A DNA stretch of 64,000 bases from Armatimonadota bacterium (GTDB lineage Bacteria; Sysuimicrobiota; Sysuimicrobiia; Sysuimicrobiales; Humicultoraceae). The notes beneath the pieces were generated by a model. That model was not told the origin of the DNA. It saw nothing but the letters and a program-made list of their open reading frames with translations, and ran no database searches. Positions 1-64,000 of the stretch are shown here, one piece after another (position 1 is the stretch's first letter; the number at the start of each line of letters is the position of its first letter). The position numbers and the translations under genes are program-made. The DNA is taken from the NCBI GenBank assembly GCA_031459855.1, contig JAVKHP010000001.1, positions 2,221,384 through 2,285,383 on the forward strand. Reading direction: 5' to 3'.

Positions 1-2852
1 CCCAGCCGCGCCAGCGCCGCGGCCCGCTCCTCCTCGTAGGTCCGCGCCGGTGGCTCGACCAGGCGCCGCACGCGTGCTGGCTCCGCGACGAACAGCCGGC
101 CGTAGCGGAACGCCTGCAGGTTCTGCTCGACCTGCACGCCGTTCAGGCGAATCGCCGCCTCGATGCTCCGGGCAGAGAGCGGCACGAGGCCGGCCTGGTA
201 GGCCACCCCGACGACGAAGAAGTTCGTCATCATGTAGTCCCCGAAGAGCGCCTCCGCGTAGCGGCGGCCTTCGACCAACACGTTGTCTGTGGCGCGCGTC
301 ACCTGCGCGACGGACTGCACCATGGCCTCGGCGTCGACCGCAAACCAGACGTTGCGGACCATCTCGCCGCTGGGCAGGAGCGTCGTGTTGAGGACGGCCA
401 CGGTTCGCGCGGGATCGCAGCGGTCCAGGTTGCCGGGCGTGGCGGCGCCCATCAGGTCCAGGCCGAGGTAGAGGTCTGCCTTGCCGGCTCCGACCTTGCT
501 GGCGGCGACGCGCTGCCCCGGGCGCGCGAGCACCAGACTGGACAGCACCGGTCCCCACTTCTGGGCCGCGCCGGTCTGGTCGTACCCGATGACGTGCACG
601 CCGTCCATCAACCCCGCGAACGAGAGGACGTTGTTGACGGTGATCACCCCGGTGCCCCCCACGCCGGGAATGTAGATGTGGTATGGGCGCTCCAGGCCGA
701 CCTTGTGCACCGGCTCGGGGATCGCCTCGGCCTCCAGCACCGGTGGCGTGGGCCTGCGCAACCCCTCGCCCGGCCGCGTCTCCACCGTCACGAACGACGG
801 GCAGTCGCCCCCCAGACAGCGGTAGTCCTGGTTGCACGACGACTGGTGGACCTGGGTCTTGGGCCCGAACTCGGTGTCAACCTTCTGGAGCGACATGCAG
901 TTGGTCAGGGCCCCGCAGTGCCCGCAGTTCTCGCACACGGCCTCGTTGATCACGACGAACCGGTGCGGGGCCGGCAGGAGGCCGCGCTTCTGCTGGCGGC
1001 GCCGCTCGTTGGCGCACATCTCGTCGTAGATCAGGACCGTGGTGCCCTTCGTCTCCGAGAGTGTCCGCAGCGCGTGGTCGAAGGCGTCCACGGGGTAGAC
1101 CCGCGTGATCGGTGAGAGGCCTGCCCGGCGGTAGGCGCGCGGGCGCTTGGTGACCAGGGCGATGGCGCGGACGCCTTCCCGGGCCAGGAGCTGGGTGAGC
1201 GCGGGGATCGACCGCTGGCCCACGGGCGCTTGGGCGCCCGTGTTGGCCACGGCGCCGTTGTAGAGGATCTTGTAGGTGATGTTGGCCCCCACCGCCGCCG
1301 CGAACCGGATGGCCAGGTAGCCGGAGTGGAAGAGGGAGCCGTCGCCCATGTTCTGGACCATGTGGGGCCGGTCGGTGAAGGGCTGCAGGCCGATCCAGGG
1401 CGCGCCCTCGCCGCCGTACTGCGTCATGGCCTCGATGCGGCGGTGCGGTTGCTCGATGACCGACGCGAACGCATGACACCCGGGGCTCCCCCACGCGACC
1501 TGCCCGTCTAGCAGCTGCGTTGTGACGTTGTGGGGACAGCCCGAGCAGTAGTTGGGCGTGCGCGCCGGATGCGCGGCGTACCGACGTGTCCGGATCGCAG
1601 CAAGCGCGTCCAGCCGGCGGCGAATCCCGGCATGGGCGGGCGCGTACCGGAGCAGCCGCGGGCCCAGGCGTTCGGCGATGATGTCGCTGTCCATCCCGCC
1701 GTGGATGGGGAACAGCGGTGCCCCGGTCTCGTCGAACTTGCCGACGATGGTTACCGGGCCGGGGAGCCCGGCGAGCGCCTCCTTCACCTGCGCCTCGAGG
1801 AATCCGCGTTTCTCCTCGATGACGATGATCTCGCGCAGGCCGGCGGCGAACGCCCGGATGCGCTCACCGTCGACCGGGTAGATCAGGCCCATCCGGAGGA
1901 GGCGAATACCCCACCGCCGCAGCTCCTCGTCGTCCAGGCCCATGTCCAGCAGCGCCTGCCAGGTGTCGGCGTGGCTCTTGCCGGCCGTGATGATCCCCAC
2001 GCGGTCCTCGGGGCCCGTGACCTCGACCACGTCCAGCCGGTTGGCACGCGCGTAGGCGCGGACGGCCAGGTGCCGCTCGTAGTAGAGGTGGCGCTCGATC
2101 TCGATGTTGCGTGTGCCAAAGAACGAGAAGTCCGCCACCTTCTGGTAGGGACGTCCGTCGATCTCCAGCGTCGGGGTCACGATCGTCGGCCGTCCGGGGG
2201 CGAGCTCCACCGTCTCGCCCCCGTCGCACAGGGCCCCCACGAGCTTGAGCGCCACCCAGCACCCGCTGTAGCGGGACATGGCAATGGCGTGCAGCCCCAA
2301 CTCCAGGAACTCCCGGACCGAGGCCGGGTAGAGGATGGGGATGCCGGCACTGACCAGCGCGTAGTCGTCCTGGAACGGGAACGATGAGCTCTTGGCCTCG
2401 TGGTCCTCGCCCACGAGCAGGACCACGGCACCGTGCCGGCTGGTCCCGGCGAAGTTGCCGTGCTTGATGGCGTCGCCGCTGCGGTCCAGACCAGGGCCCT
2501 TCCCGTACCAGAGCGCGACGACGCCGTCGTACCGGGACGAGGGGTAGCGGTCCAGCATCTGGGTGCCCATGATCGCCGTGGCGGCGAGGTCCTCGTTGGC
2601 GGCCGGTACGTGGACGATGTCGTGCTCTGCCAGCAGGTGACGGATGCGCTGCAGGGCGAGGTCGTAGCCAGCCAGAGGGGCGCCGGGGTAGCCGCTGATG
2701 AAGGTGCCGATGCGCAGGCCGGCGGCGCGATCGCGCCGGTGCTGGTCGAGGGGGAGGCGCACGAGCGCCTGAATGCCCCGCAGGTAGACCCGGCCTTCCT
2801 CGAGCAGGTACCGGTCGTCCAGGGAGATCTCGCGCGTGGTCTGCGCCGGCAT
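1..2852 (-). CDS. Indolepyruvate ferredoxin oxidoreductase family protein, fused type (3' end cut by the window)
   Basis: Oxidative decarboxylation of aryl- or branched 2-oxoacids to acyl-CoA with ferredoxin as acceptor is the family role. The frame is open from ATG 2852 to the window edge, about 950 residues, so the C-terminus is missing. In order I see an N-terminal pyruvate-ferredoxin-type region (GTFISGYPGAPLAGYD near residue 50), a thiamine-diphosphate region with GDGS near residue 500, a ferredoxin-like insert with CENCGHCGALTNC near residue 640 and CNQDYRCLGGDC near 670, and the start of the gamma domain (GVGGTGVIT near 730). This order is typical of the long single-chain bacterial form rather than separate IorA and IorB subunits. 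It is transcribed away from the ABC importer that starts at 3034. The family is clear. The substrate (indolepyruvate or another 2-oxoacid) cannot be read from sequence. Confidence 0.88.
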   Translation of the reverse strand, partial: MPAQTTREISLDDRYLLEEGRVYLRGIQALVRLPLDQHRRDRAAGLRIGTFISGYPGAPLAGYDLALQRIRHLLAEHDIVHVPAANEDLAATAIMGTQMLDRYPSSRYDGVVALWYGKGPGLDRSGDAIKHGNFAGTSRHGAVVLLVGEDHEAKSSSFPFQDDYALVSAGIPILYPASVREFLELGLHAIAMSRYSGCWVALKLVGALCDGGETVELAPGRPTIVTPTLEIDGRPYQKVADFSFFGTRNIEIERHLYYERHLAVRAYARANRLDVVEVTGPEDRVGIITAGKSHADTWQALLDMGLDDEELRRWGIRLLRMGLIYPVDGERIRAFAAGLREIIVIEEKRGFLEAQVKEALAGLPGPVTIVGKFDETGAPLFPIHGGMDSDIIAERLGPRLLRYAPAHAGIRRRLDALAAIRTRRYAAHPARTPNYCSGCPHNVTTQLLDGQVAWGSPGCHAFASVIEQPHRRIEAMTQYGGEGAPWIGLQPFTDRPHMVQNMGDGSLFHSGYLAIRFAAAVGANITYKILYNGAVANTGAQAPVGQRSIPALTQLLAREGVRAIALVTKRPRAYRRAGLSPITRVYPVDAFDHALRTLSETKGTTVLIYDEMCANERRRQQKRGLLPAPHRFVVINEAVCENCGHCGALTNCMSLQKVDTEFGPKTQVHQSSCNQDYRCLGGDCPSFVTVETRPGEGLRRPTPPVLEAEAIPEPVHKVGLERPYHIYIPGVGGTGVITVNNVLSFAGLMDGVHVIGYDQTGAAQKWGPVLSSLVLARPGQRVAASKVGAGKADLYLGLDLMGAATPGNLDRCDPARTVAVLNTTLLPSGEMVRNVWFAVDAEAMVQSVAQVTRATDNVLVEGRRYAEALFGDYMMTNFFVVGVAYQAGLVPLSARSIEAAIRLNGVQVEQNLQAFRYGRLFVAEPARVRRLVEPPARTYEEERAAALARL

Positions 2853-3033
2853 GGTCCGTCCCCCCACCACCGTTGACGCGCCCGGCTGAGCGCTGCTGGC
2901 TCCTCTCGGCTTACGTCACGGCTCGCAGCTTTCCTTCCATACCCTCGCGTGCGCCGACGGGGACGGGGCGCCGCGCGCCGGCGCAGGCGCCGGAGGAGTC
3001 CCCCGGTGCCACGCGGAATCGAGAGCCCCAAGC

Positions 3034-3819
3034 ATGCGGCGCCCACACATCGTCGTCCGCGACGTGGCCAAGACCTACCGCACGCCCTCGGGCCCGGTGC
3101 GCGCGGTCGAGGCGGTGTCGTTCGAGGTCTACGAGCAGGAGTTCCTGACGATCCTGGGGCCGAGCGGATGCGGGAAGTCCACCGTGCTGGGCATGCTGGG
3201 CGGGCTGGTCCGGCCCGATGCCGGCACGATCCTCATCGACGGGGTCGCCACCAACGGACCCGACCCCCGGGCGGTGGCCATGGTGTTCCAGGACCCGGGG
3301 CTCTTTCCCTGGCGCACGGCACTTCACAACGTCTGCTTTGGCCCCGAGGTGCGGGGGGTGCCACGCCGCGCGCGGGAGGAGGAGGCGCGCCGCCTGCTGG
3401 AGGCGGTGGGGCTCAAGGGGTTCGAGCACAAGTACCCCCGCGAGCTGTCCGGGGGCATGCGGCAGCGGGTGGCTATCGCGCGCGCGCTGGCGCTGGGGAG
3501 CCCGATCCTGCTCATGGACGAGCCGTTCGGGGCTCTGGACGAGCAGACGCGCCTGTTGATGGGAGAGTGGCTCGGCGAGATCCGCGCCCGGGCGCGGAAG
3601 ACCATCGTCTTCGTCACCCACAGCATCCAGGAGGCGATCACGCTGTCGGACCGCATCGTGGTCATGACGGCCCGCCCGGGCCGCATCAAGGACGTGGTGC
3701 CGGTCGCCCTGCCGTTTCCCCGCGACCTGAGCGCGCCCGATGCCGTGGCGCTCCGCGCCCGGCTGTGGCAGCAGATCCGGGAGGAGTCGATGCGGGCCAT
3801 GGCCGAGGGGCAGGGATGA
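3034..3819 (+). CDS. ABC transporter ATP-binding protein, NitT/TauT (SsuB-like) family
   Basis: This is the energising subunit of an importer, 261 aa. Walker A GPSGCGKST lies at residues 42-50, the signature LSGGMRQR near 139, Walker B LLMDEPFGALDE near 160, and the switch histidine in VTHS near 195. This is the usual layout for SsuB/TauB/ThiZ-type ATPases. It opens a four-gene operon: ATPase, two permeases and a periplasmic binding protein. Its stop overlaps the next start by 4 nt. Members of this family import nitrate, sulfonates, taurine, pyrimidine vitamin precursors or riboflavin, and nothing here decides among these. Confidence 0.93.
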   Translation: MRRPHIVVRDVAKTYRTPSGPVRAVEAVSFEVYEQEFLTILGPSGCGKSTVLGMLGGLVRPDAGTILIDGVATNGPDPRAVAMVFQDPGLFPWRTALHNVCFGPEVRGVPRRAREEEARRLLEAVGLKGFEHKYPRELSGGMRQRVAIARALALGSPILLMDEPFGALDEQTRLLMGEWLGEIRARARKTIVFVTHSIQEAITLSDRIVVMTARPGRIKDVVPVALPFPRDLSAPDAVALRARLWQQIREESMRAMAEGQG

Positions 3820-4562
3820 GGCTGCTGCTGTGGCGGGCGGCGTTCCTGGCAGCGGCCCTGGGGACCTGGGAACTGATCGCCCGGCCCCTGAACCCTGTGC
3901 TGTACGTGACGCCGTCCGCCCTGCCCGGTGCCGTGGTACGGCTGCTCTCGCAGCCCGACCTGCCACCGTTGCTCGAGCACCTGGGCATCACCCTGCGCAC
4001 CATCGCCGCCGCCTACGCGTTGGCAGTGGCCGTAGGCCTGACGCTGGGGTTCCTGATGGGCTTCTGGCCGCTCCTGGCGCGGGCGTACGAGCCCATCCTC
4101 GCGGGGCTGTATGCGGTGCCCAGCGTGGTCTGGTATCCGTCGCTGATGTTGCTGTTCGGGCTGGGGCCCGCTTCCAAGGTGGCGTTCGGCTTCCTGCTGG
4201 GGTTCTTCCCCGTGGTGCTGGCGGTGCTGGCCGGCATGCAGCAGACCGACCGCCACCTGGTGACGGTGGCCCGGGCGATGGGCGCCAGCCCGTGGGCGAT
4301 CTACTGGAAGGTGATGCTGCCGGCCATGGCGGGCACGCTGGCCAGCGGCCTCCGGTCGGGGCTGGCGTTGTGCACCGTTGGGGTGCTGGCGGGAGAACTG
4401 CTGGGATCCCGCGCCGGCATCGGCTTTCTGATCAACCACGTCTACAACCTGCTGCGGACGCCAGAGTACGTGGCCCTCGCAGTCCTCATGGCGGCGGTGG
4501 TCGTGGTCGTCGACGTGGCGGCGGGGCGTCTCGAAGCCCGGGCGAAGCAATGGAGCGGGTGA
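3816..4562 (+). CDS. ABC transporter permease (BPD_transp_1), first of two
   Basis: Inner-membrane permease of the importer, 248 aa with about six hydrophobic segments. The cytoplasmic coupling (EAA) loop is visible as VARAMGASPWAIYWKVMLPA. ATG 3816 was chosen because it overlaps the ATPase stop as ATGA. The same frame is open further upstream, but that part is antisense-like and out of register with the ATPase. It overlaps the second permease by 13 nt. NitT/TauT systems usually encode one permease acting as a homodimer, so having a second, different permease next door suggests a heterodimeric membrane domain. Confidence 0.9.
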   Translation: MRLLLWRAAFLAAALGTWELIARPLNPVLYVTPSALPGAVVRLLSQPDLPPLLEHLGITLRTIAAAYALAVAVGLTLGFLMGFWPLLARAYEPILAGLYAVPSVVWYPSLMLLFGLGPASKVAFGFLLGFFPVVLAVLAGMQQTDRHLVTVARAMGASPWAIYWKVMLPAMAGTLASGLRSGLALCTVGVLAGELLGSRAGIGFLINHVYNLLRTPEYVALAVLMAAVVVVVDVAAGRLEARAKQWSG

Positions 4563-5293
4563 CGGTGCGCGTGCTGCAGGGCGCCACGCTGGCCGCCATC
4601 GGTCTCGTCTGGGAAGCGGCGAGCCGCCGCGGCGTCCTGGACCCGCTGTTCGTTCCACCGCCGAGCGCGGTGGCGGGGGCGCTGGGACCCGTCGCCGCGC
4701 TGGCGCTGCCCCGGCTGGGCGAGACCCTGCTGAAGACCCTGGGTGGCTACCTGCTGGCCGTGGTGTGCGGTGTGGGCCTGGGCCTGGTGGTGGGGTCGAC
4801 GCGCACCCCGCGCGAGGTCGTCATGCCCTACGCCATGGCGCTCTACAGCCTCCCCAAGATCCTGCTCGTGCCGTGGATCGTCCTCATCCTGGGCGTCCGC
4901 CCGCAGGCGGCCGTGATCGGCGGCGCGCTCTTCGCGTTCTTCCCGATCATGGTGCAGGTGGTGGGCGCCGTCCGCGACGTGGAGGGGATTCTGCTCACGG
5001 TGGCCCGGTCCATGGGCGCCACGCGGTGGCAACTCTACGGCAAGGTGATCGTCCCGGCGGCGCTCCCGGCGATCCTGGCCAGCCTGCGCGTGGGCGCCGT
5101 CTTCGCCTTCGTGGGCGTGCTGTTAACGGAGATGTTCGCGGGGATCCGCGGCATGGGCTTTCTCATGCAGCAGCTGGCCCTGGCGTTCAACGCGCCGCAG
5201 CTGTTTGCCGCCACGGCCATCATCTCCGTGTTCTCCGTGGCAGCGGTGCTATGGCTCGAACACTGGAACCGGCGTCTGGGGGCATGGCGGTGA
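4550..5293 (+). CDS. ABC transporter permease (BPD_transp_1), second of two
   Basis: Second membrane subunit, 247 aa, with multiple hydrophobic helices and its own EAA loop (VARSMGATRWQLYGKVIVPA). The start ATG 4550 lies inside the end of the first permease gene, which implies coupled translation. The two permeases share the fold but differ clearly in sequence, so they are paralogues and not a recent duplication. A short spacer of 27 nt leads to the binding-protein gene. Confidence 0.9.
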   Translation: MERVTVRVLQGATLAAIGLVWEAASRRGVLDPLFVPPPSAVAGALGPVAALALPRLGETLLKTLGGYLLAVVCGVGLGLVVGSTRTPREVVMPYAMALYSLPKILLVPWIVLILGVRPQAAVIGGALFAFFPIMVQVVGAVRDVEGILLTVARSMGATRWQLYGKVIVPAALPAILASLRVGAVFAFVGVLLTEMFAGIRGMGFLMQQLALAFNAPQLFAATAIISVFSVAAVLWLEHWNRRLGAWR

Positions 5294-5320
5294 CGCCAAT
5301 CGCATTGAGGGGGTGGAGCG

Positions 5321-6310
5321 ATGATCATGTGGACACGACGAGGGTTCCTCGGGCGGGTGGGGACCGCGCTGGCGGCCGCGACGGCACCGTGGCTGCGCAT
5401 CGGCGTCGCCTGGGGCCAGCAGGCCGTCCCCTTCAAGCTCGGCCCGGTGGTGTTGGGCGATCTCGCGATCATGGCCCCTGTCCTCGTGGGGGTGGAGAAG
5501 GGGTTCTTCCGTGAGGCCGGCATCGCGCCCGAGGTGATCACCTTCACCGGCGGTCCGCCGCTCCTGCGCGGCGTGCTGGCGGGTACCGTCGACCTCGGGC
5601 TCACGGGCGCCACCGATGCGTTGGTGTTCCGGGCGCAGGGGGCGCCGATCCGGGCCGTGGCCGTGATCACCGAGAAGAACCACTTCACCCTGATCGCCGC
5701 GCCGGGGATCGCCCGCGTGGCGGACCTCAAGGGGAAGGCCATCGGCGTGACGGCGGTGGGGGCGACCACGTGGGTGTTCGCCCGGATGCTGGCCAGGCAG
5801 CAGGGGTGGGATCCGGTGCGCGACGTGCGCATCGTGGGCCTCGGGGGCTTGGATGCGCAGATGGCGGCCCTGCGGCGCGGGGAGATCCAGGCGTTCATCT
5901 TCGGCGACGCCGGGGCCCTGGCCGAGCACCTGGGGGTGGGGAAGATCCTCCTGCGCCTTGACGAGGTCACGCCGAAGTGGATCAGCGAGCTCGCCTACAC
6001 CACCAGCGACGTGATCCGCAAGCGGAAGGACGACCTGCGCAAGCTCCTGCAGGGGTACTTCAGGGCCCAGCGGTTCTGCCGCGACAACGCCGACGAGACG
6101 ATCCGGATTGCGGCCAAGGGCATCGGGTGGCCGGAGCCGGCCACCCGGCGCGCCTACGAGAACACGCGCCCGCTCTGGTCGATCGACGGCCGCTTCGACC
6201 TCGAGGCGCTGAAGTTCATGCAGGATACGCTGCTGGAGCTGGGCGTGCTGACGGTGCGCTGGCCGCTGTCGGATCACTACACCGCGGAGTTCGTGCCGGT
6301 CAAAGTCTGA
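5321..6310 (+). CDS. ABC transporter substrate-binding protein, NMT1/THI5-like, probable Tat signal
   Basis: Extracytoplasmic solute-binding subunit, 329 aa. The N-terminus has a twin-arginine-like stretch (TRRGFLGRVG) followed by a hydrophobic alanine-rich segment, so export in folded form by Tat is likely. The body has the NMT1/SsuA pattern: GPPLLRGVLAGTVDLG, then a hinge region with DLKGKAIGV. A GTGGAG ribosome site precedes ATG 5321; ATG 5327 is an alternative start. It is the last gene of the importer operon. The fold is certain and the ligand unknown; an organic anion, sulfonate or vitamin precursor would fit the family. Confidence 0.9.
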   Translation: MIMWTRRGFLGRVGTALAAATAPWLRIGVAWGQQAVPFKLGPVVLGDLAIMAPVLVGVEKGFFREAGIAPEVITFTGGPPLLRGVLAGTVDLGLTGATDALVFRAQGAPIRAVAVITEKNHFTLIAAPGIARVADLKGKAIGVTAVGATTWVFARMLARQQGWDPVRDVRIVGLGGLDAQMAALRRGEIQAFIFGDAGALAEHLGVGKILLRLDEVTPKWISELAYTTSDVIRKRKDDLRKLLQGYFRAQRFCRDNADETIRIAAKGIGWPEPATRRAYENTRPLWSIDGRFDLEALKFMQDTLLELGVLTVRWPLSDHYTAEFVPVKV

Positions 6311-6344
6311 TCGTCATGCCGGGATCCGGGGGAGGCGACGCGCC

Positions 6345-6671
6345 ATGCGCTGCTGGCTGTCATGCTCCTACGCCATGAAGTTGCTGGCGCGCGACCTGGA
6401 GACCGTGAACCTCGACGCGATGTTGCCGGCAGTGGGGGGGCCCACGCTGGTGCTCCATGGCGTGCACGACCGCAAGCAACGCTACGGCGGCGCACTGGCG
6501 CTGGCCCTCCGCATCCCCGGCGCGCGCCTGGTACCCTTCCACGAGAGCGGGCACAACCCGCAGCTGGAGGAGGCAGAACGGTTCAACCGGGTGCTGGTAG
6601 AGTTCATCGAGGAGACGACGGGGGCCGGGAGGCCGATCGCCGGCCTCCCGGCCGCCCCACCGGCGATCTGA
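6345..6671 (+). pseudogene. Remnant of an alpha/beta-hydrolase (C-terminal part only)
   Basis: The 108-residue frame resembles only the last third of an alpha/beta-hydrolase: a strand with PTLVLHGVHDRK carrying the likely acidic residue, then FHESGHNPQLEEAERFN carrying the catalytic-type histidine, then a closing helix. The nucleophile elbow (G-x-S-x-G) and the oxyanion region are absent, and no upstream in-frame sequence supplies them. The first residues (MRCWLSCSY) look like random read-in. The simplest reading is a decayed gene left behind the ABC operon. A short functional protein cannot be excluded. Confidence 0.55.
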
Positions 6672-6683
6672 AGGAGCCAGCGC

Positions 6684-7577
6684 CTAACGCCGCGGCACCA
6701 GGGCGAGCGGACGTACCGGGCTGCCGGTGCCGCCCTCGACTTTCATCGGCAAGACCACGAGCACGGCGCCCGTGGCCGGCAGCCGGTCGAGGTTGAACAG
6801 CGACGTCAGGCCGTACTTGCCGGCTCCGTGCATGATGGCGTGGTTGGGAAACGGCGGGTTCTCCTTGAACGCCTGGCCGGCATCGGTGCCGATGGTCTCC
6901 ACGCCGACGCCCACGATGTCCCGTTCCGTGACCAGGAAGCGCGCGCCGGAGGCTCCCATCCCCGGCGTGTGCGGTCCGTCCGGTCCCACGTTGAAGTAGG
7001 CTTTGGGGTCCGCGTACTTCTTGGACCAGCCACTGCGCAGCAGGACCCAGGCGCCCTTGGGGATGCGTCCCCAGCGGCGCTCCCAGCCCAGCAGCGTCTC
7101 CCTGGTGACGACGAAGTCGGGGTTGGCCATAGCTTCCCGCGTGATGTCGACTACGGCGATGGGACCGACCAGGGTGCGCGGGTCGAGCCGGTGGAGGCAG
7201 GGCTTGTCCTTGCCGGTGACCCAGTGACATGGCGCGTCGAAGTGCGTGCCGACGTGCTCGCCGACCTCGTACCAGTACCAGGTCCAGGCCGGTCCCTTCT
7301 CGTCGAAGGCCGAGATCACGTGCTTCTTGAACCCCGGCGTGTTGGCAAACGGCGGCGGCAGCTGGATGACCGGCGTACTCTCCTTCAACGTCCCGCCCAA
7401 CTCCACGACGTCGACGCGGCCGTCGCTCAGGGCCGCCAGCAAGTCGCCCAGCACGGCCCGGCCCCGCGCCCTGCGGGCGGCATCCGCCGCCGACACGGCG
7501 CTCGCCGCGACCAGCGCGGTGACCAGCACACCGGCCACCCACACTCCCAGCGCCACCCTCCTCGTGTGCCTGCGCAT
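6684..7577 (-). CDS. Cyclase family protein (kynurenine formamidase-like), secreted
   Basis: Metal-dependent hydrolase of the cyclase/KynB superfamily, 297 aa. The metal-binding motif is clear (HVGTHFDAPCHW, near residues 108-119). The first about 30 residues form a signal peptide: basic n-region, hydrophobic core and an A-x-A-type end (VSAADA). Relatives hydrolyse N-formylkynurenine, isatin or similar cyclic amides, and many are uncharacterised. The gene lies alone, divergent from mrp. A periplasmic location is inferred from the signal. The substrate is unknown. Confidence 0.85.
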   Translation of the reverse strand: MRRHTRRVALGVWVAGVLVTALVAASAVSAADAARRARGRAVLGDLLAALSDGRVDVVELGGTLKESTPVIQLPPPFANTPGFKKHVISAFDEKGPAWTWYWYEVGEHVGTHFDAPCHWVTGKDKPCLHRLDPRTLVGPIAVVDITREAMANPDFVVTRETLLGWERRWGRIPKGAWVLLRSGWSKKYADPKAYFNVGPDGPHTPGMGASGARFLVTERDIVGVGVETIGTDAGQAFKENPPFPNHAIMHGAGKYGLTSLFNLDRLPATGAVLVVLPMKVEGGTGSPVRPLALVPRR

Positions 7578-7713
7578 CGTCGCACCCCCCCTTGTGCGGG
7601 ACGCTATTCGCCCACGGCGGGCCGGGTCCTGTGCGCGCGCCGGGTCGGACCGCAGGGCACCAGCTGCCGCCGGGCCGTCTGACGCCCGTGTAGCCGGCGC
7701 AGCGCCCCGATGC

Positions 7714-7719
7714 TAGACT
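7714..7719 (+). promoter_or_regulatory. Possible -10 element upstream of mrp
   Basis: TAGACT, 56 nt before the mrp start, is identical to the -10 proposed for rplM. No good -35 hexamer is visible at 16-18 nt spacing, so support is weak. Confidence 0.3.
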
Positions 7720-7774
7720 GAAACCGACAGCGTGGTGCGATGGTTCGTCACCGGCCCGCGCCAGGAGGCAGCGC

Positions 7775-8887
7775 ATGTTCGGTCGCCAGTCCGGTCCCAC
7801 CCGGGAGCAGGTGCTCGAGGCCCTGCGCGACGTGCAGGACCCTGAGCTGCACAAGAGCATCGTCGAACTCGACATGGTGCGGGAGGTGGCCGTCCGCGAC
7901 GGCGTGGTGCGGGTCGACGCCCTGCTGACCATCAGCGGCTGTCCGCTCCGGGAGACGATCGTCGACGCCATCCGCGATCGCCTGCGCGGCCTGCCGGGGG
8001 TGCGGGACGTCGAGGTGCACCTGGGAGTCATGACGCAGGAGCAGCGGCAGGCGCTGATCGCCCGGCTGCGCGGGGGGGAAGGCGCCGGGCAGCGCCGGTC
8101 GTCGTTCCTGACGCCGGAGGCGCCTACCCGCGTCGTGGCCGTGGCCAGCGGCAAGGGCGGCGTCGGCAAGTCGACGATCACCGTGAACCTGGCCGTGGCG
8201 CTGGCCGACGCCGGCCGCATCGTGGGCATCATCGACGCCGACGTCTACGGCTTCTCCATCCCGCGCATGCTGGGGGTCGCGGGCAGACCCACCGCCATCG
8301 ACCAGATGCTGATCCCGCTGGAACGGGACGGCATCCGCGTCATGTCCATCGGCTTCCTGCTGCCCGGCGAGGACGAAGCGGTGATCTGGCGCGGGCCGAT
8401 GCTGCACAAGGCGCTGGTCACCTTCATCCAGGAAGTGCACTGGGGCGACGACCTGGAGTACCTGTTCATCGACCTGCCGCCGGGTACGGGCGACGTATCG
8501 CTGTCGATCGCCCAGACCCTGCCCCAGGCCTCGATGCTGATCGTCACCACTCCGCAGCCGGCCGCGGCCAGCGTGGCGATGCGGGCCGCGAAGATGGCCG
8601 AGAAGGTCAACATGGACGTCGTGGGCGTCATCGAGAACATGGCGGGCTTCGTCCCGGCGCCGGGGGCCGCGCCCATCGACGTCTTCGGCCGCGGCGGCGG
8701 CCTGCGTCTGGCCGAGCAGCTGGGCGTGCCGCTGCTCGGCGAGATCCCCCTGGACGTGGCAGTGCGCGAGGGCGGAGACATCGGCGCACCGGTGGTGCGC
8801 AGCCGGCCCGACAGTCCGGCCGCGCAGGCGCTGCGCGAGGCGGCCCGGCGGCTGGCCGACCGGCTGCCCGTGGCCACCCGCGCGTAA
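7775..8887 (+). CDS. mrp: Mrp/ApbC-type iron-sulfur cluster carrier ATPase
   Basis: Scaffold or carrier that loads Fe-S clusters onto target proteins, cytoplasmic, 370 aa. An N-terminal MIP18/DUF59 domain (about residues 8-85, with the ISGCPL motif) is joined to a ParA-like ATPase with deviant Walker A GKGGVGKST near residue 126 and the PPGTGD switch. AGGAGG at 7763-7768 sits 6 nt before ATG. Oddity: the segment that usually carries the cluster-bridging C-x2-C (after ENMAGF, before the GRGGG loop) reads VPAPGAAP with no cysteine. Actinobacterial Mrp proteins, as I recall, also lack it, so this may be a lineage variant. Confidence 0.92.
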   Translation: MFGRQSGPTREQVLEALRDVQDPELHKSIVELDMVREVAVRDGVVRVDALLTISGCPLRETIVDAIRDRLRGLPGVRDVEVHLGVMTQEQRQALIARLRGGEGAGQRRSSFLTPEAPTRVVAVASGKGGVGKSTITVNLAVALADAGRIVGIIDADVYGFSIPRMLGVAGRPTAIDQMLIPLERDGIRVMSIGFLLPGEDEAVIWRGPMLHKALVTFIQEVHWGDDLEYLFIDLPPGTGDVSLSIAQTLPQASMLIVTTPQPAAASVAMRAAKMAEKVNMDVVGVIENMAGFVPAPGAAPIDVFGRGGGLRLAEQLGVPLLGEIPLDVAVREGGDIGAPVVRSRPDSPAAQALREAARRLADRLPVATRA

Positions 8888-8922
8888 CGCGGTCCGGCGA
8901 GCCGCAGGAGGGGTGCACGGCG

Positions 8923-10419
8923 ATGCTGGAGGTGCTGTCGGTCCCGCAGGGGCGCAACTACATCGCCGGCCAATGGGTCGACCCGGTCGGCGAGCGCATG
9001 CTGACCTCCGTGAATCCCGCCACAGGCGAGGTGCTGGGCGTGGCGCCCGACTCGACCGCGGCTGACGTGGACCGCGCGGTTCAGGCGGCTGCCGACGCCT
9101 GGCCGCGGTGGCGCGCGACCCCGGCGCCGCGCCGGGCCGAGATCCTCTTCCGCGCGGCGGAGCTGCTGGTGCGGCACAAGGAGGAGCTGGCGCGGCTGGC
9201 CACCCGCGAGATGGGCAAGATCCTGACCGAGACGCGCGGCGACGTGCAGGAAGCCATCGACATGACCTACTTCATCGCCGGGGAGGGGCGGCGCCTGCAC
9301 GGCTACACCACGCCCAGCGAGATGCCGCGCAAGGCCGCGTACTGCGTCCGCCAGCCGCTGGGCGTCGTGGGCGTGATCACGCCGTGGAACTTCCCGGTGG
9401 CGATCCCGTCGTGGAAGATCGTCCCGGCGCTGGTCTGTGGCAACACGGTGGTGTTCAAGCCGGCGCCCGAGACCCCGCTGACGGCCGCAGCCTTCGTCGC
9501 GCTGCTGGTGGAAGCCGGCCTGCCGCCAGGCGTCCTCAACCTGGTCACCGGTGGCGACGAGACCGGCGCGGCGCTGGTGGACCACCCGGGCATCGCCCTG
9601 ATCTCCTTCACCGGCTCCACCGAGGTGGGACTGCAGGTGGCGGCCCGCTGCCAGGCGCGCGGCGTGCGGGTCTCGCTGGAGATGGGCGGCAAGAACGCGG
9701 CGATCGTCCTCGACGACGCCGATCTCGAGCTGGCGGCCGACGCCCTGACCTGGAGCGCGTTCGGCACCACCGGCCAGCGGTGCACGGCCTGCAGCCGGAT
9801 CGTCGTGACGCCGCGGGCGCACCGCGAGGTCGTCGAGCGCCTGGCAGACCGCGCCCGGCGCCTGCGCCTGGGCGATGGGCTGGACCCCCAGACCGACATG
9901 GGGCCCCTGGTGAGCGCCCGGCAGCGCGAGCGCGTGGAGACCTACGTGGAGATCGGGCGGCGCGAGGGGGCGACCGTCGTGCTGGGGGGCGAGCGGCCCC
10001 ACCTGCCCGGCCTGGAACGGGGGTTCTTCTACGCGCCGACGATCCTGGATGGTGTCGCCCCCGGCATGCGGGTCGCCCAGGAAGAGATCTTCGGCCCGGT
10101 GGTGGGCGTCATCGACGCCGCCAGCCTGGACGAGGCCATCGAGATCGTCAACGGCGTGCGCTACGGCCTGTCGGCGTCGATCTTCACCCGCGACGTCTTC
10201 GCCGCGATGCGCGCGGTGGAGGAGATCCGCACCGGCATCGTCTACGTCAACCACGGCACGACGGGTGCCGAGGTGCACCTGCCGTTCGGCGGCACCCGGG
10301 CGACCGGCAACGGCCACCGGGAGGGCGGCCTGCAGGTGCTCGACGTGTTCACCGAGTGGAAGAGCGTGTACATCGACTACAGCGGCCGCCTGCAGCGTGC
10401 GCAGATCGACCGCGACTAG
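8923..10419 (+). CDS. NAD(P)-dependent aldehyde dehydrogenase
   Basis: Oxidises an aldehyde to the carboxylate. It is 498 aa, full length for the family. The catalytic cysteine lies in GQRCTACSR (residue 287) and the general-base glutamate in LEMGGKN (about 253). The cofactor region with TPWNFPVAIPSWK is intact. The overall pattern is closest to the succinate-semialdehyde or 2,5-dioxovalerate dehydrogenase type, but this is a similarity judgement only. AGGAGG stands 12 nt before ATG. The following envelope gene begins directly after its stop codon. Confidence 0.92.
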   Translation: MLEVLSVPQGRNYIAGQWVDPVGERMLTSVNPATGEVLGVAPDSTAADVDRAVQAAADAWPRWRATPAPRRAEILFRAAELLVRHKEELARLATREMGKILTETRGDVQEAIDMTYFIAGEGRRLHGYTTPSEMPRKAAYCVRQPLGVVGVITPWNFPVAIPSWKIVPALVCGNTVVFKPAPETPLTAAAFVALLVEAGLPPGVLNLVTGGDETGAALVDHPGIALISFTGSTEVGLQVAARCQARGVRVSLEMGGKNAAIVLDDADLELAADALTWSAFGTTGQRCTACSRIVVTPRAHREVVERLADRARRLRLGDGLDPQTDMGPLVSARQRERVETYVEIGRREGATVVLGGERPHLPGLERGFFYAPTILDGVAPGMRVAQEEIFGPVVGVIDAASLDEAIEIVNGVRYGLSASIFTRDVFAAMRAVEEIRTGIVYVNHGTTGAEVHLPFGGTRATGNGHREGGLQVLDVFTEWKSVYIDYSGRLQRAQIDRD

Positions 10420-11313
10420 ATGCGTGTCCCGATCGTGAGGCGGTGGCGTGCGTGGTGGGAGCGCCAGCGCGCAGGGGGGCGTCAGCGGGTGCTGCCGGTG
10501 CGCGGCGTGACGACCGGTGTCGCGGTCCTGCTGGCCTTCGCCGGGGTCGCGTCCCAGCCGGAGGTGCTGCGCGCGCACGCCGCGCCGGCGCCCGCCGTGC
10601 AGCTCACGGCTGGCGAGGTCACCCTCGACGCCGCCACCGGCGAGGGGGAGGCCGCCGGGGGCGTGCGCCTCACCGACGGCCGCACTACCGCGGTGGCCGC
10701 GCGTGCGCGGCTTGCCCGCCGCGCCGGCCTTGCGGTGCTGAGCGGCGGGGCGCGGGTAGTGGCGCCCCAGGGCACGCTGGCCGCCCGGGAGATCACGGTG
10801 GCTTTCACGCGCCAGACGATCACCCGGATCGTGGCCCGCGGCGAGGCCATCCTGGACGCTCAGGACCTGCGGCTCCGGGCGCCTGGGATCACCATCGTCC
10901 CGGCGCGCGAGGAGGTGACGGCGGACGGCGGTGTCGCGCTGGTCGTTCCGCCCGACGTCACCGCCACCGGGCAGCGCTTCGTCTATCGGCGCGCCGCGGG
11001 CGAAATGGTGCTAGACGGCGACGCCCGGGTGGTCACCCGCGACGGCAGCGTCACAGGCACGCGGGTCGAGGCGGACCGCCGGGTGCGCCGCGCGCGCGTC
11101 AGCGGTCCGGTGCGCGCTGTCTGGGGTCAGCTCGCGGTCGAGAGCCAGATGGCCCTGCTCGATCACCAGGCGCAGGTGGCGGTCTTCACCGGTCAGGTGC
11201 GCGCGGCTGACCCCCACCGCCGGCTGGCGACCGAGCGGCTCGTCGTCTGGTACACGCACCGTCGCCTGCTGGCCGAAGGGCCCACCCACATCGTGGTGGA
11301 GCCCGCCCCCTGA
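10420..11313 (+). CDS. LptA/LptC-like (OstA-fold) envelope protein
   Basis: 297 aa. An arginine-rich N-terminus and one hydrophobic segment (residues about 27-45) act as a signal or anchor. A long beta-repetitive region follows, with the spacing seen in OstA/LptC proteins: VTLDAATGEGEAAGGVRLTD, later FVYRRAAGEMVLDGDARVVT, each ending in a turn followed by alternating hydrophobic residues. These proteins form the periplasmic bridge that carries lipopolysaccharide. It starts at the base after the aldehyde dehydrogenase stop, so it is probably co-transcribed. Its separation from the LptD-like gene at 31311 is unusual. LptA versus LptC is not resolved. Confidence 0.72.
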   Translation: MRVPIVRRWRAWWERQRAGGRQRVLPVRGVTTGVAVLLAFAGVASQPEVLRAHAAPAPAVQLTAGEVTLDAATGEGEAAGGVRLTDGRTTAVAARARLARRAGLAVLSGGARVVAPQGTLAAREITVAFTRQTITRIVARGEAILDAQDLRLRAPGITIVPAREEVTADGGVALVVPPDVTATGQRFVYRRAAGEMVLDGDARVVTRDGSVTGTRVEADRRVRRARVSGPVRAVWGQLAVESQMALLDHQAQVAVFTGQVRAADPHRRLATERLVVWYTHRRLLAEGPTHIVVEPAP

Positions 11314-11322
11314 CCGGCAGCA

Positions 11323-11366
11323 CGACACGGGGAGGAGGAGGAGGCGACGACACGAGGAGGAGGCGA
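11323..11366 (+). repeat. Imperfect tandem duplication of an SD-like segment before fba
   Basis: The segment CGACACG followed by GAGGAGGAGGCGA occurs twice in a row (copies about 11323-11347 and 11348-11366), placing two purine-rich ribosome-binding-like stretches directly upstream of ATG 11372. Confidence 0.7.
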
Positions 11367-11371
11367 CTGAG

Positions 11372-12280
11372 ATGGTGATCGAGCGCGTCCGGCGTCCCGT
11401 GCTGGACGAGCTGCCGCTGGCGCAGGGCAAGCGCGCGCGGCTGTACCGGCTGCTGTACGCCCACGGGCCAGGCCACGGCACGATGCTGGTGCTGCCGGTG
11501 GACCAGGGACTGGAGCACGGCCCGGGCGATTTCCTGCCCAACCCGCCCAGCGAGCGCCCCGAGTTCCAGATCCGGCTCGCGCTGGAGGGTGGCTACTCGG
11601 CGATCGTCTTCCACTACGGCATCGCGGCACGCGCCCTGGCGCCGTTCGCCGGCCGCATCCCACTCATCCTGAAACTCAACGGGAAGACCAACATCCCGCC
11701 GGAGGACCGGCCGCTGTCGGGGCTGACCGGCAGCGTGGAGGACGCGGTGCGGCTGGGCGCCGACGCGGTGGGCTACACGCTGTACGTGGGCTCGCCGCGC
11801 CAGGACGAGGACATCGCCCAGCTGACCCGCGTGCGGCAGGCGTGCGACCGCTACGGGATGCCGCTGGTGGTGTGGGCCTATCCGCGGGGAGAGGCGATCG
11901 AGCGCAAGGGCGGCCGTGATAGCCTCTACGCCGTGGACTACGCGGCGCGGGTGGCGGTGGAGCTGGGCGCGGACGTGGTGAAGCTGAACCCGCCGGTCCT
12001 GGAGCCCCGGCGCGAGGGCCTGCCCAAGGCCTACGCCGAGCTGAGCCTGGATCCGCGGGCCGCGGTGGAGAAGGTGGTGCGCACTGCGGGGGCCGCGTTC
12101 GTGCTGTTCTCGGGCGGCCAGCGCCTCGACGACGCCGACCTGCTGGCCCGCGCGCGGCTGGTCATGGAGGCCGGCGCCACCGGACTGATCTTCGGCCGCA
12201 ACCTGTGGCAGCGCCCCATGGCCGAAGCGCTGCGCCTGACCGCACAGATCCGCGAGATCATGCTCGCGACCGCCCAGTGA
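11372..12280 (+). CDS. Class I aldolase of the DhnA/FbaB (archaeal-type) family
   Basis: 302 aa, a (beta/alpha)8 aldolase using a lysine Schiff base. The likely base is K204 in ADVVKLNPP, and the end of the barrel shows TGLIFGRNLWQRP. Family members are either fructose-1,6-bisphosphate aldolases or 2-amino-3,7-dideoxy-heptulosonate (ADH) synthases, which open the archaeal shikimate route. The gene is coupled by GTGA to an AroE-like gene, which makes the second role worth considering. No dehydroquinate synthase II is in this window. I favour FBP aldolase as the default. Confidence 0.85.
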   Translation: MVIERVRRPVLDELPLAQGKRARLYRLLYAHGPGHGTMLVLPVDQGLEHGPGDFLPNPPSERPEFQIRLALEGGYSAIVFHYGIAARALAPFAGRIPLILKLNGKTNIPPEDRPLSGLTGSVEDAVRLGADAVGYTLYVGSPRQDEDIAQLTRVRQACDRYGMPLVVWAYPRGEAIERKGGRDSLYAVDYAARVAVELGADVVKLNPPVLEPRREGLPKAYAELSLDPRAAVEKVVRTAGAAFVLFSGGQRLDDADLLARARLVMEAGATGLIFGRNLWQRPMAEALRLTAQIREIMLATAQ

Positions 12281-13413
12281 CGGCCTCTGGCGCTCCGCAC
12301 ACCGCGACGAGGGGTGGGCCGCCGCCCTGGCTGGCGCCCCTGCAGGCGCTGGTCACCAACACGCTCCCCGCGCCCCGGGCCATGGGCCTGGCGGGCCTGA
12401 TCGGCGACCACCCCTCGACGTACGCGCGCAGCCCGCGCATGTGGATGCGGGCGTTTGCGCTGCTGGACATCGACGCGGTCTACCTGCCGCTGGACGTGCC
12501 GGCGCACGCGCTGGCGGCCGTCCTCGACCTCGTGCGGCGCACCGACGGCGCCCTGGGCGTCAACGTCACGGTGCCCTACAAGGAAGCGGTGATCCCCCTG
12601 CTGGACGCGCTCGATCCCCAGGCTGCTCGCATCGGCGCCGTGAACACCATCACGCGCACCCGCAACGGCCGGTTGCTGGGCGCCAACACCGACGCCGCCG
12701 GCCTGCTGGAAGCGCTGCTGCACCCCGGCGATGGGCCGCCGCTCGTCGACCGTCTGGAGGGACGTACCGTGTTGCTGATCGGCGCGGGCGGCGCCGCGCG
12801 CGCGGCGGCGTTTGCGCTCGCCCCGCACCTGCGCGGCGGGCGGCTGCTGATCACCAACCGCGACATGGCACGGGCCGACGCGCTGGCCGCAGCGGTGCGC
12901 GCGGCCGGCGGCCCGGCCGAGGCCGTCGACGACGCCGCCCTCGACCACGTGCTCCCGGGGGTGCAGCTGGTGATCAACGCGTCGGTGCGGGGCCAGGCCG
13001 GCATCGTGCCCCGGGCCGGCGGGTGGACGCTCCTGGAGCCCTACTCGGCCCTGGCGCCCGCGTCGCCGCCGGTGCTGCCGGCAGGCGACGCCACGACGTT
13101 CCCGGCGGCGTTCCTGGCGCAGGCGGCCGCCGACATCGCGGCGAACCACGAGCGCTCGCAGGCGCGCATGCGGCTGCTGCCGCCCGGGGCGGTCGTCTAC
13201 GACATGATCTACGCGCCGCAGGAGACCACCACGATGCGTCACGCCCGCGCAGCCGGGTTGCGCGCCGCCGGCGGCCGGTGGATGAACATCGCGCAGGCGG
13301 TCTGCGCCTGCCTCGATCACGTCTGTCGGGAGGCGCTGGCAGCCCGGGGCGTCGCGCCGGCGGCCGTCCGCCCCGCCGTCGCCCGCGCCATGGCCGACGC
13401 CTGGGGGCCGTGA
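12277..13413 (+). CDS. Shikimate/quinate 5-dehydrogenase-like protein
   Basis: NAD(P)-dependent reductase fold, 378 aa, longer than the usual 270-290. N-terminal substrate motifs are present: GVNVTVPYKEAVIPLLD, IGAVNTI and GANTDAAG. The nucleotide site is VLLIGAGGAARAAA, and the C-terminus has YDMIYAPQETTTMRHA and GGRWMNIAQ. The usual S-x-S substrate pair near the start is altered to STYARSPRMW. GTG 12277 overlaps the aldolase stop by 4 nt, and the in-frame region upstream is aldolase shadow. It could be true AroE or a paralogue acting on a related cyclitol. Confidence 0.8.
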   Translation: MTASGAPHTATRGGPPPWLAPLQALVTNTLPAPRAMGLAGLIGDHPSTYARSPRMWMRAFALLDIDAVYLPLDVPAHALAAVLDLVRRTDGALGVNVTVPYKEAVIPLLDALDPQAARIGAVNTITRTRNGRLLGANTDAAGLLEALLHPGDGPPLVDRLEGRTVLLIGAGGAARAAAFALAPHLRGGRLLITNRDMARADALAAAVRAAGGPAEAVDDAALDHVLPGVQLVINASVRGQAGIVPRAGGWTLLEPYSALAPASPPVLPAGDATTFPAAFLAQAAADIAANHERSQARMRLLPPGAVVYDMIYAPQETTTMRHARAAGLRAAGGRWMNIAQAVCACLDHVCREALAARGVAPAAVRPAVARAMADAWGP

Positions 13414-13417
13414 GCCG

Positions 13418-14461
13418 ATGCACGCCGTGCGCATGCATCAGCACGGAGGGCCGGAGGTCCTGGTCTACGAGGAGGCCCCCGACCCGCGCCCGGGCCCCCT
13501 GGAGGTGCGCGTGCGGGTGCGGGCCGTGGCCCTGAACCACATCGATCTCTGGGTGCGGCGCGGGCTGCCGCGCCTGCGCCTGCAGTTCCCCCACATTCTC
13601 GGCGCCGACATCGCCGGCGTGGTCGACGCCGTGGGCGAGGGCGTCGAGGGCGTCGCGGTCGGCGATGCGGTGGTGCTCGCGCCCGGGGTCTCCTGCGGGC
13701 AGTGCCGGTGGTGCATCGCCGGCGACGACACGCTGTGTCCCCAGTTCTCGATCTTCGGCGAGCACATCCCCGGCGGCTACGCCCAGTTCGTGGTGGCCCC
13801 GCGGGCCAACGTCCTGCCCAAGCCCGCCCGCCTCGACTTCGCCCGCGCAGCCGCCGTTCCGCTGGTCTTCCTCACCGCCTGGAACATGCTGGTGACCCAC
13901 GCGCGCCTGCGCAGCGGGGAGACCGTGCTGATCTGGGGTGCCGGGAGCGGCGTGGGGAGCGCGGCGATCCAGATCGCCCGCCTGCACCACGCGCGCGTCA
14001 TCGCCACGGCTGGCGCCGACTGGAAGCTGGAGCGGGCACGCGCCCTGGGCGCCGAGGCGGTCATCAACCACACCACCGAGAACGTCTACGACGCGGTGCG
14101 GCAACTGACGGACCGCCGCGGTGTGGACGTGGTGTTCGACCACGTCGGCGCCGCCAGCTGGGAGACCAGCCTCCGGATCCTGACCCGCGGTGGCCGGCTG
14201 GTGACCTGCGGGGCCACCACGGGCGCCCAGGCGCCCACCGACATCCGGTACATCTACGGCCGCCAGCTCAGCATCTTCGGCACCTGGGTGGGTGCCAAGC
14301 GCGAGCTCCTCGACGTCACGGCCCACGTCGAGGCGGGACGCCTGGAGCCGGTGGTGCACGCGGTGCTGCCGCTGCGCGAGGCCCGCGCCGCCCACGAGAT
14401 GCTCGAGCGGCGCGAGCAGTTCGGCAAGGTCGTGCTGGCGGTGGCGGAGGAGGACGCCTGA
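13418..14461 (+). CDS. Zinc-type alcohol dehydrogenase / quinone oxidoreductase family protein
   Basis: Medium-chain dehydrogenase/reductase, 347 aa. The four structural-zinc cysteines are C93, C96, C99 and C107 (CGQCRWC then TLC). The Rossmann motif is WGAGSGVGSAAIQIA. At the position of the catalytic-zinc cysteine the sequence reads ALNHIDLWVRRG, the pattern of zinc-independent quinone reductases, so the catalytic metal may be missing although the structural one is kept. It follows the AroE-like gene with 4 nt between stop and start. Substrate unknown. Confidence 0.87.
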   Translation: MHAVRMHQHGGPEVLVYEEAPDPRPGPLEVRVRVRAVALNHIDLWVRRGLPRLRLQFPHILGADIAGVVDAVGEGVEGVAVGDAVVLAPGVSCGQCRWCIAGDDTLCPQFSIFGEHIPGGYAQFVVAPRANVLPKPARLDFARAAAVPLVFLTAWNMLVTHARLRSGETVLIWGAGSGVGSAAIQIARLHHARVIATAGADWKLERARALGAEAVINHTTENVYDAVRQLTDRRGVDVVFDHVGAASWETSLRILTRGGRLVTCGATTGAQAPTDIRYIYGRQLSIFGTWVGAKRELLDVTAHVEAGRLEPVVHAVLPLREARAAHEMLERREQFGKVVLAVAEEDA

Positions 14462-14534
14462 CGACGTGCCTGCCCGATCTCGCCAGCGCGGGAGGCGGTG
14501 AGGGCGTGTCGTGCGGGCCTGTGTGCGTGCGCCG

Positions 14535-15299
14535 CTAGGGCGACGGGTCGCGGGAGGTCGTGCTGGGAGCCGGAGGGTCCGGTGCCTGGTCCTCCTGGCC
14601 AATCCACTGCGCGCCGGTGGCCCACACCTCTTTCTTCCAGATGGGCACCGTCTGCTTCAGGGTGTCGATGGCGAACCGGCCGGCCTCGAACGCCTCGCGC
14701 CGGTGGGGCGCCGCCGCTGCGATCGCGACGCTGATCTCGCCGACGGCCAGCGTGCCGACGCGGTGCACCATGGCCACGCGGGCGCCAAAGCGCCTGGCGG
14801 CTTCGGTGGCGATCCGCTGCATCTCGGCGCGGGCCAGCGTCTCGTACGCCTCGTACTCCAGCCGCTGGACCTGCCGGCCACGCGAGTGCTCGCGGACCGT
14901 GCCCAGGAAGAGGACCACGGCGCCGGCGTCGCGGTGCGACACCGCCTCCAGGAGCGGGTCGAGGCGGATCGGGGTGGCAACGAGGTCGACGTGGACGACG
15001 GCCGCCAGCGCCGCGTCGGCGTCGGTAGATGGAGACGGGGCCGGTGGTTCGCCGGCGCCACCGCTCACCGGCGCCAGCAGCGCCACCTGATCGCCGGCGG
15101 CCAGCGGGTGCTCCGGCGGCCGCACGACGTCGTTGATGGCGACGGCTGCGGGCGCCGGCAGCCCGTCGAGCCCGGGGTAGGCCTGCCGCAGCAGCGTCCA
15201 CACGTCGCCGGCGGTAGCGCCGTCGGGCATCTCGAGCACGAGCGCCGGCGTGCCGACGGCCTCGCGGTAGGCGGCGAAGAGACGGACGGTGATCCGCAT
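14535..15299 (-). CDS. moaX: MoaD-MoaE fusion (molybdopterin synthase in one chain)
   Basis: 254 aa. Residues about 1-80 are a ubiquitin-fold MoaD (starts MRITVRLFAAYRE) ending in the family's Gly-Gly (PVSGG). A proline-rich linker follows, then a full MoaE, with catalytic-type lysines in WKKEVWATGAQW. MoaD must end in a free Gly-Gly to be thiocarboxylated, so the fusion implies cleavage after GG, as reported for mycobacterial MoaX. ATG 15299 starts the MoaD fold exactly; the frame continues upstream without homology. It is divergent from the protease gene with almost no spacer. Confidence 0.88.
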   Translation of the reverse strand: MRITVRLFAAYREAVGTPALVLEMPDGATAGDVWTLLRQAYPGLDGLPAPAAVAINDVVRPPEHPLAAGDQVALLAPVSGGAGEPPAPSPSTDADAALAAVVHVDLVATPIRLDPLLEAVSHRDAGAVVLFLGTVREHSRGRQVQRLEYEAYETLARAEMQRIATEAARRFGARVAMVHRVGTLAVGEISVAIAAAAPHRREAFEAGRFAIDTLKQTVPIWKKEVWATGAQWIGQEDQAPDPPAPSTTSRDPSP

Positions 15300-15306
15300 G
15301 GACCGG

Positions 15307-16242
15307 ATGGTGTTTCGGGCGCATCGTAGCACGGGCACCCGGCCCTGTAAAGGAACGACGGGCGTTCGCCGCCGGCGTGTCAGCTCACAGCGCAGGCGCC
15401 GTGGTGCAGGGCTCCTGACCGTCGGGCCGCGCTGCGGGGTCGTGGCGGTGCTGGTCCTGCTGGTCTGTCTGGCCTTGCCTGCGCGGCCGGCGCAGGCCGC
15501 GCTGATCAGCGAAGCCCAGGAGATCCGGATCGGGCGCCAGGCAGCGGCCGAGCTCGAGCAGCAGTATCCCGTAAGCCCGGATGCCGGCCTGCGCGCCCGC
15601 GTCACCGCCATCGGGGAACGGATCGCCGCGCGCTCGGCGCGGCCCGGCCTGCCCTACACGTTCAAGGTGCTGCGGGTCCGCGAGGTGAACGCCATCTCGC
15701 TCCCCGGCGGGTTCATCTACGCCACCGAGGGCCTGGTGCGGTTCGTGGAGTCCGACGACGAGTTGGCCTTCGTGCTGGGCCACGAGATCGGACACGTGGC
15801 GGCGCGCCACCACGTCCAGCTGCTGGAGCGCCATTTCTTCCTGGCGCTGGTGGCCCAGCTGTTGTTCGGCGGCGACCCCACCGCAGCCCAGGTGGCCGCC
15901 ATCGTGCGCTTCTTCGTCCAGCGGGGGTTCTCGCGCGAGTTCGAGTTCGAGGCCGACCGCCTGGCCGTCGCCTATACCCACCGTGCCGGGTTCGACGCGT
16001 CGGCGGGCCTTGCGTTCATGCGCCGGCTCCGGGCCGCCGAGGGCCGCGACCCCAGCCAGTTCGAGGTGTTGTTCCGCACGCACCCCGGCCTGGCCGACCG
16101 CATCGAGCGCGTGCGGCGCGAGCTGCGACAGCTCGGCTACGAGGTGGGAGCCGACGGGCGCCTGCGCCGGAGCCTCAGGCGGCCGCCCGCAGACCGCCCG
16201 GGGGCACCGCGCGCGTGGGTGCGGGACCCGGCGGCCGCGTGA
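15307..16242 (+). CDS. M48 family metalloprotease, exported or membrane-anchored
   Basis: Zinc endopeptidase related to BepA/YfgC, a periplasmic quality-control protease. HEIGHVAARHH is at about residues 159-169, and the third ligand lies in EFEFEADRLA. A very basic N-terminus followed by a strong hydrophobic stretch ending ARPAQA indicates export. The length from ATG 15307 is 311 aa. The start is uncertain: the frame opens further upstream, but those codons overlap moaX, and no good ribosome site is seen. It overlaps the following PHP gene by GTGA. Confidence 0.85.
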   Translation: MVFRAHRSTGTRPCKGTTGVRRRRVSSQRRRRGAGLLTVGPRCGVVAVLVLLVCLALPARPAQAALISEAQEIRIGRQAAAELEQQYPVSPDAGLRARVTAIGERIAARSARPGLPYTFKVLRVREVNAISLPGGFIYATEGLVRFVESDDELAFVLGHEIGHVAARHHVQLLERHFFLALVAQLLFGGDPTAAQVAAIVRFFVQRGFSREFEFEADRLAVAYTHRAGFDASAGLAFMRRLRAAEGRDPSQFEVLFRTHPGLADRIERVRRELRQLGYEVGADGRLRRSLRRPPADRPGAPRAWVRDPAAA

Positions 16243-17144
16243 TCCGGATCGCCGACCCCTACGCGGGCCCCGGGCGGTGGTGTCGTGCCCAGCTCCACTG
16301 CCACACCCACCACTCCGACGGCCGCCGCTCGCCGGCAGACCTGGCGCGGCGCTACCGCGATGCAGGCTACACCTTCGTCGTCTTCACCGACCACGACCGC
16401 ATCACGCGCTGCGACGACCTCAACGACGCCACGTTCCTGGCGCTGCCGGGCGTGGAGGAGACCGTCACGTGGGGGATCTGGCCCCTGGGACCGCACCTGG
16501 GCCGGCTCCTCGTGGAGGACGTGCTCGGCGCCGGACCGCCGGAGGAACGCATCCGGCACACGCTGGCCTGTGGCGGGGTGCCGAGTCTGCACCATCCCTC
16601 GTGGACGGGCAACTTCTGGACCGGCGCCTGGACGGCGCAGGTGCTGGCGCGGTTGCCGACGCCGTTCCTGGTGGAGATCTGGAACCCACACTCCCACCCG
16701 GAGGAAGACCTCCGGCGCTGGTTGCACGCAGTGCGCGCCCATGGCCCCGGCGTCATGGTGGTCGCCAGCGCAGGCGACGACTACCACGTCGACGCGCAGT
16801 TCGACCGTGCCTGGGTGGTGGTCAAGGTGGACGCAGTGACCCCAACCGCCCTGCGCCGGGCGCTGTTGGGTGGGGCGTGCTACGCCTCCACCGGGGTGAC
16901 CGCGACGTTCGGCGTCGAGGGCCCCGCGATCGTCGCCCACGCAGAGGCCGACGAGGTGCTCGTGCTCGATGCCGCCGGGCGCCTCCGCCGTCGCCTGGGA
17001 TCAGGCGGCGGTACGTACCTGCCCGAGGGCGATGAGGGGTTCGTGCGGCTGGAGTGCCGCGCCGGCGTGCGCCGGGCCTGGAGCCAGGTATTCTGGATCA
17101 GCGCCGCGGAGGGAGAGGCTGGCCGTGCAGCACCGGTGGGCTAG
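16239..17144 (+). CDS. PHP domain metallohydrolase (CehA/McbA-like)
   Basis: 301 aa. Metal-ligand motifs of the PHP fold appear in order: HCHTHHSDGRRSP near residue 20, TDHD near 50, a conserved glutamate in PGVEE, and HHPSW near 120. Homologues are phosphoesterases or carbamate hydrolases and are mostly uncharacterised. GTG 16239 overlaps the protease stop by 4 nt, so the two are translated together. No DNA polymerase or histidinol-phosphatase features accompany it. Confidence 0.8.
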   Translation: MIRIADPYAGPGRWCRAQLHCHTHHSDGRRSPADLARRYRDAGYTFVVFTDHDRITRCDDLNDATFLALPGVEETVTWGIWPLGPHLGRLLVEDVLGAGPPEERIRHTLACGGVPSLHHPSWTGNFWTGAWTAQVLARLPTPFLVEIWNPHSHPEEDLRRWLHAVRAHGPGVMVVASAGDDYHVDAQFDRAWVVVKVDAVTPTALRRALLGGACYASTGVTATFGVEGPAIVAHAEADEVLVLDAAGRLRRRLGSGGGTYLPEGDEGFVRLECRAGVRRAWSQVFWISAAEGEAGRAAPVG

Positions 17145-17180
17145 CCGGCCTCGATCCTTGAGATCGGCGCCGCGCGGTGT

Positions 17181-17213
17181 GCCTCCCCCGGCATCCCCTC
17201 GAGTAGGGGAGGC
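17181..17213 (+). terminator. Hairpin between the PHP gene and the aminotransferase gene
   Basis: GCCTCCCC at 17181-17188 pairs with GGGGAGGC at 17206-17213. There is no following T-run, so it is either a weak terminator or a leader structure for the gene starting at 17274. Confidence 0.4.
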
Positions 17214-17273
17214 GTCATGGCGAGAGAGGGACCTGCAGGTGCTCAGGGAAGAGGACACAAGGGAGGACACGAG

Positions 17274-18707
17274 GTGAGCATCACCCCCGCGGCCGCTGCG
17301 CGCGCGGAAGACGAGGCCGCAGCCTACGAGGCGTTCCTCGCCGCGTACCCGGAGTACGCCGACACGCGCCTGCTCGACGACCTGCGGGCCAGCGAGTACG
17401 CGCGGCTGGACGCTGTCGGGCACGTCTACCTGGACTACACCGGCGCGAGCCTCTACGCCGCCTCGCAGCTGACCGAGCACCACGCGCTGCTGCGCCAGCG
17501 CGTGCTGGGCAATCCCCATTCGCAGAACCCCGCCTCGGCCGAGGCCACCGCGCTGGTGGAGGAGGCCCGCCAAGCGGTGTTGCGCTTCTTCAACGCCCCG
17601 CCCGAGGAGTACGTGGCGATCTTCACGTCCAACGCCACGGGCGCCCTCAAACTGGTCGGGGAAGCCTACCCGTTCGGCCCCCAAGGCCGCTACCTGCTGA
17701 CCTTCGACAACCACAACTCGGTGAACGGCATCCGCGAGTTCGCGCGCGCCCGCGGCGCGACGGTGACCTATGTACCCCTGGTGCTCCCCGACATGGGCGT
17801 CGACGAGGCACATCTCGAGGCGCAGCTGCGGGCGGGACCGGGCACCGCCGGCCTGTTCGCCTATCCCGCGCAGTCCAACTTCTCAGGCGTGCAGCACGCG
17901 CTGGCGTGGATCGACCGGGCGCACCACTACGGGTGGGACGTGCTGCTGGATGCGGCCGCGTTCGTGCCCACCAACCGGCTCGACCTCGGCCGGTGGAAGC
18001 CCGACTTCGTAGCGCTGTCGTTCTACAAGATGTTCGGATACCCCACGGGGGTCGGGTGCCTGCTGGCGCGGCGCGCGGCGCTGGCGCGCCTGCGCCGTCC
18101 CTGGTTCGCCGGCGGAACGATCACCGTCGCCTCGGTCCAGGGCGACCGGCACTACCTGGCAGAGGGCGAGGCGGCCTTCGAGGACGGCACCCCGGACTTC
18201 CTGGCGATTCCCGCGGTGCCCATCGGGCTGCGGCACCTCGAGCGCATCGGCCTCGAGCGCCTGCACACGCGCCTGCACTGCCTGACCGGATGGCTGCTCG
18301 ACCAGCTGCAGGCGCTCCGGCATCGGTCCGGTGCGCCGGTGGTGCGGATCTACGGCCCCACGACCACGGTTGGCCGGGGCGCTACGGTCACCATGAACTT
18401 CTACGACGCCCGCGGGCGGTTCGTGGACCACCGGGCGGTCGAGCAGGAGGCCGCGGCGGCGGCGATCGCGCTGCGCACGGGCTGTTTCTGCAACCCCGGG
18501 GGCGGCGAGGTGGCCCTGGGCCTGGACCGCACCGAGCTCGTCGCCTGCTTCAGCCGGCCGACCGACCGGTTGACCATGGAGGACTTCCGGCGGTGCATCG
18601 ATGGCAAGAGCAGCGGCGCCGTGCGCGTGTCGCTGGGGATCGCCAGCACCTTCGCCGATGTCTACCGGTTCGTGGCGTTCGCACGCGGGTTCGTCGACCG
18701 GGGCTGA
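17274..18707 (+). CDS. Class V aminotransferase (cysteine desulfurase / Moco sulfurase-like)
   Basis: PLP enzyme, 477 aa. The PLP lysine is probably K252 in FYKMFGYPTG, and the candidate sulfur-carrying cysteine is C404 or C406 in RTGCFCNPGGGE. YLDYTGASLYA near the start and FTSNATGALKLV fit the N-terminal domain of molybdenum-cofactor sulfurases more than IscS/SufS. GTG 17274 was chosen because GGGAGG at 17261-17266 is 7 nt upstream; ATG 17217 is a weaker alternative. With a MoaD-MoaE fusion 2 kb away, a role in sulfurating the molybdenum cofactor is plausible, but no MOSC domain is attached. Confidence 0.8.
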   Translation: MSITPAAAARAEDEAAAYEAFLAAYPEYADTRLLDDLRASEYARLDAVGHVYLDYTGASLYAASQLTEHHALLRQRVLGNPHSQNPASAEATALVEEARQAVLRFFNAPPEEYVAIFTSNATGALKLVGEAYPFGPQGRYLLTFDNHNSVNGIREFARARGATVTYVPLVLPDMGVDEAHLEAQLRAGPGTAGLFAYPAQSNFSGVQHALAWIDRAHHYGWDVLLDAAAFVPTNRLDLGRWKPDFVALSFYKMFGYPTGVGCLLARRAALARLRRPWFAGGTITVASVQGDRHYLAEGEAAFEDGTPDFLAIPAVPIGLRHLERIGLERLHTRLHCLTGWLLDQLQALRHRSGAPVVRIYGPTTTVGRGATVTMNFYDARGRFVDHRAVEQEAAAAAIALRTGCFCNPGGGEVALGLDRTELVACFSRPTDRLTMEDFRRCIDGKSSGAVRVSLGIASTFADVYRFVAFARGFVDRG

Positions 18708-18785
18708 GGGTGGGGGCACCGGCTGCCCCGGCGGGTGCGGACACGGCCACTCGCGGGTGCGGCGGGGCATGACGGGGCGTCATCC

Positions 18786-20252
18786 GTGACCCACCGCGCA
18801 CGGGTGCGGTTCGAGCGCGGGTCGCTGCGGCTGGACTTGCCGTCCTCGGTCCGCATGCCGCCCTACTGCGTCTGGGACGCCCGCGTGGGCGCGTGGCGGA
18901 CCGAGGCCATGCGCTACGGGCAGATCCGCGAGGACGCCCCACGGTACGGCCTCGACGTGGTGGACGAGGCGGCGCGGTTCTTCGACCTGCCGCCGCTCCG
19001 CCCGGTGCTCCCGTCGCTACGGCCCGACCAGCAGGCCGCCATCGACGCGTGGGAGCGCGCGGGCGGGCGCGGGGTGGTCGTCAAGCCCACCGGCACCGGC
19101 AAGACCGAGATCGCCCTGGCCATCGTCGCGCGCCGCCGCGTCTCGGCGCTGATCGTGGTGCCGCTGCGCGACCTGATGTACCAGTGGCACCGTCGGATCC
19201 GCCAGGGCCTGGGGGTGGATGCCGGGTTGCTGGGCGACGGCCACCGCGCGATCTTGCCGGTCACGGTCACCACCTACGACAGCGCGTACATCCACATGCG
19301 GGAGATCGGCAACCGCTTCCGCCTGGTGGTCTACGACGAGGCCCATCACCTGCCGGCGCCGGCGCTGCGGGAGAGCGCGCTCGACTGCCTGGCGCCGCTG
19401 CGGCTGGGGCTCACGGCCACACCCTGGCGCGCCGACGGCGCCGACCGTCTGCTGGAGACGCTGATCGGCCCCGTGGTCTACGTCGAGCAGATCCCCCAGG
19501 CGCGCGGCCGCACCCTCGCCGACTACACCATCGTGCGGGTCCCGATCTACCTCACCGACGCCGAGCAGGCCGAGTTCGACGCGCTCTCCCGCCGCATCCG
19601 CCGGTACGTCGCGCGCTGGCGGCAGGAGCAGACCGCCCGGCGCGCGGCCGGCGGCGGCGTCCCCGTCGACCCTCCCGCGCCGTCCGCCTTCGACTGGACG
19701 CGCGACCTCGCCGTGCGCGCGCGGACCGATCCCGAGGCGCACGCGATCCTGCGGGCTTATCGGCGCAAGCTGGCCCTCGTGCACCGCTCGGCGGAGAAGC
19801 TGCGCGTGGTGGAAGATCTCCTGCGTCTGCACCCCGACGAGCAGATGGTGATCTTCACCGCGTCCGCCCGCATGGCCCTCGACGTGTCGGCGCGGTTCCT
19901 CATCCCGGCGCTGACCACGTCCTCGCCGGCCGAGGAGCGTCGCCGCGTGCTCGACCTGTTCGGTCAGGGGCGCGTGCGGGCTCTTGTGGCGTGCGAGGTC
20001 CTCAACGAGGGGTGGGACGCGCCCGCGGTGAAGGTCGGGGTGGTGCTGGGCGGCGAGAAGGGGACCCGCGAGGCCGTCCAGCGGCTCGGTCGGCTGCTGC
20101 GGAAGACCGGCGACCGCCGGGCGAGGCTGTACGAGGTGGTCGTGCAGGAGTCGCCCGAGGTGCGCCGGGCGCGACGGCGCCGCCACACCGATGCTTACCA
20201 GACAGCACCGCATCTATCACTGGATCAGGCCCGGCAGGGCGATCTCTTCTGA
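18786..20252 (+). CDS. XPB/Rad25-like superfamily 2 DNA helicase
   Basis: 488 aa. Helicase motifs appear in order: Walker A KPTGTGKTE near residue 100, motif II DEAH near 184, motif III LTATPWR near 212, and motif VI EAVQRLGRLLRKTG near 430. The N-terminus (about 80 residues, with a WDARVGAWR segment) resembles the damage-recognition domain of XPB. XPB unwinds DNA in nucleotide excision repair, and in archaea it works with the nuclease Bax1. GTG 18786 is the first good start after the aminotransferase. The gene overlaps the DUF790 gene by 62 nt. Confidence 0.88.
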   Translation: MTHRARVRFERGSLRLDLPSSVRMPPYCVWDARVGAWRTEAMRYGQIREDAPRYGLDVVDEAARFFDLPPLRPVLPSLRPDQQAAIDAWERAGGRGVVVKPTGTGKTEIALAIVARRRVSALIVVPLRDLMYQWHRRIRQGLGVDAGLLGDGHRAILPVTVTTYDSAYIHMREIGNRFRLVVYDEAHHLPAPALRESALDCLAPLRLGLTATPWRADGADRLLETLIGPVVYVEQIPQARGRTLADYTIVRVPIYLTDAEQAEFDALSRRIRRYVARWRQEQTARRAAGGGVPVDPPAPSAFDWTRDLAVRARTDPEAHAILRAYRRKLALVHRSAEKLRVVEDLLRLHPDEQMVIFTASARMALDVSARFLIPALTTSSPAEERRRVLDLFGQGRVRALVACEVLNEGWDAPAVKVGVVLGGEKGTREAVQRLGRLLRKTGDRRARLYEVVVQESPEVRRARRRRHTDAYQTAPHLSLDQARQGDLF

Positions 20253-21471
20253 TCGCCTGGAGCCCGACTGCCTGCCGCACCTGGTGCGCGCCATCGCGGT
20301 GTACCGGCGGCTGGTCGGGCGGCCACGGGCTCAGGTACGGGAGGCCGCGCGTCACGCGCTGGCGGCGCTGCGGCCCGACCGCGTGGAGGCGCTGGTGAAG
20401 CTCCTGGAGGATGCGGCCACCTACGACTGGCCGCGGGGGCCCGAGGCGGCCGCACGCCGGCTGCGCCTCTTCGAGGCTGCCGCGCGCGAGCATCCCGTGC
20501 TCGACGCCGCACGCGCCGCCGCCCTGGTTGCGGACGTGGCGCAGGACTGGGCAGATGGAGGGGATGTGCGGTCGAGATCCGGTGTGCCCGCGCCGACCGG
20601 CGCCCGCGCGTCGAGCTCGCCGCGGACGCTGGTTTCCCTGCTCTACGCCGACTACCCCGAGTTCCACCGCCTGCGCGCCTTCCCTCCCGACTACACGCCC
20701 GAGGACCTGCGCGACGACTACGCGCTGGCCCAGGCGCAGGCCCTGCTGTACGATGCGGTGCGCGTTACGGTGGAGGCGACCGACGCCTTCGGCCACGTGG
20801 TGCGCGCTGTGCGTCTGGCGCGCCTGATCCACCAGATCGAACGGCTGCCGGCGGGCTACCGGCTGGTCCTCGACGGTCCCGCCTCGGTGCTGCGCCACAC
20901 CCACGCCTACGGCGTGGACTTCGCGAAGTTCCTGGCCGCGCTGGTCGCGGTCTCCGGCTGGACGCTGACCGCTGAGATCACGTTGCGCAAGGGGTGGCGG
21001 CCGGTCCTCTTCGCCCTCTCCGACGCCCACGGGCTCCGGTCCCGCGTGTCCCCGCCGGCGCTGTTCGACTCGCGCCTGGAGGAGCGGTTCGCCCGCAAGT
21101 TCGGTGCGGCCCGCGACGGCTGGCGGCTCGTGCGCGAGGGCGCGATCCTGGCCGCGGGCGAGGCACTGCTCGTGCCCGACTTCCTGTTCCGCCACGAAGA
21201 CGGCACGGAGGTCGCCCTGGAGATCGTCGGCTACTGGACCCCGGAGTACCTGGAGTACAAGTTCCAGAAGCTGAGCCGGGTGCGCGGGGTGAACCTGCTG
21301 GTGGCTGTGCGACCTCAGCTCGCGGCGCGGGCCGGCACCCTGCCCGCGACGGTGCTGTCCTTCCGCAGCGGCATCCTACTGCGGGACTTGCTGCCGCGGC
21401 TCGAGGCGTTCCGGCAGCAGGGCAGCCGGGCGGGGCTTGCGCAGGGACGTGCGGGTGATCCCGTAGGGTGA
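20191..21471 (+). CDS. DUF790 family nuclease, Bax1-like partner of XPB
   Basis: 426 aa. The N-terminus (LTRQHRIYHW, then IRPGRAISSDRLEP) and overall length fit DUF790, the family of archaeal Bax1. A nuclease-type C-terminal core is visible around residues 329-357: LLVPDFLF, then ALEIVGYWTPEYLEYKFQK, a PD-(D/E)xK-like arrangement ending in a lysine. It begins inside the 3' end of the helicase gene, so the two products are made together. By analogy with Sulfolobus XPB-Bax1, the pair would unwind and incise damaged DNA. That role is inferred from the family and has not been shown for bacteria of this kind. Confidence 0.85.
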   Translation: MLTRQHRIYHWIRPGRAISSDRLEPDCLPHLVRAIAVYRRLVGRPRAQVREAARHALAALRPDRVEALVKLLEDAATYDWPRGPEAAARRLRLFEAAAREHPVLDAARAAALVADVAQDWADGGDVRSRSGVPAPTGARASSSPRTLVSLLYADYPEFHRLRAFPPDYTPEDLRDDYALAQAQALLYDAVRVTVEATDAFGHVVRAVRLARLIHQIERLPAGYRLVLDGPASVLRHTHAYGVDFAKFLAALVAVSGWTLTAEITLRKGWRPVLFALSDAHGLRSRVSPPALFDSRLEERFARKFGAARDGWRLVREGAILAAGEALLVPDFLFRHEDGTEVALEIVGYWTPEYLEYKFQKLSRVRGVNLLVAVRPQLAARAGTLPATVLSFRSGILLRDLLPRLEAFRQQGSRAGLAQGRAGDPVG

Positions 21472-21671
21472 CGTGGGAGCCGGCACCCCGGGTGCAAAAC
21501 GGCTCGGTCACGCGGGCGTCTGTGGATCGTGCGCGACGCACCGCACCCCGTTGTTATGCCCTCTGGCGACACCGCCCGGCGCTATGCCGCGGGCGACGCT
21601 GTGCTGTGACTGGTGGGGGCGTCGGCGCCGCGTGGGCAACGGCGGACGTGACGTGGTGCCCCCGTCGGCGG

Positions 21672-22217
21672 TTACGGGAGCAGGTCCGCCACGACCAGAG
21701 GGCCCAGCGCACAGAGCGGCACGACACGGTCGTGCGCCCCCAGGCGCCGGATCGTGCGATAGGTGCCCTCCAGCGGGTCCCGGTAGACTTCGAGGACACG
21801 GTCGACCAGGTTGACGATCCAGTACTCGGGAATCATCGCCCGGGCGTAGAGCGCGAGTTTCCGGGTGCGGTCGAACTCGAGGGTGGTGTCGGCGACCTCG
21901 ACCACGAGCGCAGCGGTGGTTGGGTGCTGCGCGGTGCGGCTCCGCGGGTCACCGGCGACGACGGCCAGATCGGGTTCTGGCTCAGAGTCGGCGCCGAGCG
22001 CAAGCGGCATCTGCACGCGGACCGCCTGCTCCGGCCCCACGAGACGCAGCAGCGCGCGTTGGACCAGCTCCACCGCCGCCGCGTGGGCGGCGCTCTGGGG
22101 TGTCATCTCCACGATCTCTCCCTGGACCAACTGCACCCGGCTGCCCGGGTCGAATGCGCCGGCGCGCACCAGCCGCTCGTACTCGTCGCGTGTCCAGACT
22201 TTGGCCCGAACGGTCAC
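21672..22217 (-). CDS. Uma2 family (DUF820) restriction-endonuclease-like protein
   Basis: 181 aa with a PD-(D/E)xK core: EPEPDLAVV, then ALVVEVADTT and a downstream lysine in DRTRKLALYA. GTG 22217 was chosen because GGAGG lies about 7 nt upstream; the longer in-frame start at ATG 22256 would read through the repeat-bearing leader. Uma2 proteins are abundant, often in many copies, and of unknown function. It stands alone, convergent with the Bax1-like gene across a 200-nt spacer in which I see nothing. Confidence 0.82.
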   Translation of the reverse strand: MTVRAKVWTRDEYERLVRAGAFDPGSRVQLVQGEIVEMTPQSAAHAAAVELVQRALLRLVGPEQAVRVQMPLALGADSEPEPDLAVVAGDPRSRTAQHPTTAALVVEVADTTLEFDRTRKLALYARAMIPEYWIVNLVDRVLEVYRDPLEGTYRTIRRLGAHDRVVPLCALGPLVVADLLP

Positions 22218-22244
22218 AGCCTGCCTCCGTACGTCCTCAACTAT

Positions 22245-22270
22245 AGAACATAGCATGAGAACATAGCATG
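22245..22270. repeat. Perfect 13-bp tandem duplication in the Uma2 leader
   Basis: AGAACATAGCATG occurs twice head to tail (22245-22257 and 22258-22270). On the minus strand each copy gives CATGCTATGTTCT, followed downstream by TATAGT, so it may duplicate a -10 or operator element of the Uma2 gene. Confidence 0.75.
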
Positions 22271-22298
22271 CGCGGTGGGCCGGCGCAGGCGCCCGACG

Positions 22299-23414
22299 TC
22301 ACGAGGCCTTCCTGCCCGGACCCTCGCGGGCCATCTCTGCCAGTGCTGCGGCGATGCGCGCCGCCGCGCCCGGCGGTCCCATCAGCGCGCGGCCAGCAGC
22401 CCCGCGGCGTTCGCGTTCGGCCGGCGCGCGCAGCAGGCGCACCGCGGCAGCGGCAGCCTCCTGCCACGTGCGTGTCGTGATCAGCGCGTCGCCCAGCAAC
22501 CGCGCCTGGGCCGCCAGGAACGCCGGCGAGAACTGCGGCCCGCGGCTGGGGAAGGCCACCACCGGCCGCCCCATGCCCGCGGCCTGCTCGTGCGCGGTGC
22601 CGGCGAAGCCCATCACCAGCGCCGCCCGCGCCACCGCGTCGGCGAAGGCGGTCGTCACGTGGATCGCCGGCGTCTCGGGCAGCCGTGCGCGCACGCCGTC
22701 TTCGGATATCGTCGGCGCCAGGACCATGAGGAAGCGGACCTCCGGCACCGCCGCCGCGACGGCGCGTGCGGCCTGCGCCAGCACCGCGGCGTTGTCCGGC
22801 GCATCGTGGCGGCTGCCTGGCAACAACGCCACCACCGGCGCGTCCGGGGGCACCGGGAACGTCGCGCCGCGAGGCCGGACCAGGTCCATCATCACGTTGC
22901 CCAGGCAGTCCGCGGGCACGCCCAGCCGCCGCAGGGCTGCTGCGGTCTCGTGGTCGCGGGCGAAGACACGCGCCGCGAACCGCCGCAACCCCACCCTGGC
23001 CAGGAACCCGAAGGGCGCGATGCGCACCGAATCGGCCGTGGAGACGAAGGCCACGCGCGGGGCGGCGGTGCTGGCCATCCACAGGCAGTAGGTGTCGCCG
23101 ACGGCCACCACCAGGTCGGCGTGACCGTACCAGCGGGCCAGCGTGGCCCGCTGGGCGACCCACAGGCCGATCACGCCGGCGCGCAGGTCCGCGCCCAGCC
23201 CCCGCAACCCCGCCCGAAATGCGAACCCTGCGCTGGGCAGCGTCCGACGCGGGTCCAGCAGCCGGACGTCCGGAGGGTACGCGCCGGTCCCCACCAGCGG
23301 GTAGGCGGTGATCTCGGCGCCAGGCAGGTGCCGGATGATCTCCGCCGCGATCAGGTCCTCGGCGTAGCCGTTGCTGACGAAGAGCGCCCGCACCGCTGGG
23401 TTACTCCTCTTCAC
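22299..23414 (-). CDS. Lipid-A-disaccharide synthase-related protein
   Basis: GT-B glycosyltransferase-like protein, 371 aa. LFVSNGYAEDLIAAEI marks the N-terminal domain. LLPGSRHD and MGFAGTAHEQAAGMGRPVVA in the C-terminal domain match the LpxB-related family found in cyanobacteria and others, not LpxB itself. Two adjacent GTG codons are possible starts; the second (23414) was preferred because it forms a GTGA overlap with the upstream GT2 gene. It ends the minus-strand envelope operon that runs from 29644 to here. Confidence 0.82.
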   Translation of the reverse strand: MKRSNPAVRALFVSNGYAEDLIAAEIIRHLPGAEITAYPLVGTGAYPPDVRLLDPRRTLPSAGFAFRAGLRGLGADLRAGVIGLWVAQRATLARWYGHADLVVAVGDTYCLWMASTAAPRVAFVSTADSVRIAPFGFLARVGLRRFAARVFARDHETAAALRRLGVPADCLGNVMMDLVRPRGATFPVPPDAPVVALLPGSRHDAPDNAAVLAQAARAVAAAVPEVRFLMVLAPTISEDGVRARLPETPAIHVTTAFADAVARAALVMGFAGTAHEQAAGMGRPVVAFPSRGPQFSPAFLAAQARLLGDALITTRTWQEAAAAAVRLLRAPAERERRGAAGRALMGPPGAAARIAAALAEMAREGPGRKAS

Positions 23415-24526
23415 CACCTGGGTCGCTCCTCATCGTCACCGGAAGACGCCACCTGGCGCAGCGCCGCGAACACGCCCTCGTAGTACCCCCGCCACAGCAG
23501 GTGGTTGTAGCACTCGTTGAGGATCAGCCATCGCTGGCGACGCTCGGCCCACGGCCGCACGCGCTCGACCAGGACCGCCACCGGGCGCGTGCGGAAGACC
23601 AGCCACTTCAACGGGAGCAGCACCGGGTGCAGCTCCAGGTGGAACGCCAGCCACGCCGGGCCGCCGTGCTTGCGCCACAGGTAGACGGCTGCGCGGCCAT
23701 TCTGACGCTGGCGGGCGGCGGCCGCCTCGATGGTCAGCGGGTGGGAGTGGACGCCCACCAGCCCCGGGTCGTAGACCAGGCGCCCGCCGGCGCGACAAAA
23801 GCGCAGCGCGTAGTCCACGTCCTCGAACCCGTAGCCCTGGAAGCGTTCGTCGAAGCCCCCGGCGGCCTCGTGGCCGGCGCGGGTGACCGACAGGTGGCGG
23901 CCGACGACGCGCAGCGGCGACAGGCCTCGCACCGACGACAGGCCTCGCACCGCCGACAGGCCCCCCGGCGACAGCCCGCGGACCGACAACAGGCGACGGC
24001 CCCGCCGGCCGAGGTGCCACCTGCCCGGGCCGTCGCGCGACAGGCTGCGCCCTTGGGTCGGTGGGATCAGCCCGTCGGCCGGCGCTCCCCTGCGGTCAGG
24101 CATCCGGTGGCTCGTGCGGCCAAACGGCGTGGCCAGCGTCACCGCATCGGGGACGGTGCGACCCTGTACCGCCAGCAGCGCGCGGCTGTCGGTGTGGTGC
24201 GCCAGGTGCCGGCGCACGAGGTCCGGGGCGGCGAGCACGTCGGCGTCGAGGAACAGGAGCACCTCGCCGCGTGCTGCTGCCGCGCCGGCGTTGCGCGCGG
24301 CGGCCAGCCCGCGGTGGGGCTGCGTCACGAGCCGCACGCGGGCCGGCCCGCCATGCGCGGCCGCAATGGCCGCGCTGTCGTCGGTCGAGCCGTCGTCGAC
24401 GACGACCACCTCGAACGTGTCCGCCGGCACGTCCTGGGCATCCAGCGCGACCAGCACGTGGGGCAACGTCGCGCGGGCGTTGTGGCAGGGCACGACGACC
24501 GAGAGACGCACCGGCGTTCGAGGCAC
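23411..24526 (-). CDS. Glycosyltransferase family 2 (A), carrying an in-frame repeat insert
   Basis: 371 aa, GT-A fold. LSVVVPCHNA opens the domain, VVVDDGSTDDS and LFLDADVLA (DxD) bind the nucleotide sugar, and GYGFEDVDYALR supplies the ED acceptor-site motif. Between donor and acceptor halves an arginine/leucine/serine/glycine-rich stretch of about 60 residues has no counterpart in its neighbours. It is encoded by short tandem repeats (23918-23983). GTG 24526 lies just after the upstream gene's stop. The C-terminus (YNHLLWRGYYEG) is shared with GT2 copy C, so these are paralogues. Confidence 0.88.
   Translation of the reverse strand: MPRTPVRLSVVVPCHNARATLPHVLVALDAQDVPADTFEVVVVDDGSTDDSAAIAAAHGGPARVRLVTQPHRGLAAARNAGAAAARGEVLLFLDADVLAAPDLVRRHLAHHTDSRALLAVQGRTVPDAVTLATPFGRTSHRMPDRRGAPADGLIPPTQGRSLSRDGPGRWHLGRRGRRLLSVRGLSPGGLSAVRGLSSVRGLSPLRVVGRHLSVTRAGHEAAGGFDERFQGYGFEDVDYALRFCRAGGRLVYDPGLVGVHSHPLTIEAAAARQRQNGRAAVYLWRKHGGPAWLAFHLELHPVLLPLKWLVFRTRPVAVLVERVRPWAERRQRWLILNECYNHLLWRGYYEGVFAALRQVASSGDDEERPRW
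23918..23983. repeat. 18-bp in-frame tandem repeat inside GT2 (A)
   Basis: Two near-identical 18-bp units (CGACAGGCCTCGCACCGA/C at 23918 and 23936) are followed by two shortened 15-bp units (23954, 23969). Read on the gene strand they give repeated VRGLS(S/A/P) hexapeptides, so copy-number changes keep the frame. Confidence 0.85.
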
Positions 24527-24527
24527 G

Positions 24528-25568
24528 TCAGCCAGCGACGGCGTCGTCGGACGCAGCGTCGCCGGCGCCAGCAGGCTCTGTGCGCCGATACCGGTCCAGC
24601 GCCCGCAGGTAGTGCCGGTTGAGCGCGCCCCGCGCGACCAGGAACGCCAGCGTCGCCAGCCCGCGCCCCCGCAGCCAGCGCGCCAGGCGCAGGGCATCGT
24701 CAGCCGGCAGGAGCCCGCCCGCAGCCATCGCGAAGTGCACCGCCCGCTGCACCGGCGTGTCCTGGACCAGCAGCCGCGTCCGCCAGCCAGGGTGCTTGCG
24801 CAGCAAGTAGACGGCGGTGCGCGCGCGTTCCTCTTCGCGCGCCAGCGCGGCTGCCAGGGTCTCGGGTAGGGGCAGCGGCTGCACGTGGAAGGCCACCGCC
24901 TCAGGGGCGAACACCCTGGGAAGCCCCAGCGCCTGCAGGCGCAGCCCCAGGTCGACGTCCTCCCACCCGTAGGCGCGGAAGCCCTCGTCGAAGAGCCCGG
25001 CGTCGAACACCGCCTGCCGGGGCACCGACGCGTTGGCCGTGTCGAGGAACGCCGGCGACGGGCGAACCATCGGAAGCCGCGCGGGCACCTCGGGACGCGG
25101 CACGAACACCACCGGCCCGCGGCCCACCACCGGCCGTCGCGCAGCCCGATGCAGGGCGAGGTGACGGGCCAGGAAGTCCGGCCGGACCAGCACGTCGCTG
25201 TCGATGAACACCACCAGCGGCGCCCGCACCGCCCGGAGCGCGGCGTTGCGGGCGGCGGCCCGGCCCCGGTTGGTTTCCAGACGCACCACCCGCAGGGGCA
25301 GGCGCGCCGCAGCCGCGGCCAGCACCGCGGGCGTGGCGTCGGTCGAGCCGTCGTCGGCCACCACCACCTCGAACGCCGCGCGCGGGAGCGTCTGGGCGGC
25401 AAGGCAGTCCAGCGCTGCGGCCAGCAGCGGGGCGTGGTTGTAGGTCGGGATGACGACGCTGAGCAGCGGCGCGCCCGTGGGCGGGGCGGTCTCCGAGGGC
25501 GTGCCAGCCTCGCCTGGAGCAGCCTCGCGTGGAGCCGCCTCGCGTGGCGACGTGGCCGAAGACCTCAC
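24528..25568 (-). CDS. Glycosyltransferase family 2 (B)
   Basis: 346 aa. After a low-complexity N-terminus (repeated REAAP-type residues), the GT-A core begins at LLSVVIPTYNHAP. VVADDGSTDATP and VFIDSDVLV (DxD) bind the donor, and AYGWEDVDLGLRL is the acceptor motif. GTG 25568 overlaps the upstream stop as GTGA. The in-frame sequence further upstream is shadow of GT2 (C). It sits within a run of three related transferases, which suggests that one glycan is built by successive additions. Donor and acceptor are unknown. Confidence 0.88.
   Translation of the reverse strand: MRSSATSPREAAPREAAPGEAGTPSETAPPTGAPLLSVVIPTYNHAPLLAAALDCLAAQTLPRAAFEVVVADDGSTDATPAVLAAAAARLPLRVVRLETNRGRAAARNAALRAVRAPLVVFIDSDVLVRPDFLARHLALHRAARRPVVGRGPVVFVPRPEVPARLPMVRPSPAFLDTANASVPRQAVFDAGLFDEGFRAYGWEDVDLGLRLQALGLPRVFAPEAVAFHVQPLPLPETLAAALAREEERARTAVYLLRKHPGWRTRLLVQDTPVQRAVHFAMAAGGLLPADDALRLARWLRGRGLATLAFLVARGALNRHYLRALDRYRRTEPAGAGDAASDDAVAG
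25508..25552. repeat. 15-bp tandem repeat at the 5' end of GT2 (B)
   Basis: Three 15-bp units (CCTCGC(C/G)TGGAGCAG-like) at 25508, 25523 and 25538. They encode REAAP-like pentapeptides ahead of the catalytic domain and keep the frame. Confidence 0.8.
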
Positions 25569-26626
25569 CGGACGTCCTGCGGCGTCACGTGGCGCGGCCT
25601 CGGACGCATCGACGCGCCCCGTCCTTCCCCGGATCCCGCCACAGGCGCCGGTCGCCGCCACGCGCCGAACACGCCCTCGTAGTACGCGCGCCACAGCAGG
25701 TGGTTGTAGACCTCGCCCGCGACCGCCAGCAGGCCCAGGCGTTCTGCCAGCCGCAGCACCGGCAGCAGCGGCGCCGTGAGCAGCCCGCTGCGGTAGACCA
25801 GCCACTTGACCGGCAGCAGCACGGGCAGGATCTCCAGGAACAGCCCCAACCGCCACGCCCGCCCGTGCTTGCGCCAGAAGTACACCGCCCCGTCCCCGGC
25901 CTGGCGCATCTTCTCACACAGGTCGTCCAGCGTCTGCACGTGATGGTGGTAGGCGAGCGCCGCCGGCTCGTAGCGCAGCACGACCCCGTCGCGGACCAGG
26001 CGGTAGGCCAGCTCGATGTCCTCCCAGCCGTAGCCGCGAAACGCCTCGTCGAAGCCGCCGGCGCGATGGAACGCCGCGGCGTCGACGGAGAAGTTGCGGG
26101 TGACGACGTGGTAGGGCGAGAGGCCCTCGCGGCGGCGCCGCGTGGTATCGAGCGCCACGCGGTGGGTGGCGCGCATGAAGAAGGTCGCCAGGCTCGCCGG
26201 GTCGGTGGCCAGCCGTCCCTGTACCCCCAGGCCCGGGCGCCCGGCGTGGTGCGCCAGGTGCGCGCGCACCAGCCCGGGCGTCGCCAGGATGTCGGCGTCG
26301 AGGAACAACAGCACGCGGCCCCGGGCTTCCCGGGCGCCGTAGTTGCGCGCGGCAGCCCGACCGCGGGGTGGCTGCCGGACGACGCGCACGGGTGCTGGCC
26401 CCGCCATCCCCTCGAGGGAATCGCACGAGCCGTCCATCGACCCGTCGTCGACGACCACGACCTCGAACGTCCCCGGCGCAGCCTCCTGGGCCTGTAGCGC
26501 CCGCACCGCGCGGTGCAGTGTGGCCCCGGCGTTGCGGGCCGGGATGACCACCGAGAGCTGTGGCGCAGCCGGCGCAGGAACAGGGTCCGGGGCAGCCTGC
26601 GTGACCTGCAGGGAGGGGCGCGCCAT
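25565..26626 (-). CDS. Glycosyltransferase family 2 (C)
   Basis: 353 aa. LSVVIPARNAGATL opens the GT-A domain. VVVDDGSMDGS, LFLDADILA (DxD) and GYGWEDIELAYRLV are present. The C-terminal region has the WRKHG and YNHLLWRAYYEGVF motifs also found in GT2 (A). ATG 26626 is 2 nt downstream of the ABC exporter stop, so it is co-translated with it. It is probably involved in making the lipopolysaccharide or glycolipid that the exporter moves. This is inference from position. Confidence 0.88.
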   Translation of the reverse strand: MARPSLQVTQAAPDPVPAPAAPQLSVVIPARNAGATLHRAVRALQAQEAAPGTFEVVVVDDGSMDGSCDSLEGMAGPAPVRVVRQPPRGRAAARNYGAREARGRVLLFLDADILATPGLVRAHLAHHAGRPGLGVQGRLATDPASLATFFMRATHRVALDTTRRRREGLSPYHVVTRNFSVDAAAFHRAGGFDEAFRGYGWEDIELAYRLVRDGVVLRYEPAALAYHHHVQTLDDLCEKMRQAGDGAVYFWRKHGRAWRLGLFLEILPVLLPVKWLVYRSGLLTAPLLPVLRLAERLGLLAVAGEVYNHLLWRAYYEGVFGAWRRPAPVAGSGEGRGASMRPRPRHVTPQDVR

Positions 26627-26628
26627 AG

Positions 26629-28419
26629 CTACGGCTGGGACACTGCCGCACGCTCCACAGCCGGGAGGTCCAGCATCTGCAGGCGGAGCAGCCGGGCGTA
26701 GATCCCGTCGCGGGCCACCAGCTCGTCGTGGCGGCCCTCTTCGACCACGGTCCCCTGGTCGAGCACCACGATCCGGTCTGCGGTGCGCACCGTCGAGAGG
26801 CGATGGGCGATGATGAAGGTCGTACGGCCCCGGGTGATGCGCTCCATCGCCTCCTGGATGAGGGCCTCCGATTCGCTGTCCAGCGCCGAGGTGGCCTCGT
26901 CGAGGATCAGCAGGCGCGGGGCGTTCAGCAGCGCCCGGGCGATGGCCAGCCGCTGGCGCTGGCCTCCGGACAGCTGCAGCCCGTCGTCGCCCAGCAGCGT
27001 CTCGTAGCCCTGCGGCAGGGCCATGATGAAGTCGTGGGCGTTGGCCGCCCGCGCCGCCGCGGTGACCTCGTCCAGGGTGGCGTCGGGGCGGGCGTAGGCG
27101 ATGTTGTCGCGCACGGTCCCCCGAAAGAGCACCGTCTCCTGCGGTACCAGCCCGATCTGCCGGCGCAACGACCGCACTTTCACCCGGCGGAGATCGTGGC
27201 CGTCGATCTCCACCGTGCCCGTGGTGGGATCGTAGAAGCGCGCCAGCAGGTTGACCAGCGTGGTCTTGCCGGCGCCGCTCGTCCCCACCAGCGCCACGCG
27301 TTCCCCCGGCCGCGCCTCCAGCGACACGTCGCGCAACACCCACTGCCCGGGCTCGTAGGCGAAGGAGACCTGGTGGAACCGCACGTGGCCGACGATGGGC
27401 GGCAGCGCCACCGCCCCGGGGGCGTCGCCGGGCGCTTCCGGTTCTTCCAGCAACGTCCGCACGCGCGCGAACGCGCCCAGGGCCTGGCGCAGGCCGGCGT
27501 AGTGGCGTACCAGCGCCTGCGCCGGCTCGATGGCCAGCGCCACGTAGGCCAGGAACGCCACCAGCGCGCCGGCGGTCAGGTGGCCTGCCGTGACCCGCTG
27601 CCCGCCAACCCACAGCACGATCAAGGCGCCGAACGCGGTGAGGAAACTGGTCACCGGGACCTGGATCGCGATCATCCGGGCGATCTTGAGGTTGGCGCGG
27701 AACGTCCGCTCGTTCACCTGGCGGAAGCGACCGATCTCGCGATCCTCGCTGGCGAAGGCCCGGATGATGCGGGCGCCGACGAACGCCTCCCGGATCAGCC
27801 CGGCCAGGCCCGCCACGTGCTCCTGCGCCCGGGTGGCCGTGCCCTGGATCTCGCGGCCGAACGCCCGGGCCAGCAGCAGCACCGCGGGAATGATCAGGGC
27901 GATCACCGCCGCCAGCTGCCAGTCGATCCACAGGAGCATCGCCACGATGCCCCCCAGCATGAGCGTCGTGCTCGCCGCGTCCACCACGCCGCCCAGCAGC
28001 TCCGTCTGCACCAGCTGCGTGTCCTGCAGGCTGCGGGCGATGGCGTCGCCCGACTGCCACACGGCGAACCGCGCCAGCGACCACCGCTGGATCCGGGCGA
28101 ACAGGTCCTGGCGCAGGTCGGCGGTGATGCGGTGGCTCATGTAGTACGTGGCGTAGAGCTGGACGAACAGCGCTACGCTGCGGACCCCGAACAGTCCCAG
28201 CATCACCAGCGCCGCGCGGTTGAGCACCGCGAAGTCGCGCGTCGCGATCAGCCGGTCGATGAGGCCGCCGGCGTAGCTCGGGGCGACGAGGTTCGCAGCG
28301 GTCACGAGCGCCATGGCCACGAGCGCCGTGACCAGATGCCCCAGGTAAGCGCGCACGTAGCCGGCCAGGCACGCCAGATCGCTGGTACCTGCCGTGCCCG
28401 CGCCGCGGTGTGCGCTCAC
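26629..28419 (-). CDS. MsbA-like ABC exporter (fused membrane and ATPase domains)
   Basis: 596 aa. An N-terminal ABC-exporter membrane domain with six hydrophobic segments covers about residues 15-310. The ATPase domain has Walker A VGTSGAGKTT, signature LSGGQRQRLA and Walker B LILDEATSALD. This architecture flips lipids or lipid-linked sugars across the inner membrane. Placement directly after the LpxB-like gene and before glycosyltransferases supports lipid A-core flipping. GGAGG lies about 7 nt before GTG 28419. The gap from the LpxB-like gene is only 22 nt. Confidence 0.87.
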   Translation of the reverse strand: MSAHRGAGTAGTSDLACLAGYVRAYLGHLVTALVAMALVTAANLVAPSYAGGLIDRLIATRDFAVLNRAALVMLGLFGVRSVALFVQLYATYYMSHRITADLRQDLFARIQRWSLARFAVWQSGDAIARSLQDTQLVQTELLGGVVDAASTTLMLGGIVAMLLWIDWQLAAVIALIIPAVLLLARAFGREIQGTATRAQEHVAGLAGLIREAFVGARIIRAFASEDREIGRFRQVNERTFRANLKIARMIAIQVPVTSFLTAFGALIVLWVGGQRVTAGHLTAGALVAFLAYVALAIEPAQALVRHYAGLRQALGAFARVRTLLEEPEAPGDAPGAVALPPIVGHVRFHQVSFAYEPGQWVLRDVSLEARPGERVALVGTSGAGKTTLVNLLARFYDPTTGTVEIDGHDLRRVKVRSLRRQIGLVPQETVLFRGTVRDNIAYARPDATLDEVTAAARAANAHDFIMALPQGYETLLGDDGLQLSGGQRQRLAIARALLNAPRLLILDEATSALDSESEALIQEAMERITRGRTTFIIAHRLSTVRTADRIVVLDQGTVVEEGRHDELVARDGIYARLLRLQMLDLPAVERAAVSQP

Positions 28420-28441
28420 CGTGTCCTCCGCCTGCAGTCCC

Positions 28442-29644
28442 TCACGCCGTCCCCCACACCGGCCGCAGGGTCTCCACGATCCGACGCGACGCGCCCGCCT
28501 CTGCCGGGATCACCGTCAGGGCCTCGGCCAGCGCCTGCCGCGCCGCCGGGTCGCGCAGCAGGCGGGCCGCCTCGGCGGCGACCTGGGCCGGCGTCACGGC
28601 GCCGACCAGCTCGGGCATGATGCGTCGGCGCGCCCACATGTTGGGCAGCGCCACGTAGGGTGCCCGCCGCAGGTACTGCCGGGCCAGGAAGAGCTTCAAC
28701 GCCGGGCCTACGGCCGGGATGCGGCTCAGCCACTCGATGGCGCCCTCGGCGGGAATCTGCACCGAGAACGTCGTGGGGAGCACGACGATGCTGGGAATGC
28801 GGAGCAGCGCCAGCTCCAGCGTGTTCGTCCCCGGCAAGGTCAGCACCAGGGCGGCACCCGCGATGGCCGCCCAGCCCGCGCCGTCGACGCGCACGCCGGC
28901 GGCATCCAGCCGCGGGCGGTACCGCGCGACGAGTGCGTCGCGCACCGCGGGCGAGACGAACGGCGAAACGACGATCACCGGCTCCACGTCCGGCACCTGC
29001 GCGCGCAACGTGGCCGCGGTCTCCACCCAGAACGGGAAGAACGCCGAGAAGACCGTGTCCCGGCTGCCGGCCAGGAACGCCACGCGCAGGCCAGACGCCC
29101 GCACCGACGCCAGACGGCCGCGCACGGCCTCCAGGGCGTCGCGGCGGGGGTCGCCGGTGATGGTGACCTTCGCCGCGGGCACGCCCCGGCGGCGCAGCCG
29201 GTCGGCGATGGCCTCGGTGGGCACGAAGATCCGCTCGTAGGCCCGATGCTGGCGGGCGATGTGCGCCCGCTCCACGAACGCGAACGCCCGGGCGCGCCAC
29301 CGCCGCGTCAGGCGCCGCGAGTACCAGAAGTCGCCGCCCACATGCAGCACCGCCACCCGATCTGCAGGCCGCCAGTCGTGCAGTCCCAGGCCCAGGCGCA
29401 GCGTGGCCCGCGGGTCGAGCACGCGGTCGAACACGCCCGCCGCCGCGGCGGCCGCCGCCTCCTGCCCGCTGGCGAACTGGCACGGCGGCAGGCACAGGTG
29501 CACCGCCAGCGCACGTCCGACCGCCTGGGCCCAGCGCCGCGCCTCGGCGGCGATCGGCACGGCCCAGCCGGCCACTTCGCCGGGGCCGTTGCCCACGATC
29601 ACCAGCGCGTGGCGCGCCCCGTTTCCAGACGCGTGCTCTTTCAT
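28442..29644 (-). CDS. LpxB-like lipid-A-disaccharide synthase
   Basis: 400 aa GT-B enzyme. GNGPGEVAGW near the N-terminus, ITGDPRRDALE, FLAGSRDTVFSAF and LTLPGTNTLELALLRIPSIV correspond in order to the LpxB motifs. True LpxB joins UDP-diacylglucosamine to lipid X, but the rest of the Raetz pathway is not in this window, and the motifs are somewhat divergent. ATG 29644 follows GGAGG at short spacing. Upstream lies an array of repeated SD-plus-ATG-like units. It is the first gene of the operon running to 22299. Confidence 0.78.
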   Translation of the reverse strand: MKEHASGNGARHALVIVGNGPGEVAGWAVPIAAEARRWAQAVGRALAVHLCLPPCQFASGQEAAAAAAAGVFDRVLDPRATLRLGLGLHDWRPADRVAVLHVGGDFWYSRRLTRRWRARAFAFVERAHIARQHRAYERIFVPTEAIADRLRRRGVPAAKVTITGDPRRDALEAVRGRLASVRASGLRVAFLAGSRDTVFSAFFPFWVETAATLRAQVPDVEPVIVVSPFVSPAVRDALVARYRPRLDAAGVRVDGAGWAAIAGAALVLTLPGTNTLELALLRIPSIVVLPTTFSVQIPAEGAIEWLSRIPAVGPALKLFLARQYLRRAPYVALPNMWARRRIMPELVGAVTPAQVAAEAARLLRDPAARQALAEALTVIPAEAGASRRIVETLRPVWGTA

Positions 29645-29979
29645 GCTCCTCCGCTCATACTCCTCGACTCATCCCTCGGTTCATCTCCTCGGCCCATCCC
29701 CTCGACCCATCCCCTCGGCCCATCTCCTCGACCTATCTCCTCGACTCATACTCCTCGGCCCATATCCGCGCCTACTCCTCGCTCGTGCTCCTCGGCCAAT
29801 ATCCTCGCCTCGTCTTCCTGCGCAACATACCTTGCCAAGGTTCCTCCGCCTGACATGCCTCCACCCGGTATTCCTTCGCCTCATGCCCCTCCGGTCGCCC
29901 GTCCGCGGTCGGTGCGCCCGTGCGCTGGAAGCGGGCAACGCGCCGGCCCGTGCCACGGCCGCACGCGGCGTCTCCGTCT
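29645..29979 (-). repeat. Degenerate about 13-bp minisatellite upstream of the LpxB-like gene
   Basis: No gene is seen between the LpxB-like gene and the HEPN gene. From 29645 to about 29820 the minus strand reads a run of units close to GAGGAGATGGGCC (12-14 bp). Each holds a GAGG and, in most copies, an ATG, and the array leads into the real SD and start codon. Looser 15-bp units continue to about 29905. The rest is unremarkable. Units vary in all three frames, and no protein family is recognisable. Confidence 0.8.
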
Positions 29980-30396
29980 TTAGTGTCCGATCAGCCGGTC
30001 GCACCAGTGCGCCACGAACTCCGCATCCTCCAGCGCCAGGGCGGCGTCGTGTTCCCCGTAGAGGTCCTGGGGCGCCCTTGCGGTGGCTTCGTCGCCGTAG
30101 AAGCTCCGTTCGCGCTCGCGGCCCAGGCGACGAGAGATCGCGACGAACCGGTCGAGGTGCGCGCGAAACGCAGCGGGGAACCGGCTCTGGTGATCGACCA
30201 GCGCATCCCCGACGTCGCGGACTCCCGGGACCTCCACGCCCGCCCAGCGCAACGCCGCCTTGAGGGCCAGATCCACCGCTTCCTGCGCCCGGCGGACGAC
30301 CAGGTTCCACACGCCCCGGGCGTGCAGGTCCCGTGCCTCGGCCAGGATGGCGCGCGCCTGGCGGAGGTGGGCTTCGGCCATCTCGTGGTTGGTCAC
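29980..30396 (-). CDS. HEPN domain protein, partner of the MNT nucleotidyltransferase
   Basis: 138 aa, an all-alpha HEPN fold: ARGVWNLVVRRAQEAVDLALK, then the RSFYGDE and DAEFVAHWCDRLIGH regions typical of PF05168. GTG 30396 overlaps the nucleotidyltransferase stop as GTGA. HEPN/MNT pairs are known toxin-antitoxin modules in which HEPN is an RNase and MNT silences it by AMPylation. The RNase motif R-x4-6-H is not present in standard form; only R-x3-H occurs at the very end (RLIGH). A non-RNase variant is therefore possible. Confidence 0.8.
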   Translation of the reverse strand: MTNHEMAEAHLRQARAILAEARDLHARGVWNLVVRRAQEAVDLALKAALRWAGVEVPGVRDVGDALVDHQSRFPAAFRAHLDRFVAISRRLGRERERSFYGDEATARAPQDLYGEHDAALALEDAEFVAHWCDRLIGH

Positions 30397-30926
30397 AGCT
30401 CGAAGATCTCCCCCGGCCGAAAGTCGGGCTTGAGGTCCCAGTACCATGCCTGGCCCCTGCGGACGCGGCGGGCCCCCAACGCCGCAAGACGCTCCCGAAG
30501 CCGTCCGAGGACCCCCGCAAAGAAGCCGTCACGGTCGTACAGCAGGTCCGCGTCCTCCACCATGTCGAGGTAGAGGGGGGTGATCCGCTGCGCCTCCTCC
30601 GGCGTCTTGAGGATGGGACGGACGTCGGTCACGATCCCCTCGCGGCGTAAGCGCACGCGCTCAGGCTCGATGCACGCGTCGGCCGCCTGGAGCACGTCGT
30701 GGCGGGCCAGCTGGGAGGGCGGCAGTCCTTCGACCACGAGCAGCAGGTCGATGTCGGACACCGGGCCTGCCTCGCCCCTGGCCACCGACCCGAAGAGGAC
30801 TGCCGAGACCAACGCCGGCCCCGCGCTCTCCTGGAGGGCAGCCACGTACAGCCTGGCCAGGTCGCGGAGCCGCTGCGCGAGCTCCGGACCGTGAGGGCGG
30901 GTCCCCGCGTGCATCGGTCTTACCAT
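30393..30926 (-). CDS. MNT-type minimal nucleotidyltransferase
   Basis: 177 aa. The nucleotidyltransferase motif GSVARGEAGPVSDIDLLLVV (G-S...D-x-D, near residue 50) is canonical, and a further acidic residue is in VTDVRPIL. These small enzymes act as antitoxins to HEPN partners by attaching AMP groups. ATG 30926 is the first start in frame that keeps the fold; ATG 30914 is equally possible, and neither has a strong ribosome site. It is coupled to the HEPN gene by a 4-nt overlap. Confidence 0.85.
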   Translation of the reverse strand: MVRPMHAGTRPHGPELAQRLRDLARLYVAALQESAGPALVSAVLFGSVARGEAGPVSDIDLLLVVEGLPPSQLARHDVLQAADACIEPERVRLRREGIVTDVRPILKTPEEAQRITPLYLDMVEDADLLYDRDGFFAGVLGRLRERLAALGARRVRRGQAWYWDLKPDFRPGEIFEL

Positions 30927-31310
30927 ATCATACCCGCGTGAAGATACCCGTACTTCGTCTGCCGATGCCCGCACCCGCGTGACGATGTTTGCGCCCATGC
31001 AGCGGTGCCCCTCCGTGCCAGCCTCTCCCACCCGCGGTGGCTGCGATGGCGCTTCCCCGGCGCGTGCACGGCCCAGACCTCCGCCGCATGGCGGCACAAC
31101 GCATCCGCGACGCCCCGTGGCGCGACGCCGCCGCGCAGCGAGGCCCCGCGCAGCGACGTCCCACACAGCGACGTCCCGTGCGGCGAAGCTCCCGCAAGAG
31201 TGCGCCGGTGGCAGGAACGACCCTCAGGCACCCGAATACCGCGAGAAGGTCGCGCGCGTAGAGCCCGCACCTGAGGACCACGGGACTGCGACCGCTCGGA
31301 GAGGTGTGGT
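30927..31310. other. Intergenic region between MNT and LptD-like genes, with a four-unit 15-bp repeat
   Basis: Divergent leader of 384 nt with no supported gene. At 31133-31192 there are four 15-bp units of the type GCGCAGCGACGTCCC (31133, 31148, 31163, 31178), the middle two nearly identical. On the minus strand TATGAT, just before the MNT start, could be a -10 element, but no matching -35 is seen. Confidence 0.7.
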
Positions 31311-32825
31311 GTGCGGTGGAGCCTGTTGCTGGCGCTCGGGCTGGTCCTAATCGTCGCCGGACGCGCCAGCGCCCAACCGATCCCGATCACGGTGGAGGCC
31401 GACGTCATCACCTATGACGCCGTCCAGCAGGTCGTCACCGCGCAGGGCAACGTTCGGGCCATGTTCCGCCGCTACCGGCTGACCGCTGACGCCGCCCGCG
31501 TGGACCTGCGGACCGGCGTGGTCACCGCGCGCGGCCGCGTTTTGCTGGTCGATGCCGAGGGCCGCCAGCTACGGGGCGCGGCGTTGACGTACAACAGCCG
31601 CACCGAGCAGGGCGTCCTCGAGCCGGTCGAGGGGCACTTCGAGCAGCGGGTGTACCTGCGCGGACAGCGGCTGGAGGCGGCGCCGACGCTGCTGGTGGCG
31701 CACGAGGCGACGGTGACCCCCTGCGACCCCGCGCAGCCGCTCTTCCGCGTGGTCGCCCGCCGCATCGAGATCGTCCCCGACCGCGAGGTCGTCGCGCATG
31801 ACGCCAGCCTCTACCTGGGCACCCGACGTCTGGTGACGCTTCCCCGGTACGAGATCTCGCTGCAGCCCCCGGAGGTGCGCACGCAGTTCCCGGGTTTCGG
31901 GGCCAACGCCGTCGAGGGCTTCTGGGCCGACTACCGGTTCCCGTTGCGCGTCGGCGCCGCTCGCGGGCGCGTCCACCTGCGGGCCGGGACCCTCACGGGC
32001 CTAGCGGGCCTGGCCACGCTCACCTACGACGGGCCCCGCTACACCGCATCGTTTCGCGTCGGCCGCACCCAGACCGTGGACGACCGCCCGAGCTTCGATG
32101 GGTTGCGGTACGACGTGGCCGAGGTGCAGGTGGCCACCGCCAGCGCGCGCCTGGCGGGCCTGCCGTTCTCGTGGACCGCTACGGTGACCGGCGGCTGGTA
32201 CAGTGAGCTCGCTACCGGCACCGCCACGACGCGCCTCGACGGCCAGCTTCGCCTGGTCACCGACGTCTTCCCGCTGGGCGAGCGGCTGACCGTGGCCGCC
32301 GTTGCGGGCATCCGCTTCTCCGCCTACGGCACCGGCGCGGTGCGGACCGTCGCCTCGTACGGGGCCACGCTGACCTACCGCCTCGACCGGTTCACGACCG
32401 CGACCCTGGGTTACGGCCGCGACGTGGTGCGCGGCGTCACGCCGCTCCAGATCGACGTCATAGACCCCGCCGACACTCTCAGCGTGCGCGTGGCTCGCGT
32501 GGTGCCCGACCGCTACCGCATCGCCGCCGGCGTCGCCTGGAACGCCGCCCTGGCCGAGACCAAGTACAGTGCGTCCGTGAGCGTGGTCGTGGCGCCCCGG
32601 TGGGAGCTGGGCCTGGCCGCAGTGTACAACACGCGGCTGGCCGCCTTCGAGGATATCGACTACACTGTCCGGTGGGTCTGCGACTGCGTGGACGTGGTGG
32701 TGGGCTACCGCCAGATGCGCCAGCAGGTCGTGCTCGAGGTCGGACTGTTCGGCCTGCCCCCGCGAGGCGACCCGTTCGTGCCCCGCACGCCGCTGCCCAT
32801 GCGCACCTTCGAGCCCCAGCAATGA
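31311..32825 (+). CDS. LptD/OstA-like outer-membrane protein
   Basis: 504 aa. A signal peptide (residues 1-21, ending RASAQ) leads into an OstA domain with ITVEADVITYDAVQQVVTAQ and LTADAARVDLRTGVVTARG. After about residue 190 it becomes a run of alternating amphipathic strands with many aromatic residues (beta-barrel-like), ending in short loops. LptD inserts lipopolysaccharide into the outer leaflet. This one is shorter than the about 780-residue E. coli protein. Cysteines occur at CDP and VCDCVD, which may form the disulfides needed by the family. GTG 31311 is preceded by GGAGAGG. Confidence 0.75.
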   Translation: MRWSLLLALGLVLIVAGRASAQPIPITVEADVITYDAVQQVVTAQGNVRAMFRRYRLTADAARVDLRTGVVTARGRVLLVDAEGRQLRGAALTYNSRTEQGVLEPVEGHFEQRVYLRGQRLEAAPTLLVAHEATVTPCDPAQPLFRVVARRIEIVPDREVVAHDASLYLGTRRLVTLPRYEISLQPPEVRTQFPGFGANAVEGFWADYRFPLRVGAARGRVHLRAGTLTGLAGLATLTYDGPRYTASFRVGRTQTVDDRPSFDGLRYDVAEVQVATASARLAGLPFSWTATVTGGWYSELATGTATTRLDGQLRLVTDVFPLGERLTVAAVAGIRFSAYGTGAVRTVASYGATLTYRLDRFTTATLGYGRDVVRGVTPLQIDVIDPADTLSVRVARVVPDRYRIAAGVAWNAALAETKYSASVSVVVAPRWELGLAAVYNTRLAAFEDIDYTVRWVCDCVDVVVGYRQMRQQVVLEVGLFGLPPRGDPFVPRTPLPMRTFEPQQ

Positions 32826-32911
32826 CCGGTGGCAGTCCACCCGTCGTGCCGTCAGTCGGGATTCCGGCTGGTATCGTTGCAGCGGCGGGTACCGCCAGCA
32901 ATGACCGGTGG
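32816..32911. repeat. 17-bp direct repeat spanning the stop codon of the LptD-like gene
   Basis: CCAGCAATGACCGGTGG occurs at 32816-32832, where it holds the gene's last codons and TGA, and again at 32895-32911 in the spacer. Each copy is followed by AGTCC(A/G)CCCGT, so a longer block was duplicated. Confidence 0.75.
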
Positions 32912-33020
32912 AGTCCGCCCGTGGCGCCGCGGCGCCGTCGGTACGCCGTGATGGTGTCCCGTCGTTCGAGGCGATTTCGGCCGCCGGGAGCAGAGGGAGG
33001 ACCGTGGTGAGGACGTGGCC

Positions 33021-34391
33021 ATGAGCATCGCTGCCGAGATCTTCCGCGAGTACGACATTCGAGGGGTCGTCGGCACCGAACTGTCCCCCGAGGTCGCCCG
33101 GCGCATCGCGCGCGCCTACGCCGCCGAGCGCGGCCTGGCCGGGCAGGCGGTCGTGCTGGGCCGCGACAACCGCACCCACTCGCCCGCGCTGGCCGCCGCC
33201 GTGGCCGAGGGCCTGGCCGCCTCCGGCTGCCGGGTGCTCGACATCGGCACCGTGATCACGCCCACGTTCTACTTTGCCCGCGTCCACTGGGAGATCGACG
33301 GCGGGGTCATGGTCACCGCCAGCCACAATCCTCCCGAGTTCAACGGCTTCAAACTGGCCGGCGGGTTCGGCACGTTGTACGGCGACCAGATCCAGGCCAT
33401 CCGGCGGCGGGCCGTGGAGGGACCGTTCGTCGACGGCGCCGGCACCGTGGAGTCCCGTGACGCGACTGGGCCGTACCGGGCGATGCTGCGCGAGCGCATC
33501 CGCCTGGGGCCGCGCCGGGTGAAGGTCGTGCTTGACTGCGGCAACGGCACTGCCAGCCTGGTGGCCCCGCAGGTCTTCGCCGACTGGGGCGTCGAGCTCG
33601 TCCCGCTCTACTGCGACTCCGACCCGCGCTTTCCCCACCACCATCCCGACCCCGTCGAGCCCCACAACCTGGCCGACCTCATCGCCACCGTGCGCCGCGA
33701 GCGCGCCGACGTCGGCATCGGCCTCGACGGCGACGGCGACCGCATCGGCGTCGTCGACGATCAGGGGCAGATCGTCTGGGGCGACCGCCTCATGGTGCTC
33801 TACTGGCGCGAGATCATGCCCCGCTACCCCGGCGCCCAGGTCATCGTCGAGGTGAAGTGCTCGCAGGCCCTGGTAGAGGAGGTCCAGCGGCTGGGCGGCC
33901 GGCCGTTCTTCTACCGCACCGGGCATTCGCTCATCAAGGCCAAGATGCGCGAGATCGGCGCCGTCTTCACCGGCGAGATGTCGGGCCACATGTTCTTCGC
34001 CGACGAGTACTACGGCTTCGACGACGCCGTCTACGCCGCCGGCCGCCTGCTGCGCATCCTCTCCCACACCGACCGGCCGCTGTCGGCGCTGCTGGCCGAC
34101 GTGCCCCAGTACCCCGTCACCCCCGAGGTGCGCGTCGCCTGTCCCGACGACCGGAAGTTCGCCGTGGTGGCCGCGCTGGTCGAGCAGTTCAAGCGCGACC
34201 ACCAGGTGATCGACGTCGACGGCGCGCGGGTACTGTTCCCCGACGGGTGGGGGCTCGTGCGGGCCAGCAACACCCAGCCGGTGCTGGTGCTGCGGGCCGA
34301 GGCGACCACTGAAGCGGGGCTGGCCCGAATCAAAGCGGCCATCGAGGAGGCGCTGCGCCGCTTCCCCGAGGTCGGCCGGCCGCGGTGGTGA
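33021..34391 (+). CDS. Phosphomannomutase/phosphoglucomutase (AlgC/ManB-like)
   Basis: Interconverts hexose-6-phosphate and hexose-1-phosphate for nucleotide-sugar synthesis, 456 aa. The phosphoserine is S101 in TASHNPPE, the magnesium loop is GLDGDGDRIG, the sugar loop GEMSGH, and the phosphate loop RASNTQPVLVLR. IFREYDIRGV at the start is typical of bifunctional PMM/PGM. ATG 33021 is preceded by TGAGGAC; GTG 33015 is an alternative. It would supply mannose-1-phosphate for the GDP-sugar enzymes at 38-40 kb. Confidence 0.92.
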   Translation: MSIAAEIFREYDIRGVVGTELSPEVARRIARAYAAERGLAGQAVVLGRDNRTHSPALAAAVAEGLAASGCRVLDIGTVITPTFYFARVHWEIDGGVMVTASHNPPEFNGFKLAGGFGTLYGDQIQAIRRRAVEGPFVDGAGTVESRDATGPYRAMLRERIRLGPRRVKVVLDCGNGTASLVAPQVFADWGVELVPLYCDSDPRFPHHHPDPVEPHNLADLIATVRRERADVGIGLDGDGDRIGVVDDQGQIVWGDRLMVLYWREIMPRYPGAQVIVEVKCSQALVEEVQRLGGRPFFYRTGHSLIKAKMREIGAVFTGEMSGHMFFADEYYGFDDAVYAAGRLLRILSHTDRPLSALLADVPQYPVTPEVRVACPDDRKFAVVAALVEQFKRDHQVIDVDGARVLFPDGWGLVRASNTQPVLVLRAEATTEAGLARIKAAIEEALRRFPEVGRPRW

Positions 34392-34396
34392 GCGGT

Positions 34397-34825
34397 CTAC
34401 CCGAGACCGAGCCCTTCTGCCTTTGCCGCTGCTGTCAGCTGGGCGTCGAACGACAGGACCCGCACTTCGGGCAGGTCTGCCTGGAGGGTCTTCGCGGTGG
34501 CGAGGTGCCACAGGTCAGCGCCTCGTAGCGGCCATCGCGTCGACAGGGTACGCACGAGCGCCCAGTCGGGCGAGGCACGCACACGCCGCCAGGGCCCACG
34601 TTCCAACACGTCGCGAGCTGCGGTGAGCAGGACGGGCGGCAGCGCACGCTCCCTGCTAGCTCTGCCGATCACCGCATGCGCCTCAGCCCACGCCAGACTC
34701 GACAGGAGGTGGAGCCCCGGCCGCTGGGCCCATCGGTGCGCCGCGACGCTGTGGGCGTCGCGAAACAGCGCCGCCAGCACCGCCGAGGTGTCCCAGTAGA
34801 GGACGACCTCGGTTGCGGATCTCAC
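34397..34825 (-). CDS. vapC: PIN-domain toxin, VapC-like
   Basis: 142 aa putative ribonuclease. The four acidic active-site positions are visible: D in YWDTSAVLAALF, E in LAWAEAHAV, D in LRGADLWHLATA, and D in VLSFDAQLTAAA. GTG 34825 overlaps the antitoxin stop as GTGA. Family members cut tRNA or rRNA when not bound by their antitoxin; the target here is unknown. Confidence 0.87.
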   Translation of the reverse strand: MRSATEVVLYWDTSAVLAALFRDAHSVAAHRWAQRPGLHLLSSLAWAEAHAVIGRASRERALPPVLLTAARDVLERGPWRRVRASPDWALVRTLSTRWPLRGADLWHLATAKTLQADLPEVRVLSFDAQLTAAAKAEGLGLG

Positions 34826-35145
34826 GGTGACCGCTCTCCCCAAAGCCGCCGTCGTGGCAGGTCCCACCGGGACCGCGCTTCCTGAAGCCACCGCAGCGCG
34901 AGCCCTCTTCGCAGCGGTAATGGCGGCGGCAGCGGCTCCGCGGGACGGGCAGGCTCGAGCACTCCGGCGTCCTCCAACTGCTTGATCCGCTGCGCGAGCG
35001 ACAGCGATGCGGGCGTGACCGGCGCCAGCCTGGCCACCGGTTTGCCCCGCGCCGTGATGATCCACTCCCGGCCCCGGCTGACCTCGTCCACCAGTCTGCT
35101 CAACCGGGCCTTGGCCTCCCGAATCCCGACGGTTCTCGCGCCCAT
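34822..35145 (-). CDS. vapB: Phd/YefM-family antitoxin, VapB-like
   Basis: 107 aa. The N-terminal half (GIREAKARLSRLVDEVSRG, then IITARGKPVARL) is the Phd/YefM DNA-binding dimer fold. The C-terminal half is proline- and arginine-rich and would wrap around the toxin. ATG 35145 is preceded by GAGGAG. It is the first gene of the pair and likely represses its own promoter, possibly at the AT-rich palindrome about 40 nt upstream. Confidence 0.87.
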   Translation of the reverse strand: MGARTVGIREAKARLSRLVDEVSRGREWIITARGKPVARLAPVTPASLSLAQRIKQLEDAGVLEPARPAEPLPPPLPLRRGLALRWLQEARSRWDLPRRRLWGERSP

Positions 35146-35182
35146 CGCGCTCCTCGGATATGGTATTGTGGTGCTGTGAACT

Positions 35183-35195
35183 ACATAATTATTGT
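35183..35195. promoter_or_regulatory. AT-rich palindromic site upstream of vapBC
   Basis: ATAATTAT at 35185-35192 is a perfect palindrome flanked by ACA and TGT, in otherwise GC-rich DNA and between the VapB-like start and the end of the ligase gene. An autoregulatory operator is inferred from position only. Confidence 0.4.
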
Positions 35196-35215
35196 GATCC
35201 TCGAGACCACATCTG

Positions 35216-36415
35216 TCAAGCGCCGTCCCGGCGCCGCACGTGCCCTGCGCGCCCGGCATCCGCCGCCAGCGCCAGCAGGGCGAAGAAGCCAAACCCCAGG
35301 TGCACCGAAAGCACCGTGCCGTCGAACATCTGCGTCACCAGGAGCGTCACCAGGGCGGCCAGTACCGCGGTGGCCACAGTGCGCTCGCGCGAGCCCGAGG
35401 GACTGCGGACCGTCCAGCGCCAGGCGGCCCGAAGGCCTGCGCCGCAGAGCGTGACCAGGCCTGCCGTACCCACCACGCCAGTCTCCACGAGGAAGTTCAG
35501 CACCAGGTTGTGTGCAAACGGCGGCTCGGGTTCGGGCGCGTCGGGAGGCCGGTAGCGCGCGTAAGCGTGCTGGAAGGTGCCAAACCCGGTCCCGAGCACC
35601 GGATGCGCGGCGAACATGCGGACGGACGTGGCCCACAGCACCAACCGGTTGCGGTTGGCAGCCAGGTTCGGAATGGACGCCAGCTCCTGGCGCAACGGCG
35701 GCCACTGCCAGGCCGCGGCACCGGCCAGCGCCAGGACGAGCGCGAGTCCCCCCGCGAGGCGCCAGCGACGCCGCCGATCAGGAACCGCCAGGACGACGAC
35801 AGCGCTGCCGGCTGTCAGCGCCGCCCAGGCGCCCCGGGCGTAGGTCGCGGCGAGCCCTCCCGCCAGTAGCAGCCCAACGCCCGCTGCAGCCCATCGCCAT
35901 CGCGAGCGGTCGCCCACGGCGACGGCCACCGCCATGGACGCGGCCAGCGCCAGCGTCGTGCCCAGGCCGTTGGCTCCAAGGCCTGGTAGCGTCGCGGGGG
36001 TGCCCGGCCGGGACACCGCAGCCGCCAGGCCGGCGAGGGCCGCGGGTACCGCGCCAGCGATCCAGGCGGCCACCAGCGCCGCCACCGTCCCACCGCCTGC
36101 CCCGTAGGCTCCGGCCGCCGTCGTGGACACGAGCGACGTGGCCAGGAACAGGACGGTAGGTGCCAGGCTCGCTTCTCTCCATGGTGACGCCAGGGCTGAT
36201 ACGATGACGCCCGCGGCCAGGAAGACCAGGGGACGCCGCAGTGCACCGCCTCCCCACGTGCCGCGCGCGGCGCGGACGGGGAGGAGCACGGCCAGGAGCA
36301 GCAGCCCCGGCAGGGCGAGCCCGGCGGAGAACAGCAGCACGGTGCACAGCAGCACGCGGTCGAAGAGCCAAGCCGAGCGCACGGGAAGGCAGTTCTCGAC
36401 CGACGGCAGCAACAC
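35216..36415 (-). CDS. O-antigen ligase / polymerase family membrane protein (WaaL/Wzy)
   Basis: 399 aa, about ten hydrophobic segments. The periplasmic loop motif VLGTGFGTFQHAYARY and the following HNLVLNFLVETG fit the Wzy_C domain, in which the histidine is used for glycan transfer from undecaprenyl diphosphate. GTG 36415 has only a weak ribosome site, so the start is uncertain within about 20 codons. It is divergent from the initiating transferase at 36520. A second family member lies at 42092, so one may be the polymerase and the other the ligase. Confidence 0.82.
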   Translation of the reverse strand: MLLPSVENCLPVRSAWLFDRVLLCTVLLFSAGLALPGLLLLAVLLPVRAARGTWGGGALRRPLVFLAAGVIVSALASPWREASLAPTVLFLATSLVSTTAAGAYGAGGGTVAALVAAWIAGAVPAALAGLAAAVSRPGTPATLPGLGANGLGTTLALAASMAVAVAVGDRSRWRWAAAGVGLLLAGGLAATYARGAWAALTAGSAVVVLAVPDRRRRWRLAGGLALVLALAGAAAWQWPPLRQELASIPNLAANRNRLVLWATSVRMFAAHPVLGTGFGTFQHAYARYRPPDAPEPEPPFAHNLVLNFLVETGVVGTAGLVTLCGAGLRAAWRWTVRSPSGSRERTVATAVLAALVTLLVTQMFDGTVLSVHLGFGFFALLALAADAGRAGHVRRRDGA

Positions 36416-36519
36416 CTGGACGAAAAGAACCTCGCCAGGGCAGCACCGCGACGTCTCCAGGCACAGTCCTCGGCAGGTGATCCTGCCACCCGGCGAGAAT
36501 ACAACGCCCGCAGGTGCTC

Positions 36520-37986
36520 ATGCCCGAGTCGTACTCGTCGTCCGTCACGCCCACCGGGGTGCGCGCTGCCACGCCCCAGGCGCGGATCGCGGGCGCGAGG
36601 ACGCTGGCTCTGCGGCTCTCCGAACGCAAGATCATCCTGTTCCTCGCCGACATGGCCGCCATCGTGGCGGCCTTGCTGCTGGTGCTCCACCTGCGGTTCG
36701 GCGCGCCCCTGTCGTGGACGACCGTGGCGCGCGACCGCGGGTGGTTCCTCTTGCTGGGCGGGCTGTGGGTGGTCTTCGCGTTCCTGCTCGACACCTACGA
36801 CCTGCAGCGGGCGTCGCGCATCGCCTCGGGCGTCAGCACGGCTGGGGCGACCGCGCTGGCCACGACTGCCGCGTACCTGCTGATTCCCTACATCACGCCC
36901 CCGCTCCACCAGTCGCGCCTCACCGCCCTGTTGTTCGTCGGCGCGATGCTCGGGCTGGTCGCCGTCGGTCGTACCGCGTATGCGGGACTGTTGGTGCAAC
37001 CCACCTTTCGCCACCGCCTCCTGATCGTTGGCGCGGGGCAGGCAGGCCGGACGTTGGTGGACGTAATCCGCGCCCACGCCGGCGTCGAGTACACGGCGGT
37101 CGGATTCGTGGACGACGCGGTCGGCCACCAGCCGGCCGCCGTGCAGGGGCTGCCGGTGCTCGGCACGTCGCACGACCTGGTGCGAGTGGCCGAACAGCAC
37201 GGTGTGAGCGAGGTGGTCCTGGCCATCACGCAGCGGGACCGGTTGAGCCCGGCGCTGGTACAGGCCCTCATCGACTGTCGGGAACGGGGGATGCACGTCA
37301 GCGAGATGCAGGTCGTCTGCGAGCGGCTGACCGGGCGCGTCCCGCTCGCCCATGCCGGTACCAACCTGCACGTGGTCCTCCCCGTCGGCCACGGCAGCCA
37401 CCGGATCTACGCCGTCGTGAAGCGGCTCACCGACCTCGTGATCGGCCTCGTGGGACTCGCGACGCTCGTGCTGGTGCTGCCGGCCGTCGCCTTGCTCATC
37501 CGGCTCGACGGGCCCGGCCCGATCTTCTATCGGCAGGTGCGCATCGGGCGGGGCGGTCGACCGTTCGTACTGACGAAGTTCCGGACCATGCGCGTCGACG
37601 CCGAAGACGACGGGCCGCAGTGGGCGCAACCCGACGATCCCAGGGTGACCCGCATCGGCCGGTGGCTGCGTCGGCTTCACGTCGACGAGCTGCCCCAGGC
37701 CCTCAACCTGCTCCGCGGCGAGATGTCGTGCGTGGGCCCCCGCCCCGAGCGCCCCGAGTTCGTCGCCGAGCTCGACCGCCACATCCCCTTCTACCGCGCG
37801 CGGCACGCGGTCCGGCCCGGGGTGACCGGGTGGGCGCAGGTGAACTACCCGTACGGGCGGTCGCTGGAAGACGCGCTGGTGAAGTTGGAGTATGATTTGT
37901 ATTACGTCAAACACTGTTCGCCGCTGCTGGACGCGACGATCCTGCTACGCACGCTTGCCGTGGTGTTGAGCCTGCGGGAGCGGTAG
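36520..37986 (+). CDS. Undecaprenyl-phosphate sugar-1-phosphate transferase (WcaJ-like)
   Basis: Initiates glycan synthesis by moving a sugar-1-phosphate to undecaprenyl phosphate in the inner membrane, 488 aa. Four to five N-terminal membrane segments and a CoA-binding-like domain (LLIVGAGQAGRTLVDVI) precede a further membrane helix and the catalytic domain: VLTKFRTMRVDAE, LRRLHVDELPQALNLLRGEM, CVGPRPERPEF. AGG lies 8 nt before ATG 36520; GTG 36514 is also in frame. It stands at the left edge of the lower-GC cassette. Confidence 0.92.
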   Translation: MPESYSSSVTPTGVRAATPQARIAGARTLALRLSERKIILFLADMAAIVAALLLVLHLRFGAPLSWTTVARDRGWFLLLGGLWVVFAFLLDTYDLQRASRIASGVSTAGATALATTAAYLLIPYITPPLHQSRLTALLFVGAMLGLVAVGRTAYAGLLVQPTFRHRLLIVGAGQAGRTLVDVIRAHAGVEYTAVGFVDDAVGHQPAAVQGLPVLGTSHDLVRVAEQHGVSEVVLAITQRDRLSPALVQALIDCRERGMHVSEMQVVCERLTGRVPLAHAGTNLHVVLPVGHGSHRIYAVVKRLTDLVIGLVGLATLVLVLPAVALLIRLDGPGPIFYRQVRIGRGGRPFVLTKFRTMRVDAEDDGPQWAQPDDPRVTRIGRWLRRLHVDELPQALNLLRGEMSCVGPRPERPEFVAELDRHIPFYRARHAVRPGVTGWAQVNYPYGRSLEDALVKLEYDLYYVKHCSPLLDATILLRTLAVVLSLRER

Positions 37987-38044
37987 GGGCGATTGCAGAG
38001 CAAGGCGGTCAGGACACCTGGAACCCTAGGCGAGGGGACGCGGC

Positions 38045-39136
38045 GTGCCGAAGGCATTGATTACGGGCATTACGGGCCAAGACGGCTCGTACCTAGCGGA
38101 GTTCTTGCTTGCCCGGGGTTACGAGGTACACGGCGTGATCCGCCGGGCTTCTACGTTCAGCACCGACCGCCTCGATCACCTGTACCGGGACCCTCATGAA
38201 CCCGGTGTTCGATTGTTCCTACACTACGGCGATCTCACGGATGGCACGAACTTGCGGGTGCTGTTGGAGCGGATTCAACCTGATGAGGTCTACAATCTTG
38301 GGGCGCAGTCGCACGTTCGCGTGTCATTTGATCAGCCTGAGTACACGGCCAACGTGGTTGCTCTTGGAACCCTGCGTCTCTTGGAGGCCGTGCGCGACTA
38401 CCAGCAACGTACGGGCCGGGCCGTGCGGTACTTCCAAGCAGGCTCTTCGGAGATGTTTGGTAATGCTCCTGCCCCGCAGAACGAACGCACACCCTTCGCT
38501 CCCCGCAGTCCGTATGCCGCCGCTAAGGTATTCAGCCACTACATCACCGTCAACTACCGTGAGGCATACGGATTGTTCGCGTCTAATGGTATCTTGTTTA
38601 ACCATGAAAGCGAACGGCGCGGCGAGACATTTGTCAGTCGGAAGATCACACGAGCAGCCACTCGGATCGTCTTGGGTCTTCAGGAGAGACTGTACCTTGG
38701 CAACCTGGATGCGCAACGTGACTGGGGCTATGCCCCTGACTACGTGGAGGCCATGTGGCGGATCGTCCACCACGACGAGGCCGATGATTTCGTGATTGCC
38801 ACCGGTGAGTCGCGGACTGTACGCGAGTTCCTGGACGCGGCTTTCGGCTTGTTGGGACTCGACTGGCGGGAGCATGTGGTGGTAGACCCCCGGTACTTCC
38901 GGCCGACTGATGTGGACCACTTGCAGGGTGATGCGTCCAAGGCCGCGCGCGTACTGGGCTGGCAGCCGAGGACGAGTTTTTCTGACATGGTCCGTATCAT
39001 GGTCGAGCATGATCTTGAGCTTGCACGTGCCGAGCGGTCATTGCGCCAGGCGGATTATTCCGGGGATGTCCCACTACGGTTGATGAGACCACCCGTGAAG
39101 TGGCGCCGAACGCCCTGGGGAGATAGCCAGCTGTGA
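38045..39136 (+). CDS. gmd: GDP-mannose 4,6-dehydratase
   Basis: Converts GDP-mannose to GDP-4-keto-6-deoxymannose, 363 aa. [17 protein letters not shown] is the NADP-binding start, and the active site shows [21 protein letters not shown] (Y-x3-K) and the family's [18 protein letters not shown] 38045 starts the fold directly. Codon choice is less GC-biased than in genes before 38 kb, which marks the beginning of the cassette. It is coupled to fcl by GTGA. Confidence 0.96.
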
Positions 39137-40119
39137 CCTCGGTGGACTCCTGGCACGGGATGTCGGTTGTTGTGACGGGAGGCGGGGGCTTCCTCGGCAG
39201 GGTGTTGGTAGATCGCCTGCGGCGCGCCGGTGCCAGGGTGTGCGTCCCGCGGCGCGCCGAGTACGATCTCACCGATGCCACGGCGGCGGCGCGGCTGTTT
39301 GCTGAAGCGAACCCCGAGGTAGTCTTCCATCTTGCTGCTGCTGTGGGCGGTATTGGTGCCAACCGGGACAATCCGGGCCGCTTTTTCTACGAAAACATGG
39401 CGATGGGGCTAAACGTCTTGGAGCAGGCGCGACGCCACGGGGGCGTGCGTAAGCTCGTCCTTGTGAGCACAACGTGTGCCTATCCGGAAGATGCGGAGGT
39501 CCCGTTGCGTGAGGAGGACCTATGGCGGGGTTATCCGGAGCCCACCAACGCACCCTATGGCATCGCCAAACGCGCTCTGGTGGTCATGGCCCACGCCTAT
39601 CTGCAGCAGTACGGCTTGCGGAGTATCACGCTCATTCCTGCCAATCTCTACGGCCCCGGTGACAACTTCGATCTCGAGACGTCGCACGTGATCCCGGCAT
39701 TGATCAGAAAGTGTGTCGAAGCCGTGGAGCGAGGCGATGATGAGATTACTGTATGGGGCGATGGAACAGCGACGCGTGAATTCCTCTATGTGGACGACGC
39801 TGCGCGCGGCCTGTTGTTGGCTGCGGAGCGGTACGATGATCCTCATCCCGTCAATCTCGGAACGGGCGAGGAGATCAGCATCAAGGGTCTGGTGACCCTT
39901 GTTGCCGATCTTACAGGATTCCGTGGCCTGGTACGCTGGGATACGTCAAAACCGACCGGACAGCGCCGCAGGCGACTGGAGATCTCCCGGGCCTGGGAGA
40001 AGTTCGGTTTTCGGGCGGCGGTGTCCCTGCGGGAGGGTTTGCAGGCCACAATCAGTTGGTACCGTACCGAGGGCAGGCGGTTGCAAGCGCGGTCGCGTAG
40101 GCCCGGAACGAGGTATTGA
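39133..40119 (+). CDS. fcl: GDP-L-fucose synthase-like epimerase/reductase
   Basis: 328 aa short-chain dehydrogenase. [18 protein letters not shown] binds NADP, and [27 protein letters not shown] (Y-x3-K) and [10 protein letters not shown] are characteristic of Fcl. It would turn the Gmd product into GDP-L-fucose. GTG 39133 overlaps the gmd stop. A GDP-rhamnose or colitose pathway reductase is a less likely alternative. It ends 4 nt before a convergent glycosyltransferase gene. Confidence 0.88.
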
Positions 40120-40123
40120 CGGT

Positions 40124-41227
40124 CTAGCTCAGGATGCCTGCGCGCGAGAAAATCTCTTGAAACCGATGCTCGTAGGTGTGCTCCGCAAGCACGCGGCGGT
40201 AGGCAGCTTCGCGCATCCGCTCGACGTCCGCGGGGTGCTGGAGCGCCCAGCGGATGCGTTCGATGAGATCATCCACGGTGTCGTATACGAGAATATCCCG
40301 GCCGAGTTCGTAGTAGTCGGCAAGCGCTTGCACGTGCTTCGTGATCAAGAGAGCACGACATGCGGGGACCTCGAAGTCTCGACCTTTCACTTGGTCCACA
40401 CCTCCGACCGAGGCGTTAGACAGGTTGAGGTTTACTTCGGTCTCGTTGATGATCTCCACGGCCCGCCGCGTGGAGATCTTGCCACTCCGCCACCCGTACC
40501 CGAATGTCTTCACCGGGAGGCCGGCGGCACGCAGGCGCGCGATGACTTGCCGGCGGTTGCCGTGGGGCTGACCGATGAACGTTATGGGAAAGCGTCTTGG
40601 CCTGTCGAGCGGGCGGTAGAGCCTGTGGTTGACGCCCCACTGTGAACGAATCACCCGCGGCATGCCCGCGGCATGGTATTTCGGCACGGCCTGCGGATCG
40701 GTCGTGATCGCCCACGAGAAATGACGTGCCCAGCGTCGTGAGAATGAGTCAAATCGCCAGTGATCATCCGTGAACCAGTTGAATGTCACGCAGCCCAGGC
40801 GTTGGAGCTCTTCAACCGCGTCCGGCGGAAAGTCGTCTTTGAAAAGGACGAAGAATGCTATGTCCGGTCTTAGGCGAAATGCGGCCTCCACGAGGAGATC
40901 TCCCGCACGCTGGCGGCCGAAGGTGCGCACCAGTGTGAGGGAGTCGAGGCGTATGATAGCGAACCCTAGTTGCATTAGGACCGGCAGGAAGTGGTTTTCC
41001 TCGTAGGAGTAGCCACGTGCGGGATTACCATAGTCGAACCTGGGAGCCACGTACAACAGTCGGATGCCCGCGGCTCGACCGCCTGGCTGTTGAGGGATCA
41101 CCGGAAGCACGCCGTGTGCGATCGTTCTGTCGAGATGTGTCTCAACGTGCATCTGGCGGGTAAGGCACTCTATGAGCTGCATGGCTGCGCGGCGCCAGTA
41201 GTACGGATGCGTGATGTAGCGCCTCAT
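40124..41227 (-). CDS. CgeB-like glycosyltransferase (GT1 fold)
   Basis: 367 aa. LLYVAPRFDYG marks the N-terminal domain. FNWFTDDHWRFDSF, ITFIGQPHGNRRQVIARL and GRDFEVPACRALLITK match the CgeB/DUF3880 plus glycosyl-transferase_1_2 pattern. The C-terminus has VYDTVDDLIERIRWALQHP. It is less GC-biased than the window's other genes. Start ATG 41227 is one choice; the first about 50 residues have no clear fold, so a later start is possible. Substrate unknown. Confidence 0.78.
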   Translation of the reverse strand: MRRYITHPYYWRRAAMQLIECLTRQMHVETHLDRTIAHGVLPVIPQQPGGRAAGIRLLYVAPRFDYGNPARGYSYEENHFLPVLMQLGFAIIRLDSLTLVRTFGRQRAGDLLVEAAFRLRPDIAFFVLFKDDFPPDAVEELQRLGCVTFNWFTDDHWRFDSFSRRWARHFSWAITTDPQAVPKYHAAGMPRVIRSQWGVNHRLYRPLDRPRRFPITFIGQPHGNRRQVIARLRAAGLPVKTFGYGWRSGKISTRRAVEIINETEVNLNLSNASVGGVDQVKGRDFEVPACRALLITKHVQALADYYELGRDILVYDTVDDLIERIRWALQHPADVERMREAAYRRVLAEHTYEHRFQEIFSRAGILS

Positions 41228-41264
41228 GGTTCCTACGCGTCAGAGTCTGCCGGGCATAAGCCGC

Positions 41265-42095
41265 CTATCGGAGCTTCTGGATGCCGCGAGCATGTGCTGT
41301 TATGCGCCGGGTAAGTGTGCCGACGGCTGCGTCCGCCGGCCCGTACGCCCGTGCCAGCATGTAGGCCCCGCAGGTCGCAGCCAGCGGCGGAATGGCCTCC
41401 CACCACCGCCCTAGGAGCCTGGCGGCCTCAAGCTGTGCGTCCAGGCGCGCACGCAGTGCCCACGCGCGTGGTCGACGGCTGTAGCTGTGGGGGAGGACTC
41501 TGTATGTGACCAGCACCCGGGGGATCACCGCTAGCTTCCACCTGCACGCCATTCGAATCCACAGTCGATAGTCCTCATTGGGCCCCTCCGGGTAACCTCC
41601 TGCTTCGCGGTACGCGGCATATCTGAACATCACGGAGCTGTGCACGAACGGGTTGTCCCACAGCAAATAACGTCGAAGACTGTGGTCCTGCGTCGGGGGT
41701 TGGAACTGGTATGTACGGCCGTCCGAGGTTTCTAGGCGGGCGTAACTTCCGACCAAGCCGACATCGGCATGTCGTTCCAGGTAGTGGACCTGCACCGTGA
41801 GGCGCTCTGGGTGAGCGACGTCGTCGGCGTCCAACCGCGCGACGTAGATCCCGTGCGCGTGGCTGCATCCCAAGTTTAGGGCCTTGGCCACGCCGCCGTG
41901 GGGTTGCCGGAACACACGGACACAGGGATTCTTGATGCGTTCTACAATGGCTACCGAGTCGTCCGACGACCCGTCGTCCACGATGATGATTTCCATCGGC
42001 CGCCAGGTTTGCTGCAGTAGGCTAGCCACGGCACCCTCGATGGTCGCAGCGGCGTTGTGCATGGGCACCACGACGGATACCAGGGGTGCACTCAT
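41265..42095 (-). CDS. Glycosyltransferase family 2
   Basis: 276 aa. The GT-A core begins at VSVVVPMHNAAATIE, with IIVDDGSSDDS, YVARLDADDVAHP (DxDD) and GPNEDYRLWIRMAC as acceptor motif. ATG 42095 overlaps the polymerase stop as ATGA. It belongs to the minus-strand run Wzx, Wzy, GT2, GT within the cassette, so it should add a sugar to the O-antigen-type repeat unit. Confidence 0.88.
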   Translation of the reverse strand: MSAPLVSVVVPMHNAAATIEGAVASLLQQTWRPMEIIIVDDGSSDDSVAIVERIKNPCVRVFRQPHGGVAKALNLGCSHAHGIYVARLDADDVAHPERLTVQVHYLERHADVGLVGSYARLETSDGRTYQFQPPTQDHSLRRYLLWDNPFVHSSVMFRYAAYREAGGYPEGPNEDYRLWIRMACRWKLAVIPRVLVTYRVLPHSYSRRPRAWALRARLDAQLEAARLLGRWWEAIPPLAATCGAYMLARAYGPADAAVGTLTRRITAHARGIQKLR

Positions 42096-43426
42096 GCGGA
42101 AGCCGACCATCTCGGTCGGTGCACCTGACATCCGGCAGCCAACCCCAGGAAGACCCAAAAGGTGAGGTTGTCAAACAGCACGTTGAAGGTGGCCCAGATC
42201 ACGAACGCAGCCGCTAATCCCTTGATGCACAGGTCCCGGATGCGTTCCTTCGCTGGAGTGTCGGCCGCCAAGTGGCGCAGAAGCAACCAGCCCCACAGGG
42301 TCGTGAACCCAACGAAACCCAAAAGCCCGGCATCGAGCCACGCCTGCAAAAAGGAATTCTCCACGTGGTTAGCGGTCTTGGCGCGGAGATTGATGTCTTG
42401 CACGACCGCGGGCACTCGTCCTGGCCCAATACCGGTGAGAGGATGGGTGGCGATCTGTCGCGTTGCGAGCTCAAGTAACTTGATACGGTCTGGCACATTC
42501 TCTTCTCGATTTTCCAATCGCATCACAGTCATGCGTTTGTACAATCGCTCCTTGATGGTTGCTGGTTGATCGAATGGTAAAGTCGGAGATGTTACGGTGA
42601 TGTCCGCAAGGAGAATTGCGAGAATTGCCGTGCAGCCGATCGCGAACAGCCGCAGGACGTCTCCACGGTGTAACAGCCTGTCCCGAGCGAGCCCCGCTAA
42701 CACCACCGCCAGGCCAACTAGAAGGCTAAGCCAAGTGGCACGCGATTGGGAGAGCACGATAGCTGCCGTCGTCATCCCCGTCAGGATGGTCCATATCCAG
42801 ACGGCCCGTGCCGCCACGGTCTTAGCAAAGAATATCAGGTGGAAAAACAGCAAGAGGAAATACAGTGCGTCGGCATTGCGGGTGGATGCCGTATACCGAA
42901 TTCCAAAATACCCGAGCGCATGTTGGTCTGGCTCTCCGATTACACCGGTATAGAACCCTACGATCCCGTACGCCAGGAGCGCGAGCAAGGTCCCGGTAAG
43001 GCCGTTCCATACCAGTGCCCGGGGTGTGTGCGTGAGCGCCAGGGTGAGAACGGGTACTGCCAATGGCAGGAGGGCCGGCCGCCACGCGGCCTCGAGCGGG
43101 ACCTTCCCGGCGTTGACGACATAACTCACCACTGTCCCAAGGGAAAGCAATGCGGGCGCGGCGAGGAATGCAACCGCGTCTGATGTGCTCACGTGCAGAG
43201 GACGGCGAAAGACTTGTATGGCCACCACAAGCGCGAGTGGTATAGCGAAAAGGTAGGGAAGCGGCGCGCCACTAGCCAGAGGTATTCTGATCTGCGGAAC
43301 CGCATGCGTCCACAGGGACAGGATTAGTGCCACCGTAAGGCCACGCACGATGCGTGCTCTCCAGGCGCTGCTCGTCGTTACTTCGACCGCTGACGTGTCC
43401 ATTTTAGAGGGGCTCCCCGCGGTCAT
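42092..43426 (-). CDS. Wzy/O-antigen ligase-family membrane protein
   Basis: 444 aa with about eleven hydrophobic segments. The long loop with THPLTGIGPGRVPAVVQD and the following NHVENSFLQAWLDAGLLG are the Wzy_C signature. Location between Wzx and the glycosyltransferases indicates the polymerase of the repeat unit. ATG 43426 is the start used, though MDTSAVE further in is possible. Sequence shows reduced GC bias. Confidence 0.85.
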   Translation of the reverse strand: MTAGSPSKMDTSAVEVTTSSAWRARIVRGLTVALILSLWTHAVPQIRIPLASGAPLPYLFAIPLALVVAIQVFRRPLHVSTSDAVAFLAAPALLSLGTVVSYVVNAGKVPLEAAWRPALLPLAVPVLTLALTHTPRALVWNGLTGTLLALLAYGIVGFYTGVIGEPDQHALGYFGIRYTASTRNADALYFLLLFFHLIFFAKTVAARAVWIWTILTGMTTAAIVLSQSRATWLSLLVGLAVVLAGLARDRLLHRGDVLRLFAIGCTAILAILLADITVTSPTLPFDQPATIKERLYKRMTVMRLENREENVPDRIKLLELATRQIATHPLTGIGPGRVPAVVQDINLRAKTANHVENSFLQAWLDAGLLGFVGFTTLWGWLLLRHLAADTPAKERIRDLCIKGLAAAFVIWATFNVLFDNLTFWVFLGLAAGCQVHRPRWSASA

Positions 43427-43457
43427 GGATGCACCAAGGGGGTTGGGCGAGCGGCGG

Positions 43458-45068
43458 TCATAGACGGAGCAGCCTCGTTACGGCCGCCCGTTCGCCAGGG
43501 TGCAGGGTCCTCGCCCACGTCCACCAGATGAGCACGAGCAGCACTATGGCGATACCGACGACACGGTGAGTCGTCGGTACGGGCAGCCAGTAATAGACGA
43601 TGCTCCAGGTCACACACGCGACTACTACCGGTACCGCCACGTGTTGCAGCGGACCTCGTAAGTCCATCCCCGCGAACAGGGGCAACCGTTTCGATAGCCA
43701 TAATAGTATTGCAGTCTCAAGCACAAAACGGCCTGACCAAGCGGCTGCGGCTCCGTTAGCACCGGCCGCATGCACCAGCCAGAGCAACGCCACCACATAG
43801 AGGGGTGCCTCAACGACGTGCAGCTTGGCTGCCACCTCCGGAGAGCCGATGCCGTGAATCAGCGTCATCGGCACTACGCCTATTACTTGAAACGCCGCCC
43901 CCACCGCAAGCAGTTGCAGCACGGAAGTGCTATGGACGGCGACGCCAGCTCCAACCCATGCCTTGAGGAGATCGGGGGCCAACACCGCCGCCAACCCGAA
44001 AATTGGTCCGGTGATTAAGAGCCCCAGTCTTATCGCCCGGACAAACAGCAAGGCCAGCCGCTCCCGATCGTGGTTGCCGCTCAGGGCGCTGAATGCAGGA
44101 AACAGCACGGCGGCCATGCTCCCCGCTACCAGGCCCAGCCGCGCAATCAATTCGGCCGGTACTGCATAGTACGCCAGATCCGCCATCGGTTGCAGCGTCC
44201 CAATGATGACACGATCCCCATAAGTCAGCATGACGCTTGCAAGTCCGGAGATCATCACCCAGCGACCGAATCCCAGGAGACGCCCGATGTCCTTGCCTCG
44301 CAACGGACTCACCGGTACTGTGAGGGACAGCACCCGGACGGCCCCAACGAGAAGAGCGATGACCAGCGTCGCGCGTGCAGCCAGGAGAGCGAGCGTGATC
44401 GGAGGCAGGAGCCATCCGGCCGCGACGCCCATGACTGGAACCAGGAAGGACGACGCGCTGGAGGCAGCCTTGGCCAATGCGGCGATATCGAATCGCTGCG
44501 CGGCTTCGAGCGTTCCGCGAAGCGAGTTGGTGACGAACATCAGTGGAAGCAGGAAAGCTGCCAGTCTCAACGCCACGATAGCCTCAATCTGCATAGCGGA
44601 GGACACGCGCAGTACGTGTAGAACCAGCAGAGGCGTCAACAGCGCCATGATACCCGAGATGGCGAGCCCGACGAGGACCTGTCCAAAAACAGTCGTCCAG
44701 ACCAGTTGCGACACGGCACGCGTATCACCGCGTCCCAGCGCCTCGGCGACGAACTTCGTCACTGCACTTGCCAGTCCCAAGTCGAAGATGGTCAGCGCGC
44801 CGGTTACCGTCCACAGAAAGACGAGGAGTCCAAAGCGTTCTGTCCCCAGGCCGCGGAGGATGATGGGCACACTGACCATGCCGACGACCAGGGGAAGCGC
44901 CTGACCAATGATGTTGAGAAGGCCGTTGCGCACGAGGAGTGCACCGCTGATTTCCACTGCCGGAGGAGCCGCACTGCGCAGTCCGGGTCGGTGCGGCGGC
45001 TGCTTCTCCGCCCCGGGGGCCGATAGCGTGGCGGCATGTCGAGGGGCGGTAGCATGAGGATTCTCCAT
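43458..45068 (-). CDS. Wzx-like polysaccharide flippase (MATE/MVF-like superfamily)
   Basis: About 536 aa with twelve to fourteen hydrophobic segments. LLNIIGQALPLVVGMVSVP at the first helix and LGTERFGLLVFLWTVTG are typical of Wzx, which flips lipid-linked repeat units across the inner membrane. The start is unsure: ATG 45068 would overlap the 5' end of the divergent GT4 gene by 15 nt and lacks a good ribosome site. A GTG near 44958 (reading VEISGALLV) would remove the overlap. Confidence 0.85.
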   Translation of the reverse strand: MENPHATAPRHAATLSAPGAEKQPPHRPGLRSAAPPAVEISGALLVRNGLLNIIGQALPLVVGMVSVPIILRGLGTERFGLLVFLWTVTGALTIFDLGLASAVTKFVAEALGRGDTRAVSQLVWTTVFGQVLVGLAISGIMALLTPLLVLHVLRVSSAMQIEAIVALRLAAFLLPLMFVTNSLRGTLEAAQRFDIAALAKAASSASSFLVPVMGVAAGWLLPPITLALLAARATLVIALLVGAVRVLSLTVPVSPLRGKDIGRLLGFGRWVMISGLASVMLTYGDRVIIGTLQPMADLAYYAVPAELIARLGLVAGSMAAVLFPAFSALSGNHDRERLALLFVRAIRLGLLITGPIFGLAAVLAPDLLKAWVGAGVAVHSTSVLQLLAVGAAFQVIGVVPMTLIHGIGSPEVAAKLHVVEAPLYVVALLWLVHAAGANGAAAAWSGRFVLETAILLWLSKRLPLFAGMDLRGPLQHVAVPVVVACVTWSIVYYWLPVPTTHRVVGIAIVLLVLIWWTWARTLHPGERAAVTRLLRL

Positions 45069-46187
45069 ACGGTTGAATTCTACCATCCGCGAGTCGGCGG
45101 TGCCGAGCGAGTGGTGCAGCGCATCTCCGAGGGATTGGCTGCCCGGGGTCATGAGGTAGTGGTCGCCACCGGCGAGGATCCCGATCGGTCGTTGGGTCGA
45201 CTCAATGGCGTTGAGGTGGTCTCGTTTCGGGTTGCTGGGAACCTTGCCCGCGGCCTGCGAGGTCAGGTAGCTGAGTACCAGGAGTGGTTGCGACGCCAGT
45301 CATTTGACGTTGTGCTGAACTACGCGGCACAGGTCTGGCCTACAGATGCCGCACTACCGCTATTGCGGGACCTGCGGGCGGCGCGCGTGCTGGCACCGTG
45401 CGGGTTTTCCGGACTGCACGGTCCCCGGCGCATCGTATACTGGTCGTACTACCGCATGTTGGCCCGACAGCTGTGCGACTACGATGCGGTGATATGTCAC
45501 AGCACGAGCACAGCAGACACACGGTTCTGTCGTCGATGGGGCCCTGTTATGCAGGCGGTGATACCCAACGGCGCCGACAGCGCAGAGTTCGAGAGCGCAC
45601 CTGCAGGGTTCCGCCGCTGTCATAACATTACGACACAATATATGCTGCTACACGTAGGAAATCATTATCAAGTCAAGGGGCATGACGCTCTCCTGAGGAT
45701 GTTTTCGTCCCTGCGAGCCGTGGACGCGACGCTCGTGATCATCGGCGGGCCGCCTCGGGGCGGTCGGTCGTGCTGGGAGACCTGCCAGCGAGCTGCAGCG
45801 CGTGACGGGCGCGTGCGTTTGCTGAGCGGTCTGTGTCGTCGTGAGGTGGTAGCCGCATACCGGGAGGCGGACGTCGTGCTGCTGACGTCGAGGTTTGAGG
45901 TTGCCCCTCTGACCTTGGTGGAAGCGATGGCGGCTGGCGTACCGTTTGTTTCCTACAACGTTGGCAACGCTACGGAATTAGCAGGAGGCCTCGTCGTGAA
46001 CACGGCGGAGGAGATGGCGAGAATCCTTCGCGACCTCCTGGAGGACCACGATCGGCGGCGTCGCCTGGGCGAGGAGGGGCGGCAGGCCCATCGGCACATG
46101 TTCGAGTGGGAGCGAATCATCGACCGCTACGAAGAATTTTACAGCAGGGTGTGGGCCACGGCACGATCGTCGCGGGGAATCCGATGA
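45054..46187 (+). CDS. Glycosyltransferase family 4
   Basis: 377 aa GT-B enzyme. The N-domain is HTVEFYHPRVGGAERVVQRI. The C-domain has VIPNGADSAEFES, LLHVGNHYQVKGHDALL and the E-x7-E motif in FEVAPLTLVEAMAAG. GAGGGG precedes ATG 45054. It is transcribed away from the flippase and coupled by ATGA to the next GT2 gene. Retaining transferase using a nucleotide sugar; specificity unknown. Confidence 0.9.
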   Translation: MRILHTVEFYHPRVGGAERVVQRISEGLAARGHEVVVATGEDPDRSLGRLNGVEVVSFRVAGNLARGLRGQVAEYQEWLRRQSFDVVLNYAAQVWPTDAALPLLRDLRAARVLAPCGFSGLHGPRRIVYWSYYRMLARQLCDYDAVICHSTSTADTRFCRRWGPVMQAVIPNGADSAEFESAPAGFRRCHNITTQYMLLHVGNHYQVKGHDALLRMFSSLRAVDATLVIIGGPPRGGRSCWETCQRAAARDGRVRLLSGLCRREVVAAYREADVVLLTSRFEVAPLTLVEAMAAGVPFVSYNVGNATELAGGLVVNTAEEMARILRDLLEDHDRRRRLGEEGRQAHRHMFEWERIIDRYEEFYSRVWATARSSRGIR

Positions 46188-47050
46188 CCGTGCCGATGCC
46201 AACTCTCTCCGTCGTGATGGTTACATGGAACTCTGCTGGGTTTCTAGCGTCGGCCTTGTCAGCCCTAAGGCGCGAGGCCGCATCACTGGCGATTGAGGTT
46301 GTCGTAGTTGACAACGGGTCAACGGATGGATCGTTGACGGTGGCCGCGGCGACTCTGCCTGATGCCCTCGTCGTCCGTAACCCCTGGAACAAGGGCGTGG
46401 CGCGCGCTCGTAACCAGGGGTTTGCGATGGCACGCGGCCGCTATGTGCTCTTCCTAGACAGTGACGCCGAGGTGATGCCGGGGAGTCTGTCCGCTCTTGT
46501 CGCCTTCATGGAGGCACACCCCTCGGTTGGCCTCGCCGGCCCGAGACTGGTGTCGCCCGACGGCACCGTCCAGTGTAGCTGCCGGCGGTTTCCCACGTTG
46601 CCCGGCAAACTCGGGAGGCAGTTGCCATTGCGCTTGCAGCGCCGACTGCCCTGGGTAGTGCACGAGGAGATGCTGGACGTCGATCGCTCCACTTCCATGC
46701 CGGTGGACTATGTGGTCGGAGCCTGCCAGTTGATTCGGCCCGCTGTATTTCGCCGAGCCGGCGGCCTGGACGAGCGAATCTTCTACGGGCCAGAGGACGT
46801 GGATTTCTGCTTGCGCGTCTGGCAAGCGGGTTGGGAAGTGTGGTACGTGCCGCAGGCAACTGTCGTGCACCACGAGCAACGCGTCACACGGCGCCGTCCT
46901 GGCTGGCTGACCGGCCGGCATGCCGTGGCGTTGGCGTACTACTTCACAAAGCATCGCTATCTCTGGCGCCGACCCGATCGCGACACGTTGAAGGCATCGG
47001 CCGACCGTCGTCGACAGGATCCCGGGCATTCGGGCAGAAGAGACGAGTAG
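46184..47050 (+). CDS. Glycosyltransferase family 2 (rhamnosyltransferase-like)
   Basis: 288 aa. LSVVMVTWNSAGFL, VVVDNGSTDGS, LFLDSDAEVMPGS (DxD) and the GPEDVDFCLRVWQAGW acceptor motif fit WbbL-type rhamnosyltransferases. ATG 46184 overlaps the GT4 stop. It is the last gene with the lower-GC signature; the following gene starts 2 nt later and is strongly GC-biased again. Confidence 0.88.
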   Translation: MTVPMPTLSVVMVTWNSAGFLASALSALRREAASLAIEVVVVDNGSTDGSLTVAAATLPDALVVRNPWNKGVARARNQGFAMARGRYVLFLDSDAEVMPGSLSALVAFMEAHPSVGLAGPRLVSPDGTVQCSCRRFPTLPGKLGRQLPLRLQRRLPWVVHEEMLDVDRSTSMPVDYVVGACQLIRPAVFRRAGGLDERIFYGPEDVDFCLRVWQAGWEVWYVPQATVVHHEQRVTRRRPGWLTGRHAVALAYYFTKHRYLWRRPDRDTLKASADRRRQDPGHSGRRDE

Positions 47051-47052
47051 CC

Positions 47053-48030
47053 ATGAAAGCCATCATCCCCGTCGCCGGCGTCGGGCGCCGCCTGCGCCCG
47101 CACACCCACACGCAGCCCAAGGCCCTCATGCACGTGGCGGGCCGGCCGATCCTCGGGCACATCCTCGACGAGCTGGTGGCCGCGGGGATCGACGAGGTCG
47201 TGCTGGTCGTCGGGCACCTGGGCGAGAAGATCGCCGAGTTCGTGCGCAGCCGCTACCGGCTCCGCGTCCACTTCGTGGAGCAGAAGGAACCGCTGGGCAA
47301 TGGCCACGCCATCTACGTGGCGCGCGAGCACCTCGACGGCGACGGCGTGTTGATCGTCATGGGCGACACGGTGCTCAAGACCGACCTGCCCCAGGTCCTG
47401 GCCCTGGCGGAGTCGGCCATCGGCGTGCAGGAGGTGCTGGACCCCCGCCGGTTCGGCGTCGTCGAGGTGACCGACGGCCGCGTGCGCCGGCTGGTGGAGA
47501 AGCCCGAGCACCCCACCAGCCACCTGGCCATCGTTGGGGTCTACCTCATCCGCCACCCGCGGTTGCTGGCCGAGTGCCTGGAGCGCCTCGTGGGGGAAGG
47601 TCGCATGGTCAACGGCGAGTACTGGCTGGCGGACGCCCTGCAGATGATGGTCGACGCGGGCGAGGTGATGCGCACGTTCCCCATCTCCGGCTGGTACGAC
47701 TGCGGAACACCGGAGGCCGTGCTGGTCGCCAACCGTGAACTGCTGGCCGCGGAAGGCATCGCCTCGCCCGTGCCGGCAGGGTCGGTGGTCATCCCGCCCT
47801 CCTACGTGGATCCCACTGCGCAGATCGAGGGCTCGGTCATCGGTCCCTTCACGTCCATCGCCGAGGGCGCCCGGGTTGTCCACTCGGTCGTCCGCGACAG
47901 CATCGTGAACGCCGCCGCCTCCCTCGACGGCGTGCTCCTGGAGCGGTCGATCATCGGGGAGAACGCCTCGGTCGTCGGTCGGGCGGCGCGGATCAACCTG
48001 GGCGATTCGTCGGCGATCGAGCTGGGGTAG
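47053..48030 (+). CDS. Sugar-1-phosphate nucleotidyltransferase with hexapeptide-repeat tail
   Basis: 325 aa. The pyrophosphorylase signature is IPVAGVGRRLRPHTHTQPKA, with the catalytic region VEQKEPLGNGHAIY. After about residue 235 a left-handed beta-helix follows (PTAQIEGSVIGPFTSIAEGA). This layout is shared by glucose-1-phosphate thymidylyl- or uridylyltransferases and archaeal-type GlmU-like enzymes, so the activated sugar is not determined. ATG 47053 is the fold's start; the open frame upstream is shadow. Confidence 0.87.
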   Translation: MKAIIPVAGVGRRLRPHTHTQPKALMHVAGRPILGHILDELVAAGIDEVVLVVGHLGEKIAEFVRSRYRLRVHFVEQKEPLGNGHAIYVAREHLDGDGVLIVMGDTVLKTDLPQVLALAESAIGVQEVLDPRRFGVVEVTDGRVRRLVEKPEHPTSHLAIVGVYLIRHPRLLAECLERLVGEGRMVNGEYWLADALQMMVDAGEVMRTFPISGWYDCGTPEAVLVANRELLAAEGIASPVPAGSVVIPPSYVDPTAQIEGSVIGPFTSIAEGARVVHSVVRDSIVNAAASLDGVLLERSIIGENASVVGRAARINLGDSSAIELG

Positions 48031-48331
48031 CCCTCATCGTTGGCTGGTGCGCCCGAGGATAGGGCGACCGAGTGCAGAACCGCATGGCCTGAAACGTGTC
48101 TATTGCTGCCGGCGCTGCGCCGGTGACCCGGGGAAGCACCCCGCCGAGATCGAGGCGCACCAGTCTCCGTCGGTGCGCCTCCCGCGCGCCGGCGGGGTCA
48201 TGCGGGGTCGGGAACATCAAGGGATCAAGGGATCAAAGGGATCAGGGATAATTCCCACTCCAGTGGGCAGTATTCTCAGTGGAGAGCAGCCTAGACTGAC
48301 GCGCACCCCAGTACGCGCAAAGGAGACGCCG
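48031..48331. other. Leader region before the epimerase gene, with a hairpin and GGGATCA repeats
   Basis: 301 nt with no gene. GAGGCGCACC at 48152-48161 and GGTGCGCCTC at 48172-48181 form a perfect 10-bp stem with a 10-nt loop, a possible factor-dependent terminator for the upstream gene. At about 48220-48246 GGGATCA recurs three times with small spacers, followed by GGGATAATTCCC, which may include a -10 (GATAAT). Confidence 0.6.
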
Positions 48332-49336
48332 GTGCCGCGCTACCTCGTGACCGGCGGCGCGGGCTTCATCGGGGCGCACCTCGTGCGCGCCCTGGTGGAG
48401 CGTGGCCAGCCGGTCCGGGTCCTGGACAACTTCTCGACGGGGACGCCCGCCAACCTGGCGCACGTCCTGGGCCAGCCCGTGCCCCAGCCGGCGCCGGGCG
48501 ACCGCGTGCGCGTGGGCCCGGTGGAGATCCTCCACGGCGACGTGCGCGACCTGGAGGTCTGCCGGCAGGCGTGCGCCGGCGTGGAGGTGGTCTTCCACCA
48601 GGCGGCGATGCGCTCGGTGCCCCGGTCGGTCGACGATCCGCAGGGCGCCCACGCGCACAACGCCACGGGCACCCTGCACGTGCTGCTGGCGGCCGCCCAG
48701 GCCGGCGTGCGGCGGGTCGTCTACGCCTCGTCGTCGTCGGTCTACGGCGACGACCCGACGCTGCCCAAGCGCGAGGACCAGTCCCCGGCGCCGGTCTCGC
48801 CCTACGCGGCCTCGAAGCTGGCCGGCGAGGCCTACTGCCGGGCGTTCGCCCGGGTCTACGGGCTCTCGACGGTGTCGCTGCGCTACTTCAACGTCTTCGG
48901 TCCCCTGCAGGACCCCCGCTCGCAGTACGCCGCGGTCATCCCCCGGTTCATCACGTGGACGCTGCGGGGCGAGCCCCTCGAAGTGCACGGCGACGGGTTG
49001 CAGTCGCGCGACTTCACCTACGTGGACAACGTGGTGGACGCCAACCTGCGCGCCGCCGACGCTCCCGACCTGCGGGGCGAGGTGTTCAACGTCGGCTGTG
49101 GCGAACGGCTGACGCTGCTGGACGTGGCCGCCGCCATCGAACGGGCGGTGGGGCGCGAGGTGGCGCGCGTCCACACCCCGCCCCGGCCCGGTGACGTGCG
49201 CCACACGCTGGCCGACATCACCCGGGCCCGGGCGCGGCTGGGCTACGAGCCGCGCATCCGGTTCGCAGAGGGTATCGTCCGCACGGTGGCGTACTTTGCG
49301 GGTACGGTCATGGCGCAACAAGATGCGCCTCCTTGA
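48332..49336 (+). CDS. NAD-dependent epimerase, UDP-glucose/UDP-GlcNAc 4-epimerase-like
   Basis: 334 aa extended short-chain dehydrogenase. YLVTGGAGFIGAHLVRAL binds NAD, and SSSSVYGDDP and SPYAASKLAGEAY (Y-x3-K) are catalytic. YFNVFGPLQDPRSQYAAVIP matches the GalE/WbpP group. AAAGGAG at about 48319-48325 is followed by GTG 48332, which fixes the start. It makes galactose-configured nucleotide sugars for the glycan genes. Confidence 0.88.
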   Translation: MPRYLVTGGAGFIGAHLVRALVERGQPVRVLDNFSTGTPANLAHVLGQPVPQPAPGDRVRVGPVEILHGDVRDLEVCRQACAGVEVVFHQAAMRSVPRSVDDPQGAHAHNATGTLHVLLAAAQAGVRRVVYASSSSVYGDDPTLPKREDQSPAPVSPYAASKLAGEAYCRAFARVYGLSTVSLRYFNVFGPLQDPRSQYAAVIPRFITWTLRGEPLEVHGDGLQSRDFTYVDNVVDANLRAADAPDLRGEVFNVGCGERLTLLDVAAAIERAVGREVARVHTPPRPGDVRHTLADITRARARLGYEPRIRFAEGIVRTVAYFAGTVMAQQDAPP

Positions 49337-49415
49337 GGGTGTGGTCGACGACCAGCTTGCGAGGGATTCCCTCGTCCGCCCGGGCGGTCGTCACTGTCGC
49401 CCAGCACTCTTCGCC

Positions 49416-49445
49416 TTGACATCCCCAGGATGCGCCCGATAGACT
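49416..49445 (+). promoter_or_regulatory. Sigma-70-type promoter of rplM-rpsI
   Basis: TTGACA (49416-49421) and TAGACT (49440-49445) are separated by 18 nt, about 50 nt before the rplM start. This is the best promoter match in the window. A leader of about 45 nt follows. Confidence 0.7.
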
Positions 49446-49496
49446 ACGCCTGGTCCGCAGGTGGCCTGTGCGGTCCCCGCGTCCCTGATGCAGACG

Positions 49497-49928
49497 ATGA
49501 AGACCTTCGTGGCACGCGAAGCGGAACTGGAGCGCACCTGGTATCTCGTCGATGCCGACGGCCAGGTGCTGGGGCGGCTGGCTGCCCGGGTGGCCACGCT
49601 GCTGCGCGGCAAGCACAAGCCCACGTTCAGCCCGCACCAGGACGGCGGGGACTTCGTGGTGGTGGTCAACGCCGCAAAGGTGCGCCTGACGGGCCGCAAG
49701 CTGCAGCAGAAGCGGCTGTACCGCCACTCCGGGTATCCCGGCGGGCTCAAGGAGGTCCCCTACGAGGTGCTGCTGCAGAAGGCGCCCGAGCGGATCATCG
49801 TCGAGGCCGTCAAGGGGATGCTGCCCAAGAACCGGCTCGCCAGCAGGCTGCTCCGGCATCTGAAAGTGTACCGCGGGCCGGACCACCCGCACGCGGCCCA
49901 GCGGCCCGTGCCGCTGTCCCGCGGGTAA
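49497..49928 (+). CDS. rplM: 50S ribosomal protein L13
   Basis: 143 aa. [39 protein letters not shown] and the [19 protein letters not shown] segment near the C-terminus are diagnostic. L13 binds 23S rRNA early in assembly. ATG 49497 matches the family start (MKTF); ATG 49488 in frame is the alternative. It forms an operon with rpsI 66 nt downstream, the usual bacterial pair. Confidence 0.96.
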
Positions 49929-49994
49929 CCTGCCGCGCAACGCCGGGGCGGTGCGGCGGCCCATGCAGGGCGGGGAGAGGACGGAGGAGGGGTC

Positions 49995-50390
49995 GTGACG
50001 ACGCAGGTGCTGGCGCTCACCTCAGGGGCCCGGAAGGAAGCGGTGGCGCGGGTGTGGCTGCTTCCCGGCACGGGGCAGATCCTCGTCAACGGCCGGCCCA
50101 TGGAGCAGTACTTTCCCACCATCCCGCTGCAGGTCATGGTGCGCGAGCCACTGGTGGTGGCCAACGTCGAGGGACGCGTCGACGTCCACGCCACCGTGAC
50201 CGGCGGCGGCATCTCGGGGCAGGCGGGGGCTGTCCGCCACGGCATCGCACGGGCGCTCGTGCGCATGGACGTGGGCCTGCGCGCGGCGCTGCGCCAGGCG
50301 GGCCTGCTGACCCGCGATGCGCGCATCAAGGAACGCAAGAAGTACGGTCACAAGCGCGCCCGCAAGGCCTTCCAGTACAGCAAGCGCTGA
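49995..50390 (+). CDS. rpsI: 30S ribosomal protein S9
   Basis: 131 aa. SGARKEAVARVWLLPGTGQI, the GGGISGQAGAVRHGIARAL loop and the basic tail ending in SKR, which reaches the P-site tRNA, are all present. GGAGGAGG stands just before GTG 49995. Confidence 0.96.
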   Translation: MTTQVLALTSGARKEAVARVWLLPGTGQILVNGRPMEQYFPTIPLQVMVREPLVVANVEGRVDVHATVTGGGISGQAGAVRHGIARALVRMDVGLRAALRQAGLLTRDARIKERKKYGHKRARKAFQYSKR

Positions 50391-50450
50391 CGGCTCCCCC
50401 AACGTCCCTCACCCTGGTACGCCGGCCGACCGGGCCGAGGAGGTGAGGTG

Positions 50451-51599
50451 TTGAGGGTCCTGGTGACGGGAGGGGCGGGGTTCCTCGGCTCCCACACCGT
50501 GGATGCTCTTCTCGCGGCGGGGCACGAGGTCCGGATCCTCGACAGCTTCGCTGCGCCCGTGCATGCCAGCGGGCGTCCATCGTACCTTCCCCGTGACGCG
50601 GAGGTCGTCGAGGGAGACGTCCGCGACAAGCGTGCGTGGGCACGCGCGCTTCCCGGCGTCGACGCGGTCGTCCACATGGCCGCCTACCAGGACTACCTTC
50701 CGGACTTCAGCACGTTTTTCCACGTCAACAGCGTGGGGACCGCGTTGCTGTACGAGGTGGTGGTGGAGCAGCGCCTGGACGTGCAGCGCGTGGTCGTGGC
50801 CTCGTCCCAGGCGGTCTACGGGGAAGGACGGCACCGGTGCCAGAACCCGTCCTGTCCCGGCGCAGCGGCGGGGCGTGACTACTATCCCGACATCCGTACC
50901 GACGAGCAGCTGGCCGCAGGCCGGTGGGACCACCAGTGTCCCGAGTGCGGCGAGGTACTGGTTCCGGTCCCGAGCGACGAGCAGCAGCGGGTCAACCCGC
51001 AGAATCAGTATGCGATCTCCAAGTACACGCAGGAACTCATCGCCCGGAGCCTGGGGCAGCGCTACCGCATCCCGACCGTCGTGGCGCGCTACTCCATCGT
51101 GCAGGGGCCGCGTCAGTCGTTCCACAACGCCTACTCTGGCGCGTGTCGCATCTTCAGCCTGAGCTACCTGCTCGGCCGTGCGCCCAGGGTCTACGAGGAC
51201 GGCCAGCAGCTGCGAGACTTCGTCAACATCGAAGACGCGGTGACGGCCACCATGTTGCTCCTCACGCATCCCAACGTCGTCGACGGGGTGTTCAACGTGG
51301 GCGGGAGCCGACCGTACACGGCCCTGGAGTTCGCGGAGATCGTGCGGACGGTGGTGGGCAGCGACCTGGCCCCCGAGCTGGCCGGGGACTACCGGTTCGG
51401 CGACACCAGGCACATCGTGTCGGACATCACGCGGCTTCGGGCGCTGGGATGGACGCCCCGGCATCCGCCGGAGAAGAGCGTGGCCGACTACGTGCACTGG
51501 GTGCGGTCCCAGCAGGGCTTCGACCGCGTCCTCGACGAGGCCGAGCAACGTCTGCGCGCGCTGGGCGTCGTGCGGCGCGCGCGCCGGGGGTCGCCATGA
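50451..51599 (+). CDS. NAD-dependent epimerase with a four-cysteine (zinc-ribbon-like) insert
   Basis: 382 aa extended short-chain dehydrogenase. VLVTGGAGFLGSHTVDALL binds NAD; SSQAVYGEG and NQYAISKYTQELI (Y-x3-K) are catalytic. Between them an insert carries C130, C135, C163 and C166 (CQNPSC and CPEC), arranged like a zinc ribbon. Such inserts occur in a subgroup near dTDP-L-rhamnose 4-epimerases. TTG 50451 is preferred: the perfect AGGAGGTGA at 50438-50446 is spaced correctly for it, while GTG 50448 would be too close. The final codons overlap the phosphatase start. Confidence 0.85.
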   Translation: MRVLVTGGAGFLGSHTVDALLAAGHEVRILDSFAAPVHASGRPSYLPRDAEVVEGDVRDKRAWARALPGVDAVVHMAAYQDYLPDFSTFFHVNSVGTALLYEVVVEQRLDVQRVVVASSQAVYGEGRHRCQNPSCPGAAAGRDYYPDIRTDEQLAAGRWDHQCPECGEVLVPVPSDEQQRVNPQNQYAISKYTQELIARSLGQRYRIPTVVARYSIVQGPRQSFHNAYSGACRIFSLSYLLGRAPRVYEDGQQLRDFVNIEDAVTATMLLLTHPNVVDGVFNVGGSRPYTALEFAEIVRTVVGSDLAPELAGDYRFGDTRHIVSDITRLRALGWTPRHPPEKSVADYVHWVRSQQGFDRVLDEAEQRLRALGVVRRARRGSP

Positions 51600-52231
51600 A
51601 CCGTACCCCGGCGGGCCCGCGCCCTGCGCTCTACGTGCTCCGGCATGGCGAGACGGCGTCCAACCTCGTCGGCCGGTACGCGGGACGCAGCGACGAGACG
51701 CTCACCCTGCAGGGCGAAGCGCAGGCGGCGCAGGCAGGCGAGCGGCTGCGGGCCCTGGGGATTGCGGCCGTCTACACGAGCCCGATCGTGCGGGCGCGGC
51801 AGACCGCCGAGATCGTCGCCCGGGCGCTCGGGGTCCCGGTGCGGATCGAGGACGGGCTGGCGGAGATGGCCATGGGGCCGTGGGAGGGGCTCCTCGAGGA
51901 CGAGGTGGCGGCCCGGTACCCGGTGGAGTTCCAGCTCTGGCGGACTCGTCCAAGCCTCCTGCGCCTACCGGGGCGTGAGTCGCTGGTCGACGTCCAGACG
52001 CGTGCGCGGCACGCGGTGCAGCGCATCATGCGCCAGGCCGCGGGACGCCCGGTGGCTGCGGTGACCCACGTCGCCCTCGTCCGGTGCCTGTACCTGTGGG
52101 CTCGCGGGCTGCCGTTGGACGACTACCCGACCGTCGGCGTCCCCAACGCCTCCATCTTCGTGCTCGCGGCGGCGAGCGACGGCGTGACGATGGTCCGTCT
52201 GGACGAGCACGACGGGCCGCAGGCGTCCTGA
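51596..52231 (+). CDS. Histidine phosphatase family protein (phosphoglycerate-mutase-like)
   Basis: 211 aa. VLRHGETASN carries the catalytic histidine, SPIVRARQTAEIVA follows, and the second histidine is in AAVTHVALVRCL. Members include cofactor-dependent mutases, PhoE-type phosphatases and CobC. ATG 51596 overlaps the epimerase stop as ATGA, which could mean it acts on a sugar phosphate of the same pathway; this is inference. Confidence 0.87.
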   Translation: MNRTPAGPRPALYVLRHGETASNLVGRYAGRSDETLTLQGEAQAAQAGERLRALGIAAVYTSPIVRARQTAEIVARALGVPVRIEDGLAEMAMGPWEGLLEDEVAARYPVEFQLWRTRPSLLRLPGRESLVDVQTRARHAVQRIMRQAAGRPVAAVTHVALVRCLYLWARGLPLDDYPTVGVPNASIFVLAAASDGVTMVRLDEHDGPQAS

Positions 52232-52408
52232 TGACCACGACCGCGCCGGCGAGAGTCCCTCCGGGCCGCAAAGCACGGGCAGCCGCACCCGATGACCACC
52301 ACCGCACGGGCGAGCGGCGACGCAGCGTACAGGCCCGGGGCCCGACAGCGCGGGCACGCCCGGCGCAGTCTCCGGACAGGGAAGGGGCTGCGGGACCGGC
52401 GCCGCGGG

Positions 52409-53005
52409 TCACGGGTTGCGCGGCGCCGCGGTCGTGCGCGCCTGACCCCGGACGCGGCCGCGGCGGACCTCGACCTCGACCGTGACGCCGCCATCGGCAG
52501 GCTCCACGGTGAAGCCGACGACGCCGGTGGCCACCATGCGACTACCCTGCTGGACCATGCGTCCCTGGGCGTCGGCCGTGTAGCGCTGCCGTAGCACCTC
52601 GCCGCGACCGCGGCGGAACACGTAGACGATCCATTCGCCGCTCGCCTCCGGTCCGGCGGCCGGCATGACCGCCAGGACCGGCTCACCGTCGTCGACGGGC
52701 ACCCGCGGCTGTACGATCACGCCCGGGGTCTGACTGGCGTTGCGCACGTCCCGCGCCACCGCGTCGACGAGGACGGCAGCATGCGCCTGGGCTTCCTGGA
52801 GGTCGCGACCGCGGCGCCAGATGTTGAGGCCGGCCACCAGCAGTGACCCGACCAGCCCGACCACCACCGCGCCGAGCGCCACGGCGATGACGATCTCGAG
52901 CAGGGTCAGGCCGCGAACGCCGGCACCCCATGCCCTCCCACCCGCCGCCCGGGTCGGCGTCGCACCGCTCGCGGATCGCGTCCGGCCGAGGGACGACGGC
53001 GTCAC
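52409..53005 (-). CDS. Prepilin-like protein, PilW/GspJ type
   Basis: 198 aa. A class III signal (GLTLLEIVIAVALGAVVV: cleavage after G, E at mature position +5) is followed by one hydrophobic helix and a beta-rich C-terminal domain. It begins within the stop of the neighbouring pseudopilin gene (GTGA). It would be cleaved by a prepilin peptidase and incorporated as a minor pilin of a type IV pilus or type II secretion system. No assembly genes are in the window. Confidence 0.8.
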   Translation of the reverse strand: MTPSSLGRTRSASGATPTRAAGGRAWGAGVRGLTLLEIVIAVALGAVVVGLVGSLLVAGLNIWRRGRDLQEAQAHAAVLVDAVARDVRNASQTPGVIVQPRVPVDDGEPVLAVMPAAGPEASGEWIVYVFRRGRGEVLRQRYTADAQGRMVQQGSRMVATGVVGFTVEPADGGVTVEVEVRRGRVRGQARTTAAPRNP

Positions 53006-53400
53006 TGCCCGACGAAGTCGCAGGCCGCCGAGACGTGGCGGAGCGTGGTCAACGTCACGGTCCGTGGCCGGCGGGCCTGGGTCCAGGTGACGTGTACCGT
53101 CAGTTCCCAGAGGCGAGAGCCTACGCGCTGCACGGTCGTCCGGCGGTGGAACCGCAGGCCATGCAGTTCCACGTCAGACGGCACCTGCGCGTGGAACGAC
53201 GACCCACAGGGTGCCGCCGCCAGCGTGGCCAGTGCTTCTTCGGCCAGGCTCGTGGCGGTGTGCAGACCCGATGCCAGGGCGGCCGCGCGCAGCGCGACAG
53301 CGAACGCGGAGAACACCAGTACCGCGGTCGCCCCAAGGAGCATGACGGCGATGAGCACCTCTAGCAGCGTCATGCCGCGCGGACCGGCGCGCTCAGGCAT
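53002..53400 (-). CDS. Prepilin-like protein, PilV/GspI type
   Basis: 132 aa. The prepilin motif is GMTLLEVLIAVMLLGATAV near the start, followed by a conserved helix and SLAEEALATLAAAPCG, typical of GspI/PilV. ATG 53400 gives a nine-residue basic leader (MPERAGPRG). It is the first of a two-gene unit with the PilW-like gene. Two cysteines in the mature part might pair. Confidence 0.8.
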   Translation of the reverse strand: MPERAGPRGMTLLEVLIAVMLLGATAVLVFSAFAVALRAAALASGLHTATSLAEEALATLAAAPCGSSFHAQVPSDVELHGLRFHRRTTVQRVGSRLWELTVHVTWTQARRPRTVTLTTLRHVSAACDFVGQ

Positions 53401-53635
53401 AGATCACCCCCTCGGCACATGAGTTGTCCTGTCGCCGGGGATTTCCCTGTTCGTCCGACGACGTGCAGGCACCCGCCGGCTGGGCGTAGGGAGTCTGAAG
53501 GCGGCACGACGGGGGTACAGTTCTCATGACACTGCAGAGTACCGGAGGTCGCGTACGCCCACGCCTGACCGTTACCCCGTTCCCTGGTCGGCCCGCTCCG
53601 TCGAGGCGGCCGCACGACGCGCAGCCGCAGGTTGC

Positions 53636-54553
53636 ATGTGCGCCCCTTCGAAATCGGCCGGGGACCCCGCGGGTGGATGGCGTCGGGGGTGTCGGTTCGC
53701 GATGCTCGCAGCTGGAGCGACCGTCCTGGCCGTCACAATGGTTGGTGCGGTGGCCCCGGCGCTGGCGGCGCCTGGCGACAGGGCGCCTCGGGTGCACGTG
53801 GTACAGCCCGGCGAGACCGTCTACCGCATCGCACGCCGCTACGGCGTCACGATCGATGCGCTGGCCGCTGTCAATGGTCTGGCCGATCCCACCAGGATAC
53901 GGGCAGGCCAGCGCCTGCGGATTCCCCCGGCGGGGGGCATCGTGCCCAGCGGGGGCCGCACGCACACCCGGTCGCCGCGGAGGGGCGATACGGTAATCCC
54001 GGCCGGGGCAGCGCCCTCGCCCCCAGCGGTGTCCAGGGCCCCGGCGCAGGCGCTGCAGGTGTCGGCGCCTGCAGTGCCGGTGGAGATCTTGCTGGGTCCG
54101 CCATCCTCCCTTCCCGCACCAGGCGACGGCGTGTGGCAACCGCCGCCCGGGGCGCCCACGCCGCAGGACCGTGCGGTGCCCGTCCATGCTCGCCAGATCG
54201 CGGCGGCCGCCCGTCGGCTCGTCGGCGTGCCGTACACGTGGGGTGGGAGCTCGGCACAGGGTGTCGACTGCTCCGGGCTCGTATGGCTCCTGTACGCGCC
54301 GGTGTGGCCCGGCTTGCCCCGCACGTCGTTCGCGCTGTTCGCCGTAGGCGCGCCCGTCGACCCCGCCGCCCTGCAGCCGGGCGACCTGGTCTTCTTCACG
54401 ACCTATGCGCCGGGCGCCTCGCACGTGGGCGTCTACGTCGGCGACGGACAGTTCGTGCACGTGTCATCGTCTGCCGGCCGCGTGGTCTCCAGCCCGCTGG
54501 CCGATCCCTACTACGCCGCGCGCTTCCTGGGCGCCCGCCGGCTGGTGCCCTGA
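53636..54553 (+). CDS. Secreted LysM - NlpC/P60 peptidoglycan hydrolase
   Basis: 305 aa. Signal segment up to about residue 45 (ending PALAAPGD). One LysM domain follows (HVVQPGETVYRIARRYGVTI to RLRIPP, residues about 53-96), then a proline-rich linker and an NlpC/P60 domain with the catalytic cysteine in GVDCSGLVWLLY and the histidine in ASHVGVYVGDGQ. It cuts peptide stems of peptidoglycan. ATG 53636 is used; ATG 53702 would give a shorter signal. Monocistronic, divergent from the prepilins. Confidence 0.88.
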   Translation: MCAPSKSAGDPAGGWRRGCRFAMLAAGATVLAVTMVGAVAPALAAPGDRAPRVHVVQPGETVYRIARRYGVTIDALAAVNGLADPTRIRAGQRLRIPPAGGIVPSGGRTHTRSPRRGDTVIPAGAAPSPPAVSRAPAQALQVSAPAVPVEILLGPPSSLPAPGDGVWQPPPGAPTPQDRAVPVHARQIAAAARRLVGVPYTWGGSSAQGVDCSGLVWLLYAPVWPGLPRTSFALFAVGAPVDPAALQPGDLVFFTTYAPGASHVGVYVGDGQFVHVSSSAGRVVSSPLADPYYAARFLGARRLVP

Positions 54554-54604
54554 CGCGGCCGCCGGTTGGGCCGTGGCATGCCCGGCTGCGGGCGACACGG
54601 CCGG

Positions 54605-54610
54605 TATAGT
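54605..54610 (+). promoter_or_regulatory. Possible -10 element of argF
   Basis: TATAGT lies 41 nt before the argF start in a local AT-rich patch. No clear -35 is seen. Confidence 0.35.
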
Positions 54611-54650
54611 ATCATGCTGGCATGATGCGCTCGTTGGCGTGTACGCTCCC

Positions 54651-55580
54651 ATGACCCTGCGCGGCCGCGACTACCTCTCGGTCGACGACCTCAGCCCCAG
54701 CGAGCTGCGCGCCGTGCTCCGGTTTGGCGCAGACCTCAAGGCGCGCTTCCAGGCCGGCGACCGCCCGCCCCTGCTGGCGGGCAAGACCCTGGCCATGGTG
54801 TTCGAGAAACCGTCGCTACGCACGCGCGTCAGCTTCGAGGCCGGGATGTTCCAGCTGGGCGGGACCGCCATCTACCTGGGCCCGCAGGACATCCAGCTGG
54901 GCGTGCGCGAGTCGGTGGCCGACGCGGCCCGCAACCTCGAGCGGTTCGCCGACGCGATCATGGCCCGCACCTTCGCCCACGCCACCGTGGTGGAGCTGGC
55001 CGCGAGCGCCCGGTGTCCGGTCATCAACGGCCTGTCCGACCACGAGCACCCCTGCCAGGCGCTGGGCGACCTGCTCACCATCGGGGAGCGCTTCGGGCGA
55101 TGGGAGGGCGTGCGCGTGGCCTGGATCGGCGACGGGAACAACGTGTGCCACTCGCTGCTGCTGGGCGCGGCCAAGCTGGGGATGACGGTGCGTGTGGCCA
55201 CCCCGCGCGGGTACGCGCCGGCCGAAGCGGTCGTGCAGCGGGCGCGCGCCATCGCCGGGGCCACGGGGGCCACCATCGAGCTGCTGACCGATCCCGCCGC
55301 AGCGGTCGCCGACGCCGACGTCGTCTACACCGACGTGTGGACGAGCATGGGCCAGGAGGTCGAACGGGACGCACGGGCGCGGGTCTTCCGCGCCTACCAG
55401 GTCAACGCGGCGTTGCTCCGCGGGGCGAAGCCGACGGCCGTGGTGATGCACTGCCTGCCGGCCCACCGGGGCGAGGAGATCACCGACGACGTGCTCGACG
55501 GCCCGCAGTCCATCGTCTACGATCAGGCTGAGAACCGCCTGCACGCGCAGAAGGCGCTGCTGGCCCTGCTGCTGGCGTGA
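54651..55580 (+). CDS. argF: Ornithine carbamoyltransferase
   Basis: 309 aa. The carbamoyl-phosphate motif is KPSLRTRVSF, with DHEHPCQALGD, the DVWTSMGQE loop and HCLPAHRGEEI for ornithine binding. It makes citrulline from ornithine in arginine synthesis. ATG 54651 is used, because the frame further upstream belongs to the NlpC/P60 region. No other arginine gene is nearby. The gap to cdaA is 7 nt, so the pathway gene may share a transcript with the c-di-AMP cluster. Confidence 0.93.
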   Translation: MTLRGRDYLSVDDLSPSELRAVLRFGADLKARFQAGDRPPLLAGKTLAMVFEKPSLRTRVSFEAGMFQLGGTAIYLGPQDIQLGVRESVADAARNLERFADAIMARTFAHATVVELAASARCPVINGLSDHEHPCQALGDLLTIGERFGRWEGVRVAWIGDGNNVCHSLLLGAAKLGMTVRVATPRGYAPAEAVVQRARAIAGATGATIELLTDPAAAVADADVVYTDVWTSMGQEVERDARARVFRAYQVNAALLRGAKPTAVVMHCLPAHRGEEITDDVLDGPQSIVYDQAENRLHAQKALLALLLA

Positions 55581-55587
55581 GCCGACG

Positions 55588-56397
55588 ATGCCCCAGGTGC
55601 ACGCGCGCGACCTGCTCGACATCGCCATCGTCACGCTGCTCGTCTACCAGGTGCTCTGGCTGATCCGCGGGACCCGCGCGGTGCAGCTGGCGATGGGCAT
55701 GGCCGTGCTCTTCGCCGCCTACGTCGCCAGCCGGGTGCTGCAGTTGACCACCCTGCAGTGGATCCTCTCGTACCTGGGGGTGGTGATCCCCATCGCGATG
55801 CTGGTGATCTTCCAGCCCGAGCTGCGGCGCATGCTGGAGCAGCTCGGGCGCGGGGGGGTGTTCGCCGCGCGCTTTGGCGGCGAGCTGGGGCGCGAGGAGA
55901 CGATCCGCTTGGTCAACGACGTGGCGCGGGCGTGCCGGGTGCTGTCGGGGCGGCGCACCGGCGCCCTCATGGTGCTGGAGCGCCGCACCGGCCTCAACGA
56001 CGTGGTCGAGTCGGGCATCAAGCTCGACGCGCAGGTCTCGGTGCAGCTCCTCATCACGCTCTTCTTCCCCAACACTCCTCTGCACGACGGCGCCGCCGTC
56101 ATCCGCGGCAACCGGCTGGTCGCGGCAGGCTGCCTGCTCCCCCTCTCGGAGAACCCCCACCTGAGCCGGACACTGGGCACCCGCCACCGCGCCGCGCTCG
56201 GCATCAGCGAGGCCACCGACGCCGTGGCGGTGGTGGTGTCGGAGGAGACCGGCGTGATCTCCCTGGCGCAGGACGGCCAGCTCACGCGTGGGCTCTCCGA
56301 GGAGGAACTGAAGGTGGCGCTGCTGGGGTTGCTGGCCCAGCCCGCCCCCCGCGCGCCGGCCCTGTGGCCGTGGCGACGCGCCTCCCGCTCGGCATGA
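55588..56397 (+). CDS. cdaA: Diadenylate cyclase CdaA
   Basis: Makes cyclic di-AMP from two ATP, membrane-anchored, 269 aa. Three N-terminal hydrophobic helices precede the DAC domain with the DGA motif in LHDGAAVIRG (near residue 167) and GTRHRAALG (near 200). c-di-AMP controls potassium and osmotic balance and cell-wall synthesis in Bacillota. The order cdaA-cdaR-glmM is the same as there. It ends in an ATGA overlap with the YbbR gene. Confidence 0.94.
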   Translation: MPQVHARDLLDIAIVTLLVYQVLWLIRGTRAVQLAMGMAVLFAAYVASRVLQLTTLQWILSYLGVVIPIAMLVIFQPELRRMLEQLGRGGVFAARFGGELGREETIRLVNDVARACRVLSGRRTGALMVLERRTGLNDVVESGIKLDAQVSVQLLITLFFPNTPLHDGAAVIRGNRLVAAGCLLPLSENPHLSRTLGTRHRAALGISEATDAVAVVVSEETGVISLAQDGQLTRGLSEEELKVALLGLLAQPAPRAPALWPWRRASRSA

Positions 56398-56789
56398 GGC
56401 ACTGGCGGGCAGCCGTCCTCTCGGAGCGCATGCGGCTGCTGGCCCTGTCGCTGGTCATCGCCGTGACCATGTGGTACTACGTGAGCACGACCCTGGGGCC
56501 GGCGGCGCAGGCGCCGCTGCGGGTCGTGCTGGTGCGCAACGTCGACGTGGTGGTCTCGGGGCTGGCTCCCGGGTGGACGGCGGCCGTGACGCCGGCCCGG
56601 GTCGACGTCGAGATCCGTGGGCCGGAGCCGTTGCTGGTGCTGCGGGTGGCCGACGTCCGGGCCATCGCCGAGGTGGGTGCGCTCGGGCCCGGCGTGCACC
56701 AGGTGGCGCTGCGGGTGCAGATCCCCGACGGTGTGACCATGGTGCGGGTCACGCCGCCGGCCGTCCAGGTCACGCTGACGCGGCCCTGA
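56394..56789 (+). CDS. YbbR-domain protein, short CdaR-like regulator
   Basis: 131 aa. One membrane anchor (LLALSLVIAVTMWYYVST) and a single YbbR domain with VVLVRNVDVVVSGLAPGW. CdaR of Bacillus carries several YbbR repeats and modulates CdaA from outside the membrane; this is a one-repeat version. It starts within the cdaA stop codon and ends 3 nt before glmM. Confidence 0.85.
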   Translation: MRHWRAAVLSERMRLLALSLVIAVTMWYYVSTTLGPAAQAPLRVVLVRNVDVVVSGLAPGWTAAVTPARVDVEIRGPEPLLVLRVADVRAIAEVGALGPGVHQVALRVQIPDGVTMVRVTPPAVQVTLTRP

Positions 56790-56792
56790 CCC

Positions 56793-58124
56793 ATGGCGCG
56801 GCTGTTCGGCACCGACGGGATCCGTGGCGTGGCCAACGCCGACCTGACGCCGGAACTGGCCTTTCGTGTGGGGCGGGCGGCCGGCGCGGTGCTCGGCGGC
56901 CAGGTGCCCGTGGTCATCGGCCGCGACACCAGGGTCTCCGGGCCGATGCTGGAGGCTGCGCTGGCCGCGGGCCTGTGTTCGGTCGGCGTGTCTGCGGCGC
57001 TGGCGGGGATCCTGCCCACCCCGGCGGTGGCGTACCTGGCTCGCGCCCAGCAGCGCAGCGGCGTGGTCGTCTCGGCATCTCACAACCCCGTGGAGGACAA
57101 CGGCATCAAGCTGTTCGGCGCCGACGGCTTCAAGCTGCCCGACGCGGTGGAGGAACGCATCGAGGCGTGGCTCGCGCGGGACGACCTGCCGCGGCCCACG
57201 GGCACGGGGCTGGGGACGGTGGTGCCGTTGCCGGACGCGGAGGATCGCTACCTGGGCTACCTGCTGGGCCTGGCGGGTGGCCGGCTCGACGGCGTGCGCG
57301 TGGTCGTCGACTGCGCCTATGGGGCCGCCGTGCGCGTAGCACCCCAGCTGTGGCAGGCGCTGGGCGCCACCGTCATCGCGCTCCACGCCGTGCCCGACGG
57401 GGCGCGCATCAACGTGGGGTGCGGCTCGACCCACCTGGCGCCGCTCCAGGCCGCCGTGCGCGCGCACGGTGCCGACGTGGGCTTCGCACACGACGGCGAC
57501 GCCGACCGCGTCCTGGCCGTGGACGAGCGCGGGGAGGTGGTGGACGGCGACGCCCTCATGGGGATCTGCGCGCTGGACCGCTGCACGCGCGGCTTGCTGC
57601 CGGGTGCCGTGGTCGTCGCCACGGTGATGAGCAACGCCGGGCTGGAGGACGCCCTCCGCGCAGCGGGGGTGCGGCTCGAGCGCACGCGCGTGGGCGACCG
57701 CTACGTCCTCGAACGCATGCGCGAGGTCGGCGCCGTGCTGGGCGGCGAGCAGAGCGGCCACCTGGTGTTCCTGGACCGCGCCACGACCGGCGACGGGCTC
57801 GTGACCGCGCTGGAGGTCGTCAACGTGATGCTGCGCACCGGCCGGCGGCTGTCGGAGCTGCGGGCGGCGATTCCGCGGTACCCGCAGGTCCTGGTCAACG
57901 TGCGCGTGCGCCGGCGCGACGGCGTGCTGGAGGCCCCGGAGGTGGCGGCGGCGATCCGGGCCGCGCAGGGGCGGTTGCGCGACGGCGGCCGCATCCTCGT
58001 GCGGCCGTCGGGGACCGAGCCGGTGATCCGCATCATGGTGGAGGCCACCCGACAGGATCTGGCAGAGGCGCTCGCCGCCGAGGTCGCCGAAGCGGTGGCG
58101 CGCGCTGCGGGAGGGACGCCGTGA
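56793..58124 (+). CDS. glmM: Phosphoglucosamine mutase
   Basis: Converts glucosamine-6-phosphate to glucosamine-1-phosphate, 443 aa. The phosphoserine is S96 in SASHNPVEDNG, the magnesium loop is HDGDADRVL, the sugar loop GGEQSGHLVF, and the phosphate loop RPSGTEPVIRIM. LFGTDGIRGVANADLTPE at the start is typical. It belongs with glmS downstream in the UDP-GlcNAc pathway. GlmM is known to bind and inhibit CdaA in several Gram-positive species. Confidence 0.96.
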   Translation: MARLFGTDGIRGVANADLTPELAFRVGRAAGAVLGGQVPVVIGRDTRVSGPMLEAALAAGLCSVGVSAALAGILPTPAVAYLARAQQRSGVVVSASHNPVEDNGIKLFGADGFKLPDAVEERIEAWLARDDLPRPTGTGLGTVVPLPDAEDRYLGYLLGLAGGRLDGVRVVVDCAYGAAVRVAPQLWQALGATVIALHAVPDGARINVGCGSTHLAPLQAAVRAHGADVGFAHDGDADRVLAVDERGEVVDGDALMGICALDRCTRGLLPGAVVVATVMSNAGLEDALRAAGVRLERTRVGDRYVLERMREVGAVLGGEQSGHLVFLDRATTGDGLVTALEVVNVMLRTGRRLSELRAAIPRYPQVLVNVRVRRRDGVLEAPEVAAAIRAAQGRLRDGGRILVRPSGTEPVIRIMVEATRQDLAEALAAEVAEAVARAAGGTP

Positions 58125-58882
58125 CCGCGGTCGTCCAGAGCGCGCCTGCGCCGCCGCGGCACGTGCTGCTGGGCACCGGCGTGCACGCGGTGACGCTCGC
58201 CGAAGCGCTGGCCTGGATCGACGCCGCCATCGCCCGCCGGCAGCCCGTCTACGTGGTGACGCTGAATGGCGCCATGCTCGTCCAGGCGGCCCGGGACGCG
58301 GCGCTGCGGGCGCTCGTCAACGGCGCAGGCCTCGTCACCGCCGACGGGGTGGGCGTGCTGCTGGCCGCGCGCATCCTCGGCGCGCGGCTCGCGCAGCGGG
58401 TGGCCGGGATCGACCTGGCGCTGGCGCTGTGCGAGCGCGCCGCGCAGACCGGGTGGCGGGTCTTCCTGCTGGGGGCCGCACCGGGCGTGGCGGCTGAGGC
58501 GGCGGCGGCCCTGCGCGCCCGCTTTCCCGGGCTCGCGATCGCCGGCGTCTGGCACGGGTTCTTCACGCCGGCGGAAGAACCCGCCGTGGTGGAGGCGATC
58601 CGCGGGGCGGCGCCGGACGTGTTGCTGGTGGCCATGGGCGTGCCCAGGCAGGAAGCGTGGATCGGCCGCTGGCACCACGTGCTGGGCGTGCCCGTCTCCA
58701 TGGGCGTCGGCGGCGCGCTGGACGTGATCGCGGGACGCCTGCCCCGTGCCCCGCGCTGGATGCAGCGCCTGGGGCTGGAGTGGCTGTACCGGGCCCTGCG
58801 CGAGCCGCGGCGCTGGCAGGTCGTGCGCACCATCCCGCCGCTGTTCTGGCTGGCCGTACGTGAGCGGTGGCGGCGCCGGTAG
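58121..58882 (+). CDS. WecG/TagA/CpsF family glycosyltransferase
   Basis: 253 aa, GT26. VVTLNGAMLVQAARD, TADGVGVLLAARILG, RVAGIDLALALCERA and the MGVPRQEAWIGRW motif fit the family, which adds N-acetylmannosamine(-uronate) to lipid-linked GlcNAc. GTG 58121 overlaps the glmM stop as GTGA. It ends the cdaA operon and could draw on the GlcNAc pathway encoded on both sides. Confidence 0.88.
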   Translation: MTAVVQSAPAPPRHVLLGTGVHAVTLAEALAWIDAAIARRQPVYVVTLNGAMLVQAARDAALRALVNGAGLVTADGVGVLLAARILGARLAQRVAGIDLALALCERAAQTGWRVFLLGAAPGVAAEAAAALRARFPGLAIAGVWHGFFTPAEEPAVVEAIRGAAPDVLLVAMGVPRQEAWIGRWHHVLGVPVSMGVGGALDVIAGRLPRAPRWMQRLGLEWLYRALREPRRWQVVRTIPPLFWLAVRERWRRR

Positions 58883-58987
58883 GCCCCTCCCGTGCGTGGG
58901 ACGGTGTGGCCCGCCGCGCGCCGGCCGCTGTTCCGGACGCGGGCAGGAGCCCCGGAGCGTCACCGCGAATGCGACGGCTGACCCAGC

Positions 58988-59008
58988 GTGCCGCACGGGG
59001 TGCGGCAC
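58988..59008 (+). terminator. Perfect hairpin between the WecG-like gene and the ribozyme
   Basis: GTGCCGCAC (58988-58996) and GTGCGGCAC (59000-59008) form a 9-bp stem with a GGG loop. There is no U-run, so termination is plausible but not certain. The stretch from 58883 to here shows nothing else. Confidence 0.5.
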
Positions 59009-59063
59009 CCCGCGGGAGAAACGCAGAAGGGGAGGAGGTGAGCGAGTCTCGTCGCGTGCCGCA

Positions 59064-59237
59064 AGCGCCTGAACCCGACGTCCGTCGGGTTGACGAGGGA
59101 GGGGAACTCGGAGCGTTCGGCGGGTGACCCTAGGCCCGGTCCGGGCCTGCACCACCTCAGCGCATCGCCTCGCGCCTGAGGCAAGGCCGCCTACAAACCC
59201 CGGAGGCGACTCCGGCCCAAAGGGCGGACCAGGACAC
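59064..59237 (+). ncRNA. glmS ribozyme (glucosamine-6-phosphate-activated self-cleaving riboswitch)
   Basis: The leader of glmS carries the ribozyme core in order: GCGCCTGAACC at 59065, a P1-type hairpin CCCGAC/GTCGGG, GTTGACGAGG, TTCGGCGGGTGACCC, two further stems (GGCCCGGTCCGGGCC, and CCTCAG...CTGAGG), and a terminal hairpin CCGGAG-GCGA-CTCCGG with a GNRA loop. These match by eye the architecture of the Thermoanaerobacter/Bacillus class. Predicted cleavage is between A59064 and G59065. When glucosamine-6-phosphate is plentiful the mRNA cuts itself and GlmS production drops. About 100 nt separate it from the start codon. Confidence 0.93.
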
Positions 59238-59339
59238 GCCAGGCACGTCTTCGCTGCCCGGTCCCATGGGACTACCGGGAAGTGTCGCCGGTTGCCGGCC
59301 AGACCGGGCACCCCAGGTTCACCGCTGGAGGGTGCACAC

Positions 59340-61187
59340 ATGTGCGGCATCATGGGGTACGTGGGCACACGTCCGGCGCTGCCGATCCTGCTGGACGGTC
59401 TGCGCCGGTTGGAGTACCGGGGCTACGACTCCGCAGGCGTGGCCGTGCTGGAGAACGGACACATCGCGATCCGCAAGGCGGCGGGCAAGCTGCAGCGGCT
59501 CGAACAGGTGGTCAGCGTCGCTCCCCTGGGCGGCTCGGTGGGGATCGGGCACACCCGGTGGGCCACCCACGGGCAACCCACCGACGCCAACGCCCACCCG
59601 CACAGCGACTGCACGGGCCGCTGCGTGGTCATCCACAACGGGATCATCGAGAACTACCTGTCGCTGCGCGAGGCGCTCCAGGCGCAGGGGCACCGGTTCG
59701 CCTCCGACACCGACACCGAGGTGCTGGCGCACCTGATCGAGGCCGCCTACGCCGCGCTGCCGCCCGGCACCCCCGGACGGTTCGAGCTGGCCGTGCGTCA
59801 GGCGGTACGCCGGGCACGTGGGGCCTACGCCATCGTGGTGATGCTGGCCGACGAGCCCGACCGGATCGTCGCCGTGCGCATGATCAGCCCGCTCATCGTG
59901 GGCATCGGCCAGGGCGAGATGTGGCTGGCGTCCGACATCCCCGCGCTGCTCCCCTACACGCGCGACGTCCTGGTGGTCAGCGACGGCGAGATGGCCGTCA
60001 TCGAGCCGCATCGCGTGCGCCTGCTGGACCTAGAGGGCCGGCCGGTCGACCGCCGTCCCCAGCACGTCACGTGGGACGCGGAGATGGCCGAGAAGGGCGG
60101 GTACCCCCACTTCATGCTCAAGGAGATCTACGAGCAACCCCGGGCGTTGCAGGACACGATGATGGGCCGCCTGGACCTGGACGACCGGATCGAGCTGGAC
60201 GGCGTGGTCTTCCCCGACGGTTTCGTCGAGCGGCTCGAGGGGATCTGGCTCACCGCCTGCGGCACCGCGTACCACGCCGGGCTGGTGGGCCGGCGGCTCA
60301 TCGAGCAGCTGGCGCGCATTCGGGTGGAGCCCGACCTGGCGTCGGAGCTCCGCTACCGCGACCCGCTCATCCAGGGGACGACGCTGGCGGTCGCCATCAG
60401 CCAGTCGGGCGAGACGGCCGATACGCTGGCGGCCGCGCGGGAGGCTCGGGCCCGCGGCGCCCGGCTGCTGGCCGTGACCAACGTGGTGGGCAGCACGCTG
60501 GCCCGCGAGGCCGACGACGTGCTCTACGTCCGCGCCGGTCCCGAGATCGCCGTGGCGTCCACCAAGGCCTACGTGACCATGCTGGTGGCGATGCAGCTGC
60601 TGGCGATCGACCTCGGCCTGCGCCGCGGTGTGCTGGCCCGCGACGTGGCGCGGCGGCTCGTGGCGGGCCTGCGCCGCCTGCCCCAGCTTGCCCAGGAAGT
60701 GCTCCAGCGCGCCGACGCCGTGGCGGCGCTGGCGGCGCGGCTGGCCCACGTCGAGCATGCGTTCTTCATCGGCCGCGGTCTCGACTACGCCGTGGCCATG
60801 GAGGGTTCGCTCAAGCTCAAGGAGATCTCCTACCTGCACAGCGAGGCGCTGGCCGCCGGCGAGTTGAAGCATGGCACGCTGGCGCTGGTGACGCCGGAGA
60901 CGCCGGTGTTCGCCCTGGTCACCCAGCGGGCGATCTACGAGAAGACCCTGGGCAACATCCAGGAAGTCCGGGCACGGGGCGCGGAGGTCGTCGCCGTCGC
61001 CTACGACGACGACGGCGAGATCGCCAAGCACGCGCACACGGTCCTGCGCATTCCGCCCGTGGACGACCTGCTGGCGCCGGTGCTGGCCATTATCCCCCTG
61101 CAGCTGTTCGCCTACCACGTGGCGGTGCTGCGCGGCCACGACATCGACCAGCCGCGCAACCTCGCCAAGAGCGTGACGGTCGAGTAG
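59340..61187 (+). CDS. glmS: Glutamine-fructose-6-phosphate aminotransferase (isomerizing)
   Basis: First enzyme of UDP-GlcNAc synthesis, 615 aa. The N-terminal nucleophile is Cys2 (MCGIMGYVG), with TRWATHGQPTDANAHPH in the glutaminase domain. Two SIS domains follow (ISQSGETADT, RGLDYAVAMEGSLKLKEISY), and the C-terminus is DQPRNLAKSVTVE. GGAGGG lies 8 nt before ATG 59340. The longer open frame upstream is the ribozyme region and cannot be coding, because Cys2 must be at the N-terminus. Regulated by the ribozyme in its leader. Confidence 0.97.
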   Translation: MCGIMGYVGTRPALPILLDGLRRLEYRGYDSAGVAVLENGHIAIRKAAGKLQRLEQVVSVAPLGGSVGIGHTRWATHGQPTDANAHPHSDCTGRCVVIHNGIIENYLSLREALQAQGHRFASDTDTEVLAHLIEAAYAALPPGTPGRFELAVRQAVRRARGAYAIVVMLADEPDRIVAVRMISPLIVGIGQGEMWLASDIPALLPYTRDVLVVSDGEMAVIEPHRVRLLDLEGRPVDRRPQHVTWDAEMAEKGGYPHFMLKEIYEQPRALQDTMMGRLDLDDRIELDGVVFPDGFVERLEGIWLTACGTAYHAGLVGRRLIEQLARIRVEPDLASELRYRDPLIQGTTLAVAISQSGETADTLAAAREARARGARLLAVTNVVGSTLAREADDVLYVRAGPEIAVASTKAYVTMLVAMQLLAIDLGLRRGVLARDVARRLVAGLRRLPQLAQEVLQRADAVAALAARLAHVEHAFFIGRGLDYAVAMEGSLKLKEISYLHSEALAAGELKHGTLALVTPETPVFALVTQRAIYEKTLGNIQEVRARGAEVVAVAYDDDGEIAKHAHTVLRIPPVDDLLAPVLAIIPLQLFAYHVAVLRGHDIDQPRNLAKSVTVE

Positions 61188-61319
61188 GCGATCGCCGGCG
61201 GCAGCGGACCGCGAGCAGGCCCAAGGCGCGCCATGCCATCGCTAGGCCGTCTGGGATCATCAGCCCGTCGGTAGGGGCTCCTGCCCTGTGGCGCGAAGCC
61301 CTCGAAGGGGGTGAGGAGC

Positions 61320-61484
61320 ATGACGATCGACGCCGACCTGCTGCAGATCCTGGCCTGTCCGGTGGACCATGCTCCCGTCGTCCTCGAGGGCGATCGGATC
61401 GTGTGCACGCAGTGCGGCCGGCGCTATCCCATTCGCGACGGCATCCCGCACATGCTCGAAGAGGAAGCCGAGCTGCCGCGATGA
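61320..61484 (+). CDS. Trm112-like small zinc-binding protein (UPF0434 type)
   Basis: 54 aa, short but well supported. DLLQILACPVDHAP, then IVCTQCGRRYPIRDGIPHML, give the cysteine pairs (C-P and C-x2-C) and the end motif of the Trm112/YcaR family. GTGAGGAGC immediately precedes ATG 61320. Its stop overlaps the acpS start as ATGA. Homologues activate methyltransferases in eukaryotes and archaea; the bacterial role is not settled. The gap from glmS is 132 nt, with nothing else seen. Confidence 0.85.
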   Translation: MTIDADLLQILACPVDHAPVVLEGDRIVCTQCGRRYPIRDGIPHMLEEEAELPR

Positions 61485-61861
61485 TCGTCGGGGTGGGAGT
61501 CGACGTGGTGGAGGTGGCCCGCATCCAGCGGGCCATCGCGCGGTGGGGCGATGGGTTCGTGCGCCGGATCTACACGGCGCGGGAGGTGGAGCGGGCCGCC
61601 GCGCCCGCGGTGCTGGGCCCCCGGCTGGCCGCCCGGTTCGCGGCGAAGGAGGCCGTGATGAAGGCCCTCGGCTGCGGCTGGCGTGAGCTCACCTGGCGCG
61701 AGATCGAGATCACCCACGACCCGCAGGGGCGGCCTGTGGTGCGCCTGCATGGCGCGGCACAACGGATCGCCGCGGCCCGCGGGGTCGTCGAGGTGCACGT
61801 GGCGCTCTCACACACCCGCGAGCACGCCATCGCCAACGCCGTGGCGGTCGGCGCCGGGTAA
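61481..61861 (+). CDS. acpS: Holo-[acyl-carrier-protein] synthase
   Basis: 126 aa, usual length. VGVGVDVVEVARIQRAI carries the metal-binding aspartate, and RLAARFAAKEAVMKALG is the second signature. VHVALSHTREHAIANAV closes the fold. It attaches 4'-phosphopantetheine to acyl carrier protein. ATG 61481 overlaps the Trm112-like stop. Together with the nnr gene downstream this is a common bacterial neighbourhood (acpS-nnr). Confidence 0.94.
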   Translation: MIVGVGVDVVEVARIQRAIARWGDGFVRRIYTAREVERAAAPAVLGPRLAARFAAKEAVMKALGCGWRELTWREIEITHDPQGRPVVRLHGAAQRIAAARGVVEVHVALSHTREHAIANAVAVGAG

Positions 61862-62483
61862 ACACGGCAGCACTGGGCCCGGCGCTACCTGCCCGGGGTC
61901 GCTGCGCCCGGGTGGCTTGCGATCGGCGACATGCCCACGGTAGACGGCGTGCGAGGCATGCGATGTGGCGATCACAGCTGGCACGTCACGTGCCGCCTGG
62001 GGCGTGCACTGCATGAGCCGCCCGCTAGATGCGCTTGTGCCGACAACCCCTCGAGGAGGTGGCGACCCGTAGCCCGTAGGGAGTGTGGTTGGTCACTACC
62101 CCGCGCGCCAAGCGCGGATCCCAGCGGGGCGCGCGAACACCGCGAACACAAAGCACAGGAAGAGGGGCGCTCGCTTTCTCCGACTTTTCACCGTCTTCGG
62201 CTGCGCCGCCGGGCCGTACCGCCATCGAGCTGATCTCGGGAGTTACCCCCCAAGAAGACCGTCAGGCTCTCGGGCTCCACGTACGCAGCGTTTGACTCGG
62301 CTACTTCGCCGTTAGGCTTGCGCCCCTCTGCCAGCGAACCTATCACGAGGTTCCGGAGATCGTCAAGCCCCAACGATTGTTCCCATCTTGTGGATTGTGT
62401 GGGCACGGGCGCTGGGGGATCATGGAGAGGAAAGGGCGGCATGCAGCCAGAAGCCAGGGCTATTGGACGCTCCGCGACGAACG
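61862..62483. other. Intergenic stretch of 622 nt without a recognised gene
   Basis: Base composition becomes less GC-rich after about 62100. An open frame on the minus strand at 62188-62442 encodes 84 residues, with LGLDDLRNLVIGSLAEGR and SNAAYVEPESLTVFLGG as its most protein-like part, but it matches no family I know and has no clear ribosome site. CCCCGCGCGCC and GGGGCGCGCG near 62100-62130 may pair. It could hold a decayed gene. Confidence 0.4.
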
Positions 62484-64000
62484 ATGCGTGTACCCACCAG
62501 CCAGCAGATGGCGATCCTGGACCGTCGTACCGCCGACGAGTTCGGCGTGCCCACGCTCCTGCTCATGGAGGCGGCGGGCCGACGGGTGGCCGACGCGGCG
62601 TGCCGGCTCGTCGGCGGTGGCATGCCGTCGGTGGTCGTCATCGCCGGCAAGGGCAACAACGGCGGCGACGGGCTGGTGGCCGCACGGGTGCTCGCGGGGC
62701 TCGGCTGGCAGGTCCGCGTGTTCCTGGTGGCCCGGGACGCCGAGGTCACCGGCGATGCAGCCGTCAACCTTCGAGCCGCGCGTCATGCGGGCGTCGAGGT
62801 GGCCAACCTCGACAGCACCGGCGCGCGCGGTCTGGCCCCGGTCCTGGCAGCGGCAGACCTGATCATCGACGGTCTGTTCGGCACCGGCTTTCGGGGCCCC
62901 GCGGTCGGCCTGGCCGCCGCGGCGATCGAGGCGATGAACGCCTCACGCCGGCCCGTGCTGGCCATCGATATCCCCTCGGGGGTGCACGGTGACACCGGTC
63001 AGGTCGACGGGCCAGCGGTCCGAGCCCGCGCCACGGTGACGATGGGCTTGCCCAAGCTGGGGCTGGTCCTCCTGCCCGGGGCCGAGTACGCGGGGCGCGT
63101 CTGGGTGGCCAGCGTCGGGCATCCCCGCCGCCTGCTCGAGAGCCCGGAGATCACCACCCATCTCGTGACGCGCGCCATGGTGGACGCCGCGATCCCCCCT
63201 CGCCCCGCCCAGGCCCACAAGGGGCAGTTCGGCAGGGTGCTGATCGTGGCCGGCGCGGTGGGGTACACCGGCGCGCCGTCGCTGGCGGCAGCTGGCGCGC
63301 TGCGGGCCGGCGCAGGCCTGGTGCGACTGGCGGTCCCGGCGGGCATCTACCCGATCGTGGCCACGGCCGTGATCGAGGGCATGCCGGTGCCCCTCGCCGA
63401 CGAGGAAGGGGCGCTGGCGCCGTCGGCGTGGGAGCAGATCGCGGCACTCGCCGCCGACGCCGACGTGGTCGCGGCCGGCCCGGGGTTGTCGCGCATGCCA
63501 GGACCCCGGCAGGTCGTGAGGCAGCTGGTGGCAGACAGCCGACGGCCGCTCGTGCTGGACGCCGACGCTCTCAACTGCCTCGCCGACGAGCCGGACGTGC
63601 TGCGTGTGACCCGGGTGCCGGTCGTGCTCACGCCCCACCCCGGCGAGCTGGCGCGGCTGACCGGTACGACGACCGAGGCCATCCGGCGCGACCGGCTGGC
63701 CGCGGCGCGTGAGGCCGCTGCGCGGTTCCGCGCGGTGGTCGTGTTGAAGGGGGCGCGCACGATCGTGGCCTCGCCCGAGGGCGAGGCGTTCGTGGTGCCC
63801 ACGGGGAATCCGGGGATGGCCACGGGAGGGATGGGCGACGTCTTAACCGGGGCGATCGCCGCGCTGATCGGGCAGGGGCTGGCACCGCTGACCGCGGCGT
63901 GGGTGGGGGCCTACCTCCACGGGCTGGCAGGAGATCTGGCCGCGCGGGCCAGCGGGCCGGCCGGGCTGCTGGCCCGTGACGTGGCTGCCGCCCTGCCACA
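62484..64000 (+). CDS. nnr: Bifunctional NAD(P)HX epimerase / ADP-dependent NAD(P)HX dehydratase (3' end cut by the window)
   Basis: Repairs hydrated NADH and NADPH. The first about 215 residues are the YjeF_N epimerase (VVVIAGKGNNGGDGLVAARV, IDGLFGTGFRGP, AIDIPSGVHGDTG). The rest is the YjeF_C dehydratase (AHKGQFGRVLIVAGAVGYTG, VLTPHPGELARL, GNPGMATGGMGDVLTG). 505 codons are present and the frame is open at the window end, so only the last few residues should be missing. ATG 62484 matches the usual N-terminus (MRVPTSQQMAILD). Confidence 0.94.
   Translation, partial: MRVPTSQQMAILDRRTADEFGVPTLLLMEAAGRRVADAACRLVGGGMPSVVVIAGKGNNGGDGLVAARVLAGLGWQVRVFLVARDAEVTGDAAVNLRAARHAGVEVANLDSTGARGLAPVLAAADLIIDGLFGTGFRGPAVGLAAAAIEAMNASRRPVLAIDIPSGVHGDTGQVDGPAVRARATVTMGLPKLGLVLLPGAEYAGRVWVASVGHPRRLLESPEITTHLVTRAMVDAAIPPRPAQAHKGQFGRVLIVAGAVGYTGAPSLAAAGALRAGAGLVRLAVPAGIYPIVATAVIEGMPVPLADEEGALAPSAWEQIAALAADADVVAAGPGLSRMPGPRQVVRQLVADSRRPLVLDADALNCLADEPDVLRVTRVPVVLTPHPGELARLTGTTTEAIRRDRLAAAREAAARFRAVVVLKGARTIVASPEGEAFVVPTGNPGMATGGMGDVLTGAIAALIGQGLAPLTAAWVGAYLHGLAGDLAARASGPAGLLARDVAAALP

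Follow-up and report, generated by a model that had tools for sequence, protein, structure and literature searches.

The window analysed here, a stretch of 64,000 nucleotides, carries on its forward strand a group of genes in which an RNA element immediately precedes glmS. Upstream lie cdaA, for a diadenylate cyclase (55588-56397; TIGR00159, 250 bits for a cut-off of 188.8), a cdaR-like YbbR-domain gene (56394-56789, start codon approximate), glmM, for phosphoglucosamine mutase (56793-58124; TIGR01455, 566.6 bits), and a gene for a glycosyltransferase of the WecG/TagA/CpsF family (58121-58882, start codon approximate; PF03808, 219.8 bits), the latter standing between glmM and the ribozyme. The cdaR-like call is weak: it rests on a YbbR score of 19.2 bits, slightly short of the cut-off of 22.3, and on gene order. 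glmS itself, for glutamine-fructose-6-phosphate transaminase, occupies 59340-61187 (TIGR01135, 806 bits for a cut-off of 418; the protein starts MCGIMGY) and is followed by acpS (61481-61861), named from its sequence; relatives and Halanaerobium show this order too. The first-pass annotation had rightly noticed cdaA-cdaR-glmM beside the ribozyme; it had also taken this setting as a surprise, whereas cdaA-cdaR-glmM-glmS with the ribozyme is the operon of B. subtilis (PMC6171935) and Halanaerobium has the same order. Elsewhere in the window, at 38045-47050, genes have about 0.7 G+C in third position rather than 0.9, and some resemble by eye sugar-nucleotide enzymes and glycosyltransferases; this segment may have been acquired, as a surface-polysaccharide island.

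Searched with Rfam 15 over its full length, the window gives a match to the glmS ribozyme (RF00234) at 59053-59239 (+), covering the full model (1-167 of 167) with 38.5 bits and an E-value of 1.7e-5. The gathering score of the family is 37 bits, which the match exceeds by 1.5 bits, so that the search proposed in the first-pass annotation comes out in its favour. It is the sole Rfam match at gathering threshold in the window and the sole RF00234 match in the 3.19 Mb genome; at the same position ahead of glmS, relatives score up to 89 bits. The element thus lies in the 5' leader of the TIGR01135 gene, its end about 100 nt from the start codon, and the Shine-Dalgarno-like GGAGGG (59327-59332, +) sets the ribosome-binding site some 90 nt downstream of it. 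Neither an intrinsic terminator nor a sigma-70 promoter was found in 58860-59360 by a consensus scan, which is weak at 71% G+C.

Architecture of the element

The motifs of the class follow one another in the window in the expected places: AGCGCC with predicted cleavage after the A, the P1 hairpin, GACGAGG, UCG, UUCGGCGGGUG, the P3 hairpin and the GCGA-capped P4. The four motifs named in the first-pass annotation are all there, namely the cleavage motif AGCGCC (59064-59069), GTTGACGAGG (59089-59098), TTCGGCGGGTG (59116-59126) and the GCGA-capped hairpin (59200-59215). The predicted cleavage bond, A(-1) to G(+1) at 59064-59065, is the same as in that annotation; both bases are invariant in the 26 members of our core alignment, which come from Sysuimicrobiota and Acidimicrobiia. 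The end of the span given at first, 59064-59237, is correct to a few bases, the last strand of the P3.1 pseudoknot finishing near 59230.

With the helix definitions of PMC7125110, the 5' strand of P2.2 is CGCC (59066-59069) and its partner is the GGCG (59119-59122) inside TTCGGCGGGTG; P2.1 joins CGA (59094-59096) to TCG (59108-59110). All seven pairs of these two helices are formed, and invariant, in the window and in the 26 aligned sequences. A compensatory change was seen in one Acidimicrobiia-type locus (L042), where GCACC faces CGGUGG, an A-U replacing a G-C in P2.2. P1, which reads AACCCGAC GTCC GTCGGGTT (59072-59091), covaries at four of its five basal pairs: among the 26 members both partners differ in 24 cells, where shuffles give 9.8, and pairing holds in 98% of the cells, while sliding the strands leaves at most 41%. 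P2 pairs AGGG (59100-59103) with CCCT (59128-59131) according to the Rfam alignment, and P3 (59132-59148), compared among members, is a hairpin AGGCCC-GGTCC-GGGCCT. P4 (59187-59227) holds an internal loop and a GCGA tetraloop (59206-59209), seen both in the Rfam match and in the sequence; a GNRA-capped hairpin was present in the members parsed, the search being for GNRA.

In the window the loop of P3, GGUCC (59138-59142), forms the long-range pairing P3.1 with GGACC (59226-59230) after P4, and this pseudoknot covaries across families: at least five Watson-Crick pairs are found in 57% of 47 sequences, a share that falls to 8% with loops exchanged between families and to 11% in shuffles. A P3/P3.1 pseudoknot and a GNRA-capped P4 are both present.

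Between P3 and P4 the window contains an extra, lineage-specific hairpin (59155-59181, CCTCAG/CTGAGG), for which an equivalent helix exists in seven relatives; its covariation score was reached by none of 500 shuffles. The hairpin is shared by families f1 and f2 of the phylum, exists in a short version in f4 and is absent from f7 and from Acidimicrobiia. In f2 pairing is complete (100%), and both partners have changed in four of the seven pairs. Loci of f4 and f7 and L122 display another hairpin, set in the core loop that runs from P2.1 to the 3' strand of P2.2 (L003-L009, L012, L014, L016-L018, L020, L024, L025 and L122); the MAFFT columns of this helix in f4 and f7 are poor. The length of P1 also varies among members, from some 20 to more than 100 nt. 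The extra hairpins and the variable P1 probably explain, in part, the low RF00234 scores of Sysuimicrobiota members.

The low score of the window's genome, together with the loss of the element from one genus of the same family (see below), might suggest a decayed, inactive relic that merely resembles a glmS ribozyme. We hold this for very improbable: P2.1 and P2.2 are perfect, all motifs of the catalytic core fit the consensus of the phylum, P3.1, the long-range pairing, is intact and covaries, and the low score goes with the extra hairpin and with G+C-rich stems, not with changes of the core. As for these stems, which the first-pass annotation saw as suited to a hot habitat, the ribozyme has 72% G+C for a window background of 71%. 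Heat adaptation through G+C-rich stems was thus rejected, since the composition equals the background and the folding energy lies just 1.4 sd below shuffles.

Altogether, the score above the gathering threshold, the invariant core and the covarying P3.1 bear out the initial claim of a glmS ribozyme upstream of glmS. We estimate at roughly 93% the probability that the element is a true glmS ribozyme-riboswitch, whose self-cleavage driven by GlcN6P lowers GlmS.

Predicted cleavage and fate of the glmS message

RNA structure and gene context are read directly at this locus; for the ligand and the chemistry of cleavage we rely on what is established for the class. On this ground, accumulation of GlcN6P, the product of GlmS, would lead the leader RNA to cleave itself between A59064 and G59065, leaving the glmS message a 5'-hydroxyl end; the cut message would then be lost and the synthesis of GlmS would drop. 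The last step, the loss of the cut mRNA in this genome, is one that we infer. RNase J1 is the enzyme that degrades the cut glmS mRNA, with its 5'-OH end, in B. subtilis (PMC3997798, PMC3328962). A canonical RNase J was not found in the window's genome, where the best match to TIGR00649 has 31 bits, so that decay cannot go through this enzyme. The departure from the B. subtilis circuit concerns the step downstream of the cut, not the membership of the ribozyme in its class.

The same situation extends to relatives. TIGR00649 is above its cut-off in 20 genomes, all of families f3, f4 and f7 (419-596 bits), and canonical RNase J is absent from all genomes of f1, f2, f5 and f6. Thirteen ribozyme-bearing genomes, the window's and 12 relatives, are without it, nine of them being at least 93% complete. 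The window's genome does encode RNase Y (732 bits) and RNase E/G (488 bits), either of which would be a likely agent for the removal of the cut message. It also encodes a distant RNase J-like protein of 470 aa (70.8 bits to TIGR00649, whose cut-off is 400), with a metallo-beta-lactamase fold and an RMMBL motif and without the C-terminal domain of RNase J (G000:C1:1286451-1287860; L147:1249-2661, minus strand). It could stand in for RNase J. This protein is patchy across the phylum, with no match in the ribozyme-bearing genomes G001, G014, G026 and G039.

The cleavage step would thus be as in Bacillus, and the decay step would have to differ or use another enzyme. That in the window's genome and in at least eight near-complete relatives the ribozyme works without canonical RNase J, the 5'-hydroxyl message being removed by RNase Y, RNase E/G or a divergent metallo-beta-lactamase-fold RNase, is a proposal to which we give even odds. 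If true, the effector step of the glmS riboswitch class would be exchangeable. The missing RNase J could also be taken as a sign that the element is a ligand-binding riboswitch controlling translation or transcription with no dependence on self-cleavage. This has very little probability in our opinion: the consensus scan found no terminator-like site in 58860-59360, the ribosome-binding site is some 90 nt beyond the ribozyme, and the bases of the cleavage site do not vary in any of the 26 aligned members. A self-cleaving ribozyme remains by far the favored reading.

Distribution and descent in Sysuimicrobiota

The window's genome is a member of the phylum formerly called CSP1-3 and now named Sysuimicrobiota, and riboswitches go unmentioned in the paper describing it (PMC11604079). 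Among 43 genomes of the phylum, 30 have an RF00234 match at E <= 0.01, 27 of them above the cut-off. Reading directly for motifs the glmS leaders of Rfam-negative genomes brings the count to 32 of the 37 genomes with a readable leader, two of them by motif alone: one leader (G011) is missed by Rfam, and in another (G025) the 3' end of the ribozyme falls at a contig edge. One genome with a gap of N in the leader (G004) and five assemblies without glmS were not scorable. The ribozyme is found in four of the seven families of the phylum (f1, f2, f4 and f7), plus f5. Outside the phylum, glmS ribozyme motifs were also seen in the leaders of two loci, one of Candidatus Binataceae and one of Clostridia (L096 and L101), and Rfam matches lie ahead of glmS in Ktedonobacteraceae (L079) and Atribacterota (L072/L076).

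The element is absent from the glmS leaders of G015 and of four genomes of one genus (G002, G008, G009 and G010), a genus that has deleted the ribozyme. In three of these four genomes the short leader retains a stretch resembling 59168-59195 of the window (leaders of the genus: L113-L116, L031 and L032). The score of L114, 22, was reached by 0 of 1000 shuffles and that of L116 by 3 of 1000; L115 is not significant alone, since 58 of 1000 shuffles reach its score. The retained stretch is possibly the scar of the deleted ribozyme, with significance in L114 and L116 only.

The GlmS proteins nearest to those of Sysuimicrobiota, outside the phylum, belong to Acidimicrobiia, and almost all of these come with a ribozyme. 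A maximum-likelihood tree of 48 rows places the Acidimicrobiia GlmS within Sysuimicrobiota, adjoining family f4 (100/100), and a tree holding the Sysuimicrobiota GlmS together is rejected (AU p 0.003, in a test made once the first GlmS tree was known). These results point to a movement of glmS and its ribozyme, as one cassette, between the two groups, in a direction that we infer from the outgroup root. In a wider tree, the GlmS of Sysuimicrobiota and Acidimicrobiia group with those of Bacillota (SH-aLRT 99), and the gene order at the window matches that of Halanaerobium, as would be expected if the window's lineage had recently gained the element from Bacillota. Such a recent gain appears unlikely to us, as Bacillota are not the nearest in the 48-row tree and the element occurs across f1, f2, f4 and f7, plus f5, with family-specific helices; any transfer thus predates these families.

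Host envelope and known glmS ribozymes

The genome encodes LpxC (286 bits) and Omp85/BamA (135 bits), about 7 kb apart; the host is therefore a diderm with LPS genes, in agreement with the first-pass annotation. The genes of the window cited there fare less well: the "LpxB" at 28445-29644 passes its Pfam cut-off but is far below that of the lpxB equivalog (52.6 for 190 bits), and the "Lpt" gene at 31311-32822 is weak (14.9 bits for a cut-off of 20.4). A second LpxB-like gene, at 22302-23417 (-), encodes a lipid-A-disaccharide synthase-related protein above cut-off (TIGR03492, 233.6 bits). LptD (PF04453) has a match in none of the 43 genomes, with a model that also misses most diderm controls.

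The glmS ribozyme is well known from Bacillus and relatives, and the present data add an uncultured phylum to its range, with gene and ribozyme as a single cassette common to Sysuimicrobiota and Acidimicrobiia. They also offer a natural contrast, between relatives that have both the ribozyme and RNase J and others that have the ribozyme but lack this enzyme, plus a sister genus with the ribozyme deleted; with these, the route by which the cut message is destroyed and the value of the ribozyme can be put to the test. Specialists might wish to follow up the absence of RNase J and the deletion in nature; the grounds for surprise initially put forward mostly fail.

The RF00234 members of Thermoanaerobacter tengcongensis, Bacillus anthracis and B. 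subtilis share with the window the cleavage-site sequence, P1, P2, P2.1, P2.2, P3, P3.1, P4, the GNRA tetraloop and the position before glmS. The window differs from them by its extra covarying P3-P4 hairpin, its 72% G+C and a host without canonical RNase J. Extra stems were reportedly described by McCown et al. in 2011 in glmS ribozymes of Deinococcus-Thermus. In Acidimicrobiia (L037-L057), which have the closest GlmS outside the phylum, the ribozyme likewise precedes glmS (52-101 bits); by contrast with the window, P3.1 is there of the UCCAC/GUGGA type, the J3/4 hairpin is lacking, and no LpxC was found in the genome tested (G049).

Two other outer-membrane lineages bear on the novelty of the host. 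Deinobacterium chartae, a control from Deinococcota, outside Bacillota, matches RF00234 like the window, although without LpxC match. The ribozymes of Halanaerobium (L082, L084, L085 and L088) differ from ours in being A+T-rich and stronger (111-122 bits), with no extra hairpin and no wecG match between glmM and glmS; the hosts, however, are cultured species that, like the window's genome, are diderm with LpxC (330-336 bits), and they have the order cdaA ... glmM-ribozyme-glmS-acpS-nnr. The combination of a diderm host and a glmS ribozyme, which the first-pass annotation held to be surprising, is thus not new, and the element of the window is an ordinary representative of a known ribozyme class, found in a little-studied phylum.
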